Virus record (IMG/VR): IMGVR_UViG_3300004774_000004
Location: 1 to 62,688 of that record
Reading direction: 5' to 3' (one strand)
Source: a virus
DNA: 62,688 bases
Shown: positions 1 to 62,688 of the stretch, in pieces
How positions within the stretch are numbered: position 1 is the first letter of the stretch
How the letters are laid out: every line of letters starts with the position of its first letter
Notes under the pieces: model-generated
Told to the model about the DNA's origin: nothing
Databases searched by the model: none
The model's input: only the letters and a program-made list of their open reading frames with translations
Translations under genes and position numbers: made by a program

Positions 1-33
1 ATACCTCGAGTGGTAAACTATTGGTCAATTTAA
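1..33 (+). CDS. possible C-terminal end of an upstream gene
   Basis: Frame 1 is open from the window edge to a TAA at 31-33, giving about ten residues ending NYWSI. The hairpin that follows at 60-99 fits the end of an upstream operon. In T4-like phages the portal gene often lies just before the prohead protease region, but ten residues cannot identify a product. Frame 3 is also open to a TAG at 36-38, so the frame is uncertain. Confidence 0.2.
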   Translation: MPRVVNYWSI

Positions 34-59
34 TTTAGAGTTACTTCAAAAGAGTTAAA

Positions 60-101
60 GGATAGCTTATTCTTTCAAAAATGATAGAGTAAGCTATCCC
101 T
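60..101 (+). terminator. hairpin ending the upstream operon
   Basis: Arms 60-73 and 86-99 pair over 14 bp with one G-U pair around a 12-nt loop. The U-tract is poor, because the next bases lead into the late-promoter motif at 105. Likely a terminator or an RNA-stabilising hairpin. Confidence 0.5.
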
Positions 102-104
102 ATG

Positions 105-120
105 TTTATATTATAATTAG
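105..120 (+). promoter_or_regulatory. putative phage late promoter, head operon
   Basis: Exact copy of the recurring motif TTTATATTATAATTAG, 55 bp before the first head gene. It has no associated -35 box. Eleven copies of this motif precede gene groups of the structural half. Confidence 0.6.
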
Positions 121-175
121 AGATTTTATTCATAACTATAAGTTAGCATACATTATAAATTTGGAGAGGTTAAAC

Positions 176-850
176 ATGGACAACAAGAGATTATTAGAAG
201 AACTTAGAGCATCTGTTGGAAATTACAAACCCGAGAAGTCTAAAAAAGAAGAAAAACTTGATATCGAAGACGTAGTAGAAGATGAAGATAGATACAAAGA
301 AGACGATGAAGACTTAGACGACTACGCAGACTCGGATAATGAGGATACAGAAGAGTATGAAGACGAAGATGAGGAAGGCATTGACCTTGACGGTGACGGA
401 GAAGCTGATGACATACATGGTCTACATGTATTAAAATCTAATTTTAACGCTGTGGACGAAGAAACTCAAAACTCTATCGCAGGCTTTCTAAAAATGGTAG
501 TTGAGAATGAAATAGACTTAGATACTTTGTCTCAATTCGTAGAAGATTTAGACTATGGCGACGAAGACGAGTACGAAGAGGGTGAAGACGAGTACGAAGA
601 GGGTGAAGACGAGTATAGAGAGGACAATGAGTCTGAAGAAGGCGAAGAGTCTGAAGAAGAGTACGAAGATAATTATGAAGACGAAGACCAAAATGAATCT
701 GTCATGGATGACTTCTTAAATGTAGGCTCGGCTATTATGGAAAACGCATACAATTCCAAGTATAACCTCCACGACAAAGAAGAGTTTAGTAGCATGCATG
801 AGTCAAGATTAGACTTTCTCGATGTAGGGATGAGTGATCTTTTAGATTAG
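176..850 (+). CDS. highly acidic head-region protein
   Basis: A 224-aa protein dominated by Asp and Glu, with EDEYEEG-type repeats around residues 130-155. The ATG at 176 is preferred over the upstream TTG at 161 because GGAGAGG at 163-169 is its ribosome site. It opens the head operon, ahead of a basic protein, the prohead protease/scaffold and the major capsid protein. T4 has a small acidic prohead-core protein (gp67) in a comparable place, so a role in the prohead core is possible, but I see no homology beyond composition and position. An intrinsically disordered, charge-driven assembly factor is the most I would infer. Confidence 0.75.
   Translation: MDNKRLLEELRASVGNYKPEKSKKEEKLDIEDVVEDEDRYKEDDEDLDDYADSDNEDTEEYEDEDEEGIDLDGDGEADDIHGLHVLKSNFNAVDEETQNSIAGFLKMVVENEIDLDTLSQFVEDLDYGDEDEYEEGEDEYEEGEDEYREDNESEEGEESEEEYEDNYEDEDQNESVMDDFLNVGSAIMENAYNSKYNLHDKEEFSSMHESRLDFLDVGMSDLLD
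563..625 (+). repeat. 21-bp tandem repeat inside the acidic gene
   Basis: Two exact 21-bp units (563-583, 584-604) and a third diverged one encode the heptapeptide EDEYEEG. The length is a multiple of three, so copy number can change without a frameshift. Confidence 0.85.
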
Positions 851-859
851 GTAGTTATA

Positions 860-1558
860 ATGATTAAAAATATAAAAAGGTTGATGGAATATCTTGTCAG
901 TGAAGGCGGAGGGGTAGCTCTAGAGCTAGTAGCTGATAGACATATCGAGAAGAAAAGATATTCCGAAGACGATGAGGATGACGAAGAAAATCTGGAAGAA
1001 AAACTTTTTGATAAAAATGTAAGAGGTGGAAAGGTAGTTACCACTAGAAATACGGATTATAAAGACCTCAGACATCAAGTTAAAGACCCTAAAAGAGATG
1101 CTAATCTAATAAAAGCTAGGGTTCACTCAAGGACTCCGAGTGCTAATCTTAAAAGAAGACAATCTATGAGAGTTAGAGACTTAAAAATAGTTGAAAGATT
1201 AGATACTGGAGACATAGATATAGAGAGTGACTTTGTAGGACTTGCACTGAATCATCATAGATATGAACTCAGAAAGACAACCCCATTTGGTTGGGAGATA
1301 ATACCTAATGATGAAAAGGGCACAATAACAATTAAGATAGTAGTAGACAAAAAAGCATTAGGTGAAGATAAGGACATAGAACAATTAGTATTATCAACAT
1401 TAAAAGATAACGAAGCTTTCAAGGAGTTTGTGGATGATTTAAAAAGTTTAGAACCTCACAATACCCGAGTTTTAAATCTTTACAAACTATCCTCATGGAG
1501 AGTGAAAGAAACTTCACACTTAGTAACCTACATTAAAGTAATCAGATTCGGAGTATAA
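860..1558 (+). CDS. unknown head-operon protein
   Basis: A 232-aa protein of unknown function. Residues 1-60 hold an amphipathic start and an acidic patch (SEDDEDDEENLEEK). Residues 70-120 are rich in Arg and Lys, and the C-terminal half looks like a folded alpha/beta domain (FGWEIIPN, TITIKIVVDKK). It starts 9 bp after the acidic gene and ends 3 bp before the prohead protease, so it is clearly co-transcribed with head genes. Its charge pattern complements the acidic neighbour, which makes a partnership in the prohead core plausible, though nothing in the sequence proves it. Confidence 0.75.
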   Translation: MIKNIKRLMEYLVSEGGGVALELVADRHIEKKRYSEDDEDDEENLEEKLFDKNVRGGKVVTTRNTDYKDLRHQVKDPKRDANLIKARVHSRTPSANLKRRQSMRVRDLKIVERLDTGDIDIESDFVGLALNHHRYELRKTTPFGWEIIPNDEKGTITIKIVVDKKALGEDKDIEQLVLSTLKDNEAFKEFVDDLKSLEPHNTRVLNLYKLSSWRVKETSHLVTYIKVIRFGV

Positions 1559-1561
1559 ACA

Positions 1562-2956
1562 ATGGCTCAACCTAAAAAAATGATAAATGCCTTATGGGAC
1601 GTACCTGATAATAAATGGAGTCTAAAAGAAGATTATCTAAATGAAGGTCAACAGAAGTCAGTAGTGGACGGTAAGAATATACTTGCTCTAGTTGAAGGAG
1701 TATTCTTTGTACCTAATGGAGTCTCTCGTAATGAAAGATACTATCCTAAGACATTTTGGGAATCAGTACTACAACAACCTGGTTTTGGGGAACGAATGAG
1801 TAGCCGACTACTTATGGGAACTATCGGACACTATGATAGGGAAGTTAATGAGGAGGACATATCTGAGGGAAGAGTATCCCACATAGTTACTAATCTATGG
1901 ATTGCTGAAGATACTGGAATGGGAATGGGTCAAGCTTTAATATTAGGAACTCCTGCTGGAAAAAACCTATACATGCTTATGAAAGCTGGGTGTAAGATAA
2001 AAACATCGTCAAGAGCTTCAGGAGATTATAAACAAGACGAAGAATATAACGGAATGCCTATTGTAGATGAAAATGGTTATTGTCTAGAAACCTTTGATTT
2101 CGTAATAAATCCAGGTTTCTTAGAAACTAACCCAGCATTATTAGAGAGTGTTAGCAAGATTAAAGAAAAAATGGAGACCGAAAACATGGAATTAGGAAAA
2201 GAACTATTAGAGTACATGAACAAAGAAAAAGCATCTGTAAATGAAGCTTATACTAAGTTAAGAGAGGATTTTGCAGTACTAGAATCTAAAAATGCAGATT
2301 TGAATGCAAAAGTTCTAGTGTTAGAATCTATTCAAGAGGAATTAAGTAAAGCTAAGGAAGAGATTAAAAACATAACTGAGTCTACAAAAGAATTCAGCGT
2401 TATTAAGGAGGATTTGGAAGCTTACAAACTTATAGGAGAAGCTAAAGAGATTAAAGAGAGCATTGACGAATCTACTAATCTTTTAGAAGCTTACTCTAAA
2501 TTAGGAAAGCCTGAACAAATATCTAAATCTATCAAAGAAGCCAGAGAATACAAAAAATTTGGTTCAGTGGCAGACTTAGATGAAACTATCCCAATGGTAG
2601 AAGAGTTACTCGAAGAGTACGCTAAACTTGGAACTTTAGAAGAAATAACAGAGATAGTAAGTTTATCCAAAGCAATGCTTGAAAAAAACAAACAAGAGAA
2701 GTTAGATGATTCAGTAATGAGAATATCTAAAGCATACAGGACACCTGCCGAATACGTAAAAACTTTACTAGAAACTATAGGAGAAAAAGAAACAACTAGA
2801 ATATTGGAGGAAGTAAACAAAACAAATAAAGCAGTTATCAAGGAAGAGAAGACAGCTCCTAGAAAAGAAATAATAACTGAGTCAAAACCTTCAAGATTAA
2901 AAGAAACATCCTTAATTAGTGAGATGTTCAGAAGTCATATGAGAGGTAATAAATAG
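1562..2956 (+). CDS. prohead protease fused to scaffold-like coiled coil
   Basis: A 464-aa protein. Residues 40-200 resemble the T4 gp21 family of prohead proteases: FVPNGVSRNERYYP, then GTIGHYDR with candidate catalytic His90, and KTSSRASG with candidate catalytic Ser149 or Ser150. From about residue 205 the chain becomes a long, charged, heptad-rich helix to about residue 400, like the T4 gp22 scaffold core, ending in a basic tail. T4 encodes protease and scaffold separately; here they appear fused, so one gene would provide the core and the enzyme that digests it during maturation. It lies directly before the capsid gene, as expected. Family assignment is by motif reading, not alignment. 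Confidence 0.8.
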   Translation: MAQPKKMINALWDVPDNKWSLKEDYLNEGQQKSVVDGKNILALVEGVFFVPNGVSRNERYYPKTFWESVLQQPGFGERMSSRLLMGTIGHYDREVNEEDISEGRVSHIVTNLWIAEDTGMGMGQALILGTPAGKNLYMLMKAGCKIKTSSRASGDYKQDEEYNGMPIVDENGYCLETFDFVINPGFLETNPALLESVSKIKEKMETENMELGKELLEYMNKEKASVNEAYTKLREDFAVLESKNADLNAKVLVLESIQEELSKAKEEIKNITESTKEFSVIKEDLEAYKLIGEAKEIKESIDESTNLLEAYSKLGKPEQISKSIKEAREYKKFGSVADLDETIPMVEELLEEYAKLGTLEEITEIVSLSKAMLEKNKQEKLDDSVMRISKAYRTPAEYVKTLLETIGEKETTRILEEVNKTNKAVIKEEKTAPRKEIITESKPSRLKETSLISEMFRSHMRGNK

Positions 2957-2961
2957 TAATC

Positions 2962-2977
2962 TTTATATTATAAATAG
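2962..2977 (+). promoter_or_regulatory. putative phage late promoter, capsid gene
   Basis: TTTATATTATAAATAG, one mismatch from the recurring motif, 60 bp upstream of the capsid start. It gives the capsid gene its own late promoter, fitting the need for high expression. Confidence 0.6.
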
Positions 2978-3037
2978 ACAATTATTTAACAATATGTAAA
3001 TACGTACTAGAGAAGAAACACAGGAGAGAATTTACAG

Positions 3038-4453
3038 ATGAGAAGTAACAAATCTGAAGACAAAGGATACAGGTTGGCGGATGCCTTTCTAAAAGTTCCT
3101 CAATACAAACCTTATTTTGATGCGTTGGAGGATTCCCCTCTTGCAAAAGTCAGACCTATTTCAAATACTGACGTTGTAATTTTGGGAAAACAATTTAGAC
3201 AGTTTGAACAATACAAGAGAATGGTAAACGAAATTGGTACTATACGAGATTTAGGACAACTTCCTAAATATGCTTACGATGTTATCACAGCTAACTATGC
3301 AGCATCAATTATACCTCTTTTATCATCAGTTCAACCTATCCCCTCTCAACAAGGTTTAGTATATTTCAAACAAATCAAAGCTAGAACAACTAGAGGTACT
3401 GTTACAACTGGTCAAATCTTAAGAAACGCAACAGAAGCTCCAGAAGTTCAAGCAGTAGGTTTCGCAGGAGAGCATGTTGTTCAAAACTTAGGCTTACTTA
3501 ATGCAGGACAACAAATTTACAACTTCAACTTAACTCCCGCTCCTGTTAGAGAAAGACAAGTAACTATCAAACTTTCTAAATATCCGACTCAGAAATTGAT
3601 AGATGACGGCGAGGGTAATTTAGTTCCATCAGGCGGAGCTCTTGCAACAGGTATCATCAACTATTCAACAGGTCTTTGCACAGTAGAATTCATTCCAGTA
3701 ATTGACGGTACTGAAACAGCATCAGCTGAATTTGCAACAGACTTTGAAGAAAGTGGCAACCTCCCAACTGTACAATCTGGGTACGATTCTACAGATGTAA
3801 GAGCCGAGTTGTTTGCTATCAGATCCGAAATGGGTATGATGAAAATGTACGAATTAAAGAAAACCTTTGGAAAAGAAGGCGAAACTGAGATGATCAATGA
3901 CCTAACTCAAGAGATAAACGCTGAATTAGGTAATACTCTTATCTCAAGAATGGCTGCTGCTTCTTTTGGTACTCCTATCGTATGGAACTCTGCACATGAC
4001 GCTGGCATCTCCGAAGTAGAACACAAAATGGCATTTAGAAACAGAATCTCTGAAGCTGAGTCTAAAATCTACAGAGCAGCCGGTAGAGGTCAAGTTACTG
4101 CTATTGTATGTGGAGCTAAAGCTTCTCAACTATTCGACCAATTAGGTGGAGTATTCGAGAAAATAGGATTCGCATCTTCTGGACCTACTTTGTATGGTAT
4201 GTACAACAAAAACACACCTGTTATCAGAGCAATCGACGTAGTTGGAGACAGTGATGTTTATTGCATTTACAAGGGAACAGGAAATTTCGACGCACCCGCA
4301 GTATATTGCCCATACATGCCTCTTGTTGTTAATGGCTCTTTACCAGTCCTTAACAATGTAATGAAGCATCAGGCATTTGCGGCTGTATGGTCGGCTATGA
4401 GAGTCGTCGTCAATCGCTTTATCACTAAGATAGAGATAGGTGGCTTAGTATAA
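3038..4453 (+). CDS. major capsid protein, T4 gp23-like
   Basis: A 471-aa protein matching the T4 gp23 type of HK97-fold capsid protein. Supporting stretches are the N-terminal ISNTDVVILGKQF region, NTLISRMAAASFGTP and WNSAHDAGISEVEHKMAFRNRI, then GRGQVTAIVCGAKASQL and the C-terminal PYMPLVVNGSLPVLN followed by a hydrophobic strand. A strong AGGAGAG site lies 10 bp before the ATG. Upstream is the protease/scaffold gene and downstream a strong terminator, so the capsid gene closes the head operon. Cleavage by the neighbouring protease near the N-terminus is expected from the T4 model; the exact site is not visible to me. Confidence 0.9.
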   Translation: MRSNKSEDKGYRLADAFLKVPQYKPYFDALEDSPLAKVRPISNTDVVILGKQFRQFEQYKRMVNEIGTIRDLGQLPKYAYDVITANYAASIIPLLSSVQPIPSQQGLVYFKQIKARTTRGTVTTGQILRNATEAPEVQAVGFAGEHVVQNLGLLNAGQQIYNFNLTPAPVRERQVTIKLSKYPTQKLIDDGEGNLVPSGGALATGIINYSTGLCTVEFIPVIDGTETASAEFATDFEESGNLPTVQSGYDSTDVRAELFAIRSEMGMMKMYELKKTFGKEGETEMINDLTQEINAELGNTLISRMAAASFGTPIVWNSAHDAGISEVEHKMAFRNRISEAESKIYRAAGRGQVTAIVCGAKASQLFDQLGGVFEKIGFASSGPTLYGMYNKNTPVIRAIDVVGDSDVYCIYKGTGNFDAPAVYCPYMPLVVNGSLPVLNNVMKHQAFAAVWSAMRVVVNRFITKIEIGGLV

Positions 4454-4477
4454 CGATTTCAAAGTCTAATAGTTAGT

Positions 4478-4507
4478 AAAGAAGAGGGTTAATACCCTCT
4501 TCTTTTT
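4478..4507 (+). terminator. rho-independent terminator after capsid gene
   Basis: Perfect 11-bp stem (4478-4488 with 4495-4505), 6-nt loop and a T-rich 3' arm running into TTTT. The strongest terminator in the window. Confidence 0.92.
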
Positions 4508-4516
4508 ATTTGAGTG

Positions 4517-4545
4517 TTGACATGTCCTTCCATATATGCTATAAT
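4517..4545 (+). promoter_or_regulatory. consensus sigma70 promoter
   Basis: TTGACA at 4517-4522, 17-bp spacer, extended TGC and TATAAT at 4540-4545: a full consensus match. It lies ten bases past the capsid terminator and overlaps the 5' end of the open frame of the next gene, which fixes that gene's start downstream. Confidence 0.9.
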
Positions 4546-4551
4546 ATGTTT

Positions 4552-5391
4552 ATGATGAAAATAGAAGTAGAAGAAATAATAAGACTATACATAGAAGACA
4601 TGCTAGGTTGCCATGTTATAGGTAGAAGAGCAGGATTATCCTGTAATCAAATAGCTAGAATATTAAAAAAGAATGGCATTGTACTTAGGACACTAGCAGA
4701 GGGTCAAAGAAATAGAAGTGTTAACAGCCTAAGATACACGAACGTAGATTTCTTCAAGAACATAAACATGGAAGAAAAAGCATACTGGTTAGGATTCATA
4801 GTGGCTGATGGGAGTGTGTCTAATAACAAGATACATTCAAGATTAACAATAGGATTAAAACCTTCAGACAGATCACATCTTGAAAAAATAAATAAAATAT
4901 TCAATGCAAGCCTAAAACTTTACCAAGGTAAGGAATACTTTCACTTAACGAATGTTTCGCTATGTGAAGATTTAATAAAACTAGGAGTAGTTCCAGATAA
5001 GACCCATAAAGATGATTATAATTTCACGTTTGACAATCTATCTGATGAATTAAAAAGACATTATCTCAGAGGACTCTTTGACGGAGATGGAACAGTTTAT
5101 TACATGGATAGGCAGGACTCACTAGGTTGTGGATTTATAGCTACTAAACAGTTCTCAGTGCAGATTAAAGATTACACGGAGTCTCTATTAGGGTTGACTA
5201 GTACTAAACTTAAACATTACGAATTCTATTCAACCTTTCAGTATAGATCAAAGAAAGATGTCAGTAAAATATTGAGTTATCTGTATGACAACTCAACTTT
5301 ATATCTTGATAGAAAGTACAATCTATATCAAGATAACAAACATCTCTTTGAGTATAAAAAACCTTCGAATCAATATCTTAAAGGTAACTAA
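4552..5391 (+). CDS. free-standing LAGLIDADG homing endonuclease
   Basis: From ATG 4552 the protein is 279 aa. An N-terminal helix-turn-helix-like segment (about 5-45) precedes a LAGLIDADG core with motif 1 AYWLGFIVADGS at 77-88 and motif 2 HYLRGLFDGDGTV at 170-182; both keep the acidic catalytic residue. The frame stays open back to TTG 4510, but that stretch contains the promoter -35 and -10 boxes. Transcription should begin close to the ATG, so the mRNA is probably leaderless or nearly so; ATG 4555 is equally possible, and no ribosome site is visible. It sits in the intergenic space after the capsid gene, typical of a mobile endonuclease. Confidence 0.85.
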   Translation: MMKIEVEEIIRLYIEDMLGCHVIGRRAGLSCNQIARILKKNGIVLRTLAEGQRNRSVNSLRYTNVDFFKNINMEEKAYWLGFIVADGSVSNNKIHSRLTIGLKPSDRSHLEKINKIFNASLKLYQGKEYFHLTNVSLCEDLIKLGVVPDKTHKDDYNFTFDNLSDELKRHYLRGLFDGDGTVYYMDRQDSLGCGFIATKQFSVQIKDYTESLLGLTSTKLKHYEFYSTFQYRSKKDVSKILSYLYDNSTLYLDRKYNLYQDNKHLFEYKKPSNQYLKGN

Positions 5392-5405
5392 TTATTTACA
5401 TAAAC

Positions 5406-5434
5406 TTGCATTATTCATGTATGTATGCTATACT
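5406..5434 (+). promoter_or_regulatory. sigma70-type promoter, extended -10
   Basis: TTGCAT, 17-bp spacer, TGC, TATACT at 5429-5434. It serves the Vsr-like endonuclease whose ribosome site AAGGAG follows within 15 bp. Confidence 0.8.
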
Positions 5435-5454
5435 TAACATATAAGGAGATTTAC

Positions 5455-7044
5455 ATGGCTAAGCTTAAAAATATTATTAAAACTTTAGTAGGGGATATAG
5501 AAAGAGATGATAAGAATTTCTGGTCATCTAAGTATGATGAGTATTTGATACTCGGAAGTACTGTTAAGTTATCCAAAGAGCTAGGCATGGATATTAGAAT
5601 GTTAAGTTCTATATTTAAAGAGCATGGGTTTTTAATATTAAAGTCAGCTGAATCAAGAACAGGCAAGCTAAAGAAAGATTTTATAGAAAGCACTAGTGGA
5701 ATTAAGTACATGCTATTAGATACTTCGTTTTGGGATGGAGTATATAACATGTACACAACTCAAAACTACTCAGAGACAAGACTATCTGAGTACTTAGAGA
5801 TATCAAGAAAACAATTAAGAAGAGCTTTTACTTTTCATAAATATGCTCCTAAGACTGGGGATCAGGTTAAGAATACCGTAGTAGAGTCTAGTAGTATCAA
5901 ATACGGTTCAGGTATACCCTCTAAGAGCATGGAGGTACGGGAAAAAATAAGAAATTCACACCTAGCAAGAGTTATCCTAGATACAAGTCCTAGGTTTAAT
6001 TCAGAAGAATATGAAATACTAGACGATTACACTGGAACTAGGGTACAAGAGGGTGGAATTGTTCAGAGTTATAAGATATACAATTTCAAACATAGAAGAT
6101 GTGGGGGAGTATTCCAAGACTCTCTGGATAGGAAGATAAGATGTCCTATTTGCTATGCCAACATATCTGTTCCAGAAAAAGACTACTCGTATTTTATAGA
6201 TGAATTAGGGTTTAATACTGAAAAGTATCGATTACACCATGATAATGGAGATACTAGTAAGTTTAAAGAGATAGACATACTAATATCTAAGCTTAATATA
6301 GGGTTTGAGTATAATAGTAACACTTACCACTCAGGTCAGTTTATGGACTCTGGATATCATAAAAATAAAACGGAGGTATGTCTAGCTAATAACATCCAGT
6401 TATATCATATATGGGAATACATGGATAAGGATATAGTTAAAAGTAGAATAAGAAATATACTAGGACTGAATAACCTTAGAGTATATGCTAGAAATCTAGA
6501 AGTTAGAGAAGTACCTGTTGAGGATCAAAAATCTTTCTATAAGTATAATCACTTATACGGATATTGTCCAAGTACCTTTACACTTGGATTATATAGTTCT
6601 GGAGACAGTTTAATAAGCTCTATGTCTTTTGTAGTAAAAGGAGATAGTATTGAATTAGTTAGGTACTGTAACATGAGGGATACTTCTATTGTCGGAGGAT
6701 TCAGCAAGCTGTTGAAAAACAGTATTAAGTATATTAAAGTTAATCGTATTAATGTGAAAGTAATAACTACCTTTGGGTATAGGGATTGGTGTCCAAATTA
6801 CGAAGACTCTGTTTATTACAAGAATGGATTTAAGTTTATATGCTATAATGTAGGCTCTCTTAGATACCTGAATAGTAGAAATAACCATGTGTCTAATAGG
6901 CAGAAGTATATGAAATATAAGCTAGAGAAGCTGTTTCCTGAAACATTTGATCCTCTTTTAACAGAACAGCAAATATTAGCTCTTAATAAGATATTCCCAT
7001 TACATGATTCTGGAACAATAAAATTCACTTTGGACATATATTAA
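5455..7044 (+). CDS. Vsr-like (EDxHD) homing endonuclease with GNAT-like C-terminus
   Basis: A 529-aa protein. Residues 15-135 carry helix-turn-helix-like repeats and 145-170 one KYG-type repeat. H213, C216, C230 and C233 look like a zinc knuckle. The Vsr/EDxHD-type nuclease core spans about 245-322: EID at 272-274, FEYNSNTYH ending at H292, YHK at 301-303, LYHIWE near 316-321. Residues 343-464 resemble a GNAT fold (LGLY, GGFSKLLK, DSVYYKNGF), a C-terminal domain common in phage homing-endonuclease-like proteins, ending in HDSGTIKF. ATG 5455 is chosen because the earlier in-frame ATG overlaps the promoter -10. It follows the LAGLIDADG gene, forming a two-element island after the capsid gene. 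Confidence 0.82.
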   Translation: MAKLKNIIKTLVGDIERDDKNFWSSKYDEYLILGSTVKLSKELGMDIRMLSSIFKEHGFLILKSAESRTGKLKKDFIESTSGIKYMLLDTSFWDGVYNMYTTQNYSETRLSEYLEISRKQLRRAFTFHKYAPKTGDQVKNTVVESSSIKYGSGIPSKSMEVREKIRNSHLARVILDTSPRFNSEEYEILDDYTGTRVQEGGIVQSYKIYNFKHRRCGGVFQDSLDRKIRCPICYANISVPEKDYSYFIDELGFNTEKYRLHHDNGDTSKFKEIDILISKLNIGFEYNSNTYHSGQFMDSGYHKNKTEVCLANNIQLYHIWEYMDKDIVKSRIRNILGLNNLRVYARNLEVREVPVEDQKSFYKYNHLYGYCPSTFTLGLYSSGDSLISSMSFVVKGDSIELVRYCNMRDTSIVGGFSKLLKNSIKYIKVNRINVKVITTFGYRDWCPNYEDSVYYKNGFKFICYNVGSLRYLNSRNNHVSNRQKYMKYKLEKLFPETFDPLLTEQQILALNKIFPLHDSGTIKFTLDIY

Positions 7045-7059
7045 ATGTAACGAAATATT

Positions 7060-7095
7060 AAAAAGATTAAGCCTATGTATTGACTTAATCTTTTT
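7060..7095 (+). terminator. terminator hairpin with embedded -35
   Basis: Perfect 12-bp stem (7060-7071 with 7084-7095), 12-nt loop and TTTTT end. The -35 box of the following promoter begins inside the loop. Confidence 0.85.
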
Positions 7096-7108
7096 GTCGT
7101 GCTATTCT
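7080..7108 (+). promoter_or_regulatory. sigma70-type promoter overlapping the terminator
   Basis: TTGACT at 7080-7085 starts in the hairpin loop. The 3' arm of the hairpin forms much of the 17-bp spacer, followed by TGC and TATTCT at 7103-7108. Confidence 0.75.
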
Positions 7109-7155
7109 AATTAGGTAAGGTTTAATTTTAAAGAAATAAAGAAAGAAGGTTCACC

Positions 7156-7389
7156 ATGGCTTTAACTAAACTTCAAGAAACAACAATATCTGAATTGGTA
7201 TCTCGAGTATCTGAATCAAATGATGTTCAATTTACAACTATTCTCGAAACTGCTTTTGATAACAAATGTGAGTTTGGACTAGAACTAATTAAATCTATAG
7301 CAAGATCTTCTGATAATATGAAAATTAGATTAGTTAATCACCCACTATTTGAAGAGTTTGTAAACTCAAATATGGATACTTTAATATAG
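7156..7389 (+). CDS. small unknown protein (77 aa)
   Basis: A 77-aa, mostly helical, mildly acidic protein I do not recognise; there is no cysteine motif or membrane segment. GAAGG lies eight bases before the ATG. It is transcribed from the hairpin-loop promoter at 7080-7108, and another host-type promoter follows directly after its stop. It therefore behaves as an independent early-type gene inside the structural half. Confidence 0.7.
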   Translation: MALTKLQETTISELVSRVSESNDVQFTTILETAFDNKCEFGLELIKSIARSSDNMKIRLVNHPLFEEFVNSNMDTLI

Positions 7390-7393
7390 ACAC

Positions 7394-7422
7394 TTGCAAT
7401 TTAATACGAAGTATGCTATACT
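7394..7422 (+). promoter_or_regulatory. sigma70-type promoter, copy A of a duplicated cassette
   Basis: TTGCAA, 17-bp spacer, TGC, TATACT at 7417-7422. About 55 bp around it closely match the promoter at 8092-8120. Confidence 0.85.
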
Positions 7423-7452
7423 TATATAAAGGCAATACAGGAGAACCAGATA

Positions 7453-8022
7453 ATGACCAAATGCAAAAATAAGACAACTGTCAATTATATAAAAAATGAT
7501 AGTATACAAATATTTAAGGATCATATTCTTATATCTGAAAAAATGTACAATTATGTAGATAAGGCATATTCTGCATACTATGTAGAGAAAAGAGATAGAT
7601 ATTTTGAAGAAAAACCTGACTTTGCTAATTCTCACTACTCAGAAAAATTTGGCGTAAAAATAGAATGTCTGGATGATTTAAAAGTATTGGCTCGGAATAG
7701 AATACTGGAACTCTTAACTGATATTTTAGTATTATGTAAGGAGAACTCCTTTATTCCCAATAAAATAAGTATATGTTCGTTGCATTGTAGTTCTGAACAA
7801 CAATTCTTTGTAGAAAATAAGAACGGTGGAGGTAAAATAGCAGGAGTTTGGGGTTGGTCAGATATTATCGAAGAGACTCCGTCTATAAAAATAGGAAAAA
7901 TTAAATTAAAATATGAACATCAACAAGAAACTTTTTTAAACTCGTATAGGGATTGGGTTACTAAACCAAAAGAACACAGTTTAATTTTAGGAAAAGTTAA
8001 ATTAGTAGAAGTAATAGAATAA
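7453..8022 (+). CDS. unknown accessory protein (189 aa)
   Basis: A 189-aa soluble protein I do not recognise. The N-terminal half is helical with many aromatic residues (NYVDKAYSAYYVEKRDRYFEEKPDF). The C-terminal half contains ICSLHCSSEQQFFV and GVWGWSDI, suggesting a small alpha/beta fold. CAGGAG lies upstream of the ATG. It has its own promoter, a near duplicate of the one driving the next gene, which suggests the two units arose by duplication of the control region or are switched on together soon after infection. Confidence 0.7.
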   Translation: MTKCKNKTTVNYIKNDSIQIFKDHILISEKMYNYVDKAYSAYYVEKRDRYFEEKPDFANSHYSEKFGVKIECLDDLKVLARNRILELLTDILVLCKENSFIPNKISICSLHCSSEQQFFVENKNGGGKIAGVWGWSDIIEETPSIKIGKIKLKYEHQQETFLNSYRDWVTKPKEHSLILGKVKLVEVIE

Positions 8023-8091
8023 ACTCAGATTAAGATTATTTACAACAAGAAAGTCCAAACTTAATCGAGATTGAATTGTATTCATGGGCAC

Positions 8092-8120
8092 TTGCAATTT
8101 GATATGAGGTATGCTATACT
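8092..8120 (+). promoter_or_regulatory. sigma70-type promoter, copy B of a duplicated cassette
   Basis: TTGCAA at 8092-8097, 17-bp spacer, TGC, TATACT at 8115-8120; near-identical to 7394-7422 including flanking bases. Confidence 0.85.
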
Positions 8121-8149
8121 TATATAGAGGTAATAAAGGATATTAAGAT

Positions 8150-8380
8150 ATGAAAAAGAATAACGGAAAAAAGACTTGGAAGAAATCTAAGAGAGATAGG
8201 AAACTAGTAAGGAGACAGGGAACTGTTTTACTTAAGATAGAGATTCCTAAGAATTACGTTGCATATATAAGAGAGTTAAGTCGTAAAACTAATAAGAGTA
8301 TAGATAGTATACTTGATCATATTCTAAGGGGAGGCATGAATACAGCCAAAGAAGTTATAGAGAAAGATCAAGAGAAGTAA
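8150..8380 (+). CDS. small basic protein, ribbon-helix-helix-like
   Basis: A 76-aa protein with a very basic N-terminus (residues 1-27, rich in Lys and Arg). A segment at about 26-62 fits the ribbon-helix-helix pattern: a strand VLLKIEIP, helix YVAYIRELSRKT, turn, helix SIDSILDHILRGG. Such proteins are usually dimeric DNA-binding repressors. The host-type promoter just upstream suggests early expression, so it could act as a regulator of the phage's own or the host's genes. The fold is inferred from the pattern alone. Confidence 0.65.
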   Translation: MKKNNGKKTWKKSKRDRKLVRRQGTVLLKIEIPKNYVAYIRELSRKTNKSIDSILDHILRGGMNTAKEVIEKDQEK

Positions 8381-8405
8381 TATATAGTGTAATAAGGAGA
8401 TTTTA

Positions 8406-8999
8406 ATGCTTTATTTAGTAAACAAAACAAACACAGCTATAAAGTTAGCTTTCGCAACACATGTAGTAGATCTATTACCTTACGGACATTATGAAGTACT
8501 AGATAACTTCTTCCTACCAGAGATACAGCAACTAGTATTAGTATATGATGGTAAGCTTGAGCTTGTAGACGATATAGCAGCCCATATTGAAGAGAAACAA
8601 TCTAAACTTGAAAAAGATATTAAAGATGTCATGGATAAAGCCGTAAACGATCTAACCAGACTACTAACCCTTGTAAGTAACGGAACAGGTATCCCTATAG
8701 ACGTAACTAAAGATAAAATAAGACGCATGTTAAACTCTATAATCTCTCCTATAGTTGATGATGAGAAGAGGATTGAAGAGCTGTATGACTCTATTATTAA
8801 AGAGGTACCTCTTATAAAGTCAGAACCTCTTCAAAAAATATTGATCATAAATAAAATAGCTATCCAGAATATAGTTACGTCTTTTAAGATAACAGATGAA
8901 AAGAAACTAGAGATAATTAAGAAAATAGCGGATTCAGTATCAGTCCAGTATAGCTCCAGAGCAGGATTCAAAAGTATAGCAGAGAAGTTAATAGGGTAG
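8406..8999 (+). CDS. unknown protein (197 aa) before a terminator
   Basis: A 197-aa protein. Residues 1-55 look like beta strands (YLVNKTNTAIKLAF, VVDLLPYGHYEVLD, LVLVYDGKLELV), and the remainder is charged and helical (EEKQSKLEKDIKDVMDK). The short beta domain followed by long helices would suit a virion protein such as a head or neck component, but no family is recognisable. AAGGAG lies upstream, and it is followed by a terminator and a late-promoter motif, so it ends the accessory block. Confidence 0.65.
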   Translation: MLYLVNKTNTAIKLAFATHVVDLLPYGHYEVLDNFFLPEIQQLVLVYDGKLELVDDIAAHIEEKQSKLEKDIKDVMDKAVNDLTRLLTLVSNGTGIPIDVTKDKIRRMLNSIISPIVDDEKRIEELYDSIIKEVPLIKSEPLQKILIINKIAIQNIVTSFKITDEKKLEIIKKIADSVSVQYSSRAGFKSIAEKLIG

Positions 9000-9026
9000 G
9001 ACAAGGATAAAAACTAAATAATATCG

Positions 9027-9057
9027 AGACTGTTCTTAAATAGAGCAGTCTTTTTTT
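9027..9057 (+). terminator. rho-independent terminator
   Basis: 10-bp stem (9027-9036 with 9042-9051, one G-U pair), 5-nt loop, seven Ts. The T-tract runs straight into the next late-promoter motif. Confidence 0.88.
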
Positions 9058-9070
9058 ATATTTTAAGTAT
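9055..9070 (+). promoter_or_regulatory. putative phage late promoter
   Basis: TTTATATTTTAAGTAT, a diverged copy of the motif sharing its first bases with the terminator T-tract; 52 bp before the next gene. Confidence 0.45.
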
Positions 9071-9122
9071 ACGAACTCCCTAGGAGTTATAAGTATAAAT
9101 TTAATATATAGGAGATATATAA

Positions 9123-10001
9123 ATGGTACTTCTCTTCGAGAACGCACTTGAAAACATACTTATCGAAACAGGTCAATTACTAATCCCAGCAGCAGCTTTA
9201 AAACTGGATGATGATAAATTAGAAAAGCTTTTCATAAGGGTGGCTAAGAAGTTACAAAATAAAAGACCTATAAGAGAGAATGCCAACTATGTAGTAACCT
9301 CAGACGGAATACATATAAAAGATGCCCTCTCTGTGTACGCACTACGTTATAAAATATACGATAACTGGGATAGAATTTCCCCGTCTATCAAAAGAAACCT
9401 CTGGTCGTTCGATAGAAATACAAGAGTATTAAGAAGTCTATTCAATTCCCCTTTCGTAGTATCTTATGGAAGAGAATACAAAATGGGACATGTTCCTATA
9501 ACAGACGAGCCTCAATACACTATGGATGATGAAGACGAGATAGATTTCTACATAAAAGCTTCATACAAAAAGGGCAGTTTCAAACTTACAAAAACTCATG
9601 TAGACGGTACTATTCCTCCAACAGAGATGGTGGAGATTTCGAGGTTAGGGAATACGGCAACACTTTCAGGAAGCATGGGAACTGGAACATTAGACTTAAC
9701 TACTAAGAAAGTTTATATATACCTTACAGATCTAGCTGAGGGAAATATAACCCCTACCTATGTGAATAAAAGAATAGCATGCTTAGATTTAGAAGAACAT
9801 GACTTAGCTTTTATAACTTGGTTTACGGCAGATTTCTTAAATTCTCTAGGAAGCCTAAAATATGCTGCAACTTTAGACCCTACTACAGGGATTCCATTTT
9901 CTTTACAGTCTGATACAGTGCTAGAGAGGGCAAGGCAGCTAGAAGATAATTTAACAGAATATTTGAAGAGTAACAGTTTTTGGTGGCAGTGGGGATTTTG
10001 A
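9123..10001 (+). CDS. probable virion structural protein (292 aa)
   Basis: A 292-aa protein with a helical N-terminal half and YRIRDAL-like packing in YALRYKIYDNWDR. A central beta-rich part at about 145-215 (KGSFKLTKTH, TATLSGSMGTGTLDL, KKVYIYLTDL) is followed by a helical C-terminus ending WWQWGF. Position after the capsid gene, a late-promoter motif and AGGAG before the ATG point to a head-tail connector or neck protein. T4 has its neck proteins gp13 and gp14 in the head-to-tail zone, but I cannot match this protein to either. Confidence 0.65.
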   Translation: MVLLFENALENILIETGQLLIPAAALKLDDDKLEKLFIRVAKKLQNKRPIRENANYVVTSDGIHIKDALSVYALRYKIYDNWDRISPSIKRNLWSFDRNTRVLRSLFNSPFVVSYGREYKMGHVPITDEPQYTMDDEDEIDFYIKASYKKGSFKLTKTHVDGTIPPTEMVEISRLGNTATLSGSMGTGTLDLTTKKVYIYLTDLAEGNITPTYVNKRIACLDLEEHDLAFITWFTADFLNSLGSLKYAATLDPTTGIPFSLQSDTVLERARQLEDNLTEYLKSNSFWWQWGF

Positions 10002-10033
10002 CGACTTTTATCGGACATTTATTTTAACATTTC

Positions 10034-10049
10034 TTTATATTATAATTAG
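10034..10049 (+). promoter_or_regulatory. putative phage late promoter
   Basis: Exact TTTATATTATAATTAG, 53 bp before the GIY-YIG gene. This is the one exact copy that directly precedes an endonuclease gene. Confidence 0.6.
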
Positions 10050-10101
10050 ATACACTAGATAATAAATGTAGTATGTGTTAGAGTTATATAAAGGAGAGGA
10101 T

Positions 10102-10851
10102 ATGTTAAATAAAAATAAGGAGTCAGGAATATACAGAATAACCAATCTAATAGATAATAAATACTATGTAGGAAGTTCTTCTAGATTAAGAAAAAGAAAA
10201 CATGAGCACTTTAAGGATTTAGAGAATAACAAACACTGTAACGATTATCTTCAAAATGCTTATAACAAGCATGGGAAAGAAAACTTTAAGTGGGAAGTTA
10301 TTGAACATGTAGCACCTAGTGAAGATGTAAAAGAATTTAAAAAAAGACTCCTTGATAGGGAACAGTATCACATGGACGAAGGTATAACTAAATCTGTATT
10401 GTATAATATACGCCCCACGGCAGAGAGTAGACTAGGTTCTGGAGCAGAACACTTCAAGACTGCATTAGGAGTGCTCCATAGCAAAGAAGATTGGGAACCT
10501 TATTATAACATGTACTTTAACGAGGGGAGCACTTTCAGAAGTCTCGGGAAGATACTAAATGTTTGTCATAAGGCTGTTAAGAAACAATTTGGATACTTCA
10601 ACTTTAAGGTCATTGAGAACGGAGTGTATACCTCTAAGGGTTGGTTGGATAAAAAGGATATTGATGATTGGAAATGGGCACATGACATGTACATTGTAGA
10701 GGGAAAGTCTTTAAACTATCTGCAGACTCATCTAAAGTTGGACAAGACTCACATAAAAGAAATATTTATAGGATTGGGTTTAGTTATAAAGGATAAAGTA
10801 AAGGTTATAGAAGACATGTCTGAATATCTCATCAACAGAAATAGGATTTAA
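10102..10851 (+). CDS. GIY-YIG homing endonuclease
   Basis: A 249-aa protein from ATG 10102 (AAGGAGAGG seven bases upstream; the in-frame ATG 27 bp earlier has no such site). The N-terminal GIY-YIG nuclease has GIYRI at 9-13 and YYVGSS at 21-26, followed by KRKHEHF and the helix that usually carries the catalytic Glu. Two helix-turn-helix-like segments follow near 120-155 and 185-220, suited to DNA recognition. It is a free-standing mobile element, inserted between structural genes. Unlike the other endonucleases it is preceded by a late-promoter motif rather than a host-type promoter. Confidence 0.85.
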   Translation: MLNKNKESGIYRITNLIDNKYYVGSSSRLRKRKHEHFKDLENNKHCNDYLQNAYNKHGKENFKWEVIEHVAPSEDVKEFKKRLLDREQYHMDEGITKSVLYNIRPTAESRLGSGAEHFKTALGVLHSKEDWEPYYNMYFNEGSTFRSLGKILNVCHKAVKKQFGYFNFKVIENGVYTSKGWLDKKDIDDWKWAHDMYIVEGKSLNYLQTHLKLDKTHIKEIFIGLGLVIKDKVKVIEDMSEYLINRNRI

Positions 10852-10855
10852 TTCT

Positions 10856-10871
10856 TTTATATTTTAAATGT
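10856..10871 (+). promoter_or_regulatory. putative phage late promoter
   Basis: TTTATATTTTAAATGT, a diverged motif copy overlapping the end of the GIY-YIG region and preceding the membrane protein gene by 26 bp. Confidence 0.4.
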
Positions 10872-10896
10872 AAGTAGTCCTAGGGAAATTCTAAAA

Positions 10897-11544
10897 GTGA
10901 ACTTAGAGATTATAATATCAGCTATATTTTGTTTAATCTTAGGTATATCTATAACAGGTTATGGATTCTCTAGGGGAATTTCAGATTTTTTACCTAACTT
11001 CATAGCTGGATGGGGACAATTTTTCTTAGAATTGATTATAGGGTACTTTGTAGTGGATAAATTTATGAGTAGGCAAAAGAATAGACAATGGAATAAGGTA
11101 AGGAAGATGCATAATCAACTTCTAAAAGAATATCTAATGAAGATATTGATAAATTTCTGCGTTATATTCAACTACGTTAGTATAAATAAGAACCTATCCT
11201 ATAAAAAAACTAAGAATATTAGTTTAAGTATTGAAGAGTTGATAAAAGAGATTAACTTTCTAGACTTTGATAACGAAAGAGAAGTTACAACAGATAAGTT
11301 TATAAGATATTACGAAGAGATCAAAGAGGATATTAAAGAAATAAGAACTTCTCAGGCTCCTGCAATACTTCAACATTCTAATAATCAAGAACTATGTAAT
11401 AAACTGATAGAATTAGAACTACACTTAACAGAATTTAAAGATAATATAGTTAGATGTAAGCATTACAAAGCTAGTATAGATAATGAAAGAGTTATTAAAA
11501 TATTCGAGACAATAAATATTATATTAGGAGAGTTGGATAAGTGA
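10897..11544 (+). CDS. membrane protein with two N-terminal helices
   Basis: A 215-aa protein starting at GTG 10897; the ribosome site is weak (TAGGGA). Two hydrophobic segments at about 4-23 and 32-54 are followed by a basic stretch (SRQKNRQWNKVRK) and a long soluble helical tail. This suggests a hairpin in the membrane with the tail in the cytoplasm. The stop overlaps the next start by 4 nt, so it is translationally coupled to the metalloprotease-like gene. I recognise no family. An accessory membrane function or superinfection exclusion is possible but unsupported. Confidence 0.6.
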   Translation: MNLEIIISAIFCLILGISITGYGFSRGISDFLPNFIAGWGQFFLELIIGYFVVDKFMSRQKNRQWNKVRKMHNQLLKEYLMKILINFCVIFNYVSINKNLSYKKTKNISLSIEELIKEINFLDFDNEREVTTDKFIRYYEEIKEDIKEIRTSQAPAILQHSNNQELCNKLIELELHLTEFKDNIVRCKHYKASIDNERVIKIFETINIILGELDK

Positions 11545-12596
11545 TTAATAAGATAAAAGAACTATGTTGTCTTGCAATAGATGAAGATTACCATTATAAT
11601 AAAGATGTAAGAAAGTCAGCCCTTGAACTCTGGGAACAAGTTAGAGTAGATGTAATACATAGAAATTTTTATGAAGACTGGAAGCTAAATAATAAATATC
11701 CATGCCTATACCAAGAGTATACTGACGATTTAGGGAATAAAATAAAAGTAGGATTTACCCTAAGGTATATTGGAGGTTCTGACATAGCTGAACATCCTCA
11801 ACAGGCAGCGTTTGATCCAGATAATTCCTTAATAATTATGACTATACCTAATTACAACTTTGATCAAATAACATGGAACAAGGTTAATAGAATTAGACTA
11901 CTCGAAGCTGTTAGAAAGGATTTTAATAGACTAAAAGTATCCACTTTCATACATGAATATACTCATTTTATAGATGAAATAAGTGAGTATACCATTCCAG
12001 ATGCCAAAGGTAAAGAATACGTAAGTCCCCTAGATGGAGAAGAAGTCTCCTACACTGAATATGCAGATCAACCTGTTGAAGTTAGTGCAAGAATACAACA
12101 AACTTTTCATGAGATAGACGATGAATTAGAAAGTATTCTTTATTCAGAAAAACTTAATTATTTTAAAACTTTTGATATCTTTGAAGAATTTGTAAAAGTG
12201 TTCTCACCCAGTTATAGAAAATTCATAAAATATTCGAGTTCTGAGATAAAAAGAAAAATGAATGAGAAATTATATACATATTATGAGAATAGGAAAAGAG
12301 AGATTGAATTAGCTCTTAAAGAAGATTTCATATTAAAAAGGGAAGTTGAGAGAGCTTGTACGTGGAATGAGGGAGGTTTTGAATCGATGATATCTCAAAG
12401 TACAGGTTCGATTAAAACACTTCTGTATAAAACCATGGTAAGAAAGAATCTTGATTACCTACTTTTTGATGAACTCACCAATAAGGTATCTGATATATAT
12501 GATGAGAATAAAGATAGGGTAGTATTAGAACTACTTCATAAAAAATACCCAAAGCTTACTAAGTTAATCGATGAAAGATATGAAGGTACTAAATGA
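11541..12596 (+). CDS. HExxH zinc metallopeptidase-like protein
   Basis: A 351-aa protein, GTG start within the GTGA overlap, GGAG upstream. Residues 134-145 contain HEYTH (H138, E139, H142), the zincin signature. PVEVSARIQ near 179-187 offers Glu180 as a likely third ligand, after an acidic spacer. The C-terminal 150 residues are helical and charged. The motif plus downstream Glu is typical of gluzincin-like peptidases, so catalytic activity is plausible. Substrate is unknown; the membrane protein before it and the small protein after it are tightly coupled neighbours and possible partners or targets. Confidence 0.65.
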   Translation: MINKIKELCCLAIDEDYHYNKDVRKSALELWEQVRVDVIHRNFYEDWKLNNKYPCLYQEYTDDLGNKIKVGFTLRYIGGSDIAEHPQQAAFDPDNSLIIMTIPNYNFDQITWNKVNRIRLLEAVRKDFNRLKVSTFIHEYTHFIDEISEYTIPDAKGKEYVSPLDGEEVSYTEYADQPVEVSARIQQTFHEIDDELESILYSEKLNYFKTFDIFEEFVKVFSPSYRKFIKYSSSEIKRKMNEKLYTYYENRKREIELALKEDFILKREVERACTWNEGGFESMISQSTGSIKTLLYKTMVRKNLDYLLFDELTNKVSDIYDENKDRVVLELLHKKYPKLTKLIDERYEGTK

Positions 12597-13213
12597 TAAA
12601 ACGTATAAATAAACTCTGTAATATACTGAATGAAATATCGGCAGGAGACGTAGGTAATGCACTAGGAAGAGCAGCTGGAACAGGTCTAGCTAAAGTAGCT
12701 GGAAATGTGGTGACAGGTCTAGCGAGAGCATCAGGTCTTCCCATATTAGCGGGAGCTTCGGACATACTAGGAAATACTGTTAATACCGAACTTTCAGATC
12801 ATTTTAATAAGATATTTAAGGGAGAGAATGCCGACTTAAATAGAGTTAATACTAATAATTATTATTTCTATAATGATGTATATGCTAAATATCAAGCGGG
12901 TAGTTATGGGTATGATATAAACCTAAATAAGGACAGGATACCTTCATCAGAGTTGAGTACTATAAAAAGATTTGTATACCCTTCATTTCAAAAATTTGGA
13001 TACGGAGTTAAGTTTGTAGGTAAAAGAACTAAGACAGGATTATTTTATTTTATATTATTTAAAGGAAGCTCAGTTATCCCTTTCAAAGATAGTAAAAGAA
13101 ATCCAATTATTTACGTGTTACCCATGAATGCTTTCAAAGGAATAACAGATGAAGAGAGTTCAGATGCAGCAATAAATATTTTATTAGAATACTATGGATT
13201 GAATGAAGAATAG
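12593..13213 (+). CDS. unknown protein with Gly/Ala-rich N-terminal segment
   Basis: A 206-aa protein coupled to the preceding gene by an ATGA overlap. Residues 18-62 are rich in Gly, Ala and small hydrophobics (GNALGRAAGTGLAKVAG, GLPILAGASDILG), a pattern of tightly packed or membrane-interacting helices. The rest is a basic, aromatic alpha/beta domain (FGYGVKFVGKRTKTGLFYFILF). I do not recognise it. Its tight linkage to an HExxH protein raises the possibility that it is cleaved by, or delivered with, that enzyme. Confidence 0.6.
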   Translation: MIKRINKLCNILNEISAGDVGNALGRAAGTGLAKVAGNVVTGLARASGLPILAGASDILGNTVNTELSDHFNKIFKGENADLNRVNTNNYYFYNDVYAKYQAGSYGYDINLNKDRIPSSELSTIKRFVYPSFQKFGYGVKFVGKRTKTGLFYFILFKGSSVIPFKDSKRNPIIYVLPMNAFKGITDEESSDAAINILLEYYGLNEE

Positions 13214-13227
13214 GGAGAGATATTAGA

Positions 13228-13869
13228 ATGCCAATTGATAAACGCAAGAGTAGATCAGAAATAATTAAGGAACTCATGGACTCGTGGGGAAAAACAGGGA
13301 AAATCGGTTCAAGCTCCCCTGAAACCAAGGAAGAAGCTCTCAAGCAAGCCGAAGCTGTTGCATATTCAAGTAAAAAAGAAATGTATGACTCCTATGGAAA
13401 CTCTAAACCAGTCATTACAGGTAGAAAAGTTCCAACCGTTTCAGCTCCAAGTACACCTAAAGAAGAAACATCTCAACCTATTTGGAAATGTAAGGATTGT
13501 GGTAATATAAATAAGGATACAAATAAAAGAACTTGTGAGAAATGTAGGAGCACTAACATGAAGGATGCAATCAAGACAAATGAATCTAGAATAGTTAAAC
13601 TAAAAGAACTCGTAGAGAGTGCTGTAATAGGTTTTAGTCCTCAGGCAGCCATGCTTATAGATGATATAGGGTCAAGTACTCCCCAGTATATGTTAAGTAA
13701 ATTAAGAAGTGGTTTATCCAAAAGAGGATGTGCCCTTGAAGTAACAAATGAAGATAATGATTCTTATTTTGTAAATATCACTAAGAATCATGATGTCATC
13801 AAAAAAGTTAAACTATCTAAAAGAAAATTATTACAGGGAGATATTTCTTCAGAAGATTTATTAAGATAG
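13228..13869 (+). CDS. zinc-ribbon protein (213 aa)
   Basis: A 213-aa protein with a charged N-terminus, a Pro/Ser/Thr linker (66-84) and a four-Cys zinc ribbon, C88-x2-C91 and C103-x2-C106. A C-terminal domain of about 90 residues follows. AGGGAGAG lies 12 bases upstream of the ATG. It ends the operon that starts with the membrane protein, before a hairpin. The ribbon suggests nucleic-acid or protein binding; no specific family is recognised. Confidence 0.65.
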   Translation: MPIDKRKSRSEIIKELMDSWGKTGKIGSSSPETKEEALKQAEAVAYSSKKEMYDSYGNSKPVITGRKVPTVSAPSTPKEETSQPIWKCKDCGNINKDTNKRTCEKCRSTNMKDAIKTNESRIVKLKELVESAVIGFSPQAAMLIDDIGSSTPQYMLSKLRSGLSKRGCALEVTNEDNDSYFVNITKNHDVIKKVKLSKRKLLQGDISSEDLLR

Positions 13870-13886
13870 AAACTAAATAGACTTTA

Positions 13887-13927
13887 ATAAATCTAAAGAA
13901 TTGAGGTTGACTATTCTTTAGATTTAT
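13887..13927 (+). terminator. hairpin with -35 in its loop
   Basis: Perfect 15-bp stem (13887-13901 with 13913-13927) and an 11-nt loop that fully contains a TTGACT box. There is no real U-tract after the stem, so termination efficiency is doubtful. Confidence 0.6.
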
Positions 13928-13935
13928 GTTATCAT
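13907..13935 (+). promoter_or_regulatory. sigma70-type promoter in hairpin loop
   Basis: TTGACT at 13907-13912 in the loop, 17-bp spacer made of the hairpin 3' arm, extended TGT, TATCAT at 13930-13935. Confidence 0.72.
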
Positions 13936-13965
13936 GAAATAAGCAATGGGAGGGAAAATTTTATA

Positions 13966-14625
13966 ATGGCAAGAATGACCTTAGAACAACTTTGGATTTC
14001 GAGCACTACTCTAGAGGGAGGAGCTTGGAGGAGAAACTACAGCGGTTCTCCAAAAAGACAAGTAAACCAGATAGTCCCTTTCGTAGGAACTAAGACAGTT
14101 TTATTTACAGGATCATTCTGGGGACTAACTGAGAATTCTGTCCACCTTGCGAATATATTATTTATGGATTGTGATATAGTGGAGGAGATCATAGTTCAAC
14201 CTACCATGGCGGTAGCTCCTGTAGCAGTAGAGGGAGTTCCTATAAATAATACACGAGTAGTTCCTCAGGGAACAGCTCTACACGGATCAACTCCAGCTCC
14301 TAAACCCTATGGGGGAGTTTCTAATGCAGAACCTAACTATAGTACAGCTACTCATTTTAAAGTTACATACAACGGGGTCAATTACTGGGTTAGGAAGATA
14401 GACATGAAACGCCAACCTTGTTTAATTCGTTGTAGTTGTAGTGATTATTATTTTTGCTGGTCATACTCTAACTATATCAAGGGCTTACAATTTGGAGGTA
14501 AGTCTAAACCCTACCACAGACTAACTACTACCCGTAAACCCAAAAATCCAAGATTAATATCAGGAGCATGTAAGCATGTTTGTGGATTTTCAGAACTTCT
14601 CCAGACCAGTGGGTATACGTTATGA
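13966..14625 (+). CDS. SWIM-like zinc-binding protein
   Basis: A 219-aa protein. The C-terminal third has C156-x-C158 followed about 44 residues later by C202-x-H204, the spacing style of SWIM zinc-binding domains; C164 and C206 lie nearby. The middle is Pro/Gly-rich and may be flexible, and the N-terminus is rich in aromatic residues. GGGAGGG lies upstream of the ATG. It is driven by the hairpin-loop host-type promoter and overlaps the following endonuclease start by 4 nt. SWIM domains bind DNA or proteins; here the role is unknown. Confidence 0.62.
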   Translation: MARMTLEQLWISSTTLEGGAWRRNYSGSPKRQVNQIVPFVGTKTVLFTGSFWGLTENSVHLANILFMDCDIVEEIIVQPTMAVAPVAVEGVPINNTRVVPQGTALHGSTPAPKPYGGVSNAEPNYSTATHFKVTYNGVNYWVRKIDMKRQPCLIRCSCSDYYFCWSYSNYIKGLQFGGKSKPYHRLTTTRKPKNPRLISGACKHVCGFSELLQTSGYTL

Positions 14626-15752
14626 GTTTTGAGATACAAACTCATCATGGAAAGTTTGTTATGTCGGATAAAACTGCATGGTTAGGTTTCTACAATCAAT
14701 ATGTCAGTTGTGAATATAGAAGCCTAGCCAAGTTATCTAAGTACATAGGGATCAGTATGAAACTTTTAAATAAGATTTTTAAATTTCATAACTTCGTTAA
14801 GATGCCTAAGGGGAATAGAAAACAAATAGTATCGTGTACCATGGGTAATCTGGATAAATCTAACATATCGGACTGGGAATTTATAATATCCAAATATACA
14901 GAAGGCATGTCTATTGAAACTCTCGGAGAGACGTATGGAGTACCTCCTACAACTTTAGCTAGGATATTAAAATCATTTGATATTAAGATAAGAGACACCG
15001 CTGAACGTAATATCCTAGGAGTTAGACATGCAAAAATATCTAATTTAAGAAAATATGGTGTGGAGAGTCTTTCAGGAACTAAAGAAGTTCAGATGAAAGC
15101 TAGAGCTACTCTTTTTAAAAATAAGGGAGTATACCATATAACTGAGTTAGATTCATGGAGGGAGGATAGACGAAGATTAAAAATATCTGAACAGATTAGG
15201 ATAACTAATAAGAAACTAATAGAGCAAGAGTTAAACCTATTATCTGAATATGTAGGAGTTTTTGATAAGGATACCCAAGGAAACTACATAAGATGGCATG
15301 TTTATGAGTTTAATTGTTTAAAATGCTCTAATGTATTTAAAGATAGTTTTGATAATTTTCCAAAATGCCCTAAATGCCGTCCATCTCCTAAATCAAAGCC
15401 AGAATTAGAGATAAGAGATTATATAGAAAAAATGGGAATACTCGTTGAATGTTCCAGAAGGGATTTGATATCAAATCCTATCACAAGAAGGGGTTTAGAA
15501 ATTGATATATACCTTCCAGAACTTAAGTTAGCTTTTGAGTACAATGGGTACATATACCATCTAGAAGAGTCTAAATCTACTATAGATGAGAAAAAGAGAT
15601 GGCGTAACTTTATAAAAAAAGATGGCTATCATGACAATAAAACCGCAATATGCCAGAAAGTTGGGATTAGACTAGTACATCTGTGGGAGAGTAGAAAACA
15701 AGATAATATGGATGAGTTAAAGAGGATAGTGGACAAAGAAATAAGGAGTTAA
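14622..15752 (+). CDS. Vsr-like (EDxHD) homing endonuclease
   Basis: A 376-aa protein from ATG 14622 (ATGA overlap with the previous stop; the upstream TTG 14580 lies within that gene). Two helix-turn-helix-like blocks (15-60, 80-125) and about two KYG-type repeats (136-178) precede a zinc knuckle with C232, C235, C249 and C252. The Vsr/EDxHD nuclease spans about 261-360: EIDIYLP with D295, FEYNGYIYH with H313, GYHDNK with H337 and D338, VHLWESR. The HD pair of the EDxHD signature is intact. Unlike the copies at 5455 and 32090, it lacks the GNAT-like tail. Confidence 0.82.
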   Translation: MSFEIQTHHGKFVMSDKTAWLGFYNQYVSCEYRSLAKLSKYIGISMKLLNKIFKFHNFVKMPKGNRKQIVSCTMGNLDKSNISDWEFIISKYTEGMSIETLGETYGVPPTTLARILKSFDIKIRDTAERNILGVRHAKISNLRKYGVESLSGTKEVQMKARATLFKNKGVYHITELDSWREDRRRLKISEQIRITNKKLIEQELNLLSEYVGVFDKDTQGNYIRWHVYEFNCLKCSNVFKDSFDNFPKCPKCRPSPKSKPELEIRDYIEKMGILVECSRRDLISNPITRRGLEIDIYLPELKLAFEYNGYIYHLEESKSTIDEKKRWRNFIKKDGYHDNKTAICQKVGIRLVHLWESRKQDNMDELKRIVDKEIRS

Positions 15753-15753
15753 T

Positions 15754-15843
15754 ATGGATTCTAGGGGTGATGTATGTCCTGCATGTGGGACTTTAAAAGA
15801 TAAGACATGTACGTGTTGTAAATGTTGTGGGTTTTGCAGTTAA
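15754..15843 (+). CDS. 29-aa cysteine-rich microprotein
   Basis: A 29-codon open frame with AAGGAG placed correctly before ATG 15754. It encodes eight cysteines at residues 8, 11, 19, 21, 22, 24, 25 and 28 (CPAC, then CTCCKCC, then C), more than a quarter of the protein. The pattern resembles a metallothionein-like or zinc-knuckle peptide. It directly follows the endonuclease and precedes three other short genes, one of them also cysteine-rich. Small size makes chance a concern, but the ribosome site and the cysteine pattern argue for a real gene. Confidence 0.6.
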   Translation: MDSRGDVCPACGTLKDKTCTCCKCCGFCS

Positions 15844-15858
15844 TACAGGAATTAGAAT

Positions 15859-16041
15859 ATGTTTGAAAGTATTAAAAAAGAAATAAAAAGAATCATGAAT
15901 AACTTAGATGAGATGCAAATCACTATAGATAGTATGAAAAGACATAGGGAAGAAACCCAGAAAGTTATGTCTATGCGAGTATCTCCAAGATTATATACAA
16001 TTTCCTATGAGGATGGCAAATTAAAACGCACTTTTATTTAA
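15859..16041 (+). CDS. small helical protein (60 aa)
   Basis: A 60-aa protein with a long charged helix at residues 1-38 (ESIKKEIKRIMNNLDEMQITIDSMK), likely coiled coil, and a short C-terminal beta hairpin. ACAGGA lies upstream of ATG 15859. It is part of a run of four short genes. Function unknown. Confidence 0.6.
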   Translation: MFESIKKEIKRIMNNLDEMQITIDSMKRHREETQKVMSMRVSPRLYTISYEDGKLKRTFI

Positions 16042-16044
16042 TAA

Positions 16045-16233
16045 ATGGGGTATGGGTATATGGATTATACAAAAGAACAGATTAAAGATATTATAGGGCA
16101 GACAAATATATGGGTTAAAACACGAGAGGGTATATATACGTTAAAGGAAGCATGGGAGTCCTCTATTAAAGCTCAGAAACAGTTAGATAGAGATTTCGAA
16201 ATAACAGATGACAAGTGGAGGAAGCTAATATGA
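16045..16233 (+). CDS. small unknown protein (62 aa)
   Basis: A 62-aa protein; ATG 16060 with GGGG upstream is an alternative start giving 57 aa. It is helical and charged, with no recognisable motif. It starts 3 bp after the previous stop and its stop overlaps the next start (ATGA), so it is translated as part of a coupled chain. Confidence 0.58.
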   Translation: MGYGYMDYTKEQIKDIIGQTNIWVKTREGIYTLKEAWESSIKAQKQLDRDFEITDDKWRKLI

Positions 16234-16433
16234 GTTCAGAGGGGAGTTTTTGTCCGTCATGTGGAGGTACAGGAGTAGTAGATGACGTATGTCCAGAGTG
16301 TGAGTTTTCTTTTGCAACAGTTTTAAAGTGTCCTTTCTTAGACGATGAGGGGGTATGTAATAAGAAAGAAACTAAGTGCTCCGTTGATAAGGGTATATCC
16401 TTTGAGATATGCGAGATAATGAGAGAATTTTAA
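16230..16433 (+). CDS. small cysteine-rich zinc-finger protein (67 aa)
   Basis: ATG 16230 (GGAGGA upstream) lies in an ATGA overlap and gives 67 aa. Cysteines pair as CPSCGGTG and CPEC in the first 25 residues, a DnaJ-type zinc-finger pattern, and four more cysteines follow (CPF, CNK, CSV, CEI). Eight or more cysteines suggest one or two bound zinc ions. It is the last gene before a terminator. Role unknown; together with the 29-aa peptide it makes a small cysteine-rich cluster. Confidence 0.65.
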   Translation: MSSEGSFCPSCGGTGVVDDVCPECEFSFATVLKCPFLDDEGVCNKKETKCSVDKGISFEICEIMREF

Positions 16434-16454
16434 AAAAACATAACTTTAAGAGAT

Positions 16455-16480
16455 AAAGAGTCCTGAAAAGGGCTCTTTTT
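16455..16480 (+). terminator. terminator with GAAA tetraloop
   Basis: 10-bp stem (16455-16464 with 16469-16478, one G-U), GAAA loop, T-tract shared with the next late-promoter motif. Confidence 0.88.
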
Positions 16481-16493
16481 ATATTATATTTAG
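16478..16493 (+). promoter_or_regulatory. putative phage late promoter fused to terminator
   Basis: TTTATATTATATTTAG; its first three Ts are the terminator T-tract. Only 25 bp separate it from the next ATG. Confidence 0.55.
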
Positions 16494-16517
16494 AAATATA
16501 CAGGAGACCCATTAGAT

Positions 16518-17453
16518 ATGAAAAATTTGAATAATAGGGTATTTCAAGATTTAGAGAGAATTCTTAGAGGCCAGACGGGTAAAAACTTGGATATAGGTAT
16601 TATAACAGCTGAAAATAAAGACGGTAGGCTTCTATCTGATAGAGAGAATAATGAAAGAACCGAAAGACTGTATAGGGATTTAAAAGAAATTCCGCACATT
16701 AGGATGTATAGTTTACAAGGTAATTCTAATGGGGTAGATGAGAACTCGTTCTTAGTTACGGGAGTACCTTTAAAAAAATTGGAGCAATTAGCTAGTAACT
16801 ATGAACAACCTTCATTCATATACGGGAAAGGTAGAGAGGATGATATGTCCTTTCTATATATGTCAGCCATGAACTCTGGAAATGGGCATGTGGATTACGA
16901 ACCTCAAGGCAGAAGAAGAACTTTTATATTTAAACCAGATGCTAGATCTGACTATAGTAGGTATAAGGGGATTAAGTTTGTAATACCTTTCGGGGATAGT
17001 AATTATGCTGGGACGACATGGGACGAACTAACTGAGGAAGACAAAGGAGAGATGTCAGAAGAACAACACATGGAAGATGAGTTAAGTAATGAGCTATCAG
17101 AATATCCCGAGGACATTAATTATAAAAAGGAAAATGAACGGATGGAAAAATCACAGATATTAAGAATTAAAAATTTAGTAGAGTCCTTAGTTGTGGATGA
17201 GAAAGAGAAAGTCAAGATAAAAGTAAAACATGCAGACCTGTTAGAGATTCCAGAGGATAAGAAATTTTGGCAGATGCCTTTCAAGCATTACACGGATCTA
17301 GTAGATTCTAAAGGAAAAGATGGGTATCAAAAGGTTATACGTGCACTAACCAATTTAGAAACTTGGAACGAAAAAGATGATCCTAAGATTTCAAGAGAAG
17401 CTAGAAAACTTATAGAGAAATTACACCAGAAATTCAGACCTGATGAAAAATAG
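16518..17453 (+). CDS. DUF3293-like protein with helical C-terminus
   Basis: A 311-aa protein. Residues 24-105 resemble the DUF3293 pattern: IGIITAENKDGRLLSDRENN, RLYRDLKE, then DENSFLVTGVPLKKLEQLASNYEQPSFIYG. An acidic linker follows at 175-205 and a charged helical C-terminal part at about 205-311 (DKKFWQMPFKHYTDLVDSKG). Function of the DUF is unknown to me. It starts a late-promoter unit and overlaps the following endonuclease by 11 nt, so it could be virion-associated. Confidence 0.6.
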   Translation: MKNLNNRVFQDLERILRGQTGKNLDIGIITAENKDGRLLSDRENNERTERLYRDLKEIPHIRMYSLQGNSNGVDENSFLVTGVPLKKLEQLASNYEQPSFIYGKGREDDMSFLYMSAMNSGNGHVDYEPQGRRRTFIFKPDARSDYSRYKGIKFVIPFGDSNYAGTTWDELTEEDKGEMSEEQHMEDELSNELSEYPEDINYKKENERMEKSQILRIKNLVESLVVDEKEKVKIKVKHADLLEIPEDKKFWQMPFKHYTDLVDSKGKDGYQKVIRALTNLETWNEKDDPKISREARKLIEKLHQKFRPDEK

Positions 17454-18699
17454 ATATGTGACAACTAATTTCGGGATACTTGATAAGGAGTCGGTAGAGG
17501 ACTGGAGGAATTATTATACTTTATACCTTAAAGGGAATTCTACTGAGGAACTATCAGATCAACTAAAGATAAGCAGAAGTCTATTGATTAGAATATTTAG
17601 AAATTTAAAGTTCCCCCTAATTGGAAAAGATTATATAAAAACAAATCTTGGGGTTATGGATAAGAGAGATCTGAGTATATGGAAACCTTACCATGTATCC
17701 TACATAAATGGGGAGTTTTCCATAAAGGACATAGCTAAGACTTTGGATATAAGTTATTGCTCTTTGAGTCGTATCTTTAAGAGATTTAATTTAAGCATGG
17801 TCGAGCCCTCTATAAGGAATACTAGACGAAAGATTAAGATAGATGCTACTATAATGTCTAAATATGGGGTAACTCACATACTACAATCCAAAGATATAAA
17901 AAATAAGATAAGGAACACTAACTTAGAAAGAAGAGGTGTAGAGTACCCGTCCCAGTGTAGGAAAGTTAGAGATAAGATAGAGAAGGTTTGTATTAAAAAA
18001 TACGGAGTCTCTTGTGTTTTAAGGAATAAGTCTATCAAAAGACAAATATCAGATACTTTAAATATAAAGTATGGAGTAAGTTATTGTGGACAAATAGAAA
18101 CCCACACAAATATACTTAAGGGTAGGGCTTTATTAAGATGGGAGGAATATCTACTAGAAAACGACTATACTTTACTAAGTGAATACTCTGGAAGAATTGA
18201 GAAAGAATCTGGAAAGTATGTATGTAATAAGGAGTACTCTTTCAAACATAACCCATGTGGAAACATATTTAAGAGTACCCTCTCCAAAAGTATCATATGT
18301 CCACACTGTTGTAGGGGGAATAGGTCAAAAAATGAGATAGATATACACAGTTATATTATATCGTTAGGTTTCGAGGTAGAGACAAATAATTGGAATCTCA
18401 TAAAGAATCCTGTAACGGGGAGATGTTTTGAGATAGACCTATATATACCTAAATTGAGAATAGCCTTTGAGTATAATGGATGGTATTGGCATAGGGAAGT
18501 AGACGAAGCAGATACCATAAATTTAAACATTAAAGACACTAAACCAAATGGATATCATGATTTAAAAACAAGCCTATGTAAGGATGCAGATATCAGACTG
18601 TACCACCTCTGGGAAAGTAGGAAGGGTGATAACATAGAAGAGTTAAAACAACAGGTATTTTATATTTTAAATGTATACTTAGACAATAAAGAAGATTAA
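17443..18699 (+). CDS. Vsr-like (EDxHD) homing endonuclease
   Basis: A 418-aa protein. Two helix-turn-helix-like blocks (15-60, 75-118) are followed by four KYG-type repeats of about 23 residues (132-222) and a zinc knuckle with C272, C286, C289 and C290. The Vsr/EDxHD nuclease covers about 298-395: EIDLYIP with D332, FEYNGWYWH with H350, GYHDLK with H372 and D373, YHLWESR. The EDxHD signature is complete and there is no GNAT-like tail. The start overlaps the preceding gene by 11 nt and no ribosome site is evident. Same architecture as the copy at 14622 but with more repeats. Confidence 0.82.
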   Translation: MKNRYVTTNFGILDKESVEDWRNYYTLYLKGNSTEELSDQLKISRSLLIRIFRNLKFPLIGKDYIKTNLGVMDKRDLSIWKPYHVSYINGEFSIKDIAKTLDISYCSLSRIFKRFNLSMVEPSIRNTRRKIKIDATIMSKYGVTHILQSKDIKNKIRNTNLERRGVEYPSQCRKVRDKIEKVCIKKYGVSCVLRNKSIKRQISDTLNIKYGVSYCGQIETHTNILKGRALLRWEEYLLENDYTLLSEYSGRIEKESGKYVCNKEYSFKHNPCGNIFKSTLSKSIICPHCCRGNRSKNEIDIHSYIISLGFEVETNNWNLIKNPVTGRCFEIDLYIPKLRIAFEYNGWYWHREVDEADTINLNIKDTKPNGYHDLKTSLCKDADIRLYHLWESRKGDNIEELKQQVFYILNVYLDNKED

Positions 18700-18722
18700 T
18701 TAGAGAAAGGAGGTTAAATAGA

Positions 18723-18809
18723 ATGGCTAAAGCTAAAAAACCACAACCAAAACCACAAGCAGCTCCAGTTAAGAAACCAAATAAACCCGTTAAGAAAAAA
18801 GGTAAATAA
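18723..18809 (+). CDS. 28-aa Lys/Pro/Ala-rich microprotein
   Basis: A 28-codon frame beginning MAKAKKPQPK and ending KPVKKKGK. It contains 11 Lys and 6 Pro, no acidic residue and no aromatic residue, a histone-H1-tail-like composition. AAAGGAGG before ATG 18723 is among the strongest ribosome sites in the window, which argues for high expression. Its stop is one base before the next ATG. Likely disordered; could bind DNA or an acidic protein such as the one encoded at 176-850, which is inference. Confidence 0.62.
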   Translation: MAKAKKPQPKPQAAPVKKPNKPVKKKGK

Positions 18810-18810
18810 C

Positions 18811-19215
18811 ATGTCGTTAAATAGATTAAGGAAGATAATTGAATCTGTACAAGAAGGTAGAAGTCTAGTTAATGAAAATGAAACTACTGAGAAGAACATA
18901 AAGGCTTTTATAGAGGGTTCTATTGAGGACTTAGAGAACATGCTTAGAGTACAACGGGATAAAGTAAGCATAGAAGTTATTAGGAGAACTAGAGAAGTCA
19001 TAGCTGATTTAAAAAAAGCTCTTCAACTCATGGCACATGTATGTGAAGACTACATAGATGAAGACGGAGAAGGGGCTTCATTCGACGGTGGCATAGGAGA
19101 TTTGGGAGAATTACCTAAAGTTGCCTATGGAAGTGTAGACTCCCGAGGTGGTAGCATGCGATACAAAGATAAAAGCATGATAAAAAAGAAAAAGCGGAAG
19201 AAAAAACAAGATTAA
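18811..19215 (+). CDS. unknown protein with polybasic tail (134 aa)
   Basis: A 134-aa protein. Residues 1-85 are helical and coiled-coil-like (IEDLENMLRVQRDKVSIEVIRRTREVIADLKKALQ). A Gly/Asp-rich linker leads to a C-terminal tail of alternating Lys and Arg (MIKKKKRKKKQD). The tail resembles that of the preceding 28-aa protein. No family recognised. It ends the unit before a late-promoter motif. Confidence 0.65.
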   Translation: MSLNRLRKIIESVQEGRSLVNENETTEKNIKAFIEGSIEDLENMLRVQRDKVSIEVIRRTREVIADLKKALQLMAHVCEDYIDEDGEGASFDGGIGDLGELPKVAYGSVDSRGGSMRYKDKSMIKKKKRKKKQD

Positions 19216-19225
19216 TATACACATC

Positions 19226-19241
19226 TTTATATTATAATTAT
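19226..19241 (+). promoter_or_regulatory. putative phage late promoter
   Basis: TTTATATTATAATTAT, one base from the best motif, 56 bp before the next start. Confidence 0.58.
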
Positions 19242-19244
19242 TAA

Positions 19245-19271
19245 GGGATAGGTTATTTATAGCTCTATCCC
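19245..19271 (+). other. leader hairpin after late promoter
   Basis: GGGATAG (19245-19251) pairs with CTATCCC (19265-19271). It lies between the promoter motif and the ribosome site, so the 5' leader of the mRNA would begin with or near this stem; it may protect the RNA end. Confidence 0.45.
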
Positions 19272-19297
19272 ACTTTTGTTAATAAAGGAGGCTGCCT

Positions 19298-19744
19298 TTG
19301 AGTATTCTTACAGATCTTTTACAGGTCTTCACGACTATTACCCCAGGCATACTTGACGTGTATATAAATTTATTTGGAGTACCTTGTGACATATTCCATC
19401 CAGTAGTAGAGGATAGATTTTTTGACGATCATGCTAAACCTAAATATTTAAAAATACCTAATGAGAGAGATAGGCAAGTATTAATAGTAAACTTCATAAA
19501 AAGTAGTGCGTTAAGAGGGAACATGGTTCAATTCGAATCCTTCTTTGGGGATGGGGACGACAGACCTTTTATAATAACACATGAAGCACAACGTCTCCCA
19601 CCTAGAACTAGGATAGATGCTTATTTCGGCTCCACTAAAATGTCGTTCCAAACTGAGACTGATTACGTCATAACGGGTTGTGAAACCCCAAATGCAGCAG
19701 GAAATACTATAATGGTTAAACAAATGTTGAGACCCTTAACTTAA
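19298..19744 (+). CDS. probable neck or tail-completion protein (148 aa)
   Basis: A 148-aa protein starting at TTG 19298 with AAAGGAGG placed correctly upstream. N-terminal helix, then mainly beta (QVLIVNFIKSSALRG, TRIDAYFGSTKMSFQTETDYVITG). It lies two genes before the small gene and sheath gene, where myoviruses carry neck, tail-completion or tail-terminator proteins. Its size suits such a role. No homology recognised. Confidence 0.6.
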   Translation: MSILTDLLQVFTTITPGILDVYINLFGVPCDIFHPVVEDRFFDDHAKPKYLKIPNERDRQVLIVNFIKSSALRGNMVQFESFFGDGDDRPFIITHEAQRLPPRTRIDAYFGSTKMSFQTETDYVITGCETPNAAGNTIMVKQMLRPLT

Positions 19745-19759
19745 CGGAAGAGTATATAA

Positions 19760-20719
19760 ATGTATTTTAAATATATAGTAAATTCATTTTTTAAAGATGT
19801 AAAACAGTATTCAGATTTTAATTTTATGGATTTAATGAGTCCTGAGGAAAACGTACTAACAGATAAGTATTACTTCTTTGATGCTGTCTTACAATTTGAT
19901 GAAAGATTTCGTAAAAGGATGGCTTATAAATCATATGAGGATAGGGAAGATCCCTTTATATGTGCTATGTGGAATATGTCAATAATGTCTCCCATAACTG
20001 AGCAATCAAGACAGTTCCAATCATTTAAAACTAGTATGAATACTGGAACAGCAGAAGAATTTACAATTAAAAATGTACAGTGTACTTTTAATGTTGTATG
20101 GGTTTCAAACGATCCAGAATATTTGATGTCTTTTGAAGAATATTTCATGGTAAGTTATGATAGAAGTATCACCCTCGATACGACATATGAAGTACCTGTA
20201 ACTTATCAAGACATGGGAAGTGTGTCTGAAATTAATCAGATCTTAAAAACTTTTAAAGTTGAAGGTGAGTATCATTTTGTAACTATTGGGGATACGGTGT
20301 CGATATTTAACTCATTAAATAACAATGGAAGCTATTTAATAACAAACGTATTAATATCTGGAGGAAACACTACATTAACTACTTCTAATTCGATACCTAG
20401 TCCAGTGGTTGATGGCACAGCTGTTAAGAATAACGGAGTTTGGGAATTAGATGCTAAAGCATACCTGACTAATATAGCTTTTTCAGAATTTAATAAGTTG
20501 GAGCCCTTAGATAGGGGAGAGATGACCTTTTTAACTAGTACTATGGATTTACAATATCCGATACTTATGAATAAAACTAGGACAAATAACGGAGGGACAG
20601 GCGGATTACCTAAAAAAATCATAAAACACATCCACTATAAAACTAAAACGGTAGCTGACGTATCCAATGTAACAGCGTCCGACATGACAACCCCATATGA
20701 AGAAATAATCATAGAATAA
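19760..20719 (+). CDS. probable tail completion protein with NDG-like beta module
   Basis: A 319-aa protein. Residues 1-150 are aromatic and mixed alpha/beta. About 168-224 carry a beta module (IGDTVSIF, NNNGSYLITNV, NTTLTTSNSIPSPVVDG) that also recurs in the sheath, the gp6-like protein and the fibre. Position directly before the sheath block suggests a tail terminator or connector, comparable to T4 gp15 in location only. GGAAGAG precedes the ATG. Confidence 0.6.
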   Translation: MYFKYIVNSFFKDVKQYSDFNFMDLMSPEENVLTDKYYFFDAVLQFDERFRKRMAYKSYEDREDPFICAMWNMSIMSPITEQSRQFQSFKTSMNTGTAEEFTIKNVQCTFNVVWVSNDPEYLMSFEEYFMVSYDRSITLDTTYEVPVTYQDMGSVSEINQILKTFKVEGEYHFVTIGDTVSIFNSLNNNGSYLITNVLISGGNTTLTTSNSIPSPVVDGTAVKNNGVWELDAKAYLTNIAFSEFNKLEPLDRGEMTFLTSTMDLQYPILMNKTRTNNGGTGGLPKKIIKHIHYKTKTVADVSNVTASDMTTPYEEIIIE

Positions 20720-20729
20720 ATTGCTAAGA

Positions 20730-20745
20730 TTTATATTATATATAG
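20730..20745 (+). promoter_or_regulatory. putative phage late promoter, sheath unit
   Basis: TTTATATTATATATAG, 25 bp before the 52-aa gene that precedes the sheath gene. Confidence 0.58.
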
Positions 20746-20770
20746 ATGAAACTTAGAGGAGAATATAAGA

Positions 20771-20929
20771 ATGTACGAAGCAAGAATAATCTCTAAAGCT
20801 GACTACCCCGTAGTCATAAAGTACAAGGGAGAGTTCAAGGTAGTAAGCCCAAGGGAACAATTTAATGTAGTTAAAAAATCAGACATAGAGGGTGTGTTAC
20901 CTTCTGAATTAAGAATGGTAAGTTATTAG
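20771..20929 (+). CDS. 52-aa protein before the sheath gene
   Basis: A 52-codon frame, ATG 20771, with AGAGGAG eleven bases upstream. The protein is basic and beta-leaning (ARIISKADYPVVIKYKGEFKVVSPREQFNVVK), like a small SH3- or KOW-type barrel, though this is only an impression. It is the first gene after the late promoter and ends 22 bp before the sheath start. Likely a minor tail or assembly protein. Confidence 0.65.
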   Translation: MYEARIISKADYPVVIKYKGEFKVVSPREQFNVVKKSDIEGVLPSELRMVSY

Positions 20930-20951
20930 TTATTAATTAGGAGATATACAC

Positions 20952-22742
20952 ATGACAGCTCCAAACATTTTTACAAAAGAAATAGATATATCCACAAGAG
21001 TTCCGTCTTCTGCGGGAGATGTTTACGGAGGCATTGTAGTCCGTTCTCCTAAAGGAGAAGTAGGTAAGCCTCTCTTCATGACATCAGATACTGATTTACT
21101 AAAGTATCTTACTCCTAATGAGAGGGTCGAAGTAGGGTATGACATGGCATTCTATTCAGCATTGGCTTATCTATCTAAGACAAATAAGTTATGGGTAGTT
21201 AGAGCTGACAATGGTTCTACCTATGGTGGAGCTATCATGGGAACAGTTTCTAATACGAGTCTAACATCTGTAAATCTGGGGAATATTTCATACGTAAATA
21301 CAGGAGCAGGTACTGGATTTTTCTCGATTGCGGGAGACGTTTCTGCAAAATTTAAAATAGGGGATTCTATAAAAATAGAAGGATCTACTGCAAACGACGG
21401 TGTGTACACTGTGGCAAGTGCTACTTTTAATACCCCAAATACAGACATAATAGTTAATGAAGAAGTACTGGATGATACTGTAGATGGACATGTTAATAGG
21501 AATTCAATAGTCACTCCCACTAATTATGAATTTGAGGTTACAGATGCGTTATTGATAACAGGATCTAACCAAGGTTCATGGGCTAATGACATTCAGATAA
21601 CCCTATTTACCTATGCAGTAAGCCCAGACATCGTAAAAGAAGAAGGAGCTTTCCAAATAAATGTACTTAAAAAATCAACAGGTGACTTACTAGAAACATT
21701 TATTTGTTCAAGAGTAGTTGGGGCTAAAGACGGCTACGGTCAAAATATTTACGTAGAGGATATAGTAACTTCTTCTAACTATATTAACATTATTGATAAC
21801 GTAGACGTGCCTTCTGATACAGCATTAATTGAACAAACAACTCCATTATCTCTACTAGGAGCTTTGGATGGTGGAACGATATCAGATAGTCATATGCAAA
21901 CAGCACTATCTAAACTACAAAATAAAAATGAAATACCTCTAACTATTATAATGGACGGGGGCTGGACTACAGTAGCTTATCAAAGGGCTATGGATGCTCT
22001 ATGTCAAAGTAGAAAAGATTGTGTATCATGTTTATCCACTCCGTATTCAGCAGAAAATAGTTCTACTTATATGACAGATATAGTGGCATATAGAAAGACT
22101 GATTTAAACTTAAATAGTTCTTATTCAGCTTTATATACTCCAAATCTTCAGATACAGGATAGGTTTAATTCAAGAAAAATATTCGTATCTCCAGACGGAT
22201 ATGCAGCAGCAGCTATAGCAGAAACGGCTTCTAATTACGAAATATGGTATGCTCCAGCAGGTACTAGAAGAGGCATGCTTAACGTACTAGACGTAAAAAG
22301 AAGATTCTCAGAGGGAGAACTTGACTTATTATATGATAATGGAATAAACCCAATTAAATTCCTACATGGAAGGGGTATTGCAATATGGGGTCAGAAAACA
22401 TTATCATCTAGACCTTCTGCATTAGATAGATTGAATGTAAGACTAATGCTTGTCACGGTAGAACCAGCAGTTTCTGTATTCCTAGAAGATTTCCTATTCG
22501 AGTTTAATGATACTCTGACAAGACTTCTTGTCAGATCTGGAATAGAGTCTTACATGGATGGTATAAAATCTAGAAAAGGAGTCTATGCTTATACTGTGGT
22601 ATGTGACGAGAGTAATAATACGGCTGAGGATATAGATAATAATAAATTAAATGTATTCTTGTATGTACAACCCACAAAAACATCTGAATTTATAACCTTA
22701 TCCGTCATTATAACAAGAACTGGATTTACGATTACAACTTAG
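20952..22742 (+). CDS. tail sheath protein
   Basis: A 596-aa contractile tail sheath. The N-terminal region (PNIFTKEIDIS, GDVYGGIVVRSPKGEVGKPLFM, LAYLSKTNKLWVVRA) matches the family opening. The C-terminal domain (ALDRLNVRLMLVTVEPAVSVFLEDFLFEFND, RSGIESYMDGIKS, ending in beta strands) matches the conserved sheath core used for inter-subunit strand exchange. An NDG-type beta module is inserted at about 125-182. AGGAG precedes the ATG. The tail tube gene follows 22 bp later, the usual order. Confidence 0.9.
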   Translation: MTAPNIFTKEIDISTRVPSSAGDVYGGIVVRSPKGEVGKPLFMTSDTDLLKYLTPNERVEVGYDMAFYSALAYLSKTNKLWVVRADNGSTYGGAIMGTVSNTSLTSVNLGNISYVNTGAGTGFFSIAGDVSAKFKIGDSIKIEGSTANDGVYTVASATFNTPNTDIIVNEEVLDDTVDGHVNRNSIVTPTNYEFEVTDALLITGSNQGSWANDIQITLFTYAVSPDIVKEEGAFQINVLKKSTGDLLETFICSRVVGAKDGYGQNIYVEDIVTSSNYINIIDNVDVPSDTALIEQTTPLSLLGALDGGTISDSHMQTALSKLQNKNEIPLTIIMDGGWTTVAYQRAMDALCQSRKDCVSCLSTPYSAENSSTYMTDIVAYRKTDLNLNSSYSALYTPNLQIQDRFNSRKIFVSPDGYAAAAIAETASNYEIWYAPAGTRRGMLNVLDVKRRFSEGELDLLYDNGINPIKFLHGRGIAIWGQKTLSSRPSALDRLNVRLMLVTVEPAVSVFLEDFLFEFNDTLTRLLVRSGIESYMDGIKSRKGVYAYTVVCDESNNTAEDIDNNKLNVFLYVQPTKTSEFITLSVIITRTGFTITT

Positions 22743-22764
22743 ATTAGTTATAGGAGATAAAAAT

Positions 22765-23277
22765 ATGTCTGATATCAGACCAAGTATTACAGATGTAGTA
22801 GGAATACAGGATTTCGCAGTTCTATACAAGTGGAAAATTGTATTCTCTAAGGTGCCAGCAGGACTGGATAAGTATCTAGGAGGGCTTTTAAATCTATACG
22901 CCCTCTCCTCGGAATACCCTAAATTTTCCGAAGAAGAGATAGAGACCACAATGCATGGTAAGAAGGTCTATCAAGCTGGCATGAGAACGTATGATCCAAT
23001 AACTATAACTTTTATAGAAAATAATAGTGCAATTATACAGAAGTTTATAAAAGCTTGGGCAGCTCTCATAAATACTCCCAACGAAGAAGGTCAAAAAGCT
23101 AAGAAAGATTACGTATGCCAGATACAACTTTCCCCGTTAAAGGCTGACGGAGGTAATCTGGCTTCATACAACCTTGTGAATTGTTGGATGCAGACTCACA
23201 CGATAGGAAACCCAGATGGTAGTGCGAATGAGACTATCAAACCAGAAATTACTTTGAGATTTGATTATTTTGATTAA
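22765..23277 (+). CDS. tail tube protein, gp19-like
   Basis: A 170-aa protein of the right size for a T4 gp19-type tube subunit. YKWKIVFSKVPAG, ALSSEYPKFSEEEIETTMHGKKVYQAGMRTYDPITITFIENN and the C-terminal NPDGSANETIKPEITLRFDYFD match the usual sequence style: strand, lipid-loop region, then a strand ending near the C-terminus. It follows the sheath gene directly with AGGAG before the ATG. Confidence 0.85.
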   Translation: MSDIRPSITDVVGIQDFAVLYKWKIVFSKVPAGLDKYLGGLLNLYALSSEYPKFSEEEIETTMHGKKVYQAGMRTYDPITITFIENNSAIIQKFIKAWAALINTPNEEGQKAKKDYVCQIQLSPLKADGGNLASYNLVNCWMQTHTIGNPDGSANETIKPEITLRFDYFD

Positions 23278-23317
23278 CATTCTAACCTAGTAAGGTAACA
23301 ATATCTTAATAAAATAG

Positions 23318-23347
23318 AGAGACAGACTTGTAAAAGAGTCTGTCTCT
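23318..23347 (+). terminator. hairpin with embedded -35 (copy 1)
   Basis: Perfect 11-bp stem (23318-23328 with 23337-23347), 8-nt loop. The U-tract is poor (TTGG). About 60 bp here resemble the element at 54467-54526, with one compensatory pair change in the stem. Confidence 0.6.
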
Positions 23348-23356
23348 TGGTATAGT
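23328..23356 (+). promoter_or_regulatory. sigma70-type promoter in hairpin loop (copy 1)
   Basis: TTGTAA at 23328-23333 in the loop, 17-bp spacer, TGG, TATAGT at 23351-23356. It drives the membrane protein gene. Confidence 0.7.
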
Positions 23357-23386
23357 GTTAATATAACAAATATAAGGAATAATCCC

Positions 23387-23962
23387 ATGTTGAATTACGA
23401 TTATGGATATTATACGGAAGAGCAAGAAGTGTCCTCAAAACATATATATTACTTAGAAAAACTATATGTTTTATACACTAAGCCCATGACATATGCCATT
23501 TTATTTGTACTATGTTTAACATGTTTATTAATAAAATCCCCCGTATTTTACGAAATAATCACTAACTTAGGAACAGTCTTTATGTCTATTATATCATTAG
23601 TATTCCAGATAGGTTTGGTAATATTAATAATATTATTTATAGTTTGGGTAGACTCTGTATCCCCGAATACTGAAAACTACATTCCAGTATACCGAGATAG
23701 ATTATCAGATATTTTAAAAAGAGATATAGAGTACCAAGAGAGGCAGATAAAAGAAGCTAAGTATCAAAATGATTTAGAACTATCTCGAGAAAAATTTAGA
23801 AAATCCCAAGAACCTCCCAAGTATAGAGTAGACTTTCTAACCTACAACCATGGATGTACTATAACTGAAATAGTACAAGCCCGAAATACTATGGAAGTAA
23901 GAGCTAGATACAACTCCGACTCTAGGGTCAGATCACTATTAAGAATATCCTGTGCTTATTAA
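23387..23962 (+). CDS. two-helix membrane protein between tube genes
   Basis: A 191-aa protein with hydrophobic segments at about 34-50 and 61-88, followed by a charged soluble tail with a coiled-coil-like part (YQERQIKEAKYQNDLELSREKFRKS). AAGGA lies upstream. It separates the two tail-tube-like genes, yet has its own host-type promoter upstream and a late-promoter motif after it, so it is likely expressed early rather than as a virion part. That arrangement is typical of an inserted cargo gene; a role at the host membrane, such as superinfection exclusion, is plausible but unproved. Confidence 0.68.
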   Translation: MLNYDYGYYTEEQEVSSKHIYYLEKLYVLYTKPMTYAILFVLCLTCLLIKSPVFYEIITNLGTVFMSIISLVFQIGLVILIILFIVWVDSVSPNTENYIPVYRDRLSDILKRDIEYQERQIKEAKYQNDLELSREKFRKSQEPPKYRVDFLTYNHGCTITEIVQARNTMEVRARYNSDSRVRSLLRISCAY

Positions 23963-23976
23963 CGAGTATAGGATAT

Positions 23977-23992
23977 TTTATATTATATTTAG
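23977..23992 (+). promoter_or_regulatory. putative phage late promoter
   Basis: TTTATATTATATTTAG, identical to the copy at 16478, 25 bp before the second tube-like gene. Confidence 0.6.
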
Positions 23993-24017
23993 GAGTAACT
24001 AACTAGGGATTTTAAAA

Positions 24018-24563
24018 TTGGCAAACGGTTTTACATCTAATAATCTCAAAGGCCAATCTATATCTGATATAGGTTCCGTAGCTTGGGGTTTAGGGTTTAA
24101 TTATCTAGTAACTATTGATAGGATAAAATCACCATTTACGGGGAATGTTGCTCTTGGGAATGTCATACCTTGTTATCAAGTACAAGAGAAGATCCCATTA
24201 ATGAAGTCTATGCAAGTAAAGTTACCCATGTACGGAAACTTTAATATTCCCATTGGGATAGAGTTACCTACATTAACAGTATCTTTATATGATGACGAGA
24301 ATTGTATTGTCGAGAAATCTATAAAAGACTGGATAAATGACATATTTTACACGGGAACTTCTATAAGAACCTTAGATGAAAATACCACGAAGCTAACGGT
24401 ATTTAAACTATCATCAAATAAGAAGATAACACTAATGACGAGTTATGAAGTATACCCAGAAGGGGATTGTCAAGTAACAATGGGTTCCAATATTACATTA
24501 AAAGAGTTGAATGTAAATTTCAATGTTGTTTATATATATCCTAGGGAGGATTTTACCGTTTAA
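24018..24563 (+). CDS. second tail-tube-like protein
   Basis: A 181-aa protein from TTG 24018. FNYLVTIDRI, MKSMQVKLPMYGNFNIPIGIELPTLTVSLYDDENC and the terminal LNVNFNVVYIYPRED follow the tube-protein layout of strands plus central helix. It could be the tube initiator or another tube-like ring (T4 gp54 type) rather than the main tube. The ribosome site is poor. It lies between the membrane protein and the gp26-like gene. Confidence 0.6.
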   Translation: MANGFTSNNLKGQSISDIGSVAWGLGFNYLVTIDRIKSPFTGNVALGNVIPCYQVQEKIPLMKSMQVKLPMYGNFNIPIGIELPTLTVSLYDDENCIVEKSIKDWINDIFYTGTSIRTLDENTTKLTVFKLSSNKKITLMTSYEVYPEGDCQVTMGSNITLKELNVNFNVVYIYPREDFTV

Positions 24564-24586
24564 TTGGGGGAAAAGGGGTTTAAGGG

Positions 24587-25321
24587 ATGGAAAATTCAAG
24601 AAAGTATTTACCTAAATATCAAGAAAAATGGCTACCTTCGGGAAACTTGCAATACCCCGATGGAGTTAACATACATTACTATCCTTTTTCTTTTGGAGAA
24701 ATTCTAAAGATAAATCAATCAAATCTGGATGAGATAGCTATGTATAATATGATGTTAGAAGGTGTTGAAATAATAGGTATGCCAGTAGAGGATTTAACTT
24801 TCTACGACGCTTTATACTTAGGGTGGAGACGAAAGACAGCTAGTCTAGGCGTGTCCATGTTAGACATAAAATCATACTGCCCCAACTGTGATACAACCAA
24901 CATAACTGTTTTTGATTTAACAGAGTTAAAGTATATAGATGTTGAGATGAAGGCGATGCCCGCTAAAACTGTGATATGTGGAGAAGAATTACATTTTGGA
25001 TTTATTACGATAAAAGACTATATGGAGTTACAATCTAAAGATCTACATAAAGACGTACTAGCTGTGTATGCTAAATCAGTAACCAATAGGAGTTACGAGG
25101 AAGCCTATGAGATTATATCCAGTGCTATGGGGAATGACGTAGATAAGTTAGAGACACTTAATAGAATTCTATATCATGGAGTAAAGCCCATAAATGTGAC
25201 ATGTAGAGGTTGTGGTCAAGAGTATGCTATAAGAATAACAGACTCCTCGGAGGTAGAGATTCTCAAACCCTTTCGTGGAGAAGAAGTCATTATACGAGAT
25301 GAAATTTCTTTTGGCGACTAA
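24587..25321 (+). CDS. baseplate/tail assembly protein, gp26-like, with zinc ribbon
   Basis: A 244-aa protein. YPFSFGEILKINQ and the helical body resemble the T4 gp26 type of baseplate-hub assembly protein. C97-x2-C100 (YCPNCDTTN) and C207-x2-C210 (VTCRGCGQEY) form a split four-cysteine zinc site, a feature of that family. It precedes the tape measure, the slot held by tail assembly chaperones in many tailed phages. A 40-codon frame overlaps its 3' end and links it to the tape measure. Confidence 0.62.
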   Translation: MENSRKYLPKYQEKWLPSGNLQYPDGVNIHYYPFSFGEILKINQSNLDEIAMYNMMLEGVEIIGMPVEDLTFYDALYLGWRRKTASLGVSMLDIKSYCPNCDTTNITVFDLTELKYIDVEMKAMPAKTVICGEELHFGFITIKDYMELQSKDLHKDVLAVYAKSVTNRSYEEAYEIISSAMGNDVDKLETLNRILYHGVKPINVTCRGCGQEYAIRITDSSEVEILKPFRGEEVIIRDEISFGD

Positions 25322-25421
25322 CGGGGTAGTAGATGCTTGGCATGTTAATGAGCTTCTGTATAGTGAAGTCAGAGTACATTACGGATCTTTAATTAAAAAA
25401 CTAAAAGAAGAGAATAGATAA
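25299..25421 (+). CDS. 40-aa overlapping gene before the tape measure
   Basis: A 40-codon frame from ATG 25299, overlapping the gp26-like gene by 23 nt and sharing one base with the tape measure start (TAATG). The product is short and charged at the end (SLIKKLKEENR). The pair resembles the G and GT chaperone arrangement before tape measures. Reaching this frame from the first gene would need a +1 (or -2) shift, and I see no convincing slippery site, so separate translation by coupling is likelier. Confidence 0.5.
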   Translation: MKFLLATNGVVDAWHVNELLYSEVRVHYGSLIKKLKEENR

Positions 25422-27901
25422 TGGCTAACGGTCAACCTGAAAATCCGAATATTAAAAACCCATTCTTAGAATTTTCTAAGAACTTTACTAACTTCATGAA
25501 ATATTCTGAGTCTGTAGACAGAAGTAGGAATGTAAACACGGAAAAACTTATGAAGGAAATGGCTATTCAGTATAAACTCCTGAGGACTGCTTATGAGAAA
25601 GGGAATATTACAGCTAAGAAGGGGAAAGAAGAAGACTTATATAATGATAAGGGATTCTTTAAACTTCTTGAGCTCATGGACGGGGTTGACTCTAAGTTAG
25701 AGAAGGTTATAGATAAATATTTAAAGGGTAAGAATTTAGTTAAGGGTGAGAAAGTAGACCTATCTAAATTTTTGGAAGGAATGCAGGAATCTCTTAGAGA
25801 AACTAAAGAGAAAGTTGGCATTCCTACCAAGGATGTCCTCAATAATTTCAAAACATTATTAAATAGTAGTGATGCTAGTGTGAATTATCAACTAGATCTA
25901 TTAGACTTTTTAAGGGAATATGCTAAGGAAGATATAGCAGTATCTGAGGATTTAAAAACCCTGATATCCGAAGTTTTGAGATCCAATAAAATATCTGATG
26001 AGGATAGGGTCAGGTTAAATCAAGAATTATCAAATACTATAGAGGAATATAGTCGAAATCAGTCCACAGCTTTCTCTCCTTTTGCGAGACTGAGAAGAAC
26101 CTTAGATACTACTAACCTTACTATGCAAGGTATGGTAACTTCCTTAACGTCTAACCAACAAAGACAAGGTGGAAATCAAGGTGGAAATCAAGGTGGAAAT
26201 CAAGGTGGAGGAGGGCATGGATTTGCAGAAAGAATACAACGATTTGTTACTGAAAGAACTGGGGAAGCCACTACAGCTTCTGTAAGAAATCTTGCAGTGG
26301 GTGCTTCAGAGATGCTACCTGAACCCCTAAAGCCAGTGGCTGCCATAACAGCTTCATCTGCACCTTTAATATCTGAGGCTGTCATGACAGCCTTAACAGC
26401 TAATGCAGGTTGGGCTACCTTTAAGAATTTGGGCAGTGCCGTAGGACCTCTAGCTAAGACAATGACAGTTCTAAAGGGGGTAGGCATGGTAGCTAAACCA
26501 CTAGCGTTAGGTTTAGCTGGTATTGAAGGAGTTACAAGAGCTACTGAGGAAATCAATAGGGGTAAGGGGAATGTTTTAGATAAAACTTTAAGTGTTCCTA
26601 CAAAATTTGCGGAAGGTTTCACATCTTCCATGACTTTAGGACTATCTGATAAACTATTTGGAGCTTTAAAGCCATCTAAAGAATTTCAAAAGAGATTAGA
26701 ATCTGGTCAAGTTAAAAAAATGTGGGATTTTAATTCAGGTGTTAAAAATAACAAGGCAGATGGCACCAACAACATCTTGGGAGGCATGGGTAATGATACA
26801 TTAGGGGATGTGATAAAAGAGGAAAATAGAAAAATATACGGTCCTAACTTAGATTTAGGTCAAATTTTTACAAATAGCCTTAAGACTCTTTTTCCTTTTC
26901 TAGGTGAGGGTAAATCAACTGAACAAATTAAAATAGACTATGCTAATGAACAAGCTGGACTTGCTAAGAAGGATAAGGAATTCGTGAATACGATTAAAAA
27001 GAAAGAAACTTACACTGAGGCAGGGGGGGGAGTAGGTGGATTTCTAGGTGGCTTAGTAGGTAAGAAAAAAGAAGGTGAGAAACTAGGAACGGAAGTAGGA
27101 GCTAAGGTATACGATATAGGCAAAACTGGATTTCATAGAGGAAAAGAAATAATAGACCAATACGGGAATAGGAGAGTTTTATCTACGAACCCAGAAGATA
27201 AAGCTCAAAGAACTACTTTTGGAAAAAATTCTAGGGGAGAGGACATTACCTCAGGAGACATAGAGAGGGGTAAATTAGCTAAGTCTCTCAACAAGAATAA
27301 AGAATTTGAAAGTTTAGGGGGTAAAAGTTCTTGGTATCGTCCTAGTCAGTTTAGTCAAGATATAGCCTACGGTAAAAAAGGAACCTCCACAGTATTAAAT
27401 GAATTCGCAGGGCAAGGAGCTAAATTTACACTTTCTGGAGCTATGGGTACGTCTGCAAGTAAGCATACTGGAAAAGGTTCTGGAAAAGGTCATGAGTCTG
27501 GTTCTAAATTCGATATAGTCCCTAAGACTGGAGAAACTCTTGAAGGTCTTTATGAGAAAGCATTAAAGAATCCAAGATTCTCAGAAGTAAGTATAGAGAA
27601 TAAGGGAACCGATAACGCACATGTTGACGTTCAGATTGCAAAGTCAGTGTATGAGAATGTTAAGAAAAATGAAGAGTTAGTAGCTAATGCTAAGAAAAAA
27701 GAAGTATTAGTAGCTAAAGCAAGACCAGATGTTATAGTAGCCCCCCCTAAAACACCGCCAAAAGAACAGGGAACTAAAATAGCTCCAGCACCTAGTCCAG
27801 TAGTAGCGAGTGCTCCTCCAGATAGACAAAAGTCTGAAAGAAAAACAAAGTCGGATCATGCAATGGTAGATATGTATAATGTACACGGAGTTTTAGGATA
27901 A
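25421..27901 (+). CDS. tape measure protein with M15-type peptidase domain
   Basis: An 826-aa protein. Residues 1-240 are helical. GGNQ repeats form a linker near 250-265, and 285-375 are hydrophobic and Ala/Gly-rich with membrane-like helices (ITASSAPLISEAVMTALTANAG), as in tape measures that enter the cell envelope. Near the C-terminus HESGSKFD (H691, D698) and AHVD (H734, D736) fit the zinc triad of M15/VanY-type peptidoglycan peptidases. The last 60 residues are Lys/Pro-rich. Length, position after a chaperone-like gene and before hub genes, and the peptidase suggest a tape measure that helps the tail cross the cell wall. Confidence 0.75.
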   Translation: MANGQPENPNIKNPFLEFSKNFTNFMKYSESVDRSRNVNTEKLMKEMAIQYKLLRTAYEKGNITAKKGKEEDLYNDKGFFKLLELMDGVDSKLEKVIDKYLKGKNLVKGEKVDLSKFLEGMQESLRETKEKVGIPTKDVLNNFKTLLNSSDASVNYQLDLLDFLREYAKEDIAVSEDLKTLISEVLRSNKISDEDRVRLNQELSNTIEEYSRNQSTAFSPFARLRRTLDTTNLTMQGMVTSLTSNQQRQGGNQGGNQGGNQGGGGHGFAERIQRFVTERTGEATTASVRNLAVGASEMLPEPLKPVAAITASSAPLISEAVMTALTANAGWATFKNLGSAVGPLAKTMTVLKGVGMVAKPLALGLAGIEGVTRATEEINRGKGNVLDKTLSVPTKFAEGFTSSMTLGLSDKLFGALKPSKEFQKRLESGQVKKMWDFNSGVKNNKADGTNNILGGMGNDTLGDVIKEENRKIYGPNLDLGQIFTNSLKTLFPFLGEGKSTEQIKIDYANEQAGLAKKDKEFVNTIKKKETYTEAGGGVGGFLGGLVGKKKEGEKLGTEVGAKVYDIGKTGFHRGKEIIDQYGNRRVLSTNPEDKAQRTTFGKNSRGEDITSGDIERGKLAKSLNKNKEFESLGGKSSWYRPSQFSQDIAYGKKGTSTVLNEFAGQGAKFTLSGAMGTSASKHTGKGSGKGHESGSKFDIVPKTGETLEGLYEKALKNPRFSEVSIENKGTDNAHVDVQIAKSVYENVKKNEELVANAKKKEVLVAKARPDVIVAPPKTPPKEQGTKIAPAPSPVVASAPPDRQKSERKTKSDHAMVDMYNVHGVLG
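26164..26213 (+). repeat. 12-bp tandem repeat in tape measure gene
   Basis: About four units of GGTGGAAATCAA encode GGNQ, forming a flexible linker before the hydrophobic section. Confidence 0.85.
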
Positions 27902-28566
27902 TGAATATATACGATTCAGTTATAAATAATGAGAGTTTGAGGGTTATGTTAATAATCCCCCCCGAATCTGGAAAATCTCCAGATGAGAAGTCAGCTAAGA
28001 ACGACTCTGTTATCTATGGGTATCTTGAAAATCCTTTTGAGGTAAATACCTCCTTAGAGTGGTCGGATAAGCTATTTGGAAGAGACTATGCTACAAATTT
28101 GAACAAGTTAGTAGGGCAATTAGGGGGAGATATACAAGTCCTCAATATATTAGATACTATGCAAACACCCATAGCAACAAGGATACCCGAATTTAAACTT
28201 GAATTTTATGTAATAGCTACTAAAAAAGACGACAATCCTATGAAAAAAGTATTACGTCTTTATGAGTCTACGTTTCCAGAAAGAGTAAGTGTAGGTACAG
28301 TGAAATACCACTGGGGGTTTGTTCCAAACGCTCTTGCAGAGTCAGGAGGTAGTTCCCTAACACAGCAACCCACTAAAGGAACAGTTATAGTTACCATAGG
28401 TAAATGGTTCAGGGCTATAAATATGATTTTAAAGAACCCAGTTTTAACATACTCAGATACTGTGGGTACTAATGGAAAGCCTCTATGGGTAAAAGTGAGT
28501 GTTATAGTAATGCCAAGAAGACTTCCATACGCGGATGAGTTTGCAAGTATGTTTTTAGTTGATTAG
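27901..28566 (+). CDS. baseplate or tube-cap protein (221 aa)
   Basis: A 221-aa protein whose ATG shares a base with the tape-measure stop. The C-terminal part (TVIVTIGKWFRAINMILKNP, LTYSDTVGTNGKPLWVKVSVIVMPRRLP) looks like the strand-rich domain of baseplate tube or tube-cap proteins. Position between tape measure and gp53-like gene matches the T4 gp48 and gp54 zone. Identity within that group is not certain. Confidence 0.58.
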   Translation: MNIYDSVINNESLRVMLIIPPESGKSPDEKSAKNDSVIYGYLENPFEVNTSLEWSDKLFGRDYATNLNKLVGQLGGDIQVLNILDTMQTPIATRIPEFKLEFYVIATKKDDNPMKKVLRLYESTFPERVSVGTVKYHWGFVPNALAESGGSSLTQQPTKGTVIVTIGKWFRAINMILKNPVLTYSDTVGTNGKPLWVKVSVIVMPRRLPYADEFASMFLVD

Positions 28567-28579
28567 ATGGAGTTAGTAA

Positions 28580-28921
28580 ATGTTTTACGTTAATTCAGAC
28601 TACATAAGTAACGAGAAATACGATTTAGGTAAGTTCATGCCTTTCGAGTTAGATAATTTTGACGTACTAAACTCCTACTTTCTAGAGAATTTTATAAAAC
28701 TCCCCCAAGTTGGAACTTTCACTATAAGTACTGAAGAATACAGACCTGACCTAATATCGTATAAAATATATGAAAATGTATATTACTGGTCTTTAATATT
28801 AATGTACAATGACATAATAGACTTAGAAGATTTGATTACAGGAACTTCTTTAAAATACTTTGGGGTTATGGATTTAGAAAATTTATTTTTTAATCTTCGA
28901 TCATTTGAAAACAAATCTTAA
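28580..28921 (+). CDS. baseplate wedge protein, gp53/LysM-like
   Basis: A 113-aa protein. DLISYKIYENVYYWSLILMYNDIIDLEDLITGTSLKYFG follows the pattern seen in short T4 gp53-type or LysM-like baseplate proteins: an aromatic YYW core, an asparagine, then Gly-x-x-Leu leading to a strand. GGAG lies upstream. It sits between the cap-like and hub genes, consistent with baseplate assembly. Confidence 0.62.
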   Translation: MFYVNSDYISNEKYDLGKFMPFELDNFDVLNSYFLENFIKLPQVGTFTISTEEYRPDLISYKIYENVYYWSLILMYNDIIDLEDLITGTSLKYFGVMDLENLFFNLRSFENKS

Positions 28922-28933
28922 GAGAGGAATACT

Positions 28934-30958
28934 ATGACAATTGAAATAGTGGGACAATATGTATTTTCAGTCTCCATAGGAAAATATAAGGACTTCATAC
29001 AAGATAGTGATCTCACAGAGTTTGCTTTATTTGAAGAGGCTGGATGCGTGCTACCCTATTTTGACTTAATATTTAAGTTTGCTATACCTGATCTAAGAAA
29101 CTACTTAGTGGAAGATAACGTGTTGTCTATCACTTTTGGCTCTAGCAGAGACGATATGAGGACACTACCTTTTCGTATAAAAGTTAAGAATATAGTTGAA
29201 TTTGGTCATGGGGCATGGAGAGCTTCCATAGGAGGAGTCTACGATGCGGTATCCTTTCTAGAAGAGACAGGGACTGAATGTATAAAAGGGGATAGTGGAG
29301 AAAATATCTCAGCAACAGAAGCGTTGAGTAAAGTAACTTCTAGATATTTTAAATTTGATACTAATGTTACTAAGGATACAAGTAATCAAAAATGGCTAAG
29401 ATGTAAAAAAACTACTAGAGATTTTGCTATGGATATGTGGTTACATTCTACACTCAATGATTCATTTCCAGCAGTAGCTATAACCAAAGATGGTAAGTTT
29501 CTATTCAAAGACATAGCTAAGTCAGTGTCAGAGGAACCTAAGTGGGTATTTACTGACGTATCAAGTAATTTAAGCAATAGCGTTAAAACATCAGGACATC
29601 CAGAAATAATAAATGACTCTGGAATAGTTAGCCTTCTAATTCAGAATAAGAAGAACAATGTATATGACATGGATTCAGGAAGTAAGGATGAATTTACATT
29701 TGAAGGTAAATCAATGTTAGCCAACACTGCTATGGTAGAAGAGTCATCGTCTCAACTTAAAGATAGTATAAATTACATTACTAATGGAAATGTACATACT
29801 AGTTATTGGAATTCCTATATACATAACTTAGGATTCCTCACACTGTTCTCAGGGGCTAGGGCGATACTATCTTACACTGATAGGCTTATAGATACTATGC
29901 AAGTTCTAGACGTAGCTAGTTATCTTCCCACTAAACTTGATAGATCTGGAGAGACTGAAAGTGTATATTCAGGTAAGTACTTAATATCTCAAATAGTCAG
30001 GATAATAGGAGCAGGTAGAAATCTTAAGACACATGTAACACTTAGCAGGGAATCATTCAACGAGGTTAGAGATTATATGAGTGAACTGGAATCACAACAA
30101 CCACAGATGATAACTGAGGATACGGAATACACAGATGCCATGCAGAAACTTCAAGACGCAATTACAAATATCAAAGCTTTCTTTGATATCCTAGGTATTA
30201 AGTTAGATATTCCGTCTATGAGAATACTTGCACAAAATTTAATTGATGTATTTAAGGGTATGTTCGGTTACGACGAACAGGGTATTTGGATTAAACAAGA
30301 TTATCTTAAAACAGTAAAAGAAGCTAATCTTAACGATTCTATACTTAGGCAAATATTCTCATTCCTGTCTGAGCGGGGAGAGACTGTCATATTAGCAGCA
30401 GACAGTAGTATAATGACGAGACTTCTTAGTGGGGATTTTAGTGAGTATATTACTAATAGCGTATTAAGAATTCCGAATCTAGGAAATACTGGACTGCTCC
30501 CAGATAGTTTTACATCCAGTGTTTTCTCATGGTACTCTTCTGGATTAATAGATGAAGATAATGCTAATACAGGTAATACAGATCTAGACGGCATATTAAA
30601 GGATACAGTTACTTACTTAAAGACTACTGGAATCGTATCACAAGTGGACAATTCAATGTCTAGAAGATATTGGGGATGCTTAGATAAGGATATTATAAAT
30701 GAATTAGATATTAAGAATTTATATAGTGACGAAACTAAGAGAAGATACTTGAATAAAATGATAACAGTTAAGAAGGGTTATATTTATTTAATATATTCTA
30801 CAAACTTAGGCGAAGCCACCATCAAGATAAACGGAAAAGTATATACTAATTTAGAAATGAAGACTAGAAGTTTAAAATTAGACGGTACATTTAGAAATTA
30901 TTTCGTATATCGTACTAAGGATCTATTTTCTAGTAAAACGCTAATTGAGGTATTGTGA
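28934..30958 (+). CDS. baseplate hub protein, gp27-like
   Basis: A 674-aa protein. Two N-terminal beta domains (DLIFKFAIPDLRNYLVEDNVLSITFG, LPFRIKVKNIVEFG, SIGGVYDAVSFLEE) and TTRDFAMDMWLHSTLNDSFPAVAITKDGKFLFKDI are typical of gp27 / late-control-D hub proteins. The C-terminal 300 residues extend beyond T4 gp27 (391 aa) and include a helical section at 380-430. It ends one base into the spike gene, giving a TGATG coupling. Confidence 0.68.
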   Translation: MTIEIVGQYVFSVSIGKYKDFIQDSDLTEFALFEEAGCVLPYFDLIFKFAIPDLRNYLVEDNVLSITFGSSRDDMRTLPFRIKVKNIVEFGHGAWRASIGGVYDAVSFLEETGTECIKGDSGENISATEALSKVTSRYFKFDTNVTKDTSNQKWLRCKKTTRDFAMDMWLHSTLNDSFPAVAITKDGKFLFKDIAKSVSEEPKWVFTDVSSNLSNSVKTSGHPEIINDSGIVSLLIQNKKNNVYDMDSGSKDEFTFEGKSMLANTAMVEESSSQLKDSINYITNGNVHTSYWNSYIHNLGFLTLFSGARAILSYTDRLIDTMQVLDVASYLPTKLDRSGETESVYSGKYLISQIVRIIGAGRNLKTHVTLSRESFNEVRDYMSELESQQPQMITEDTEYTDAMQKLQDAITNIKAFFDILGIKLDIPSMRILAQNLIDVFKGMFGYDEQGIWIKQDYLKTVKEANLNDSILRQIFSFLSERGETVILAADSSIMTRLLSGDFSEYITNSVLRIPNLGNTGLLPDSFTSSVFSWYSSGLIDEDNANTGNTDLDGILKDTVTYLKTTGIVSQVDNSMSRRYWGCLDKDIINELDIKNLYSDETKRRYLNKMITVKKGYIYLIYSTNLGEATIKINGKVYTNLEMKTRSLKLDGTFRNYFVYRTKDLFSSKTLIEVL

Positions 30959-31659
30959 TGTTAGCAAATCCAACAAAATGGCTCAGGGAATCGACTTTGA
31001 CCAAACCAATAACATACTCTGGAACTATTATAGACAACAATGATCCTCTTAAAATAGGAAGAGTTACTGTAAGAGTTAAAGAGATGTATGGGGGTTATGG
31101 AGAAGATCACATATTAGACGAAGACTTACCATGGATAAACCAACAACCCGCTAGTTTTCTAGGAAATAGTATAGAGACTTCATCATTTGCAGTGCCTGAA
31201 ATAGGAACTGAAGTATCCGTAGAATTTCCCACATCTGACTCATATTTCGGATATTATAAGGGTGGAAGTAATACGATTTTGAATAGAAACGATGCTTTTG
31301 ATGAGGATTACCCAAACTCCTATGGATTCACAGACAGTACTGGTAATATTTTCAAGGTGAATAAAACTAAAGGCACATGGGAGTTTAAACATCCCTCAGG
31401 AAACTATGTCAAGATGAACCAAGATGAGACAATAGACATCTATCAGGCTTCTGGGAACACCTTAAAGATGAATCCAGACGGAACGGTGGATTTAATAACT
31501 ACAACTCTCAACATAACTGCAACGACTACGAATATATCTGGAGATCTAAACGTAACTGGGATAATAACAACTCCAGACTGTCTATCAAGTGGAAAATCTG
31601 GAGCTACTCATACCCATACCGTTCCAGAACACGCAGGTATCTCATCAGCACCTCTATAA
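30958..31659 (+). CDS. central spike, gp5/gpV-like, with HxH tip
   Basis: A 233-aa protein. An N-terminal OB-fold domain (YSGTIIDNNDPLKIGRVTVRVKEMYG, PWINQQPA, FAVPEIGTEVSVEFP) is followed by a repetitive beta-helix (FKVNKTKGTWEFKHPSGNYVKMNQD, TLKMNPDGTVDLIT). It ends with HTH at about 218-220, the pattern that binds iron at the tip of phage spikes. No lysozyme domain is present, so wall digestion may be left to the tape-measure peptidase. ATG 30958 with GAGG upstream is preferred to GTG 30955. Confidence 0.82.
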   Translation: MLANPTKWLRESTLTKPITYSGTIIDNNDPLKIGRVTVRVKEMYGGYGEDHILDEDLPWINQQPASFLGNSIETSSFAVPEIGTEVSVEFPTSDSYFGYYKGGSNTILNRNDAFDEDYPNSYGFTDSTGNIFKVNKTKGTWEFKHPSGNYVKMNQDETIDIYQASGNTLKMNPDGTVDLITTTLNITATTTNISGDLNVTGIITTPDCLSSGKSGATHTHTVPEHAGISSAPL

Positions 31660-31674
31660 AGAAAGGATATTAGA

Positions 31675-32031
31675 ATGTTATACTCAGATATAAATAGTAA
31701 TAACGCTTATGACAATCCCATAGTGGAGGATCTAGACTCTATAATGCAAAGTGTTACAAATATAATGACATGTACTAAGGGCGAAATGCCATTCCTACCT
31801 GAATTTGGGGGTAAAGAAGAAAGTTATATATTTGAAATAGTCGATGTCGTAGGGTCTCTTCTAATGTTTCAATCAATAATAAACAATATTAATGCGTATG
31901 AACCACGAGTAACTTTAAACTTAGCACAGTCCTCAGTCACCCCAGACTATGATAATAACTCATACAACGCTGTGATAGCTTTTCAAATAAAAGGAATGAC
32001 TGGTAATTTTTCAGTGAATAGAGTTATCTAA
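31675..32031 (+). CDS. baseplate wedge protein, gp25-like
   Basis: A 118-aa protein with the gp25 signature: IVEDLDSIMQSVTNIMTCTKGEMPFLPEFGGKEESYIFE near residues 16-58, then YEPRVTL, whose Glu-Pro-Arg is the conserved motif of the family. gp25 links the baseplate wedge to the first sheath ring. AAAGGA lies upstream. It follows the spike gene, the usual order. Confidence 0.85.
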   Translation: MLYSDINSNNAYDNPIVEDLDSIMQSVTNIMTCTKGEMPFLPEFGGKEESYIFEIVDVVGSLLMFQSIINNINAYEPRVTLNLAQSSVTPDYDNNSYNAVIAFQIKGMTGNFSVNRVI

Positions 32032-32034
32032 CTA

Positions 32035-32063
32035 TTGACTTTTCTTTATTAGTATGTTATACT
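32035..32063 (+). promoter_or_regulatory. sigma70-type promoter, extended -10
   Basis: TTGACT at 32035-32040, 17-bp spacer, TGT, TATACT at 32058-32063. It begins 3 bp after the gp25-like stop and serves the endonuclease. Confidence 0.83.
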
Positions 32064-32089
32064 ATGTATTATTAATAGTATGGAGAATT

Positions 32090-33937
32090 ATGTTGAAGAA
32101 AACTGGAACTAACTTTATAATATCAAAGACAGGTCTTATTTATCTCAAAGATAGTATAGAATGTTGGAAACCTGCATATCTAGAATACTTAGATGGAAAA
32201 TCATTAAAGGTATTGGAAGGGTTACTGGGCATTAGTGAGGGAACTTTTAAAAAGTATTTCTTAAAATTTGGGTTTTCCTTAAGAAACGCAGAAGAGAGTA
32301 AAGAACAGAGAGTAAAAACAAATATACTTAAATATGGAGTTCCATATGTGTTACAATCTAAAGAGATTAAAGATAAAGGCATAACTACCAATAGAGAGAA
32401 ATATGGAACCGACTATGCCTCACAAGCCGAAGAGATTAGAGACAAAATAAAGGATACTAATCTCGAAAGGTATGGATTTTCATCAGCTACCAAATCTGAA
32501 AAAGTCAAAGATAAGATAAAGGCTACTTGCATTCATAAATATGGGGTTGAGTATGCTGTTCAGTCTAAAGAATCTGTAGCTAAAAAAGAGTCTACTAATT
32601 TAGAAAGGTACGGAGTAATCAACCCGTTCCAATCAGAAGATATTAAGAATAAAATAAAGAAAACTAATCTAGATAAGTATGGATTTTCATCAGCTACCCA
32701 ATCCGAATTGATAAAAAGTAGGATAAGAAAAACTAATTTAGAGAAATATGGCTGTATTCATGCTCTCCAAACAGAAGAATCCATGAGTAAATTGAGAAGT
32801 ACAAATATATTTAAATATGGATATCCATACGCTATGCAATCTTCTAAGATAGCCAGTAAAGTAAGAAAATTTAAGAAAGAGTCCGTATTAGAGAGTATTA
32901 AAAATAGATTTAATTCGAAGGAATCCGAGTACACGTTATTAGATAGCTATAAAGGCGTATTCTACAACGTAGGTAATAAACTAAAATGGGTTAAATATAG
33001 CGTAAAGCATAGGGTATGTGGTTCTGTTTTTAAAAGTGCCATGAAAGCTGATATAAAATGTCCAATATGTTTTCCTCAGATGAGGGGAGAATCTCAGAGT
33101 AAAATACAAGAATTTATAAATTCTTTAAATATTGACACTGTAGTTAATGATAGGGGGACTATATATCCCCTAGAGATAGATATTTTAATACCTAAGTTGG
33201 GCATTGGATTTGAGTATAACGGGAGTTACTACCATAGTTCTAAGTTTAAGGTATCTAGCTCTTACCACAAAGTAAAAACGGAGTCTTCACTAGCGAAAGA
33301 GATTAAGTTATATCATATATGGGAACATGACAACGAAGATATAATAAAGAGCATGATCAGATCAACATTGGGGAGATGTGAGTGTAGGTATCATGCTCGT
33401 AAACTTAAAGTTAAAGAAGTAAGCATTAGAGAACGTAGAGACTTCTTTAACAATAATCATCTTCACGGGGATGTAAGTAGTAACTTGGCTTTAGGATTAT
33501 ACGAGGGTTCTAAATTAGTAAGTTGTATATCTTTCAGGAAGTGTAGGGAAATCATTGAGATAGCTAGGTTCGCCACACTCTTAAACTCATCATGTGTAGG
33601 AGGATTTTCAAGATTATTAAAAAGTAGTATCCATGAATATAAAATGCAAGGTTATACTAAAATAATAACGTATTGTGATCGAGACTGGACACCTAATTAT
33701 AAAGATTCAGTATATTTTAAAAATGGTTTTAGATTTATAGGGGATACTGGAGTTCAATTAAAATATTACAATGAACGTAGGGAAGTAGTTAGTAGAGAGA
33801 AATATCAGAAACATAAACTTAAAAAAATGTTTCCAAAGTCATATTCAGATACCAAAACAGCAGATCAGATATTGGAAGAAAATAGTATCTATTCAATACA
33901 TAATAGTGGTAATTGGAAATTCGAAATGGATATTTAG
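32090..33937 (+). CDS. Vsr-like (EDxHD) endonuclease with eight KYG repeats and GNAT-like tail
   Basis: A 615-aa protein from ATG 32090 (GGAG upstream; the earlier ATG 32054 overlaps the promoter -10). A helix-turn-helix-like segment at 18-65 precedes eight tandem repeats of 23-24 residues (75-260) of the form TNxxKYGxxxxxQSxExxxK. A zinc knuckle follows (H307, C310, C324, C327). The Vsr-like core is at 336-412: EIDILIP with D364, FEYNGSYYH with H382, SYHK at 391-394, LYHIWE. The GNAT-like C-terminal domain is at about 430-550 (NHLHG, GLYEGSKLVS, GGFSRLLK, DSVYFKNGFRFI), ending HNSGNWKF. It separates gp25-like from gp6-like genes. Confidence 0.84.
   Translation: MLKKTGTNFIISKTGLIYLKDSIECWKPAYLEYLDGKSLKVLEGLLGISEGTFKKYFLKFGFSLRNAEESKEQRVKTNILKYGVPYVLQSKEIKDKGITTNREKYGTDYASQAEEIRDKIKDTNLERYGFSSATKSEKVKDKIKATCIHKYGVEYAVQSKESVAKKESTNLERYGVINPFQSEDIKNKIKKTNLDKYGFSSATQSELIKSRIRKTNLEKYGCIHALQTEESMSKLRSTNIFKYGYPYAMQSSKIASKVRKFKKESVLESIKNRFNSKESEYTLLDSYKGVFYNVGNKLKWVKYSVKHRVCGSVFKSAMKADIKCPICFPQMRGESQSKIQEFINSLNIDTVVNDRGTIYPLEIDILIPKLGIGFEYNGSYYHSSKFKVSSSYHKVKTESSLAKEIKLYHIWEHDNEDIIKSMIRSTLGRCECRYHARKLKVKEVSIRERRDFFNNNHLHGDVSSNLALGLYEGSKLVSCISFRKCREIIEIARFATLLNSSCVGGFSRLLKSSIHEYKMQGYTKIITYCDRDWTPNYKDSVYFKNGFRFIGDTGVQLKYYNERREVVSREKYQKHKLKKMFPKSYSDTKTADQILEENSIYSIHNSGNWKFEMDI
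32312..32869 (+). repeat. eight KYG-type coding repeats
   Basis: Eight in-frame repeats of 69-72 bp within the endonuclease gene. Two units (near 32470 and 32680) share long identical stretches at the DNA level, suggesting recent duplication or conversion between repeats. Confidence 0.85.
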
Positions 33938-33952
33938 TTGCTAAACACTTAT

Positions 33953-33968
33953 TTTATATTCTATATAG
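33953..33968 (+). promoter_or_regulatory. putative phage late promoter
   Basis: TTTATATTCTATATAG, a two-base variant, 32 bp before the gp6-like gene. It restarts late transcription after the inserted endonuclease. Confidence 0.5.
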
Positions 33969-33999
33969 GTAGAATGTAGAATATATAGGGTGTTTTATA

Positions 34000-36108
34000 A
34001 TGGCTTTAAAATTAGATAGTTTATCATTTAGCCAAGTACAGTTAAGTTTAACAAATTACTTCAACTCACAGACGGATAGTGGTAAGTGGAAAGATTTCTA
34101 TGCCAGCTCAACAGGTAGCATATTTATTAGACTTCTTTCTACGTTTGGGAGTTTCATAAGCTATTTAGTCACGGTGGCTAGAAGAGAAGTATATTTATCG
34201 TATGCACAGAATCGTACAAGTTTAATAGGGATAGCACAGAACTTAGGATATTCAGTATCTAGGGGTAAAAATGAAGTAGTTCAGTTAGTAATAACTCCAA
34301 ATATGACTGGACTAATTCCTGCATATACAAGTATAGGTACTGTTAAGAACTATGAAATAGTCACGGTAGAAGGTACTCAACTTAACAAAGGGGTTTCTTC
34401 CACTATTAGCGTCTATCTCGGCAACTTAATGAGCGAAAGTATTACAATAGATACAGAAGGATTAAAAATATTTAGATTTATATCTTCTAATGTCAGTGAC
34501 TATGTGAGATTAAAATTAAATGATATAGTTATTCCGTCATCCATAAACTCTAAAGACCTGTGGAATGACATGTATCTTACTATATCTAATCCATTAGGGG
34601 CAGTAGATGTAGCTTATATCCAAGAGGGTGTATATAAGTATAAACCTACCGACATCTTAACTCTGGAGTATATAGAATTATCAAATGTATCTTATAAAAT
34701 AACCGATCTTATTATTGATAAGGGGACTATAACCTCCGTAAATAAAGTACTATCTTACATAACTCCAGAACCTAATGACAGTATAAGAATAAAAGCACCT
34801 TTATGTCATGAAACTCAAGTTCTCGTAAGAGCTAGAAATGACTACTTAAAAGAATTCAAAAACTTAGGATATAACTTTTCAGATACAAATAGTAGGGATT
34901 TCACACCTGCCATAGTCGATCTTAGTTATGTAAGGAATGATTATACTATCATGACTTCATCCGAAGAAACTAGCATTGTGAGTCAACTAGATAACATGAG
35001 AGCCATGGGAGTTCCTATCCCTATAATAAAGGAACCCGTCCATTTCAAGTTAGAGATAGACTTTGATATAAAAAGAAACTCAAATAGTATTGTGAATATT
35101 ATAGATGTTGAAGCTGACGTGGCAAGTATTACTGAATCCTATGAAAAGACCATGAGACCTTCCATAGATTTAGAACTTCTTGAAAAGAATATAGATGATT
35201 TTTCATACGTTAAGAGAACTAGAATAAGCGTACACGCTACCAATAGGATAAATAGCACAAAGTATAGGTTAGGAGATTTTATAGCTTCTCCTTTGTCAGG
35301 TAGTAAGGTGTACATGGCTTATGATTTTATTAGAAACTCTGATACTTTAGAACCTTCTTGGGTGTATACTGATGGAAGTTTAATAGTAGATAATGGATTA
35401 GTGTGGCAGTGTATCCCGAGATACGGAAAAAATCCACCTACTTGGTATGCTTCGAGGAGTTATAAACTTGGGGATCTAGTTAGAAGTACTTCAATAGTTG
35501 ATCCGTCTATAGAGTTTATGTTTGAATGTATAGCTATTCAGAAATATTCAGGTACTATAATACCTAGTTTTACGACAGTACTCCAAGACTTTACTGAGGA
35601 TAACGGATTGATATGGGTATGTAAGTCTAAGATAGCTAGTGGTTTAGCTTGGACTCCTAGCACTATGTATAATATTGGGGACTCTATATTAGAGGGAGAA
35701 TTTTCCTATGAAGTAGTCGGATTTAGAGGAACCTCTTCTGGATCACTACCCGTATTTAAGGATATAGAATACTACGAATTAATCTGGGTAGACATTCCTA
35801 ACTATACTTTTAGAATAGCTGGGGATAAAACACAACATATATTAGTTAACGATACAATACAAGTTCAAGAGTCTACTGGAAATGATGGATATTATACAGT
35901 AGTCAGTTCTACCTTTTCGGGAGGAAATACTGACGTGGTAGTTAGTCAAGTTATTCCTTCAAGTGTTATAGATGGAAAACTCTACCTTGAAGATACATTA
36001 ACTAGAGACGGAGATATTCTTTGGAAATATTTCGATGAGAATGAAGTCTTGTTCAATTATGGCTGGAATAATTATATAAAAATAAAGAATAATGTAATAC
36101 TGTCTTAG
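34000..36108 (+). CDS. baseplate wedge protein, gp6-like
   Basis: A 702-aa protein. The N-terminal SGKWKDFYASSTGSIFIRLLSTFGSFISYLV, RREVYLSYAQNRTSLIGIAQNLGYSVSRGKNEV matches the opening of gp6-type and baseplate-J-type wedge proteins. Residues about 440-600 hold three modules with W-x5-Y-x2-GD and DNGLxW (WYASRSYKLGDLV, WTPSTMYNIGDSI), reminiscent of carbohydrate-binding modules. An NDG-type beta module lies at about 603-665. The C-terminal additions could point outward from the baseplate and touch the cell surface; that is inference. Confidence 0.72.
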   Translation: MALKLDSLSFSQVQLSLTNYFNSQTDSGKWKDFYASSTGSIFIRLLSTFGSFISYLVTVARREVYLSYAQNRTSLIGIAQNLGYSVSRGKNEVVQLVITPNMTGLIPAYTSIGTVKNYEIVTVEGTQLNKGVSSTISVYLGNLMSESITIDTEGLKIFRFISSNVSDYVRLKLNDIVIPSSINSKDLWNDMYLTISNPLGAVDVAYIQEGVYKYKPTDILTLEYIELSNVSYKITDLIIDKGTITSVNKVLSYITPEPNDSIRIKAPLCHETQVLVRARNDYLKEFKNLGYNFSDTNSRDFTPAIVDLSYVRNDYTIMTSSEETSIVSQLDNMRAMGVPIPIIKEPVHFKLEIDFDIKRNSNSIVNIIDVEADVASITESYEKTMRPSIDLELLEKNIDDFSYVKRTRISVHATNRINSTKYRLGDFIASPLSGSKVYMAYDFIRNSDTLEPSWVYTDGSLIVDNGLVWQCIPRYGKNPPTWYASRSYKLGDLVRSTSIVDPSIEFMFECIAIQKYSGTIIPSFTTVLQDFTEDNGLIWVCKSKIASGLAWTPSTMYNIGDSILEGEFSYEVVGFRGTSSGSLPVFKDIEYYELIWVDIPNYTFRIAGDKTQHILVNDTIQVQESTGNDGYYTVVSSTFSGGNTDVVVSQVIPSSVIDGKLYLEDTLTRDGDILWKYFDENEVLFNYGWNNYIKIKNNVILS

Positions 36109-36110
36109 AT

Positions 36111-36130
36111 TTTATATTATATTATATGTA
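36111..36130 (+). promoter_or_regulatory. putative phage late promoter
   Basis: TTTATATTATATTATATGTAG, a slightly extended copy of the motif, beginning 3 bp after the previous stop. Confidence 0.5.
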
Positions 36131-36158
36131 GGGTGTTAGAAGTAGTGGGATTTAGAGA

Positions 36159-36815
36159 ATGTTCAACCATTCAGTAAGACGTTGGATACCACAAAGTTTC
36201 TCGGAAAGAGAACTTGTAAAGCAGTTTGCGGATTCCGTAGACTGGCTTTTAAGTGTTGATTATCCGTACTCTGATAAAATGTCAGCTAGGTTTGACTCTG
36301 TTAAGAATAAATATAGAAGCATGCAAGATATTCCTTTAGAGGACGTATATGAAATAATAAGTGAATTCGGATATCAACACATGACGGAGATTCTAAACTC
36401 AGATGAGGACTCTATAAGAACTTTTCTAGGATTTCTAAACTTTATTCATATGAATAAAGGAACTAGAAAAGGTATGGAATTTGTATTTAGACTTCTAAAT
36501 ATGGATTATGAAGTATCTGAATGGTGGGAGCAGTCCCCTATGGGAGAACAACATACATTCAATATAGACCTATTAAGTTTTTCTCCCAATGATATAAGGG
36601 GTTTTGAAGTAATAAATAAGATAATAGATTTCACCAGGAACTATGTATACCCCATACTAAATAATTTAACAATACAATTCGTATTAGATGATCTTTTCTT
36701 AAACTGGGCTATAGTGAGTCAACAGGCTGTATATATAACACTACAACCAGATACAGATATTCCATCTACATTAATATGGAATGAGGGAAACTGGAATCAA
36801 AAAAATTGGGCTTAA
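36159..36815 (+). CDS. baseplate protein, P2 gpI-like
   Basis: A 218-aa protein. FLGFLNFIHMNKGTRKGMEFVFRLLNMDYEVSEWWE resembles the P2 gpI-type tail protein core: a helix pair, then a Gly-rich turn and a strand. The ending WNEGNWNQKNW is aromatic. It follows the gp6/J-like gene and precedes the fibre, exactly the J-I-H order of P2, which supports a wedge-to-fibre connector role. The ribosome site is weak. Confidence 0.65.
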   Translation: MFNHSVRRWIPQSFSERELVKQFADSVDWLLSVDYPYSDKMSARFDSVKNKYRSMQDIPLEDVYEIISEFGYQHMTEILNSDEDSIRTFLGFLNFIHMNKGTRKGMEFVFRLLNMDYEVSEWWEQSPMGEQHTFNIDLLSFSPNDIRGFEVINKIIDFTRNYVYPILNNLTIQFVLDDLFLNWAIVSQQAVYITLQPDTDIPSTLIWNEGNWNQKNWA

Positions 36816-36856
36816 TTACAGTAATTAATATAAGATAAAGTTGGAGGAATATAGAT

Positions 36857-39800
36857 ATGAGTAGGTATACACCCATACTCACCGAGTTAGGAAGTCAGTT
36901 AATTTTAGATAGTTTAGCAAACGGTACCAATATAACATTGAAGTATTTTGCTTGGGGGGATAGTAACGGATTTCAGACTCCTCCTAATCCTATACAGACT
37001 GCCTTAAATCATGAAGTGTATAGAAAAGAAATAGACTATGTTTTTCTGGATCCAAACATGATTAACTGGTTAGATGTTCTAACTATAATTCCAAGTGACG
37101 TTGGGGGATTTACTGTAAGAGAAGTTGGGATATTTACTCAAGATGGTAGTCTGTTCGCAGTAGCGGAACACCCTGAATTTTATAAGTCAATACCTATCGA
37201 TGGAACCACCATAGAATTTAAAGAAAAATTTATAATTAAGATAGGAAACCTTACAGAGGTAAATATAACCCTGAATCCTATGTCGACTCTGGATGCTACC
37301 AGCATAGGCAACGGTTCTGTAAGTAATGAAGAGTTCCAGTGTCTTGACGGAGTAACTTCACCTATCCAACCCCAGTTAGACGGTAAAGTTAATAGAGTCG
37401 GAGATACCATGACTGGAAATTTAACCATTCCAGAAGGTACTTTAAGTGGACATGCTGTGAATAAGGGACAATTAGACGCAAAAGTTGATAGAGCTGGAGA
37501 TACCATGACTGGAAATTTAACTATTCCAGATGGTACTTTAAGCGGGCATGCTGTGAATCTAGGTCAATTGGGGAGTATACTTGAGGCAAAACTACCCCCA
37601 ACTTTCTTGTCAGGATTAACATTATCTAATAGTAATTCTTCAGGAGCGACTGAGATAATAGCTGTAGGTACTACTTCTAATACAGCTTATAGATCCCTTG
37701 ATAATGGAGCTACATGGGACCTCGGAGTTCCAATACCTACCGAAATAAGTAATTCAGCAGTAGATAGTATAACTCAGTTAATGAATGGGGACCTACTAGC
37801 TACTGGAAACGTCACACAGTTAATATATAGATCTACAGATAGGGGATACACTTGGACAAGTGGTACAAAAGTAGACCCTTCAGTAGTTATCTCATTAAGG
37901 GGAATTACTCAACTTACTAACGGGGATGTACTAGCCACAGGATTCACATCTAATAAAGTGTACAGATCCATCGATAATGGAGTTACATGGGACCCTGGAG
38001 TTTTAGTAAGAACTGGGGCGGGTCTTCAGAATATAACTCAACTAGCTAACGGATACATACTCGCTACAGGGGATACAACTAAAAAAGTTTATACTTCTAA
38101 GGATAATGGAGTAACATGGGGTGACGGGGTACTAGTACCGAGTGCTACATCATTATCCAACATAGTTCAATCAAAAGACGGTCCTATCCTAGTTTTAGCG
38201 AGGAATGATCGTAAAATATATAAATCTACGGATGTGGGAAATCTAGGAACTACCTGGGATCCTGGAACTTCAATACCCGTACCTGTTGGTACTAGCTTAC
38301 ACGGGTTATGCAAAACAATAACTGGAGACATACTAGTCTCTGGAAATGGAAATAAAATATTTAGATCCCTATACCCTAGTAACGGAGCTGATTGGGATGC
38401 TGGAACTTTTATAGCGACTGGAGCTAGTGTTACAGGCTTAGTACAGGTAAGAACATCTGGAGATATATTAGCTACAGGATACCAATCTGACAGTATCCAT
38501 AGATCAAGCGATCAAGGACTTAACTGGGATTCTGGCTCTTTAGTGGAATATGGATCAGGATTAGATAGCATGGTACAACTAGCCAGTAGTGAGCTACTTG
38601 TAACAGGTAATACTTCTAATAAAGTATATAAATCCATCGATAAAGGAGATACATGGGACTCGGGAGTTCTCATAACAGATGCCTCTAGTATCGGGGATAT
38701 TACTCAGTTAGTAAATGGAAGTATTCTAGTAACTGATAGAGTAACAGATAAAGTATATAAATCCATCGATAAAGGAGATACATGGGACTCAGGGGTTTTA
38801 ATAGAAAATTTAATAGCCGTAACTCCAAACACGCAAGTTTCTGGATCGAATAGCTATAATTTTAGCATAAATGGAGATGTTACATCCCAAATACCAGACC
38901 ACTCCACAGTTAAGATGCAAGGAGGTTCTGGAATAGAATATGTAGTGAGTGCTACTTATGATGGCATAAACGATATCACTAACATATTTAGAGATGATAG
39001 TCTCGAGATAGACCCTATTGATAGAGCCTTATATGCTGGAGGGACACTACTTAAAAAGTCTACAAGTAACTCTATTCGAGGAATACTCCAAACATCTAAC
39101 GGAAGTATACTAGTTACTGGAGAAGACTCAGGTAAAGTATACAAGTCGTTTGATAACGGGGCTACATGGGATATTGGAACTTTAATTGATTCTGGAGCAG
39201 GTATATGCGACATCATACAAACAGCTAATGGAAGTATAAGGGTACTCGGATATACTTCAAATAAAGTGTACACGTCTACAGACAACGGGAATACATGGGA
39301 CTCTGGAGTTTTAGTGGCTAGTGGGGCAGGGCTTATAGGGATAATTCAGACAGATTATGGAGATTTAGTAGTTACAGGAGCATTATCTAAAAAAGTATAT
39401 AGGTCTAGGAATAACGGACTCAACTGGAGTAGTGGAGTTTCTTCTTATGTAAATCCTCGCCCAATATCAGTTAATGTTTTAACCAACGGAGATGTAGCTG
39501 TATGTGGTTACAGTTCTGATAGGATATACCTGTCTGAGGATAATGGATCCACTTGGGATAGTGGTTCTTTAGTATCCAATGGAACAGGACTAATGTCAGT
39601 TATTCAGTTAGCCAATGGAGACCTCCTTGCAACTAATGAAATGTCAAATAGGGTATTTAAGTCTACAGACTATGGAGTTACTTGGGATACTGGGATTGTA
39701 GTAGCTTCTGGATTCTTTTTAGACGGAATAATACAACTAAGCAATGGAAGTATACTAGCAGTAGCCCATAATAATGATAAGGTCTATAAGTCCATAGATA

Positions 39801-41050
39801 ATGGAGCTACATGGAATACTGGAACTGTCATATCCACAGGAGCTGGAATACGTAATTTAGTTCAGTCAACAATTGGGATATCTTCGGGACGTATATTTGC
39901 TACGGGAGAGCATACTAACAAAGTATACATGTCTACAGATAATGGAGTAACATGGAATGGCGGTGGAGGTAGTGGAAATCCTTGGCTTACTGGGATATTA
40001 GTATCTGCTGGGGCAGGTATTTTTGGAATAACTGAGGATACTAACGGAAACTTGTTAGTTACGGGAAGTACTTCCCACAAAGTATACAAGTCCACCGACG
40101 ATGGACTAACATGGAATGGAGGGAATGTATCTCCATGGCAAACAGGAATTCTGATAGGGGATAGTGCTACGGGCATAACCCAAATAACAAATGGAGATAT
40201 TCTAGTAGCTGGAAATTCTTCGAATAGGATATACAGGTCTACTAATGGTGGGGAGAGTTGGGACGCAGGGAGCTTCTCCTATGAGAATTTCAGCTTAGGT
40301 GATGTAATGCAACTATCCGTAGATTCTGGAGTAGGGATAGACATATCCGCAGGTAAAGCCAGATCTGATGATGACACGGCTAATATCGAATTTACAAGTT
40401 TATCTTCATCTTTTAAAACATTAGATAGCCTTTTTATAGAAGGTACTGGGAATGGCGGATTGGATGAAGGGGTAAAAACAATAAACACTTGGTATCATGT
40501 ATATGTTATCTCTAAACTAGACGGTACTAGTGATATATTATTTTCTCAAAACGCAGTATCTCCCATAATGCCTACAGACTTTGTATACCAAAGAAGGGTT
40601 GGAAGTATTCTTACAGACTTATACGGTGGAATAGTAAAATTTCAACAGAGGGGGGACAAGTTTTATTACTTAAACCCTAGAACCGATTATTATTCAGGAA
40701 CTCCTGGAACTCCTTCTGGATCTTGGACACTTTTACCCCTAGGAACTCCATACGGAGTTCGTTGTGAAGCCCTCATGAACATTTCTATTGTAGGAGGAGC
40801 TCCTGGGAATGGATTAGAAGCTCTTATATATGTAAAACCTACATTTATGAATACTCCGCAGCATTTTGTAGGAATATACCCAAGAGCAGACGGTGGAGGA
40901 GATTATGTAGGAAGTAGAGATAGTAGTGGTATTTCTATATTTACGGATACAGCATCTAGAATACATAGAAAAGAGACTACAGCTGGGCAAACTTGGGCTA
41001 CTTTTGAATATGATACCTATGGTTGGATTGATACTAGGGGAAAAAATTAA
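36857..41050 (+). CDS. tail fibre with 18 Asp-box (BNR-like) repeats
   Basis: A 1397-aa protein. Residues 1-150 match the gpH-type fibre N-terminus that attaches to the baseplate (YTPILTELGSQLILDSLANG, GGFTVREVGIFTQDGSLFAVAEHPEFYK). Two 32-residue DTMTGNLTIP/GHAVNxGQL repeats follow. Then come 18 copies of the Asp-box form S-x-D-x-G-x-T-W (for example YRSIDNGVTW), nine before and nine after an NDG-like module at about 668-732, suggesting two beta-propellers. The last 200 residues form a separate tip. Asp boxes are common in sialidases and other carbohydrate-active propellers, so receptor binding to a surface glycan is likely. Confidence 0.82.
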   Translation: MSRYTPILTELGSQLILDSLANGTNITLKYFAWGDSNGFQTPPNPIQTALNHEVYRKEIDYVFLDPNMINWLDVLTIIPSDVGGFTVREVGIFTQDGSLFAVAEHPEFYKSIPIDGTTIEFKEKFIIKIGNLTEVNITLNPMSTLDATSIGNGSVSNEEFQCLDGVTSPIQPQLDGKVNRVGDTMTGNLTIPEGTLSGHAVNKGQLDAKVDRAGDTMTGNLTIPDGTLSGHAVNLGQLGSILEAKLPPTFLSGLTLSNSNSSGATEIIAVGTTSNTAYRSLDNGATWDLGVPIPTEISNSAVDSITQLMNGDLLATGNVTQLIYRSTDRGYTWTSGTKVDPSVVISLRGITQLTNGDVLATGFTSNKVYRSIDNGVTWDPGVLVRTGAGLQNITQLANGYILATGDTTKKVYTSKDNGVTWGDGVLVPSATSLSNIVQSKDGPILVLARNDRKIYKSTDVGNLGTTWDPGTSIPVPVGTSLHGLCKTITGDILVSGNGNKIFRSLYPSNGADWDAGTFIATGASVTGLVQVRTSGDILATGYQSDSIHRSSDQGLNWDSGSLVEYGSGLDSMVQLASSELLVTGNTSNKVYKSIDKGDTWDSGVLITDASSIGDITQLVNGSILVTDRVTDKVYKSIDKGDTWDSGVLIENLIAVTPNTQVSGSNSYNFSINGDVTSQIPDHSTVKMQGGSGIEYVVSATYDGINDITNIFRDDSLEIDPIDRALYAGGTLLKKSTSNSIRGILQTSNGSILVTGEDSGKVYKSFDNGATWDIGTLIDSGAGICDIIQTANGSIRVLGYTSNKVYTSTDNGNTWDSGVLVASGAGLIGIIQTDYGDLVVTGALSKKVYRSRNNGLNWSSGVSSYVNPRPISVNVLTNGDVAVCGYSSDRIYLSEDNGSTWDSGSLVSNGTGLMSVIQLANGDLLATNEMSNRVFKSTDYGVTWDTGIVVASGFFLDGIIQLSNGSILAVAHNNDKVYKSIDNGATWNTGTVISTGAGIRNLVQSTIGISSGRIFATGEHTNKVYMSTDNGVTWNGGGGSGNPWLTGILVSAGAGIFGITEDTNGNLLVTGSTSHKVYKSTDDGLTWNGGNVSPWQTGILIGDSATGITQITNGDILVAGNSSNRIYRSTNGGESWDAGSFSYENFSLGDVMQLSVDSGVGIDISAGKARSDDDTANIEFTSLSSSFKTLDSLFIEGTGNGGLDEGVKTINTWYHVYVISKLDGTSDILFSQNAVSPIMPTDFVYQRRVGSILTDLYGGIVKFQQRGDKFYYLNPRTDYYSGTPGTPSGSWTLLPLGTPYGVRCEALMNISIVGGAPGNGLEALIYVKPTFMNTPQHFVGIYPRADGGGDYVGSRDSSGISIFTDTASRIHRKETTAGQTWATFEYDTYGWIDTRGKN
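37385..37576 (+). repeat. two 96-bp tandem repeats in fibre gene
   Basis: Two units of 96 bp (starting at 37385 and 37481) encode the DTMTGNLTIP...GHAVNxGQL motif, a common shaft repeat of phage fibres. Confidence 0.85.
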
Positions 41051-41068
41051 ATAGAGGAGAAAATATAT

Positions 41069-41707
41069 ATGAATGTTAATAGATCATGTCGAATACTTGA
41101 CAAAAGAACTGGAGCTAACTATTTCGGAATGATAGATACTGAATTTGAAGGTTTAGATTTCTACCATTTAGTAGAGATTTCAAATAATGGTAAAAACTAT
41201 GCCTTTAAGAACGGCATGATCGTAGAGAGTGTTTTAGACATGCCCGCAATAAGACAGCAAGGGATAGACTATCTAACAAAGAGGGTACTAGAACATAAGG
41301 CTGTAGAATTTATAATTCCTATAAATACAGCAGATAATAAAGTTATAAACATAGCTACTGATTTAAAGGATACTACCCTAGGTCAATGGCTTATTGTAAA
41401 GAATAAAATACCTAAAGACTTAAAAGATGTAGATGGGAATGTTATAGCTACTAATGTAAGATATGTACAAGTGTTAAATAAAGATACACTTATGCAAGAG
41501 TTCGTACCATTAACAGAGGAAGAGATATTAAGACTTAATACATTCTTAACAAACTCGGTTGATGTGCTAACTTGTACTATAATAAACTTAACTAATTCAA
41601 TACTGACAGCTCCAGATGAATTAGTAGCTAGGGTCTATAATATGACTGATGCAGAGAAAGAAGCACACATACTATATCTTATAGAAGTCAATACACCTAC
41701 TTTTTAG
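41069..41707 (+). CDS. unknown tail-associated protein (212 aa)
   Basis: A 212-aa protein directly after the fibre gene (AGAGGAG upstream). The N-terminal part is strand-rich (RILDKRTGANYFGMIDTE, FYHLVEISNNGKNYAFKNGMIV) and the rest alpha/beta with a helical end (DAEKEAHILYLIE). Position suggests a fibre assembly or attachment protein, as genes next to fibres often encode chaperones. No family recognised. It is the last late gene before a strong terminator. Confidence 0.62.
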   Translation: MNVNRSCRILDKRTGANYFGMIDTEFEGLDFYHLVEISNNGKNYAFKNGMIVESVLDMPAIRQQGIDYLTKRVLEHKAVEFIIPINTADNKVINIATDLKDTTLGQWLIVKNKIPKDLKDVDGNVIATNVRYVQVLNKDTLMQEFVPLTEEEILRLNTFLTNSVDVLTCTIINLTNSILTAPDELVARVYNMTDAEKEAHILYLIEVNTPTF

Positions 41708-41731
41708 AACTTCCCTCCAACACCCTTCTTT

Positions 41732-41760
41732 GAGCTTCATGAAAATGAGGCTCTTTTTTT
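41732..41760 (+). terminator. terminator T1, end of late region
   Basis: 9-bp stem (41732-41740 with 41745-41753, one G-U), GAAA loop, long T-tract. Confidence 0.9.
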
Positions 41761-41772
41761 ATTGCAAGACTA

Positions 41773-41801
41773 TTGACTTTATAATAGACATGTGTTATAG
41801 T
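41773..41801 (+). promoter_or_regulatory. sigma70-type promoter P1
   Basis: TTGACT, 17-bp spacer, TGT, TATAGT at 41796-41801. Confidence 0.8.
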
Positions 41802-41807
41802 AATAAT

Positions 41808-41861
41808 GTGTTTCAAAAATTTGTCATTTGTATCCTCCCTTAAATAAGGAGGATTTTTTTT
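41808..41861 (+). ncRNA. candidate small RNA from P1 to T2 (about 54 nt)
   Basis: Promoter P1 should start near 41808 and terminator T2 ends near 41861. The short transcript holds no open frame with a ribosome site. Its hairpin contains TCCTCCC and AAGGAGGA, i.e. anti- and pro-Shine-Dalgarno sequences paired to each other. Confidence 0.4.
41833..41861 (+). terminator. terminator T2
   Basis: 9-bp stem with one bulged C (41833-41842 with 41845-41853) and an eight-T tract. Confidence 0.88.
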
Positions 41862-41867
41862 ATCCTA

Positions 41868-41896
41868 TTGACATAGTAATTAATATATGCTATAAT
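41868..41896 (+). promoter_or_regulatory. consensus sigma70 promoter P2
   Basis: TTGACA, 17-bp spacer, TGC, TATAAT at 41891-41896: full consensus, equal to the one at 4517. Confidence 0.9.
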
Positions 41897-41902
41897 GATA
41901 CT

Positions 41903-41976
41903 ATAGGTATTGACGAGTACTTTGTCTCCTAGTCAACTCTACTTACATAACTCTCTCCTGACGAGGGGAGTTTTTC
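41903..41976 (+). ncRNA. candidate small RNA from P2 to T3 (about 73 nt)
   Basis: The expected transcript starts near 41903. TTGACGAG at 41910-41917 pairs with CTC and GTCAA at 41926-41936, with a 3-nt bulge, to form a hairpin. The RNA ends at the T3 hairpin. A consensus promoter making so short a structured RNA suggests a phage regulatory RNA. No start codon with a ribosome site is seen in it. Confidence 0.45.
41953..41975 (+). terminator. terminator T3
   Basis: 6-bp GC-rich stem (41953-41958 with 41965-41970, one U-G), 6-nt loop, five Ts. Confidence 0.65.
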
Positions 41977-41984
41977 TCTATATA

Positions 41985-42013
41985 TTGACTTTAAGGTTTA
42001 AGTATGATAATAT
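41985..42013 (+). promoter_or_regulatory. sigma70-type promoter P3
   Basis: TTGACT at 41985-41990, 17-bp spacer, TGA, TAATAT at 42008-42013; drives the replication operon starting at 42045. Confidence 0.65.
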
Positions 42014-42044
42014 ATTGTTATGTCACAGTAAAAGGAGTATAACT

Positions 42045-42398
42045 ATGTTTTTCCCAGAGATAATTTTAGAAGAGGAAGACATTCAATATCTGTTACAAGA
42101 AGATGTATTTCAAGGTAGACTGTTAGATAAGGAGAGTGGAACTAGCTATTATAGATTAAATCCTAGAAAGTTTGATCGTCTTATAGATATAGTCTATGAC
42201 AGTAATCTTTTTGGGGATTCTGATAAGAACATGATAGAGTTCAACTTAAGAACAGTTGTTAAAATATTCACGAGTATTATCCAAAGAAAGGATAGTCTCA
42301 TGATAACTAATGCCATCCTGAGTTACTATCTTATAAATAAGGAGAATGCCATGACTCTCATGACATATCTAAGGGGTGACTTAAAGGATGGGGAATAA
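42045..42398 (+). CDS. unknown protein opening the replication operon (117 aa)
   Basis: From ATG 42045 (AAAGGAG upstream) the protein has 117 aa. The frame stays open back to TTG 41910, but that stretch contains T3 and P3 and is not coding. It is acidic at the N-terminus (EIILEEEDIQYLLQED), then helical. No motif recognised. It overlaps the exonuclease gene by 11 nt. Confidence 0.68.
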   Translation: MFFPEIILEEEDIQYLLQEDVFQGRLLDKESGTSYYRLNPRKFDRLIDIVYDSNLFGDSDKNMIEFNLRTVVKIFTSIIQRKDSLMITNAILSYYLINKENAMTLMTYLRGDLKDGE

Positions 42399-43305
42399 AG
42401 ATTTATTGATACTTATAGACTACTCTTGGCTACTGAATCGTTGTCATTGGGGGTATTCAAAACATCCGTCTTGTCATATTAACATAGAAGGTGAGAAAGT
42501 TTACATAGGTTCCATACTGGGACTATCCTTATTTACTGAAAAAGTATCTAAGAAATATCCAGAAGCTAAGATAGTATTTATCATGGACGGAAAGTGTACT
42601 AAGAAAACATTAAACGAAGACTACAAAGCTGGGAGGGTTAAGAAGGAAGATGTCCATGTTAATGATAAGGAGATAATTAACATACTAAGTAACGTACCTA
42701 AAGTATATTTTGCTATCAATGATAAACAGGAGGCTGATGATCTTATTGCAAGCATGGCATATAAATTTAAAGATACATTTAAGGAAGTTATCATACACTC
42801 AGGGGATTGTGATTTCTGGCAATTGAGTGATACTTTTACAGTATCGAAAGAGTATGAAAAAGGATTTAAGAAAATAAAACCTATAGATGTTTTAAATAAG
42901 TTTGGAGTTGATACCCAATCCCTACTAGCCTTTAGGGTACTGGATGGCGACTCATCTGACAATTTACCTAAACCCGTATCTAGGGTAAAAACTGAGTTTA
43001 AAGTAGAGATATCGGATAAATGGAAAGACGATTTGACTATTGATAACTTTACTGAAATAATGTATTCTTATAGAGGGACTCCAAATGAGAAGATAGCAGA
43101 TAAGTATCTAGAAGCCATCGATACAGTAGAGACAAACTTATTGATTATGGATTTGAAAAAATATTCTAATCCAGAACTTCAGCTAAGTTATAACATGACT
43201 CGGATTAAAAATCCAGATAGATCTTTGATATCCTACTATAAGCTCTCACAGTTAGAAGGCTACATGTACGATTTAAGTAGAAAAAAGGAGACTAGTATTG
43301 GTTAA
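42388..43305 (+). CDS. 5'-3' exonuclease / RNase H, FEN-like
   Basis: A 305-aa PIN/FEN nuclease, like T4 RNase H or the exonuclease domain of Pol I. Acidic metal ligands are visible: D11 (ILIDYSWLLNR), D67 (FIMDGK), E115, D117 and D118 (KQEADDLIA), D140 and D142 (SGDCDFWQ), D187 and D191 (VLDGDSSDN). The family A polymerase in this phage lacks its own 5' nuclease domain, so this enzyme likely removes RNA primers. It overlaps the next start by 8 nt. Confidence 0.85.
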   Translation: MGNKDLLILIDYSWLLNRCHWGYSKHPSCHINIEGEKVYIGSILGLSLFTEKVSKKYPEAKIVFIMDGKCTKKTLNEDYKAGRVKKEDVHVNDKEIINILSNVPKVYFAINDKQEADDLIASMAYKFKDTFKEVIIHSGDCDFWQLSDTFTVSKEYEKGFKKIKPIDVLNKFGVDTQSLLAFRVLDGDSSDNLPKPVSRVKTEFKVEISDKWKDDLTIDNFTEIMYSYRGTPNEKIADKYLEAIDTVETNLLIMDLKKYSNPELQLSYNMTRIKNPDRSLISYYKLSQLEGYMYDLSRKKETSIG

Positions 43306-43855
43306 TATAGGTTTATACTCCCCTTCAATGCAATCTGGGAAAACTACTACGGCAGACTATCTTATGGCTTTTTACGGATATAAGAGAATAGTATTAGCTA
43401 AGACTCTTAAAAAAATGACAGAGGCTTTCATAAGAGGGCTAGGATATAGCGAAGATATGATTCAGAGAATGGTTTACGGAGATTTAAAAGAAACAGTTAT
43501 ACTCGAGATAGGAAAGACTCCTAGGTATCTACAACAAACGATCGGAACTCAGTGGGGGCGGGCTTATATAGGGGATTCAGTGTGGTTGGATATAGGTACT
43601 AACAATCTGGATAAAAATATAAATCATATTTGTGAGGATGTTAGATTCCTAAACGAAGCAGATACTTTTAGAGAAAAAGGATTTAAGCTTATAAAGATAG
43701 TAAGACCTAGTGCTGTAATCACAGAAGAACATGAGTCAGAAGGCAAACTAAATGATTACCCATGGGACTACACTATCATAAATGATGGAACGATTGAAGA
43801 TTTTTATGGTAAGATAGATAGAATAATGAAGGAGATTACAAATGAAAATCAATAA
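43298..43855 (+). CDS. deoxynucleoside monophosphate kinase
   Basis: A 185-aa P-loop kinase: GLYSPSMQSGKTTTAD at 5-20, and GTQWGRAYIGDSVWLD and DVRFLNEADTFREKG match T4 gp1-type dNMP kinases, which phosphorylate dNMPs for phage DNA synthesis. It starts at TTG 43298 with AAGGAG correctly spaced, overlapping the exonuclease stop. The DVRFxNE stretch is a strong family marker. Confidence 0.8.
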   Translation: MVNIGLYSPSMQSGKTTTADYLMAFYGYKRIVLAKTLKKMTEAFIRGLGYSEDMIQRMVYGDLKETVILEIGKTPRYLQQTIGTQWGRAYIGDSVWLDIGTNNLDKNINHICEDVRFLNEADTFREKGFKLIKIVRPSAVITEEHESEGKLNDYPWDYTIINDGTIEDFYGKIDRIMKEITNENQ

Positions 43856-44111
43856 CAACAACTTAGGTGAAAGAAGTTTAGCTCAAAGTAATGAAGTACT
43901 TTTAGAGCATTATACTAAAATAAGAGATTTGGATCCTATTAGGTTGGTAGAGTATGGGTACAAGACTTATATATTTTATAAACGTGGAATAACTACTTAC
44001 GGATATATGCACCTAGAAGGCAATCGAATTCAAGAGAGTTTTAAAATAGGGAAGAAGGATGTGCACACTAAAGGTATGACATCTAGTAGTCCTAGAAATG
44101 TAACTGAATGA
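43842..44111 (+). CDS. unknown protein (89 aa)
   Basis: An 89-aa protein overlapping the kinase gene by 14 nt, with AAGGAG before the ATG. A likely small alpha/beta fold (RLVEYGYKTYIFYKRGITTYGYMHLEGN) is followed by a Ser-rich tail. Not recognised. Confidence 0.62.
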   Translation: MKINNNNLGERSLAQSNEVLLEHYTKIRDLDPIRLVEYGYKTYIFYKRGITTYGYMHLEGNRIQESFKIGKKDVHTKGMTSSSPRNVTE

Positions 44112-44163
44112 TATGAAGATGTCTTGAGGAGATTGACTGAACTTAAGTTACAGGAGTTTAGGA

Positions 44164-44304
44164 ATGGATAGGGATGGAATAGAGCTTAATTATCTAAGAA
44201 AGAAATTAAGCATGCTCGAAGAAGAACTTAGACTTAAAGAAAAAGATTCAAAGAGAGTATTCAACAAGATACAAGAGTTGATAATGGAGATAGTAGGGAG
44301 GTAG
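44164..44304 (+). CDS. 46-aa coiled-coil protein
   Basis: A 46-codon frame from ATG 44164 with CAGGAG upstream. It is almost entirely a charged helix (LRKKLSMLEEELRLKEKDSKRV), likely coiled coil. It fills the gap between the preceding small gene and the HAD phosphatase, whose ribosome site lies inside its 3' end. Confidence 0.58.
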   Translation: MDRDGIELNYLRKKLSMLEEELRLKEKDSKRVFNKIQELIMEIVGR

Positions 44305-44311
44305 TCAATCT

Positions 44312-44749
44312 TTGGTAAATAAAAAAGAAAAGTGTATAATAGTAGACTTTGATGGTACTTTGAGTGACTATAAATCTCGTGCTAAATGGAGAGATATTAA
44401 TTTTCAAAAGTATATAGATCTCAGCTATACAGACGTGCCTAATAAACCTGTGTTAGAAATCATGGAGAAATTCATGCTTAGTCATAGGATAGTTATACTT
44501 TCAGCCCGTCCTGAGTCAGCAAGGCAGGAGACAGAAGACTGGTTAGTTAGATATAGAATATACTATGACAAACTCATTCTTAAGAAGACAGGAGACGATC
44601 GAGAAGATAGTGTAATAAAACTGGAACTAATTCAAAAAAGTATAATCCCAAACTTCGACATACTCTTTGCCATTGAAGATAGGATCTCAGTAGTCAATTT
44701 ATTCAGAGAGAATGGCATATTTACCCTACATTGTGGAGAGGGATACTAG
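44312..44749 (+). CDS. HAD-family phosphatase, Pnkp-like
   Basis: A 145-aa protein, TTG start with GGGAGG upstream. IIVDFDGTLSDY carries the HAD motif I (D12, D14). LSARPESARQETEDWL is motif II with its Ser, LILKKTGDDREDSVIK holds the motif III Lys, and FAIEDRISVVNLF the motif IV acid. It resembles the 3'-phosphatase domain of T4 polynucleotide kinase but has no kinase domain here. Possible roles are 3'-end or nucleotide dephosphorylation. Confidence 0.78.
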   Translation: MVNKKEKCIIVDFDGTLSDYKSRAKWRDINFQKYIDLSYTDVPNKPVLEIMEKFMLSHRIVILSARPESARQETEDWLVRYRIYYDKLILKKTGDDREDSVIKLELIQKSIIPNFDILFAIEDRISVVNLFRENGIFTLHCGEGY

Positions 44750-44765
44750 AAAGAATGAGAATAGA

Positions 44766-46226
44766 ATGTTAAAGTTAATAGATAGTATCACACTAAGAGA
44801 CTATCAAGAGGACGCTATAAACTTCTCTACGAGTAGACCTGCATCCCTGATAAGCTTGTCTACAGGCACTGGAAAATCAATCTGTTTTATAAAATCCGCA
44901 ATAGATTTGTTGAATAGGGGAGATGTTAAGAAAGCAATTGTATTTGGAACAAAGTCATCATGCCTAGAACTACATGATGAAATGCAAAGTAAAATAGAGT
45001 ATGACGATGGAAGCTCATTTAAGCCTCTTCTAATATCTAGTGACGAGAGTCTTGAAGGTTTCTTTACAAATCCTGAGGAAGATGTTGCAATCATACAATA
45101 TGAGAAGTTAACCTCTTTAGATTTGAGGACGTTGTTTAAAGGATTGAATAAATATCCCACAGCAGTCTACTGTGATGAATCACAACGTCTAAAAACGCCT
45201 ACTGCGATGCTTACAAAGTGTTTTGTAGCTATAAGAAAACCTATAAAATATTTAACATTCTTAACAGCTACCCCCATTATGTCAAAATTAATTGATTTAT
45301 TCTATCAAGTTCAGATACTTGACTCTAAAATCTTTAAGAATAGAACAGTATTTTCCTCAACATTTATAGAAGAGAAGATGGTTAAAAATTGGAAAACTGG
45401 AAGACAGTACCCCGAGATAGTAGGGTACAAAAATTTAGAGCTCATGCGTGAGAAGATAAAACCCATATGTTTTGACTACTACCCTAAACAGGATACTGAG
45501 TACCTTGTCCATAAGTGTACTTTAAGTAATCCAAATGACTACATGACAGCTTCAGAAGGATTACTTAACTCAAAGGATGCTAAAACACACGGAGCAAGAT
45601 TAGTAGATTTACAACATACTGTAGATAAAGATAGGTCGAAGATTAAACTATACTTAGAAACTATAAAACCCTATCTTAAGACAGGACTTTTAACGTACGT
45701 ACATTACCATGAAACTATGGACATGTTATCTAAGATATTTGATAAGTTGAATATAGATCATAGGAAGATAAATGGAACTGTTAGTACAAAGGAAAGACGT
45801 GAGATTAAAGAATGGTTTAACTCCGACCCTTCCAATAAAGTATTACTGATAAGTGCAGCAGGCTCGACCTCACTTAATTTGCAGAGCGTGAATAACTTAT
45901 TTTTCTATAACGTACCTCAAGGAATTGGAGCATTTTTACAAGCTAGGGGACGCATAGTCCGTTTGTTTAGCAAGCATCCTAATTTTAAGATACATTTTAT
46001 AACAACTGAAATAGAACTAGGCGGGAAGTTAGTAGGAACAGTAGATGCCTACAAATATGAACTGGTATCCTCCTATAAACAACTCACAAACACGATACTT
46101 GAGGCTGATGAAATCCCAGAAGGCGACCTCAAAAGTTTTAACAAAAATTTAATGGACAAAATTAGGAAGGCTAATCTTTGGGATGCTGGAACTAAGGGTA
46201 AGAAAGCTTTCAAAGGATTTGAGTAG
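44766..46226 (+). CDS. SF2 DNA helicase, UvsW-like
   Basis: A 486-aa helicase from ATG 44766; ATG 44712 would lengthen it within the upstream gene. Motifs in order: LRDYQEDAI, STGTGKS (K37), CDESQRLK (D137, E138), LTATP (167-170), and near the end SAAGSTSLNLQ and QARGRIVR (motif VI). T4 UvsW unwinds branched intermediates and shifts replication from R-loop to recombination-primed initiation. A weak ribosome site suggests coupling to the upstream gene. Confidence 0.8.
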   Translation: MLKLIDSITLRDYQEDAINFSTSRPASLISLSTGTGKSICFIKSAIDLLNRGDVKKAIVFGTKSSCLELHDEMQSKIEYDDGSSFKPLLISSDESLEGFFTNPEEDVAIIQYEKLTSLDLRTLFKGLNKYPTAVYCDESQRLKTPTAMLTKCFVAIRKPIKYLTFLTATPIMSKLIDLFYQVQILDSKIFKNRTVFSSTFIEEKMVKNWKTGRQYPEIVGYKNLELMREKIKPICFDYYPKQDTEYLVHKCTLSNPNDYMTASEGLLNSKDAKTHGARLVDLQHTVDKDRSKIKLYLETIKPYLKTGLLTYVHYHETMDMLSKIFDKLNIDHRKINGTVSTKERREIKEWFNSDPSNKVLLISAAGSTSLNLQSVNNLFFYNVPQGIGAFLQARGRIVRLFSKHPNFKIHFITTEIELGGKLVGTVDAYKYELVSSYKQLTNTILEADEIPEGDLKSFNKNLMDKIRKANLWDAGTKGKKAFKGFE

Positions 46227-46242
46227 AAATAACTTAAAGCAC

Positions 46243-46271
46243 TTGACTTATTAAGATACGTATGTTATAAT
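46243..46271 (+). promoter_or_regulatory. sigma70-type promoter, helicase unit
   Basis: TTGACT, 17-bp spacer, TGT, TATAAT at 46266-46271. Confidence 0.88.
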
Positions 46272-46294
46272 TCCTTACATAGGAGAAGGTAAAT

Positions 46295-46903
46295 ATGAAT
46301 AATAACAGAAAGCTTAGAGAGACACCCGAAAATTATAAGATTAAAAGTTGTAGGGGCATATTAAAGCCTTATGATAAATTTATGGGTAAGATAACCCTTG
46401 AAGAATTTAATAAGTTCAAAGAAGCCATCCCTAAGATAGATAATTTTATAATATACGGAAACGCCGATACACTTAATAAAGCAGGGATGCATATTATAAA
46501 TCTTTGGTCAGGTTGTAGTAGAGAACCTTTGAAATATACATTCGAGCAATTAGCAGAAGGTCTATTTTCTAAGAAATACGAGATATCAAGTGGTTTTTCA
46601 AATCCTCTACATCCTCTATTACTTATCTACGTGAACTTAAACACTTCTCATTTGGGAAATGATAAACACATGACTTCAGTATTCCATAATAGATATGCAA
46701 ATGGAAACAAAACAATAGTCCTCTGTGAGTTAAGAAATGCCTTGCCTTTTGTAAGAACTATCCCTTTTATGAAAGCTATTGATCTTTTCGAGGATAGTCC
46801 AAATACCGTAAGAAACGAGGATATGTCTTTAGAAACAAAAGAAGTATCCTTAGAAACTAGAACAACCTCGACTCAAGGTGATGGGTTTGTGCATGATGCA
46901 TGA
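46295..46903 (+). CDS. unknown protein upstream of DnaB helicase, possible loader
   Basis: A 202-aa protein. IDNFIIYGNADTLNKAGMHIINLWSG followed by HPLLLIYVNLN and NKTIVLCELR is laid out like an AAA+ core in which the P-loop Lys is missing and Walker B lacks its acids. The C-terminal 40 residues are acidic and Thr/Ser-rich. It sits immediately before the replicative helicase, where helicase loaders or their partners often lie. An inactive loader-like ATPase fold is my guess; no homology is proved. AGGAGAAGG precedes the ATG. Confidence 0.55.
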   Translation: MNNNRKLRETPENYKIKSCRGILKPYDKFMGKITLEEFNKFKEAIPKIDNFIIYGNADTLNKAGMHIINLWSGCSREPLKYTFEQLAEGLFSKKYEISSGFSNPLHPLLLIYVNLNTSHLGNDKHMTSVFHNRYANGNKTIVLCELRNALPFVRTIPFMKAIDLFEDSPNTVRNEDMSLETKEVSLETRTTSTQGDGFVHDA

Positions 46904-46937
46904 TGATTATTAGTTATTTATAAGGGTATATTAATAT

Positions 46938-48398
46938 ATGAGTAATTTAGATAATAGAATATTTAATGCAGAAGAGCTTACTAAACTAGCTACTTTAGTT
47001 CTATCTAGTTTAGATAAAGTACACTCTCTTGATTCTATAAAAGAAACTATCACTTTGTTAGATTCTTCGCCTATTACATGGATGAGGGTTATCTTTGAAG
47101 ACGCTATTTCTTTTCATAAAGAAGAAGGCAGGTTTCCAGATGCAGTTTACTTAGAAGCCAAACATCCGAATAAATTTTATGATCCAGAAATGCCCTATAG
47201 CCCTGATATATTTATACAGCTTACGAACCAGCTTAAGAAACATAAACAACTTAAACAAATAATGGAGGCTATTAATAATCAGGATTTAGACGCAGTTCAG
47301 GATATTGTATCAGGAAACATAAAATGTAGAAATAAAAACCCTATAACAATAGACAGCGTTATATCTGGATATGCAGCAGCTAAACTAGCTCCTAAGGGCT
47401 TAAAGTTTGGAATACCTGACTTGGATAGGTATACTAAGGGGCTAGACTACGGAACCTTAAATGTAGTAGCAGCACCTGTCGGAAGATTTAAAACTACATT
47501 TGCCCTGTCTATAGCTTACCGTGCTGCCGTAAAAGAAGGCAAAAAGGTACTGTATATAACCTTAGAAGTAACTACAATGAGGATATTTTATAATTTGATT
47601 GCTAGACATGCTCATGAGATAGGTTATGATATAAAAGCAAGCCATATAAAGAAAACAATACTAACCCCAAAACAGGAGATACAATTAGAAAAGGCAGTTA
47701 AGGATTGGAAATCTAATGCTAAGGGTCAGATAACTGTTGTAGGTAGTGAAGATTTAGAGGAATGCACTCCTGCATACCTAGAGGCATTTATCCAAAAAAA
47801 GAAAGAGGAGATGGGTGGAGAACTAGATCTAGTGGTTATCGATTATATAAATCTCTTTAAGAACAGAATTCCTCCTTCATTAAAACTAGATCAATACTCC
47901 GCACTTAACCATTACATTCAGTTTTTTACAGATTTGAGTATTCGGATGAATTTTATCTTGTTAATGTTATGTCAGGTTAGCAGGGCGGGAACTGAATTGT
48001 TAGAGAAACAAGGTGAGCAGGATGGGGGTAAAAAGTTAGCAAGTACTACCTATTTTGCAGAGGCTAACGAGATAGAAAGGTCTGCATCTGTAGCTTTGAT
48101 ACTGTATGCATCAAAAGCTCAGAAAAATGCAGGAAATGTTGACATATTTATAGTTAAAAATAGAGATGGAGACACTCCTGAGAATCCTATAAATACAATA
48201 GTACTACCTGAGTATTTCTCAGTAGGTGTAGCCAAAAGCCAATTCCCAGAGATGGGAAATCCAGAAGCAATGGCAGAACTAATAACTAATCCAGCATCTT
48301 CTAAAACAACGGAAGAAATTATGGAAGAAGAACAGGATGCTGAGAACGTAGATGAGGAATACGATATGGATTTCGGCAGTATGGATTTTGAAGACTAG
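46938..48398 (+). CDS. replicative DNA helicase, DnaB-like
   Basis: A 486-aa protein. A helical N-terminal domain (1-140) is followed by the RecA-type core: KFGIPDLDRYTKGLDYGTLNVVAAPVGRFKTT with Walker A 179-187 (K185), VLYITLEVT, Walker B LDLVVIDYINL and the MLCQVSR motif H3 region. A long acidic C-terminal tail ends MDFED, which may bind SSB or other replication proteins. It is followed at once by the primase zinc-finger gene, a logical pair. Confidence 0.85.
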   Translation: MSNLDNRIFNAEELTKLATLVLSSLDKVHSLDSIKETITLLDSSPITWMRVIFEDAISFHKEEGRFPDAVYLEAKHPNKFYDPEMPYSPDIFIQLTNQLKKHKQLKQIMEAINNQDLDAVQDIVSGNIKCRNKNPITIDSVISGYAAAKLAPKGLKFGIPDLDRYTKGLDYGTLNVVAAPVGRFKTTFALSIAYRAAVKEGKKVLYITLEVTTMRIFYNLIARHAHEIGYDIKASHIKKTILTPKQEIQLEKAVKDWKSNAKGQITVVGSEDLEECTPAYLEAFIQKKKEEMGGELDLVVIDYINLFKNRIPPSLKLDQYSALNHYIQFFTDLSIRMNFILLMLCQVSRAGTELLEKQGEQDGGKKLASTTYFAEANEIERSASVALILYASKAQKNAGNVDIFIVKNRDGDTPENPINTIVLPEYFSVGVAKSQFPEMGNPEAMAELITNPASSKTTEEIMEEEQDAENVDEEYDMDFGSMDFED

Positions 48399-48880
48399 TG
48401 TGTAATAATGAAATAGGTAAATTAGATAAAAGACAGCTTAAAACTTTAATAGAAAGGCTGGTACCCTTTGAAGAGTTAACAGATGTTCATACGGGAAGAC
48501 CTATAGATATTAAATTAGGTACTTGTTTTTGCTTATTTCATGATAATAAAAATAGTCCCGCAGCTAAATGGTTCCATGATGAGGATGGAATAACTAGATT
48601 ACAGTGTTGGAGTTGTAATAAACAATTTACATCCTATGACTACATTACAAAAATACAAGGACAAGACCCTTTGAAAATCATAGGCATGCAATTCACCGAG
48701 AAAGAGTTAAAAGATATCCTAAAGATACTCAGAGATACTGGAAGTTTCGATAAACATATAGATGATTTTTCAAAAGAAATTCATAATAAGTGGGTAGATA
48801 GTGATGAAGACTTATCTACATTTTTAGATGATCTGTATTTTGGGTATACGGTCAAAGAGGTTAGAGAGGAGATTAAATAA
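48398..48880 (+). CDS. primase-type zinc-binding protein without catalytic domain
   Basis: A 160-aa protein, GTG start sharing a base with the helicase stop. C45-x2-H48 (CFCLFHDNKNSPAAKWF) and C70-x2-C73 (QCWSCNK) form the CHC2-type zinc site found at the N-terminus of DnaG-type primases. No TOPRIM or RNA polymerase domain follows; the remaining residues are helical and acidic. It may be the template-recognition subunit of a two-part primase. The catalytic part was not found in this window. Confidence 0.72.
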   Translation: MCNNEIGKLDKRQLKTLIERLVPFEELTDVHTGRPIDIKLGTCFCLFHDNKNSPAAKWFHDEDGITRLQCWSCNKQFTSYDYITKIQGQDPLKIIGMQFTEKELKDILKILRDTGSFDKHIDDFSKEIHNKWVDSDEDLSTFLDDLYFGYTVKEVREEIK

Positions 48881-51800
48881 TGGCATTAGATAATAAACTA
48901 GGGTATACTCACTTCTTTAGTGGACAAGTGCCTTTAGATTGGAATTGGGAGAGTAAGGCTAAGTTTAACCTCGTAACTAACGTACTCGAGTTACATCAGA
49001 TACTCTCAGAAAATAAAGGTAAGACAATGGCTGTGGATACCGAAACGACTGGATTGGATCTAGGCATGGACAAGGTAGTTGGATTTTCATTCTCTTTTGA
49101 TGAATGGAAAGGTTACTATGTTCCTATAAGACATGAAGAGGTTAGTCGGATAGAAACTGAAGTGCCTAAGATAGATAAAGAGGGTAACAAGGTTTTATAC
49201 AAGAAAACGGGACTTCCTCAGATGAAGAAGATAACTCTTGAAGAGTACACTCCTTACAATTGCAATCTTGATCCTAAGGTAGCCTTAGATTTAATATATG
49301 AAACCATGCTCAACGCCAAGCTTGTTTTAATGCACAATGCTATTTTTGACAGCATGATGATAAAAAAAGAAGATTACGACATGTCAAAGATTAACTTATT
49401 TGATACTATGGTTTTGACCTATAATTCAGATACTAACGCCTCAGGTCAATTTGGTCTGAAACCTGCTTCTGAACTCTTCCTAGGCAGAAGAGCCCAGAAG
49501 TTCAAAGAGGTATTAGGAAAGTCTAAAACTTTTCAATATATAAACCCAACAGATTGCTTTGAGTATGCATGTTCGGATGCAATAAATACTTACGGACTGT
49601 TTAAAAAATTGTATCCTATGCTTAGAGCAGAAGGATGTGAAAGCATTCTTAAAATGGACAATGCTTTAGTTAAGTCTTTTATAAATTACTATACCTCAGT
49701 TCCTATTTATATCGATAAGAAGATAATGAGAGAATATGAGGAAGAGATTTTAAGAAGAAAAAAAGATCTTGAGATGTCTATCTACAAGGCGGTAGGATAC
49801 CCTTTTAACATAGCTTCAAAATCTAACGAACTAGTAAAAGCGTTAGAAAGTATGGGGATAGATACAGGAGTAAAAACTGATGGAGGTAAGATGAGTACCT
49901 CCAAGGATTCCCTACTTGCAATATCAGATAAACATCCCATAGCAAAAGAACTTATAGAGTTAAGCGGTCTTGAGAAAGCTTTAAACACTTATATACATAA
50001 ACTAGCCAATGCCAACTCAGTGTCCGATGAGAATCCAGATGTAGGGATGTGTAGGGTAAACTATAAACTCTTCGGCACAGCCTCAGGAAGGCTTGCATCT
50101 GGAGGCGGAGCTAAGTCTAAGGTATTGGAGGATGATTACTTTATCAATTTGAATATTCAAAATCTGACCAAACCCAAACCAGCCATGTATAATGCTGTAA
50201 AAATATCTGATGATTTTAGAGAAGGTATTTTAGGTTATAGATTTGATCTATTAGGAAAACCAGGAAGTAATGAAGTCAAAGAATTCATTACTAATAATAA
50301 AGATGCTTATATTATAGAAGGATTCTCCCCAGAGATCAATGTACGAAAAGCTATAAGAGTTAAAGATGATACTGAACTTATTGCCTCATTAGATTACAAT
50401 GGGGAAGAGTTAAAGATCGCAGGGATATTATCAGGAGAGCCTAATTTTATAGAACCTTTCAGATTAGGTTTAGATGTTCACACAGAAATGGCTAAGAAGT
50501 TATTTGGAGAAGCTAACTATAATAAAGAGAAGAGAAAAGCAGCAAAAGTTTGTTTGGGGGATAACTCATTTGTTTTAACAAATAGAGGCTTGGTTAGACC
50601 TTACTCATTATTAAGCACGGATAAAATAATAGATAGGTTTGAGAGAGAACAGGATTTTATTTATGCAGAGGATTTTTCGGATACTATTGAAGTGTTATAT
50701 GATTCAGGCATAGTTGAGGAGTACAAGACAGATCACCCTGTCTTAACATGGGATGGAGATAAGACATCTTGGAAAAAAGTGGGAGATTTAACAGGTTTAG
50801 ATCAAGTGTTAACTAGAACAAATATACATAAAGGCAGTAGAACATCAAAAATAGTGAATCTTAAAGAGTACTATAAAAGAAAATTTAAGAACATGAAGGA
50901 TACTTTAATAGATATGGCTACTCCAGAATTTGCATACATAGCTGGACTCTATTTAGGGGACGGGAGCATAGACTATAGTAACAAAGAAGATCATTATGTG
51001 GGAGTTACTTTAGGATGCTCGGATAAAGTATTAACTAGAGTATTACCTTACCTAAGTAGCTTGGGACTTGGAAAATTAACTCCCTACAAAGTTGGTAAGA
51101 ACAAAGTACTAAATATATTAAAACTTAATAATAGACCTCTAGCAGAAGTGTTTGAAATTAATTTTGGCAGGAAGGAATCTAAAAAGATACCTGATTGGAT
51201 ATACACCCACTGGGATTCTGGATGTCTTACTAACTTTATTTCAGGTCTACTAGATTCAGATGGAACCCGAAAAGGGAATAGATTATTCTTTGGGAATAAG
51301 AACATGAATATCATAAATAACTTTGCACTAACATGTTCTTTATTAGGAATAAAAACTAGGTATATAAAAGAAACACCTAAGTACAAAGGAATTCCGTTCG
51401 ATTTTCACACTCTTGTATTATATGAAATAGGAGACGTTAACCTAAATTTATCAAATGATTACAAGAATGTAACTAAGTCCAAGTACACTAATATAAGTTG
51501 GAATTGTACAAGTAAACTTGCTGATATTTTACATAGTAAAGTATTTTCTATTCCTAAAACATCAAAGACTATTAGAGATAACATCTATAACATTAAGAAA
51601 AAGGGATGCGGGCTTACAAGAAATGTACTAACTGAATTAGAATCGCTAGGGATAATCCTTGACATTAGTGGAGATTACCAACCCTCAAAAGTTATATCCA
51701 AAAAGATGGGTAATGGTAGAATACACGCAATTCAGACTACACACAGGGAGTACGTAAGTTCTTGTATAGTTAGTCATAATTGTAACTTTGGGATGTTATA

Positions 51801-52374
51801 CGGGGGAAGCCCGAATGTATTAAGGGCTGTAGCTGCTTCACAGGGGTTAATACTTTCAGAGAAAGAGTCTAAGGAATTATTTAATAAGTGGTGGAGAGCT
51901 AACTCAATCTTAAAATCATGGATACAGACTAACTTAGACTTAATCAAAGAAAATAACTTCACCGTTAAGGATATGTTTGGCCGACCAAGGAGAGTAAAAT
52001 CATATCTTTGCTCAGAGGAGAAGGGAGTGTATAATTTTGGTTGTCGTAGTATCCCGTCGCATCAAATTCAAGGTTCTGGGTCTTCAATAATCCGTAGACT
52101 AACTATAAATTTGGAGAAAAAAGTATTTAGCAACCCAGTTTATAAAGATAGAGCAAGGTTTATATCAGAAGTTCACGATGAAATGAATGTAGCTTTTAAG
52201 AAAGAAAATATAATAGATGATGTTAGGATGTTAGAAGATGAGATGATATATAAACCTAAAGGATCTCCAATTCCCATAGATTGTAGTATAGAGTTGGGTA
52301 ACAATTTAGGAGAACTGTTTGGATTTGTGTGGGAAACATCTGAGAGATTGAAATTAATACCTAAGAGAGCTTGA
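48880..52374 (+). CDS. DNA polymerase, family A, interrupted by an intein
   Basis: A 1164-aa precursor. The 3'-5' exonuclease domain begins with AVDTETTGLD (D53, E55) and continues through LMHNAIFDSMM. Polymerase motif A is ASLDYNGEELKIAG. Motif B, RKAAKV..CNFGMLYGG, is interrupted by a 410-residue intein (558-967). Motif C is SEVHDEM. Without the intein the enzyme has 754 residues and no 5' nuclease domain, matching the separate exonuclease gene at 42388. It is unlike T4, which uses a family B polymerase, so the replication and virion modules have different kin. Confidence 0.9.
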   Translation: MALDNKLGYTHFFSGQVPLDWNWESKAKFNLVTNVLELHQILSENKGKTMAVDTETTGLDLGMDKVVGFSFSFDEWKGYYVPIRHEEVSRIETEVPKIDKEGNKVLYKKTGLPQMKKITLEEYTPYNCNLDPKVALDLIYETMLNAKLVLMHNAIFDSMMIKKEDYDMSKINLFDTMVLTYNSDTNASGQFGLKPASELFLGRRAQKFKEVLGKSKTFQYINPTDCFEYACSDAINTYGLFKKLYPMLRAEGCESILKMDNALVKSFINYYTSVPIYIDKKIMREYEEEILRRKKDLEMSIYKAVGYPFNIASKSNELVKALESMGIDTGVKTDGGKMSTSKDSLLAISDKHPIAKELIELSGLEKALNTYIHKLANANSVSDENPDVGMCRVNYKLFGTASGRLASGGGAKSKVLEDDYFINLNIQNLTKPKPAMYNAVKISDDFREGILGYRFDLLGKPGSNEVKEFITNNKDAYIIEGFSPEINVRKAIRVKDDTELIASLDYNGEELKIAGILSGEPNFIEPFRLGLDVHTEMAKKLFGEANYNKEKRKAAKVCLGDNSFVLTNRGLVRPYSLLSTDKIIDRFEREQDFIYAEDFSDTIEVLYDSGIVEEYKTDHPVLTWDGDKTSWKKVGDLTGLDQVLTRTNIHKGSRTSKIVNLKEYYKRKFKNMKDTLIDMATPEFAYIAGLYLGDGSIDYSNKEDHYVGVTLGCSDKVLTRVLPYLSSLGLGKLTPYKVGKNKVLNILKLNNRPLAEVFEINFGRKESKKIPDWIYTHWDSGCLTNFISGLLDSDGTRKGNRLFFGNKNMNIINNFALTCSLLGIKTRYIKETPKYKGIPFDFHTLVLYEIGDVNLNLSNDYKNVTKSKYTNISWNCTSKLADILHSKVFSIPKTSKTIRDNIYNIKKKGCGLTRNVLTELESLGIILDISGDYQPSKVISKKMGNGRIHAIQTTHREYVSSCIVSHNCNFGMLYGGSPNVLRAVAASQGLILSEKESKELFNKWWRANSILKSWIQTNLDLIKENNFTVKDMFGRPRRVKSYLCSEEKGVYNFGCRSIPSHQIQGSGSSIIRRLTINLEKKVFSNPVYKDRARFISEVHDEMNVAFKKENIIDDVRMLEDEMIYKPKGSPIPIDCSIELGNNLGELFGFVWETSERLKLIPKRA
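50551..51780 (+). mobile_element. intein with LAGLIDADG endonuclease in DNA polymerase
   Basis: A 410-aa intein, residues 558-967 of the precursor. It begins with Cys (CLGDNSFVLTNRG), has TDHPVLTWDG as the block B Thr-His, and ends VSHN before the +1 Cys of CNFG, so all splice residues are present. The insert contains a homing endonuclease with YIAGLYLGDGS at about 686-696 and NFISGLLDSDG at 785-795. It lies in motif B, the most conserved nucleotide-binding helix of the polymerase. Confidence 0.9.
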
Positions 52375-52389
52375 GTTTGTAACAAAATG

Positions 52390-52418
52390 TTGCAATGTGT
52401 AAAGATATATGTTATAAT
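52390..52418 (+). promoter_or_regulatory. sigma70-type promoter
   Basis: TTGCAA, 17-bp spacer, TGT, TATAAT at 52413-52418. Confidence 0.8.
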
Positions 52419-52456
52419 AATAGCAAAGACTACTATTTATTAATAAAGGAGAGGGC

Positions 52457-53872
52457 ATGGGTAAGTCAGAGAATAAGAAACTAAAAATTAACGAAGAGAT
52501 TAGCAACTTTCTACTTTGGAGAGAAACGAATTGTCCAGAGTTAAACTTTAAAAAATGTTGGGATAAAATACGGAAGATGAGGGATCACTATTGTCAAGGA
52601 TTGCATGCATTCGATGATAAATGTCCATCTTGGGTCTTTGAATTTGGATACAGTTCTCTTTACAATGAGATGGTAGCTAGAGGGCTTACAGGTAAGGGTA
52701 AGAAATCAAAGGTAGTAGAACAGGAATCTGAAATAGGTCAATACATGTCTGAGGGAAACTGCACACTTCATTCATGGGAAGAAGCAGATGCCGAGGTAAT
52801 CCTTGCCAATACTATTCTCCAGAAGAGAGTACAGAAACTTCAGGATACCGAAAGAATAAAGAACAAAGGTTGGAGGGAAAATAATAGGTTAGACAATGCT
52901 CTGGGGGAAGCTAACAAAGAGTTGGTTAAATTATTAGAGACCGTTAACCTATCTGAGAAAACAGTTTTCCATAAGGTAGAGTCTAGTACTGAGAAGATGG
53001 GACTGATACAACTCTCAGATATTCACTTCAATGAGCTTATAAACCTAAAGAATAACAAGTATGATTTTAATATAGCCTCTCAAAGACTATACTTACTAGC
53101 CGAGAAATCAATATCATATTTTAAAATGCAGGGCATTACTCATGTTGTTGTAGCTAGTACGGGAGATCTACTTAACAAGGATGATATTCTCGATAAACTT
53201 TTAAGTAACGCAACTAACAGAATGAATGCTTGCTTATTAGCTACAAGTATATTATCTCAATTCTTACTACATCTTAATGCACATTTCAAAAAAATAACCT
53301 TCTGTGGAGTTACTGGCAACGAAACAAGAATGAGTAAGGACATAGCTTGGTCAGACCAAGTAGTAAGTGACAACTATGACTTAATGCTATACAACATGTT
53401 ACGAGCTAGGTTTATGGGTTCAGAGTCTGTAGTATTCCATGTAGATGATCCGTTAGAGCAAGTTATAGAAGTAGCAGGTAATAATGTATTACTAATGCAT
53501 GGACATCAATTAGGTAGAGACTTAGCAAACGGTGTTAAGAAGGCGGTAGCTAAGTATTCATATGAGGGAATTCAAATAGACTACGTACTAAGTGGGCATT
53601 TACATGAAGCTTATATTTCAGATAACTATTCTAGAAGCTCAGGCATGTGTGGTCAAAATTCTTACTCAGATAAGGGATTACAACTTTCAGGTAGGGCTAG
53701 TCAAAACATAGGTATATTCTATAAGAATAAGAATAGAGACATTATCAAAGTTGACTTACAGCATGTGGAAGGAGTTGAGGGATATACAGTTACAAAAGAA
53801 TTAGAATCTTATAATGCTAAGAGTCATGATAAACTATGTAAGAATAAGACGATATTTAAAATAGTAATTTAG
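52457..53872 (+). CDS. metallophosphoesterase, Mre11/SbcD-like
   Basis: A 471-aa protein. Residues 1-170 are helical, with Cys and Trp in WRETNCPELNFKKCWDKIRKMRDHYC. The catalytic domain has the calcineurin-type series LSDIHF, STGDLL, TGNETR, LMHGHQLG and LSGHLHE, five metal-binding motifs in the right order. T4 gp47 (Mre11-like) works with gp46 in recombination, but no Rad50-like partner is seen here, so another nuclease or phosphatase role is possible. AAGGAGAGG precedes the ATG. Confidence 0.78.
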   Translation: MGKSENKKLKINEEISNFLLWRETNCPELNFKKCWDKIRKMRDHYCQGLHAFDDKCPSWVFEFGYSSLYNEMVARGLTGKGKKSKVVEQESEIGQYMSEGNCTLHSWEEADAEVILANTILQKRVQKLQDTERIKNKGWRENNRLDNALGEANKELVKLLETVNLSEKTVFHKVESSTEKMGLIQLSDIHFNELINLKNNKYDFNIASQRLYLLAEKSISYFKMQGITHVVVASTGDLLNKDDILDKLLSNATNRMNACLLATSILSQFLLHLNAHFKKITFCGVTGNETRMSKDIAWSDQVVSDNYDLMLYNMLRARFMGSESVVFHVDDPLEQVIEVAGNNVLLMHGHQLGRDLANGVKKAVAKYSYEGIQIDYVLSGHLHEAYISDNYSRSSGMCGQNSYSDKGLQLSGRASQNIGIFYKNKNRDIIKVDLQHVEGVEGYTVTKELESYNAKSHDKLCKNKTIFKIVI

Positions 53873-53891
53873 AGAAGGGGAAGATTAAGAC

Positions 53892-54131
53892 ATGGGTTTT
53901 CTAAACATTTTTAAAACATTAACGACTAATATTAAAAAGGTTGTATCGAATTTTACATGTAATTCAGTAAGAATGGACCTCGAAAGAATACCTAAGGATA
54001 CTAAACAGGCACTAGATAATCTAACACCAGAAGCTACTGCATCCTTAATAGCCAGTAGGGACTCCTTGCTCACAGAGATCGAAAGAGTAGCAGACACTTC
54101 AGTTAAGAATACTTTGAATAAATTAGATTAA
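53892..54131 (+). CDS. small helical protein (79 aa)
   Basis: A 79-aa, mostly helical protein starting with an amphipathic segment (GFLNIFKTLTTNIKKVVSNF). GAAGGGGAAG lies upstream of the ATG. It lies between the phosphoesterase and GroES genes. Not recognised. Confidence 0.62.
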   Translation: MGFLNIFKTLTTNIKKVVSNFTCNSVRMDLERIPKDTKQALDNLTPEATASLIASRDSLLTEIERVADTSVKNTLNKLD

Positions 54132-54146
54132 GAGGGGATTAAAAAC

Positions 54147-54464
54147 ATGTCAGAAGAATTTATACCTTTAGCAGACCGTATAATTTTAGAGATTCTTGAT
54201 CAAGACTTGAAAGGTTTTGAAGAATCAGCAGGAGGTCTATTCATACCTAAGGAAGACAAGAAGGATATAACCATTAGAGCTAAAGTTTTAAGTGTTGGAG
54301 CAGGTGCCTTATTAGCTAACGGAACGAGGACAAAAACTGAAGTTAGTGTGGGAGATATAGTCATGTTAGACAATATGACAGGACTTACAACAAAGATGAA
54401 TAGAAAAAAAATATTGATAGTAGCTGAGCGAAACATCATAGCCATCATAAGAGATGTAGAATAA
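54147..54464 (+). CDS. GroES-type co-chaperonin
   Basis: A 105-aa protein with the GroES layout: PLADRIILEILD at 7-18, the mobile-loop region with GGLFIPKED, AKVLSVGAGALLANG and VSVGDIVMLDN, ending AERNIIAIIRD. T4 encodes a GroES analogue (gp31) that lets host GroEL fold the large gp23 capsid protein. This phage also has a gp23-like capsid, so the same need is likely. AGAGGGG lies upstream. Confidence 0.85.
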   Translation: MSEEFIPLADRIILEILDQDLKGFEESAGGLFIPKEDKKDITIRAKVLSVGAGALLANGTRTKTEVSVGDIVMLDNMTGLTTKMNRKKILIVAERNIIAIIRDVE

Positions 54465-54487
54465 GTAACAATAACTTAATAAATTAG

Positions 54488-54517
54488 AAAGATAGACTTG
54501 TAATTGAGTCTATCTTT
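54488..54517 (+). terminator. hairpin with embedded -35 (copy 2)
   Basis: Perfect 11-bp stem (54488-54498 with 54507-54517), 8-nt loop. It is related to 23318-23347, with a T-A pair here in place of C-G there. Confidence 0.65.
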
Positions 54518-54526
54518 TGTTATACT
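54498..54526 (+). promoter_or_regulatory. sigma70-type promoter in hairpin loop (copy 2)
   Basis: TTGTAA in the loop, 17-bp spacer, TGT, TATACT at 54521-54526. Confidence 0.72.
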
Positions 54527-54560
54527 AGTTATGTAAGATTAATTAAAAGGGGACTAGATT

Positions 54561-54776
54561 ATGGCATATGATAAAGGTTATGAAATATGTGAGCATTATA
54601 CTAAGTTACCTAAAAAAGAGTTGATTAGCTTATGTGTAGAGATTGCAGAAGAGACTGAGCTATTCTGTGATAAAGGGGATTACATAGTAGGACTTAAAAA
54701 ACTAACAGTTAAGAAACTAGCAGTAACTCTAAGAAGCCTCGAGTTTAGAAAAGAATTTATGAATAAAGATAAGTAG
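54561..54776 (+). CDS. small unknown protein (71 aa)
   Basis: A 71-aa charged helical protein with two cysteines, driven by the hairpin-loop promoter and followed directly by another promoter. AAAAGGGG lies upstream of the ATG. Not recognised. Confidence 0.65.
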   Translation: MAYDKGYEICEHYTKLPKKELISLCVEIAEETELFCDKGDYIVGLKKLTVKKLAVTLRSLEFRKEFMNKDK

Positions 54777-54780
54777 GCTA

Positions 54781-54808
54781 TTGACTTTATTTTCAGATAT
54801 GCTATACT
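54781..54808 (+). promoter_or_regulatory. sigma70-type promoter
   Basis: TTGACT, 16-bp spacer, TGC, TATACT at 54803-54808. Confidence 0.8.
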
Positions 54809-54829
54809 TAAATAAAGAGGAGATTTAAT

Positions 54830-55069
54830 ATGAGCATGTGTAACTATTGCCATTCACCTAGAATAGATAAAGACTCTTTGAAGTATGAGGATAATTACTA
54901 TTGCTCCTTGGAATGCTTCTATAACGCTAGGTCTAAATATAAATGTGAGTCTACTAGGGAGGAGTTAGTAGATAAAATATCAGACTTAGAAAGTCAGATA
55001 GAATCTTTAGAGGAAGAGAACTCTGAGTTAGGTAATAAGGTAGACGAGTATGAAGAATACAAGGGGTAA
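54830..55069 (+). CDS. zinc-finger protein with coiled coil (79 aa)
   Basis: A 79-aa protein. C4-x2-C7 and C25-x3-C29 (NYYCSLECFYNARSKYKC) form a likely treble-clef or FCS-type zinc finger. Residues 42-79 are a coiled coil of the form LESQIESLEEENSELGNKV. AGAGGAG lies upstream. The zinc finger plus dimerising helix suggests a small DNA- or RNA-binding regulator. Confidence 0.68.
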   Translation: MSMCNYCHSPRIDKDSLKYEDNYYCSLECFYNARSKYKCESTREELVDKISDLESQIESLEEENSELGNKVDEYEEYKG

Positions 55070-55154
55070 GGTTAACAAAGCTAGTCTCCTTATAGATCAG
55101 TTAGATATTTCCCTAGATGACATCACTGAGATACAAAAACTATTGGAGGATTAG
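55050..55154 (+). CDS. 34-aa overlapping protein
   Basis: A 34-codon frame from ATG 55050, overlapping the previous gene by 20 nt, with a weak AAGG site. It ends with an acidic amphipathic helix (LDDITEIQKLLED). It closes the gap before the next gene. Real but small, moderate certainty. Confidence 0.42.
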   Translation: MKNTRGKVNKASLLIDQLDISLDDITEIQKLLED

Positions 55155-55157
55155 TAT

Positions 55158-55751
55158 ATGGGAAATTTGTATATAGGAATAGAAACGACAGGTCTAAATG
55201 TTCATGAAGATGATATAATAAGGATAGCCATGCTTGTTGAAGAAGGTGGCAGGGTAAAAGAGAACTTTAAAATAAATCTTATTAAGCCTAGATCAGGAAG
55301 ACTTCCATCCTCTATATCAAAAGAATCTCTAGCCATAAATGGTATTAAGTTAGATGATTTAAGAAATGGAACAGATCCAGAGAGAGTAGCCTACTCAGTA
55401 ATATCATTCTTAAAAGAGAATAGTAACAATGGAAAAAGTAGGCTTAGATTGGTAACTTATAATTTAAAGTTTACTCTAGCTTTCCTAGCTAATTTTATAA
55501 AAACAAACACAGAGTATTCATTTACTAACTATTTAAGTAGTAGACCTTTAAGTATTAAAGAGGTAATACCTTTTGTAGAAATAAGTACTAGACATTACTT
55601 TAAGGATGCAAAATTTAGAACGATATGCGGGGACTACGGTATTCAATTCACAGACGGGGATACTGAATCCAAGATTGAAGCCATGAGGTTACTTACAGAT
55701 GGTATAACTAAGTCTATTAAAAGAGGAGAGATTATTCAATGCTCCAGCTAA
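55158..55751 (+). CDS. DnaQ-fold exonuclease-like protein lacking catalytic residues
   Basis: A 197-aa protein built like an epsilon/RNase T-type exonuclease: YIGIETTGL in place of the usual DxETTGL, then DDIIRIAMLVEEGG, VTYNLKFTLAFL in place of HNxxFDxxFL, and GDTESKIEAM where HxAxxDA is expected. Only the Glu of motif I remains. The fold is probably kept while catalysis is lost. It may serve as a binding subunit, for example to the polymerase. GGAGG precedes the ATG and it overlaps the methyltransferase gene by 13 nt. Confidence 0.65.
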   Translation: MGNLYIGIETTGLNVHEDDIIRIAMLVEEGGRVKENFKINLIKPRSGRLPSSISKESLAINGIKLDDLRNGTDPERVAYSVISFLKENSNNGKSRLRLVTYNLKFTLAFLANFIKTNTEYSFTNYLSSRPLSIKEVIPFVEISTRHYFKDAKFRTICGDYGIQFTDGDTESKIEAMRLLTDGITKSIKRGEIIQCSS

Positions 55752-56494
55752 ATAGTGTATATCTCGGAGATTGCCTAGAAGTTATGAAGGTTATAGATAA
55801 TAAGTCCGTAGATATGATTCTAGGAGACCTCCCTTACGCTGTTACAAACTCCTGTAAGTGGGACATATTAATACCCTTTGAACCTTTGTGGGAACAATAT
55901 GAGAGAGTGATAAAAGATAACGGTTGTATCGCCTTGACAGCTTCGAATAAATTTCAATATAAACTTGTAGGAAGCAACTTAGATTTATTTAAATATGAAT
56001 GGATTTGGGAAAAAACTAAGGCTACTGGATTTTTTAATTGTAAGAAACGTCCACTAGCTGCACATGAGTTTGTAAATATCTTCTATAAGAAACAACCCAC
56101 ATACAATGCTCAAAAAACACAAGGACATAAACCTGTCAATAGTTATACAAAGTACTTAGATGTAGCTAATAAGTCAGAAGTGTATGGAAAAAGTAACGTA
56201 GAGTTCTCAGGCGGAGGGAGTACTGAAAGATATCCTAGAAGTGTACTTAAATTCAAGTCAGATACTCAGACAAGTTCCTTCCATCAGACACAGAAACCTT
56301 TAGCTCTCATGGAGTATATGATTAAGACTTACACCAACGAAGGGGACTTAGTTTTGGATAATTGTGCGGGTAGTGGAACAACATGTATAGCAGCAATAAA
56401 TACTAACAGAAATTATATAGGTATAGAAAAAGATGAAAGCTACTTTGGTATAGCTAATAAACGTATTAAAGAACATAAGGAGAAATCTAATTGA
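55739..56494 (+). CDS. DNA methyltransferase, beta class
   Basis: A 251-aa protein. Motif IV DLPY at 30-33 lies near the N-terminus and motif I DNCAGSGTT near 207-215, the order of beta-class N6-adenine or N4-cytosine enzymes (DpnA / CcrM type). FHQTQKPLALMEYMI is the conserved segment before motif I. No restriction gene lies nearby, so it is an orphan methylase, likely shielding phage DNA or marking it. AGAGGAGAG is the ribosome site. Its TGA overlaps the ligase start. Confidence 0.85.
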   Translation: MLQLNSVYLGDCLEVMKVIDNKSVDMILGDLPYAVTNSCKWDILIPFEPLWEQYERVIKDNGCIALTASNKFQYKLVGSNLDLFKYEWIWEKTKATGFFNCKKRPLAAHEFVNIFYKKQPTYNAQKTQGHKPVNSYTKYLDVANKSEVYGKSNVEFSGGGSTERYPRSVLKFKSDTQTSSFHQTQKPLALMEYMIKTYTNEGDLVLDNCAGSGTTCIAAINTNRNYIGIEKDESYFGIANKRIKEHKEKSN

Positions 56495-57747
56495 AAAAAA
56501 GTGACTTACTAGATAAAATAGAAGAGTTAGAACTTACACACTTAATACCTGAGAGGGCTACCAATAAAGACTTAGAGATGGTCATGGGAACAGATTACTT
56601 CAATAAGCATCCCGAAGTACAGACATGGGGCATGAAGAGAAGACTATTTGATTTACAGAATCCCCAACTCTGTTTTAACTTTAAAGAATTAAAACCTCAA
56701 GAGCAAGAAGATATGCTCAAGAGTCCAGACTGGCTTGCTGAAACTAAGATTGATGGAATGAGATGTATAATAACATACCACCCAGACTACGGATTTGAAT
56801 TCTTCTCAAGGGATATATCTGAATTAACTTTCTTACCGAATAACTATACTGATAAAATAGTCATGATAAAGGATAACATTGTTAAGTATCCTAAGAGCTA
56901 TAAAGGAGTATTTAAGCAATCTTTTATACTAGACGGGGAAGTGTTAGTATCTAATAAGATGTTAGATACTACAGCCCATGGAGGAGGCTTCTCAATAACA
57001 GAATTAAATGCTACAGTCTCAATTCTTGGTTCTCTTCCAGAAAGAGCAAGAGAGATTCAACTAGATGGCAACCCTCTAAAATTCTGTGTGTTTGATTGCC
57101 TAGAGATAGGAGATACTGATATATCTAAGAAACCATATAGAGAGAGAAGAAAGTACCTACTCAAACTTTTAAGCATGGTTAAGGGAGTTACTCCTTTTGA
57201 ACTACCTGAGAGTACTATTGAAAATAAACAAGAGTTCTTTGATAGGCTAGTTTCAGAGGGAAACGAAGGAGTGGTTCTTAAGAATATGAATGAACCTTAC
57301 CATGCTACAACGTCTAGGAATAGAAGAGTTCAAGTTAAAATGAAGAGAACCATGTCGGGAGCTTTGAATCAAGATATCGACGTATTCATCTCTGGAAGTA
57401 TACTTCCTAAGAAGAACTCAGCTCTACATGTCTTAAATTTAATAGGGGGTATTAAAGTATCCTTATTTATAAAAGAACTTGATGGGACTGAGACGGAGCA
57501 TTGGATTGGTACAGTCTCAGGGATTACAGATTCATTACGGAAAAAAATGACTATCGAAGATGAGTTCGGAAATCCTACATTAAATCCAGAATACTACGGC
57601 AAGGTCATGGTGGTTGAAGGACAAGATATAAGCTCTGTAAATCTCCGCCTTAGCCATGCCAGAGCCTTATCTTGGGCATTTAGATCGGATAAGAATTCAT
57701 CAGATTGCTTAATGACTCGAGAAGATCTTATGAGTCAAGTACTCTAG
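56491..57747 (+). CDS. ATP-dependent DNA ligase
   Basis: A 418-aa protein, TTG start in a TTGA overlap with AAGGAG upstream. Motif I ETKIDGMR gives K86 as the adenylated Lys. FFSRDIS is motif Ia-like, FILDGEVLV motif III, EGNEGVVLKN motif IV and RVQVKMKR motif V. The C-terminal 120 residues look like an OB fold. Size lies near T4 DNA ligase (487 aa). It joins Okazaki fragments after primer removal by the exonuclease at 42388. Confidence 0.85.
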   Translation: MKKSDLLDKIEELELTHLIPERATNKDLEMVMGTDYFNKHPEVQTWGMKRRLFDLQNPQLCFNFKELKPQEQEDMLKSPDWLAETKIDGMRCIITYHPDYGFEFFSRDISELTFLPNNYTDKIVMIKDNIVKYPKSYKGVFKQSFILDGEVLVSNKMLDTTAHGGGFSITELNATVSILGSLPERAREIQLDGNPLKFCVFDCLEIGDTDISKKPYRERRKYLLKLLSMVKGVTPFELPESTIENKQEFFDRLVSEGNEGVVLKNMNEPYHATTSRNRRVQVKMKRTMSGALNQDIDVFISGSILPKKNSALHVLNLIGGIKVSLFIKELDGTETEHWIGTVSGITDSLRKKMTIEDEFGNPTLNPEYYGKVMVVEGQDISSVNLRLSHARALSWAFRSDKNSSDCLMTREDLMSQVL

Positions 57748-57787
57748 AATTCATAGTTACATTAAATCTTGAAAGGTAGTCATAGTT

Positions 57788-58492
57788 ATGATGTATCAAG
57801 GGAGCAAAAGAATGTTGGCTAAAGAACTGATACCTATTATTCTAAAGGATCGAGTAGGGGGTCAATACTATGTAGAACCTTTTGTGGGAGGAGCTAATTT
57901 AATACAATTTGTAGATGGAAATTGTATTGGAGGGGACTCTAATAAATACGTAATAGCCCATTTGAATAAGATAAAAGAAGATACTTCATGGGTATATGAA
58001 TCAGCTAAAGACTTTAAACGTGAGAATTACTATGAGATAAGAGATAACTTAGATAACTATGAACCTTATCTTATAGGGCATGTAGCTTATAATCTTTCTT
58101 TCGGAGGCAAGTGGTTTGGGGGATGGCAGTCCAATAAGAGAGGAGATGACTTGGTAGCAGCTGGGTATATACATGTTCTTAGACAATCCGAGAAAATAAA
58201 GCACATCCATTTTACATGTTGTGAATACTCTGAACTACCCCTCCCATGTAACTCCATAATATACTGTGACCCCCCATATAAGGGAACGGAGAAGTACAAG
58301 AATATTCAATTTGATTACGATTTATTCTACCAATGGTGTATCCAGAAGAGGTCAGAGGGGCATCAAATATTCATCTCAGAGTATGAGATGCCTAGTTATT
58401 TTAAGTGTATTTGGGAAAAGCAAGTCCGTATGGGAATGGATTGTAAAACAAACGGACTTAGAAGAGTTGAGAGACTCTTCACGCTAAAGTAA
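57788..58492 (+). CDS. DNA adenine methyltransferase, Dam-like
   Basis: A 234-aa alpha-class (D12) N6-adenine methyltransferase. YQGSKRMLAKELIPIIL at 3-19, motif I EPFVGGANL at 30-38, and motif IV DPPY at 161-164. It is the second methylase in 3 kb and its class differs from the first, so it probably has another target. T4 Dam also belongs to this group. ATG 57791 is an equally good start. Confidence 0.85.
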   Translation: MMYQGSKRMLAKELIPIILKDRVGGQYYVEPFVGGANLIQFVDGNCIGGDSNKYVIAHLNKIKEDTSWVYESAKDFKRENYYEIRDNLDNYEPYLIGHVAYNLSFGGKWFGGWQSNKRGDDLVAAGYIHVLRQSEKIKHIHFTCCEYSELPLPCNSIIYCDPPYKGTEKYKNIQFDYDLFYQWCIQKRSEGHQIFISEYEMPSYFKCIWEKQVRMGMDCKTNGLRRVERLFTLK

Positions 58493-58514
58493 TAAAACTT
58501 TACAAAACACCCAC

Positions 58515-58543
58515 TTGACTTCCATTAAATCATGTGTTATACT
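58515..58543 (+). promoter_or_regulatory. sigma70-type promoter, recombination unit
   Basis: TTGACT, 17-bp spacer, TGT, TATACT at 58538-58543. Confidence 0.85.
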
Positions 58544-58582
58544 AGTTAGGAACGCTTTTATACGAAAATAGAGAGGGCAATA

Positions 58583-58960
58583 ATGGAGAATTTAACAGCG
58601 TCTTCAATGCTTCAGGTACAACTTAAGGATGCTTCTATGGCTTTTGAAAGTTCACTAAGATCAGAACTTACAGATTATAATACAACTATTAAGGACTACG
58701 AGCTGAGGATAAACAACAGCCTTGATCTTCAGTATCAGGCAACATACTTAGTTAGTATAACAACTAGAATGTTACATCTTAATAAGGAAAACATAAAAGG
58801 ATCTGATGCTTTGAAGTACCGAAAAGAGAACGACAACTTACAGACATGGTTGGAATATTATAGAGGTCATGTGTACACTTTCTCATCTCGGGCAAAAGTT
58901 TTGAGTGACTTACTAAAGTCAAAATTATTATCAAATCCTGATGTCAAGTTTCAACAATAG
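58583..58960 (+). CDS. helical protein upstream of SSB (125 aa)
   Basis: A 125-aa, almost fully helical protein with Gln- and Leu-rich heptads (YELRINNSLDLQYQATYLVSITTRMLHLNKENIKG). Size and placement in the SSB, resolvase and UvsX unit recall T4 UvsY, a 137-aa helical recombination mediator, but I see no sequence proof. GAGAGGG lies upstream. Confidence 0.6.
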   Translation: MENLTASSMLQVQLKDASMAFESSLRSELTDYNTTIKDYELRINNSLDLQYQATYLVSITTRMLHLNKENIKGSDALKYRKENDNLQTWLEYYRGHVYTFSSRAKVLSDLLKSKLLSNPDVKFQQ

Positions 58961-58974
58961 AGAGGATTTAGAAT

Positions 58975-59289
58975 ATGAGACCAACTCCCGAATATTATCG
59001 TAGAATCCAAGAAGAGTTAGCAAGTTTAGGTATCTATCTGGATAGTAGGGATATATTTGCTTTAGTTAAGATAGTTCTGGGAAGTTTATTCGATACTGTA
59101 AAAAGTACTGAGAGTAAGGTATACATAGGAGGTAATAAAGATATAGTTGTAAGTCCCTATATACGAGGAATTAAAGTAATATTTAATAAGGGGTATAGGA
59201 ATACAAAGAAGATTATTCGCATGACTGATGCTACAAGTATAAGAGTATTTGATCATATGTTTTCAGAAGTGTTTGATAAGTTTAAGTAG
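58975..59289 (+). CDS. unknown protein (104 aa)
   Basis: A 104-aa basic protein. The N-terminal half is helical (TPEYYRRIQEELASLGIYL, DIFALVKIVLGSLFDTVK) and the middle beta-like (KVYIGGNKDIVVSPYIRGIKVIFNKGY), giving an HU-like length and order, though key HU residues are not evident. It may bind DNA. Spacing of 14 bp to the previous gene indicates co-expression. Confidence 0.6.
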   Translation: MRPTPEYYRRIQEELASLGIYLDSRDIFALVKIVLGSLFDTVKSTESKVYIGGNKDIVVSPYIRGIKVIFNKGYRNTKKIIRMTDATSIRVFDHMFSEVFDKFK

Positions 59290-59313
59290 TAATAGTGAAG
59301 AGGAGATTTTAAC

Positions 59314-60105
59314 ATGGCATTTGGAAAAGATTTTAAATTCGGAGAAAAGACTACAGGAAACGGTGTTCCTAAGTTTAAGCTAGTTGACGGAGAGAATAAG
59401 TTTATCACGATACTGGATATAAATGACACTATAGTATCTAGAACTCACTACATTCAACCCTTAGGATATTTCAACTGTTGGCAAACCATAGATGACGATG
59501 GAATTGTAAAACAAGGAAGTTGTTGTAAAGCAATAGGAAGCCTACCCGACGGTAATCCTAAATGTGGTGAGAAGTTAATCCTTCCAGTAGCAATATATAC
59601 CCCAACGGGTAAGAATACATGTGCTCCTCCAGTACAATTTGCAAGACTTGAACTGACCTCTAAAGCATATGATCAACTTGTGAGAGCCTTGGAAGAGGAA
59701 GAAGTTACCATAGAGGAAGCAGTTACTAAAGTAATAAAGGTAACTGGAGTCGCTTCGGGTACTGGAAAATTTGCCCACGTCGCTATGGAGTTTAGGGTTA
59801 AGGGAACAAGTCTTATTAAATCAGATCCATCTCTTAAGGTACAAGCTCAAGAGTTCTTAGCTAAATACAATGAGACAATTAAAGATTCTTTAGGTAAAAC
59901 TATAACCGAGGCTAAATTATTTGAGTTGATAGATGATTTGAATATAGTTGAAGGAGAGATAACTGAGAATGAACCAAACACAGCTCCTAAAACACAAAAC
60001 CTTCCCGATGAAAAAATGAATTTTCCAGTTATCGAAGAGGACGAGTTTGACTATGACGGTATAGATTTGAACTCAGTACTTGATGATGAATTTATGAATG
60101 ATTAG
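59314..60105 (+). CDS. single-stranded DNA-binding protein, gp32-like
   Basis: A 263-aa protein. H45, C55, C70 or C71 and C84 form a zinc site in the style of T4 gp32, embedded in an OB-like core (KFITILDINDTIV, LILPVAIYTP, PVQFARLELTSKAY). The C-terminal 50 residues are strongly acidic and end DDEFMND, the tail that SSBs use to recruit partners. It lies beside the resolvase and recombinase genes. AGAGGAG lies upstream. Confidence 0.8.
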   Translation: MAFGKDFKFGEKTTGNGVPKFKLVDGENKFITILDINDTIVSRTHYIQPLGYFNCWQTIDDDGIVKQGSCCKAIGSLPDGNPKCGEKLILPVAIYTPTGKNTCAPPVQFARLELTSKAYDQLVRALEEEEVTIEEAVTKVIKVTGVASGTGKFAHVAMEFRVKGTSLIKSDPSLKVQAQEFLAKYNETIKDSLGKTITEAKLFELIDDLNIVEGEITENEPNTAPKTQNLPDEKMNFPVIEEDEFDYDGIDLNSVLDDEFMND

Positions 60106-60119
60106 TTGAAGTGTTAAGA

Positions 60120-60143
60120 GTGGGAAGATTTTAATCTTCCCAC
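60120..60143 (+). other. perfect hairpin between SSB and resolvase genes
   Basis: 11-bp stem (60120-60130 with 60133-60143) with no U-tract. Without Ts it is probably not a strong terminator; RNA stabilisation or processing after the SSB gene is likelier. Confidence 0.6.
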
Positions 60144-60169
60144 ACATTCCCCACCATTAAGGAGATTAG

Positions 60170-60685
60170 ATGGGTGTAATCAAAATGTACGGTGGAATTG
60201 ATCCTGGATTTTCGGGGGCTATTGGAATTATAGATGATAAGTGCAACTTAATAGATGTAATACCATGTCCACTCCTTATCATAAAGACAGGTAAGAAGAA
60301 GATTGTAAATCTTAAAAAAGTAGAAGAGACTAGAAAAAGAGTAGATGGAACTAAGTTAGCAGAGATACTAAGACCCTATACTAAAGTTAAATTTGTAATA
60401 GAACATTCGCAGAGTATGCCAGGTCAAGGTGGAGTATCCATATTCAATTATGGAGAGGGGTATGGAGTCTATCGAGGAGTGTTAGAAACATTAGGAATAG
60501 ACTATATAGAAGTGAGTGCACCAGTCTGGAAAAGTAAAATGAAACTCAACAGTGATAAGTACCTTTCGATAGCTATGGCTCAAGAATTGATACCTAGCTG
60601 TAAGGATAAAGTTAAGTTAAGAAAAGATGACGGGAAAGCAGAAGCATGCTTGCTAGCCCTGTACCTAAAAGAATTTGTAAAATAA
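60170..60685 (+). CDS. RuvC-like Holliday junction resolvase
   Basis: A 171-aa RNase H-fold nuclease: YGGIDPGFSGAIGII gives D11, FVIEHSQSMPGQGGVSIFNYGEGYGVYRGVL gives E78, and KDDGKAEACLLALY holds the C-terminal acids. This is the RuvC layout, as in several phages that lack the T4 endonuclease VII type. It likely trims branched DNA before packaging. AAGGAG precedes the ATG. Confidence 0.8.
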   Translation: MGVIKMYGGIDPGFSGAIGIIDDKCNLIDVIPCPLLIIKTGKKKIVNLKKVEETRKRVDGTKLAEILRPYTKVKFVIEHSQSMPGQGGVSIFNYGEGYGVYRGVLETLGIDYIEVSAPVWKSKMKLNSDKYLSIAMAQELIPSCKDKVKLRKDDGKAEACLLALYLKEFVK

Positions 60686-60699
60686 AGAGGAGACTAGGA

Positions 60700-61848
60700 A
60701 TGGCTAAAGCTAAAGCTAAAACTACAACAAACAATTATAGAGCCGATATATCTATGAGTGATGAAGACTTTCTCAATGAGTATGTCTTTGGGGATGTCGA
60801 TAAGAAACTTAAGGAAGTTGATATCCCTCCGATAGAGACAGGTCTAATTCCTTTAGATATAATACTTCATGGAGGAATTCGTCTCGGAGATATTATAATG
60901 TTCTACTCTGGAGAAGGAGTTGGTAAGTCTACAATATGTCTTCAGTTGTCAAGAAAAATGATAGAGAAACACAATAAGAAAGTATTGTATATAGATGTTG
61001 AATCTGGGGTAAGAAATCAAATAGAAGATTTTAAACTCAAGAAACATCTAGAGGATAGAAATTTTAACTACATTGATAGACTTAAATCTGTAGATGAGAT
61101 TGAAAAACTATTTGATGGTATATTAGCTAAGAAGGAGTTGCCTTTTGATGTACTGATATTAGATTCTATATCTAACGTAATTCCCTCAACTCTATTAACT
61201 CGTTCTGTCGTAGACCCTATGATGGCAGGACAAGCTAAAGAGATAACATCATTACTTCAAAAGTATAGAGTACTCTTTAAAGAAAGAGGAATTATTTTCT
61301 TAATAATTAACCAAGAGAGAGCTAACTTAAAAGCTCAAACAAAATATGATCCAGCTTTTAAAGTAGCAGGATGTAAGGCGATAGTTTACACACCCGATGT
61401 AACTATTAAGTTATCTAATGGGGAGCCTATCAAAGAGAATAGAAAGACAATAAATGGTATAGAGGAGATTGAGGTAGGTCGTTTCTTAAAAGCAGTTGCT
61501 ATTAAGAATAGAAAAGGTAACGGCAAGATAACTGTACAATTCCCTATAAGATTCGGAGCAGGTATTTCAAATGTAATGTTCTTAGCTAAGATGTTGAAAG
61601 ATAAAGGGTATGTTAAAACAGCAGGGGCGTATACTAAAACTTCATTACTTCCTAACCCTAAAGGAGGGGAGTGGAGTCTAAAAGGTAAGGCAGGTCTTGA
61701 GGAGTGGGTAGATCAAAACTATGACGCTATAAATGCTATACTAAAATCAGAGGGGGCATTTGAGTTAATGATATCAAAAGATGTATTAGATGTTACAGAT
61801 GAAGAAGTGACTGTAGAAAATGATGACGATTTCGTAGTTAACTTTTAG
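60700..61848 (+). CDS. RecA/UvsX-type recombinase
   Basis: A 382-aa protein from ATG 60700 (AGAGGAG upstream; the open frame extends back into the resolvase gene). IETGLIPLDIILHGGIRLGDIIMFYSGEGVGKST gives Walker A at 71-77 (K76). VLYIDVES, Walker B VLILDSISNVIP, and FLIINQER follow. The C-terminal tail is acidic (EEVTVENDDDFVVNF). The lysine-rich N-terminus is short. Together with SSB and UvsW-like helicase it forms the recombination-dependent replication set known from T4. Confidence 0.86.
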   Translation: MAKAKAKTTTNNYRADISMSDEDFLNEYVFGDVDKKLKEVDIPPIETGLIPLDIILHGGIRLGDIIMFYSGEGVGKSTICLQLSRKMIEKHNKKVLYIDVESGVRNQIEDFKLKKHLEDRNFNYIDRLKSVDEIEKLFDGILAKKELPFDVLILDSISNVIPSTLLTRSVVDPMMAGQAKEITSLLQKYRVLFKERGIIFLIINQERANLKAQTKYDPAFKVAGCKAIVYTPDVTIKLSNGEPIKENRKTINGIEEIEVGRFLKAVAIKNRKGNGKITVQFPIRFGAGISNVMFLAKMLKDKGYVKTAGAYTKTSLLPNPKGGEWSLKGKAGLEEWVDQNYDAINAILKSEGAFELMISKDVLDVTDEEVTVENDDDFVVNF

Positions 61849-61878
61849 GAGTAGATAGTCGATAAAAAGAAGGAGAAT

Positions 61879-62136
61879 ATGAATATGACTTTGACTAAAG
61901 AAATGGTAAAGATTGAGAAGAAAGAAGGAACTACGGAAACTTATCTAATAGTTCTAGAAGGAGAGGAGCAACCTCGTGATGTGATAGCAGAGGTTCATAG
62001 TACTATGGATACATTAATGTTCACATACTTCATAGAGAAAGCCTTGACTGAGGATATCTTCGGAACAGATGAGTTCAAGAATTATATCATTGAGTCTAGT
62101 GCCAAGTTTCCATTTTTAACGATACCGACAGAATAG
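61879..62136 (+). CDS. unknown protein (85 aa)
   Basis: An 85-aa acidic alpha/beta protein following the recombinase gene, with GAAGGAG before the ATG. MVKIEKKEGTTETYLIVLEGEEQPRDVI looks like a beta hairpin, then helices. Not recognised. ATG 61885 is an alternative start. Confidence 0.62.
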   Translation: MNMTLTKEMVKIEKKEGTTETYLIVLEGEEQPRDVIAEVHSTMDTLMFTYFIEKALTEDIFGTDEFKNYIIESSAKFPFLTIPTE

Positions 62137-62153
62137 GGGAAGGGGAAAATATA

Positions 62154-62444
62154 ATGAGACTGCATTTTGTATTATCCCTAATGTATGTAGTAGAAAGTAT
62201 TCGTAGAAGATCTACAGAGATACAAGAGGCACTAACAATAGTAAGGGATGATCTAGTTTTGGGTATTGATCGAGGCAGTCATGTGGATACAAAAGAGAGG
62301 ATGATACATATTTTCAAAAATCCTTCATCAGTTCAAAGAATGCCGATAGATAAAAAAGAGATAGACGGAGCAGTAGCTTTGGTTGGTGAAGATTTAGAAT
62401 CAAAATTTAAAGAGTACGAAGAATACATAGAATTCAAAGAGTGA
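62154..62444 (+). CDS. unknown protein (96 aa)
   Basis: A 96-aa helical protein with a hydrophobic start (LHFVLSLMYVVESI) too short for a membrane segment, and an acidic tail (KFKEYEEYIEFKE). GGAAGGGG lies upstream. Not recognised. Confidence 0.6.
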   Translation: MRLHFVLSLMYVVESIRRRSTEIQEALTIVRDDLVLGIDRGSHVDTKERMIHIFKNPSSVQRMPIDKKEIDGAVALVGEDLESKFKEYEEYIEFKE

Positions 62445-62454
62445 GGAAGGTGCA

Positions 62455-62595
62455 ATGAAATTAGGTAGAATAAAATTAATATTATTAAAGAGATCATTGA
62501 AGGTGGTTAAAGTACTCATAACTAATTTAAAGCATATAAGAAACTTACTAAAGAAACTCATTGACAAATTAGAAGGTACGGAATTTCCAGATTAG
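62455..62595 (+). CDS. 46-aa cationic amphipathic protein
   Basis: A 46-codon frame with GAGGAAGG before ATG 62455. The first 38 residues are a strongly basic, Leu/Ile-rich amphipathic helix (LGRIKLILLKRSLKVVKVLI), like a membrane-active or nucleic-acid-binding peptide. It closes the recombination unit before the last terminator. Function unknown. Confidence 0.58.
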   Translation: MKLGRIKLILLKRSLKVVKVLITNLKHIRNLLKKLIDKLEGTEFPD

Positions 62596-62619
62596 AATCT
62601 AAAGTTAAAATAAATAGAT

Positions 62620-62648
62620 AAAGTCTAGCTAAGGGGCTAGACTTTTTA
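62620..62648 (+). terminator. terminator at end of recombination unit
   Basis: Perfect 10-bp stem (62620-62629 with 62636-62645), 6-nt loop, T-tract. Confidence 0.88.
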
Positions 62649-62666
62649 TTAGGAATGTGCTACAAT
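62638..62666 (+). promoter_or_regulatory. sigma70-type promoter overlapping terminator
   Basis: TAGACT within the hairpin 3' arm, 17-bp spacer, TGC, TACAAT at 62661-62666. AAGGAG at 62674-62679 is the ribosome site of a gene that begins past the window end. Confidence 0.6.
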
Positions 62667-62688
62667 GATTCTGAAGGAGAACTAGTTT

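Follow-up and report, generated by a model that had tools for sequence, protein, structure and literature searches.

Two candidate small-RNA genes with anti-initiation motifs between the structural and replication operons of a phage

The viral DNA analyzed here (the window) comprises 62,688 bases of one virus record, and in it a 337-bp gap (41708-42044) separates the structural genes from the replication genes. The last gene with an assigned structural function encodes a tail fibre (36857-41050) and is followed by gene 41069-41707, which lies directly upstream of the gap and had no PHROG or Pfam match. Directly downstream is gene 42045-42398, with no PHROG match and one Pfam match below cut-off, followed by the first assigned replication gene, a 5'-3' exonuclease (42388-43305), and then by a deoxynucleoside monophosphate (dNMP) kinase. 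The gap thus lies between the tail fibre side and the exonuclease side, in agreement with the first-pass annotation, which had placed it at the border of the structural and replication halves. The junction DNA was identical over 6.2-8.9 kb in three other contigs, one of which is 170 kb long and matched the whole window at 99.997%. One substitution relative to this contig was located (26441), and the offset drops from 16375 to 16374, which points to a single gap. Genes on the 170-kb contig were called with a simple in-house ORF caller and no published gene finder. By eye, several ORFs among the structural genes are homing-endonuclease-like (4510-5391, 5425-7044, 10075-10851, 14580-15752, 17443-18699, and 32054-33937), and a DNA polymerase-like ORF (48880-52374) has an apparent intein with an endonuclease domain. 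Nine clustered tRNA calls were made by ARAGORN on the 170-kb contig at L012 7959-8894, where Rfam gave eight tRNA matches; a tRNA-Stop call (anticodon tta, L012 8077-8152) was not among these eight.

Direct reading and scans placed three terminators and three promoters in the gap, all on the plus strand and in the order T1-P1-T2-P2-T3-P3 that had been claimed for them. T1 (41732-41761), with a stem of -12.1 kcal/mol (41732-41753) and a T run, is the terminator of the structural operon. P1 (41773-41801; TTGACT-17-TATAGT, 10 of 12 consensus positions, TG extension, matrix score 20.3) is the extended -10 promoter of a predicted RNA 1 (41808-41861), whose terminator is T2 (41832-41861; stem 41832-41854, -8.7 kcal/mol). 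T2 has a loop of 9 nt and was omitted by the tool scan; it was recovered by a separate in-house scan. P2 (41868-41896; TTGACA-17-TATAAT, matrix score 26.4) is the extended -10 promoter of a predicted RNA 2 (41903-41978) and has the perfect consensus attributed to it, with 12 of 12 positions, a 17-bp spacing and a TG extension. RNA 2 is terminated by T3 (41953-41978; stem 41953-41970, -9.4 kcal/mol). P3 (41985-42013; 9 of 12 positions) is the weak promoter of the replication operon; its matrix score of only 9.7 makes it much weaker than P1 and P2, and gene 42045 begins 25 nt past its predicted transcript start. The adjoining replication genes and an AT-rich stretch after T3 would suit a replication origin at which short transcripts prime or open the replication start, but across the 170-kb contig the cumulative GC skew keeps climbing and does not reverse near the junction, and we consider an origin here highly improbable.

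P1 and P2 belong to a promoter class that extends over the whole phage. A promoter matrix was trained on 25 near-gene promoters of the 170-kb contig, with the junction excluded. At a matrix score of at least 14, it found 41 sites on the plus strand of that contig, 39 of them intergenic, versus one on the minus strand (contig 2890). The scores of P1 and P2 lie within the leave-one-out range of the training promoters (9.1-29.0). The extended -10 promoters, including P1 and P2, are a real, phage-wide class. At 30 of the 41 sites, an ORF of at least five codons led by a Shine-Dalgarno sequence was found 14-41 nt past the predicted transcript start. The terminator stems behind P1 and P2 end 46 and 67 nt past the start, ahead of any such ORF, and a terminator before the first Shine-Dalgarno-led ORF was flagged at 3 of the 49 sites listed (P1, P2, and contig 140171). 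SPO1-type phages have many strong consensus early promoters before small genes, with terminators between them; those promoter units hold genes, whereas the P1-T2 and P2-T3 units do not. A search for TATAAATA late promoters gave 33 plus-strand matches, five of them intergenic, and was set aside as uninformative.

Several other elements of the genome were recorded in these scans. Class promoters are present at the start of ORFs 4510 and 32054. The unit at L015 1606-1811 (contig 140206-140411; promoter 140171) runs about 200 nt from promoter to terminator and has no standard Shine-Dalgarno-led gene, a fold z-score of -1.73, and neither a phage blastn match nor an Rfam family; a frame started by ATT after AGGAGGT is an alternative by eye. 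A unit of about 140 nt at L014 5266-5409 (contig 124066-124209; promoter 124031) has a strong terminator, a z-score of -1.35, and only a 7-codon Shine-Dalgarno-led ORF. At L008 6615-7190, a class promoter is followed by some 575 nt that look non-coding (z -1.96, with no Rfam or phage blastn match), and then by an ORF at 7192. Fused terminator-promoter elements, in which the -35 box TTGACG is the terminator hairpin loop and the T run fills the promoter spacer, occur in three near-identical copies on the contig (L012 10479-10521, L012 11429-11471, and L014 1554-1596), and a similar element lies at window ~7063-7110.

The density of signals in the gap was compared with that of shuffled sequence. 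With a loose consensus, promoter-like sites in 40000-44000 were no more frequent than in shuffles (17 vs. 16.1), so the case rests on stricter tests. A loose scan of the same interval gave 8 terminator-like sites vs. 1.5 in shuffles. Two promoters with a score of at least 20 are present in the gap and were found together in none of 1000 dinucleotide-preserving shuffles of it; three terminators at -8 kcal/mol or better are present, and two or more were again found in 0 of 1000. Over the window plus strand, two promoters matching 12 of 12 positions were observed vs. 0.2 expected. Stacked terminator-promoter blocks could nonetheless insulate a boundary by stopping structural read-through into the replication operon, or be a relic of lost small genes, with any RNAs as functionless by-products. 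Terminators that abut or overlap promoters recur on the contig (20892, 89686, 90636, 120361, and 140438), as such an explanation would have it, but a perfect promoter is unexpected in a dead unit.

The lengths of the two predicted RNAs, with transcript starts inferred from the positions of the -10 boxes, agree with the earlier estimates of about 54 nt from P1 and 73 nt from P2: RNA 1 is predicted at ~54 nt and RNA 2 at ~74-76 nt. The sole hairpin of RNA 1 is its terminator, and RNA 2 comprises a 5' hairpin (41904-41945; UCUCCU on the loop side, z -0.82 when folded alone), a linker, and its terminator. The first-pass annotation described these RNAs as structured, one of them with paired Shine-Dalgarno and anti-Shine-Dalgarno sequence. 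Hairpins are indeed predicted, but the folds are only moderately stable, with a modest advantage over shuffles (z -1.75 for RNA 1 and -1.61 for RNA 2), and the pairing, although present, is the T2 terminator stem itself. Such unexceptional folds are consistent with by-products of an insulated or decayed boundary.

Neither unit holds a conventional gene, as had been proposed, since no Shine-Dalgarno-led ORF precedes T2 or T3. Two other frames do exist in the sequence, one beginning with the ATG at 41806, where P1 transcription is predicted to start, and one running from a TTG at 41910 into gene 42045, and could encode leaderless or otherwise non-canonical short peptides. We regard such peptides as very unlikely: neither frame has a Shine-Dalgarno sequence, that from 41806 is 13 codons long and stops within the T2 loop, and that from 41910 crosses T3 and P3. 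T3 lies within the would-be leader of gene 42045, and the 5' hairpin of RNA 2 rearranges in the fold of a read-through leader, which would be in keeping with attenuation, in which P2 (and P1) transcripts sometimes continue beyond T3 (and T2) and so supply gene 42045 and the replication operon, with an RNA switch or leader translation controlling the step. T3 was, however, kept in every one of the 12 top-ranking suboptimal structures computed for RNA 2, and gene 42045 is already served by P3; we consider attenuation quite unlikely.

An Rfam scan of the whole window found no family at curated cut-offs, and the best match below cut-off was suhB/mmgR over T1 (E 0.0076, 23.9 bits vs. 41 needed). 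Each of the two units has its own promoter and an intrinsic terminator with no gene between them, the arrangement expected of a phage-encoded small RNA gene. The promoters, the terminators, the lack of a Shine-Dalgarno-led gene and the motifs described below are all seen in the sequence. On this basis, there is good support for two short transcription units that end in terminators and hold no gene, and the two units are likely to be small-RNA genes. The earlier proposal of regulatory RNAs gains from the two short terminated units and from the lack of an Rfam match; the regulatory role itself is a candidate one.

The two RNAs share a motif complementary to a translation initiation site. In each, CAU (anti-AUG) lies 4-6 nt ahead of an anti-Shine-Dalgarno stretch in the 5' arm of the terminator. 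The region spans 41825-41838 in RNA 1 (CAU at 41825-41827, 6 nt, then CCUCC at 41834-41838) and 41946-41959 in RNA 2 (CAU at 41946-41948, 4 nt, then CUCUCCU at 41953-41959). The arms of T2 and T3 are extreme in composition: among 22 intergenic plus-strand terminators of the contig at -7 kcal/mol or better, with one nested duplicate dropped, the purine fraction of the 5' arm was lowest in T3 (0.0) and T2 (0.14), the next value being 0.36. The complement of RNA 1 reads GGAGG-6 nt-ATG and scored 15.5, the highest among the contig's 5859 minus-strand start codons and above the upper quartile (14.9) of the 125 real gene starts used as reference. The complement of RNA 2 is an initiation-like site that ranked 24th of the 5859, its score of 9.8 being under the lower quartile (10.7). 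The minus-strand frame opposite RNA 1 opens four codons only, and a stop codon stands immediately next to the ATG opposite RNA 2. Because these frames close at once, the minus-strand sites were read as antisense to ribosome binding sites and not as genes; minus-strand genes opposite the RNAs are also disfavoured because the only minus-strand class promoter lies elsewhere.

A simple rule for an initiation-like site (AGGAG, GGAGG or GAGGT, 4-9 nt, ATG) found 14 minus-strand sites on the contig, of which only two are intergenic, one per RNA, and no such site in any of the 21 other terminator regions listed. The test of this motif was prompted by a 19-mer of RNA 1 that is also present in three other contigs, where it is complementary to a gene start, a match rejected as a homologue. 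When the linker was shuffled and the terminator kept, the motif, which was chosen for testing after the sequence was seen, arose in 508 of 5000 and 327 of 5000 trials, or about 0.7% for both RNAs together. Control trinucleotides at the CAU distance had 0-2 occurrences over both RNAs together and none occurred in both. Insulation, or the relic of lost genes, leaves the inverted T2 and T3 arms and the presence of the motif in both RNAs unexplained.

The nearest counterparts of the two RNAs are the csRNAs of the CiaRH regulon of streptococci, which are described as having lengths of 51-202 nt, strong promoters, a layout with two stem-loops or just the terminator hairpin, and an anti-Shine-Dalgarno sequence with a CAU anti-start in 53 of 61 csRNAs (PMC3091779). 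RNA 1, with its terminator hairpin only, and RNA 2, with two stem-loops, resemble these csRNAs in layout, in size and in the combination of CAU and anti-Shine-Dalgarno sequence. Both RNAs have the complementarity to a Shine-Dalgarno sequence and start codon that characterizes csRNAs, a likeness that is moderate after controls. Unlike csRNAs, which carry the anti-Shine-Dalgarno sequence in an unpaired region (PMC3091779), the phage RNAs have it locked in the 5' arm of the T2 or T3 stem, and their carrier is a phage. The csRNA promoters are described there with a CiaR repeat (NTTAAG-N5-TTTAAG) and the RNAs with a nonamer, [A/C]UCCUAAA[A/C], which a few csRNAs lack (PMC3091779). By eye, the CiaR repeat is absent from P1 and P2, and P3 has TTTAAG-N1-TTTAAG, which has the wrong spacing; RNA 2 matches the nonamer at 7 of 9 positions (CUCCUAGUC) and RNA 1 has no match. 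The two RNAs would by analogy work like csRNAs, yet they are not classed as csRNAs because the CiaR repeat and the conserved nonamer are missing and the anti-Shine-Dalgarno sequence lies in a stem.

Phage small RNAs of similar size are known from lambdoid and P22-type phages, where OOP (77 nt), sar (68/69 nt) and AsxR (~54 nt) act by base pairing; the table that covers them holds mainly temperate-phage and prophage cases (PMC12197685). RNA 1 and RNA 2 match these RNAs in size; OOP is listed there as a cis antisense RNA (PMC12197685), whereas no cis target overlaps the RNA 1 and RNA 2 units. A literature search that covered mostly open-access journals found no report of anti-initiation small RNAs in phages.

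The search for targets covered phage sequence. The best partner of RNA 2 among 283 phage initiation regions was the start of the dNMP kinase gene, 1.4 kb downstream (-33.7 kcal/mol). None of 40 shuffles did as well when the first 50 nt of RNA 2 were used, but 11 of 40 did with the full RNA, and 6 of 40 linker shuffles were as good when folding was counted. This start is also only the fourth-best distinct RNA 2 site on the whole contig, and it was demoted as a target on these genome-wide and cofold controls. The two best sites of RNA 1 on the contig were both initiation regions. In a first test none of 40 shuffles equalled the target preference of RNA 1, but this weakened with 100 linker shuffles, of which 3 were as good for the best site, 11 for the mean and 10 for the margin by which initiation regions exceeded coding windows; the single best coding window was equally unusual (3 of 100). 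In these weak tests, no phage target of either RNA stood out beyond the shuffle and coding-window controls.

No diverged relative carrying the junction was found; the junction was met only in the window and the three contigs identical to it there. A tail-sheath alignment yielded at least 80 viral loci and 3 genome loci, and the junction proteins were sought in 22 of these 80 viral records. The gene 42045 protein had no match in these 22 related records, and the exonuclease had weak matches in two of them (27 and 29% identity), whose short neighbourhoods had no junction-type terminator and no more than one promoter-like site. Scans with the exonuclease, the gene 42045 protein, a DnaB-like helicase and a helicase returned contigs of the same virus and two weak helicase matches. 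A 3-kb junction query had no blastn match among annotated phages. A query of 41800-41985 matched 8 records, none better than E 0.05; the four strongest matches came from Fusobacterium phages and covered the P2 promoter, and these were taken as chance. A 20-mer from the core of RNA 2 occurs solely in the three contigs of the same virus. A strict layout scan of 2,899,418 strand-bases found P1 only, at 8 loci of the same DNA, with a filter that misses P2.

A scan of other viral contigs for strong promoters followed by the anti-initiation motif gave at least 119 loci. In these 119, a terminator followed soon after the promoter at 8 of 117 motif promoters and at 0 of 118 further class promoters from the same loci, a comparison that is a lead and not proof because the G+C contributed by the motif itself makes hairpins likelier. 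By a hand calculation, all eight terminators would fall with motif promoters by chance with a probability of about 0.003. These eight units, in L120, L133, L192, L197, L210, L211, L212, and L222, have the terminator at ~61-94 nt and are possible further small RNAs of the junction layout. The four of them that were checked have open frames of 25, 70, 32, and 36 codons.

Taken as a whole, the real promoter class and terminators, the gene-less units, the extreme terminator arms and the motif in both RNAs point to two csRNA-like RNAs that would block ribosome binding sites, a tentative reading to which we give somewhat less than an even chance. Its main rival is boundary insulation or a relic of lost genes, which we hold to be rather unlikely but a serious contender because its evidence is close to that of the csRNA-like reading. 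Under the csRNA-like reading, the gap would consist of two tandem small-RNA genes between a structural operon ended by T1 and a replication operon started at P3. Host RNA polymerase with the housekeeping sigma factor would transcribe from P1 to T2, giving RNA 1, and from P2 to T3, giving RNA 2. Each RNA would present CAU in a single-stranded linker, followed by the anti-Shine-Dalgarno sequence, which forms the 5' arm of that RNA's terminator hairpin. The linker would pair first with the start codon of a target mRNA, after which the RNA would open its own hairpin and pair with the Shine-Dalgarno sequence, so that ribosome binding would be blocked, as proposed for streptococcal csRNAs. We infer that both RNAs would be transcribed, stable and able to pair in the cell, and that their targets may be phage or host genes.

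To our knowledge, few phage small RNAs have a known mode of action. The csRNA-like reading, if right, would offer a pair of short RNAs open to testing, with an explicit mechanism and a simple signature (strong promoter, CAU, and anti-Shine-Dalgarno sequence in a terminator arm) that can be searched for in other phages. A broader proposal, that phages encode a class of anti-initiation RNAs which mimic the complement of the ribosome binding site and use the terminator stem as a latch opened by the target, is in our view unlikely. If true, such a class would shut down or re-time the translation of many host or phage mRNAs, and the motif-terminator units of the other viral contigs would be further members of it. 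If the csRNA-like reading of the junction is right, the csRNA principle of blocking initiation regions would extend from streptococcal chromosomes to viruses.
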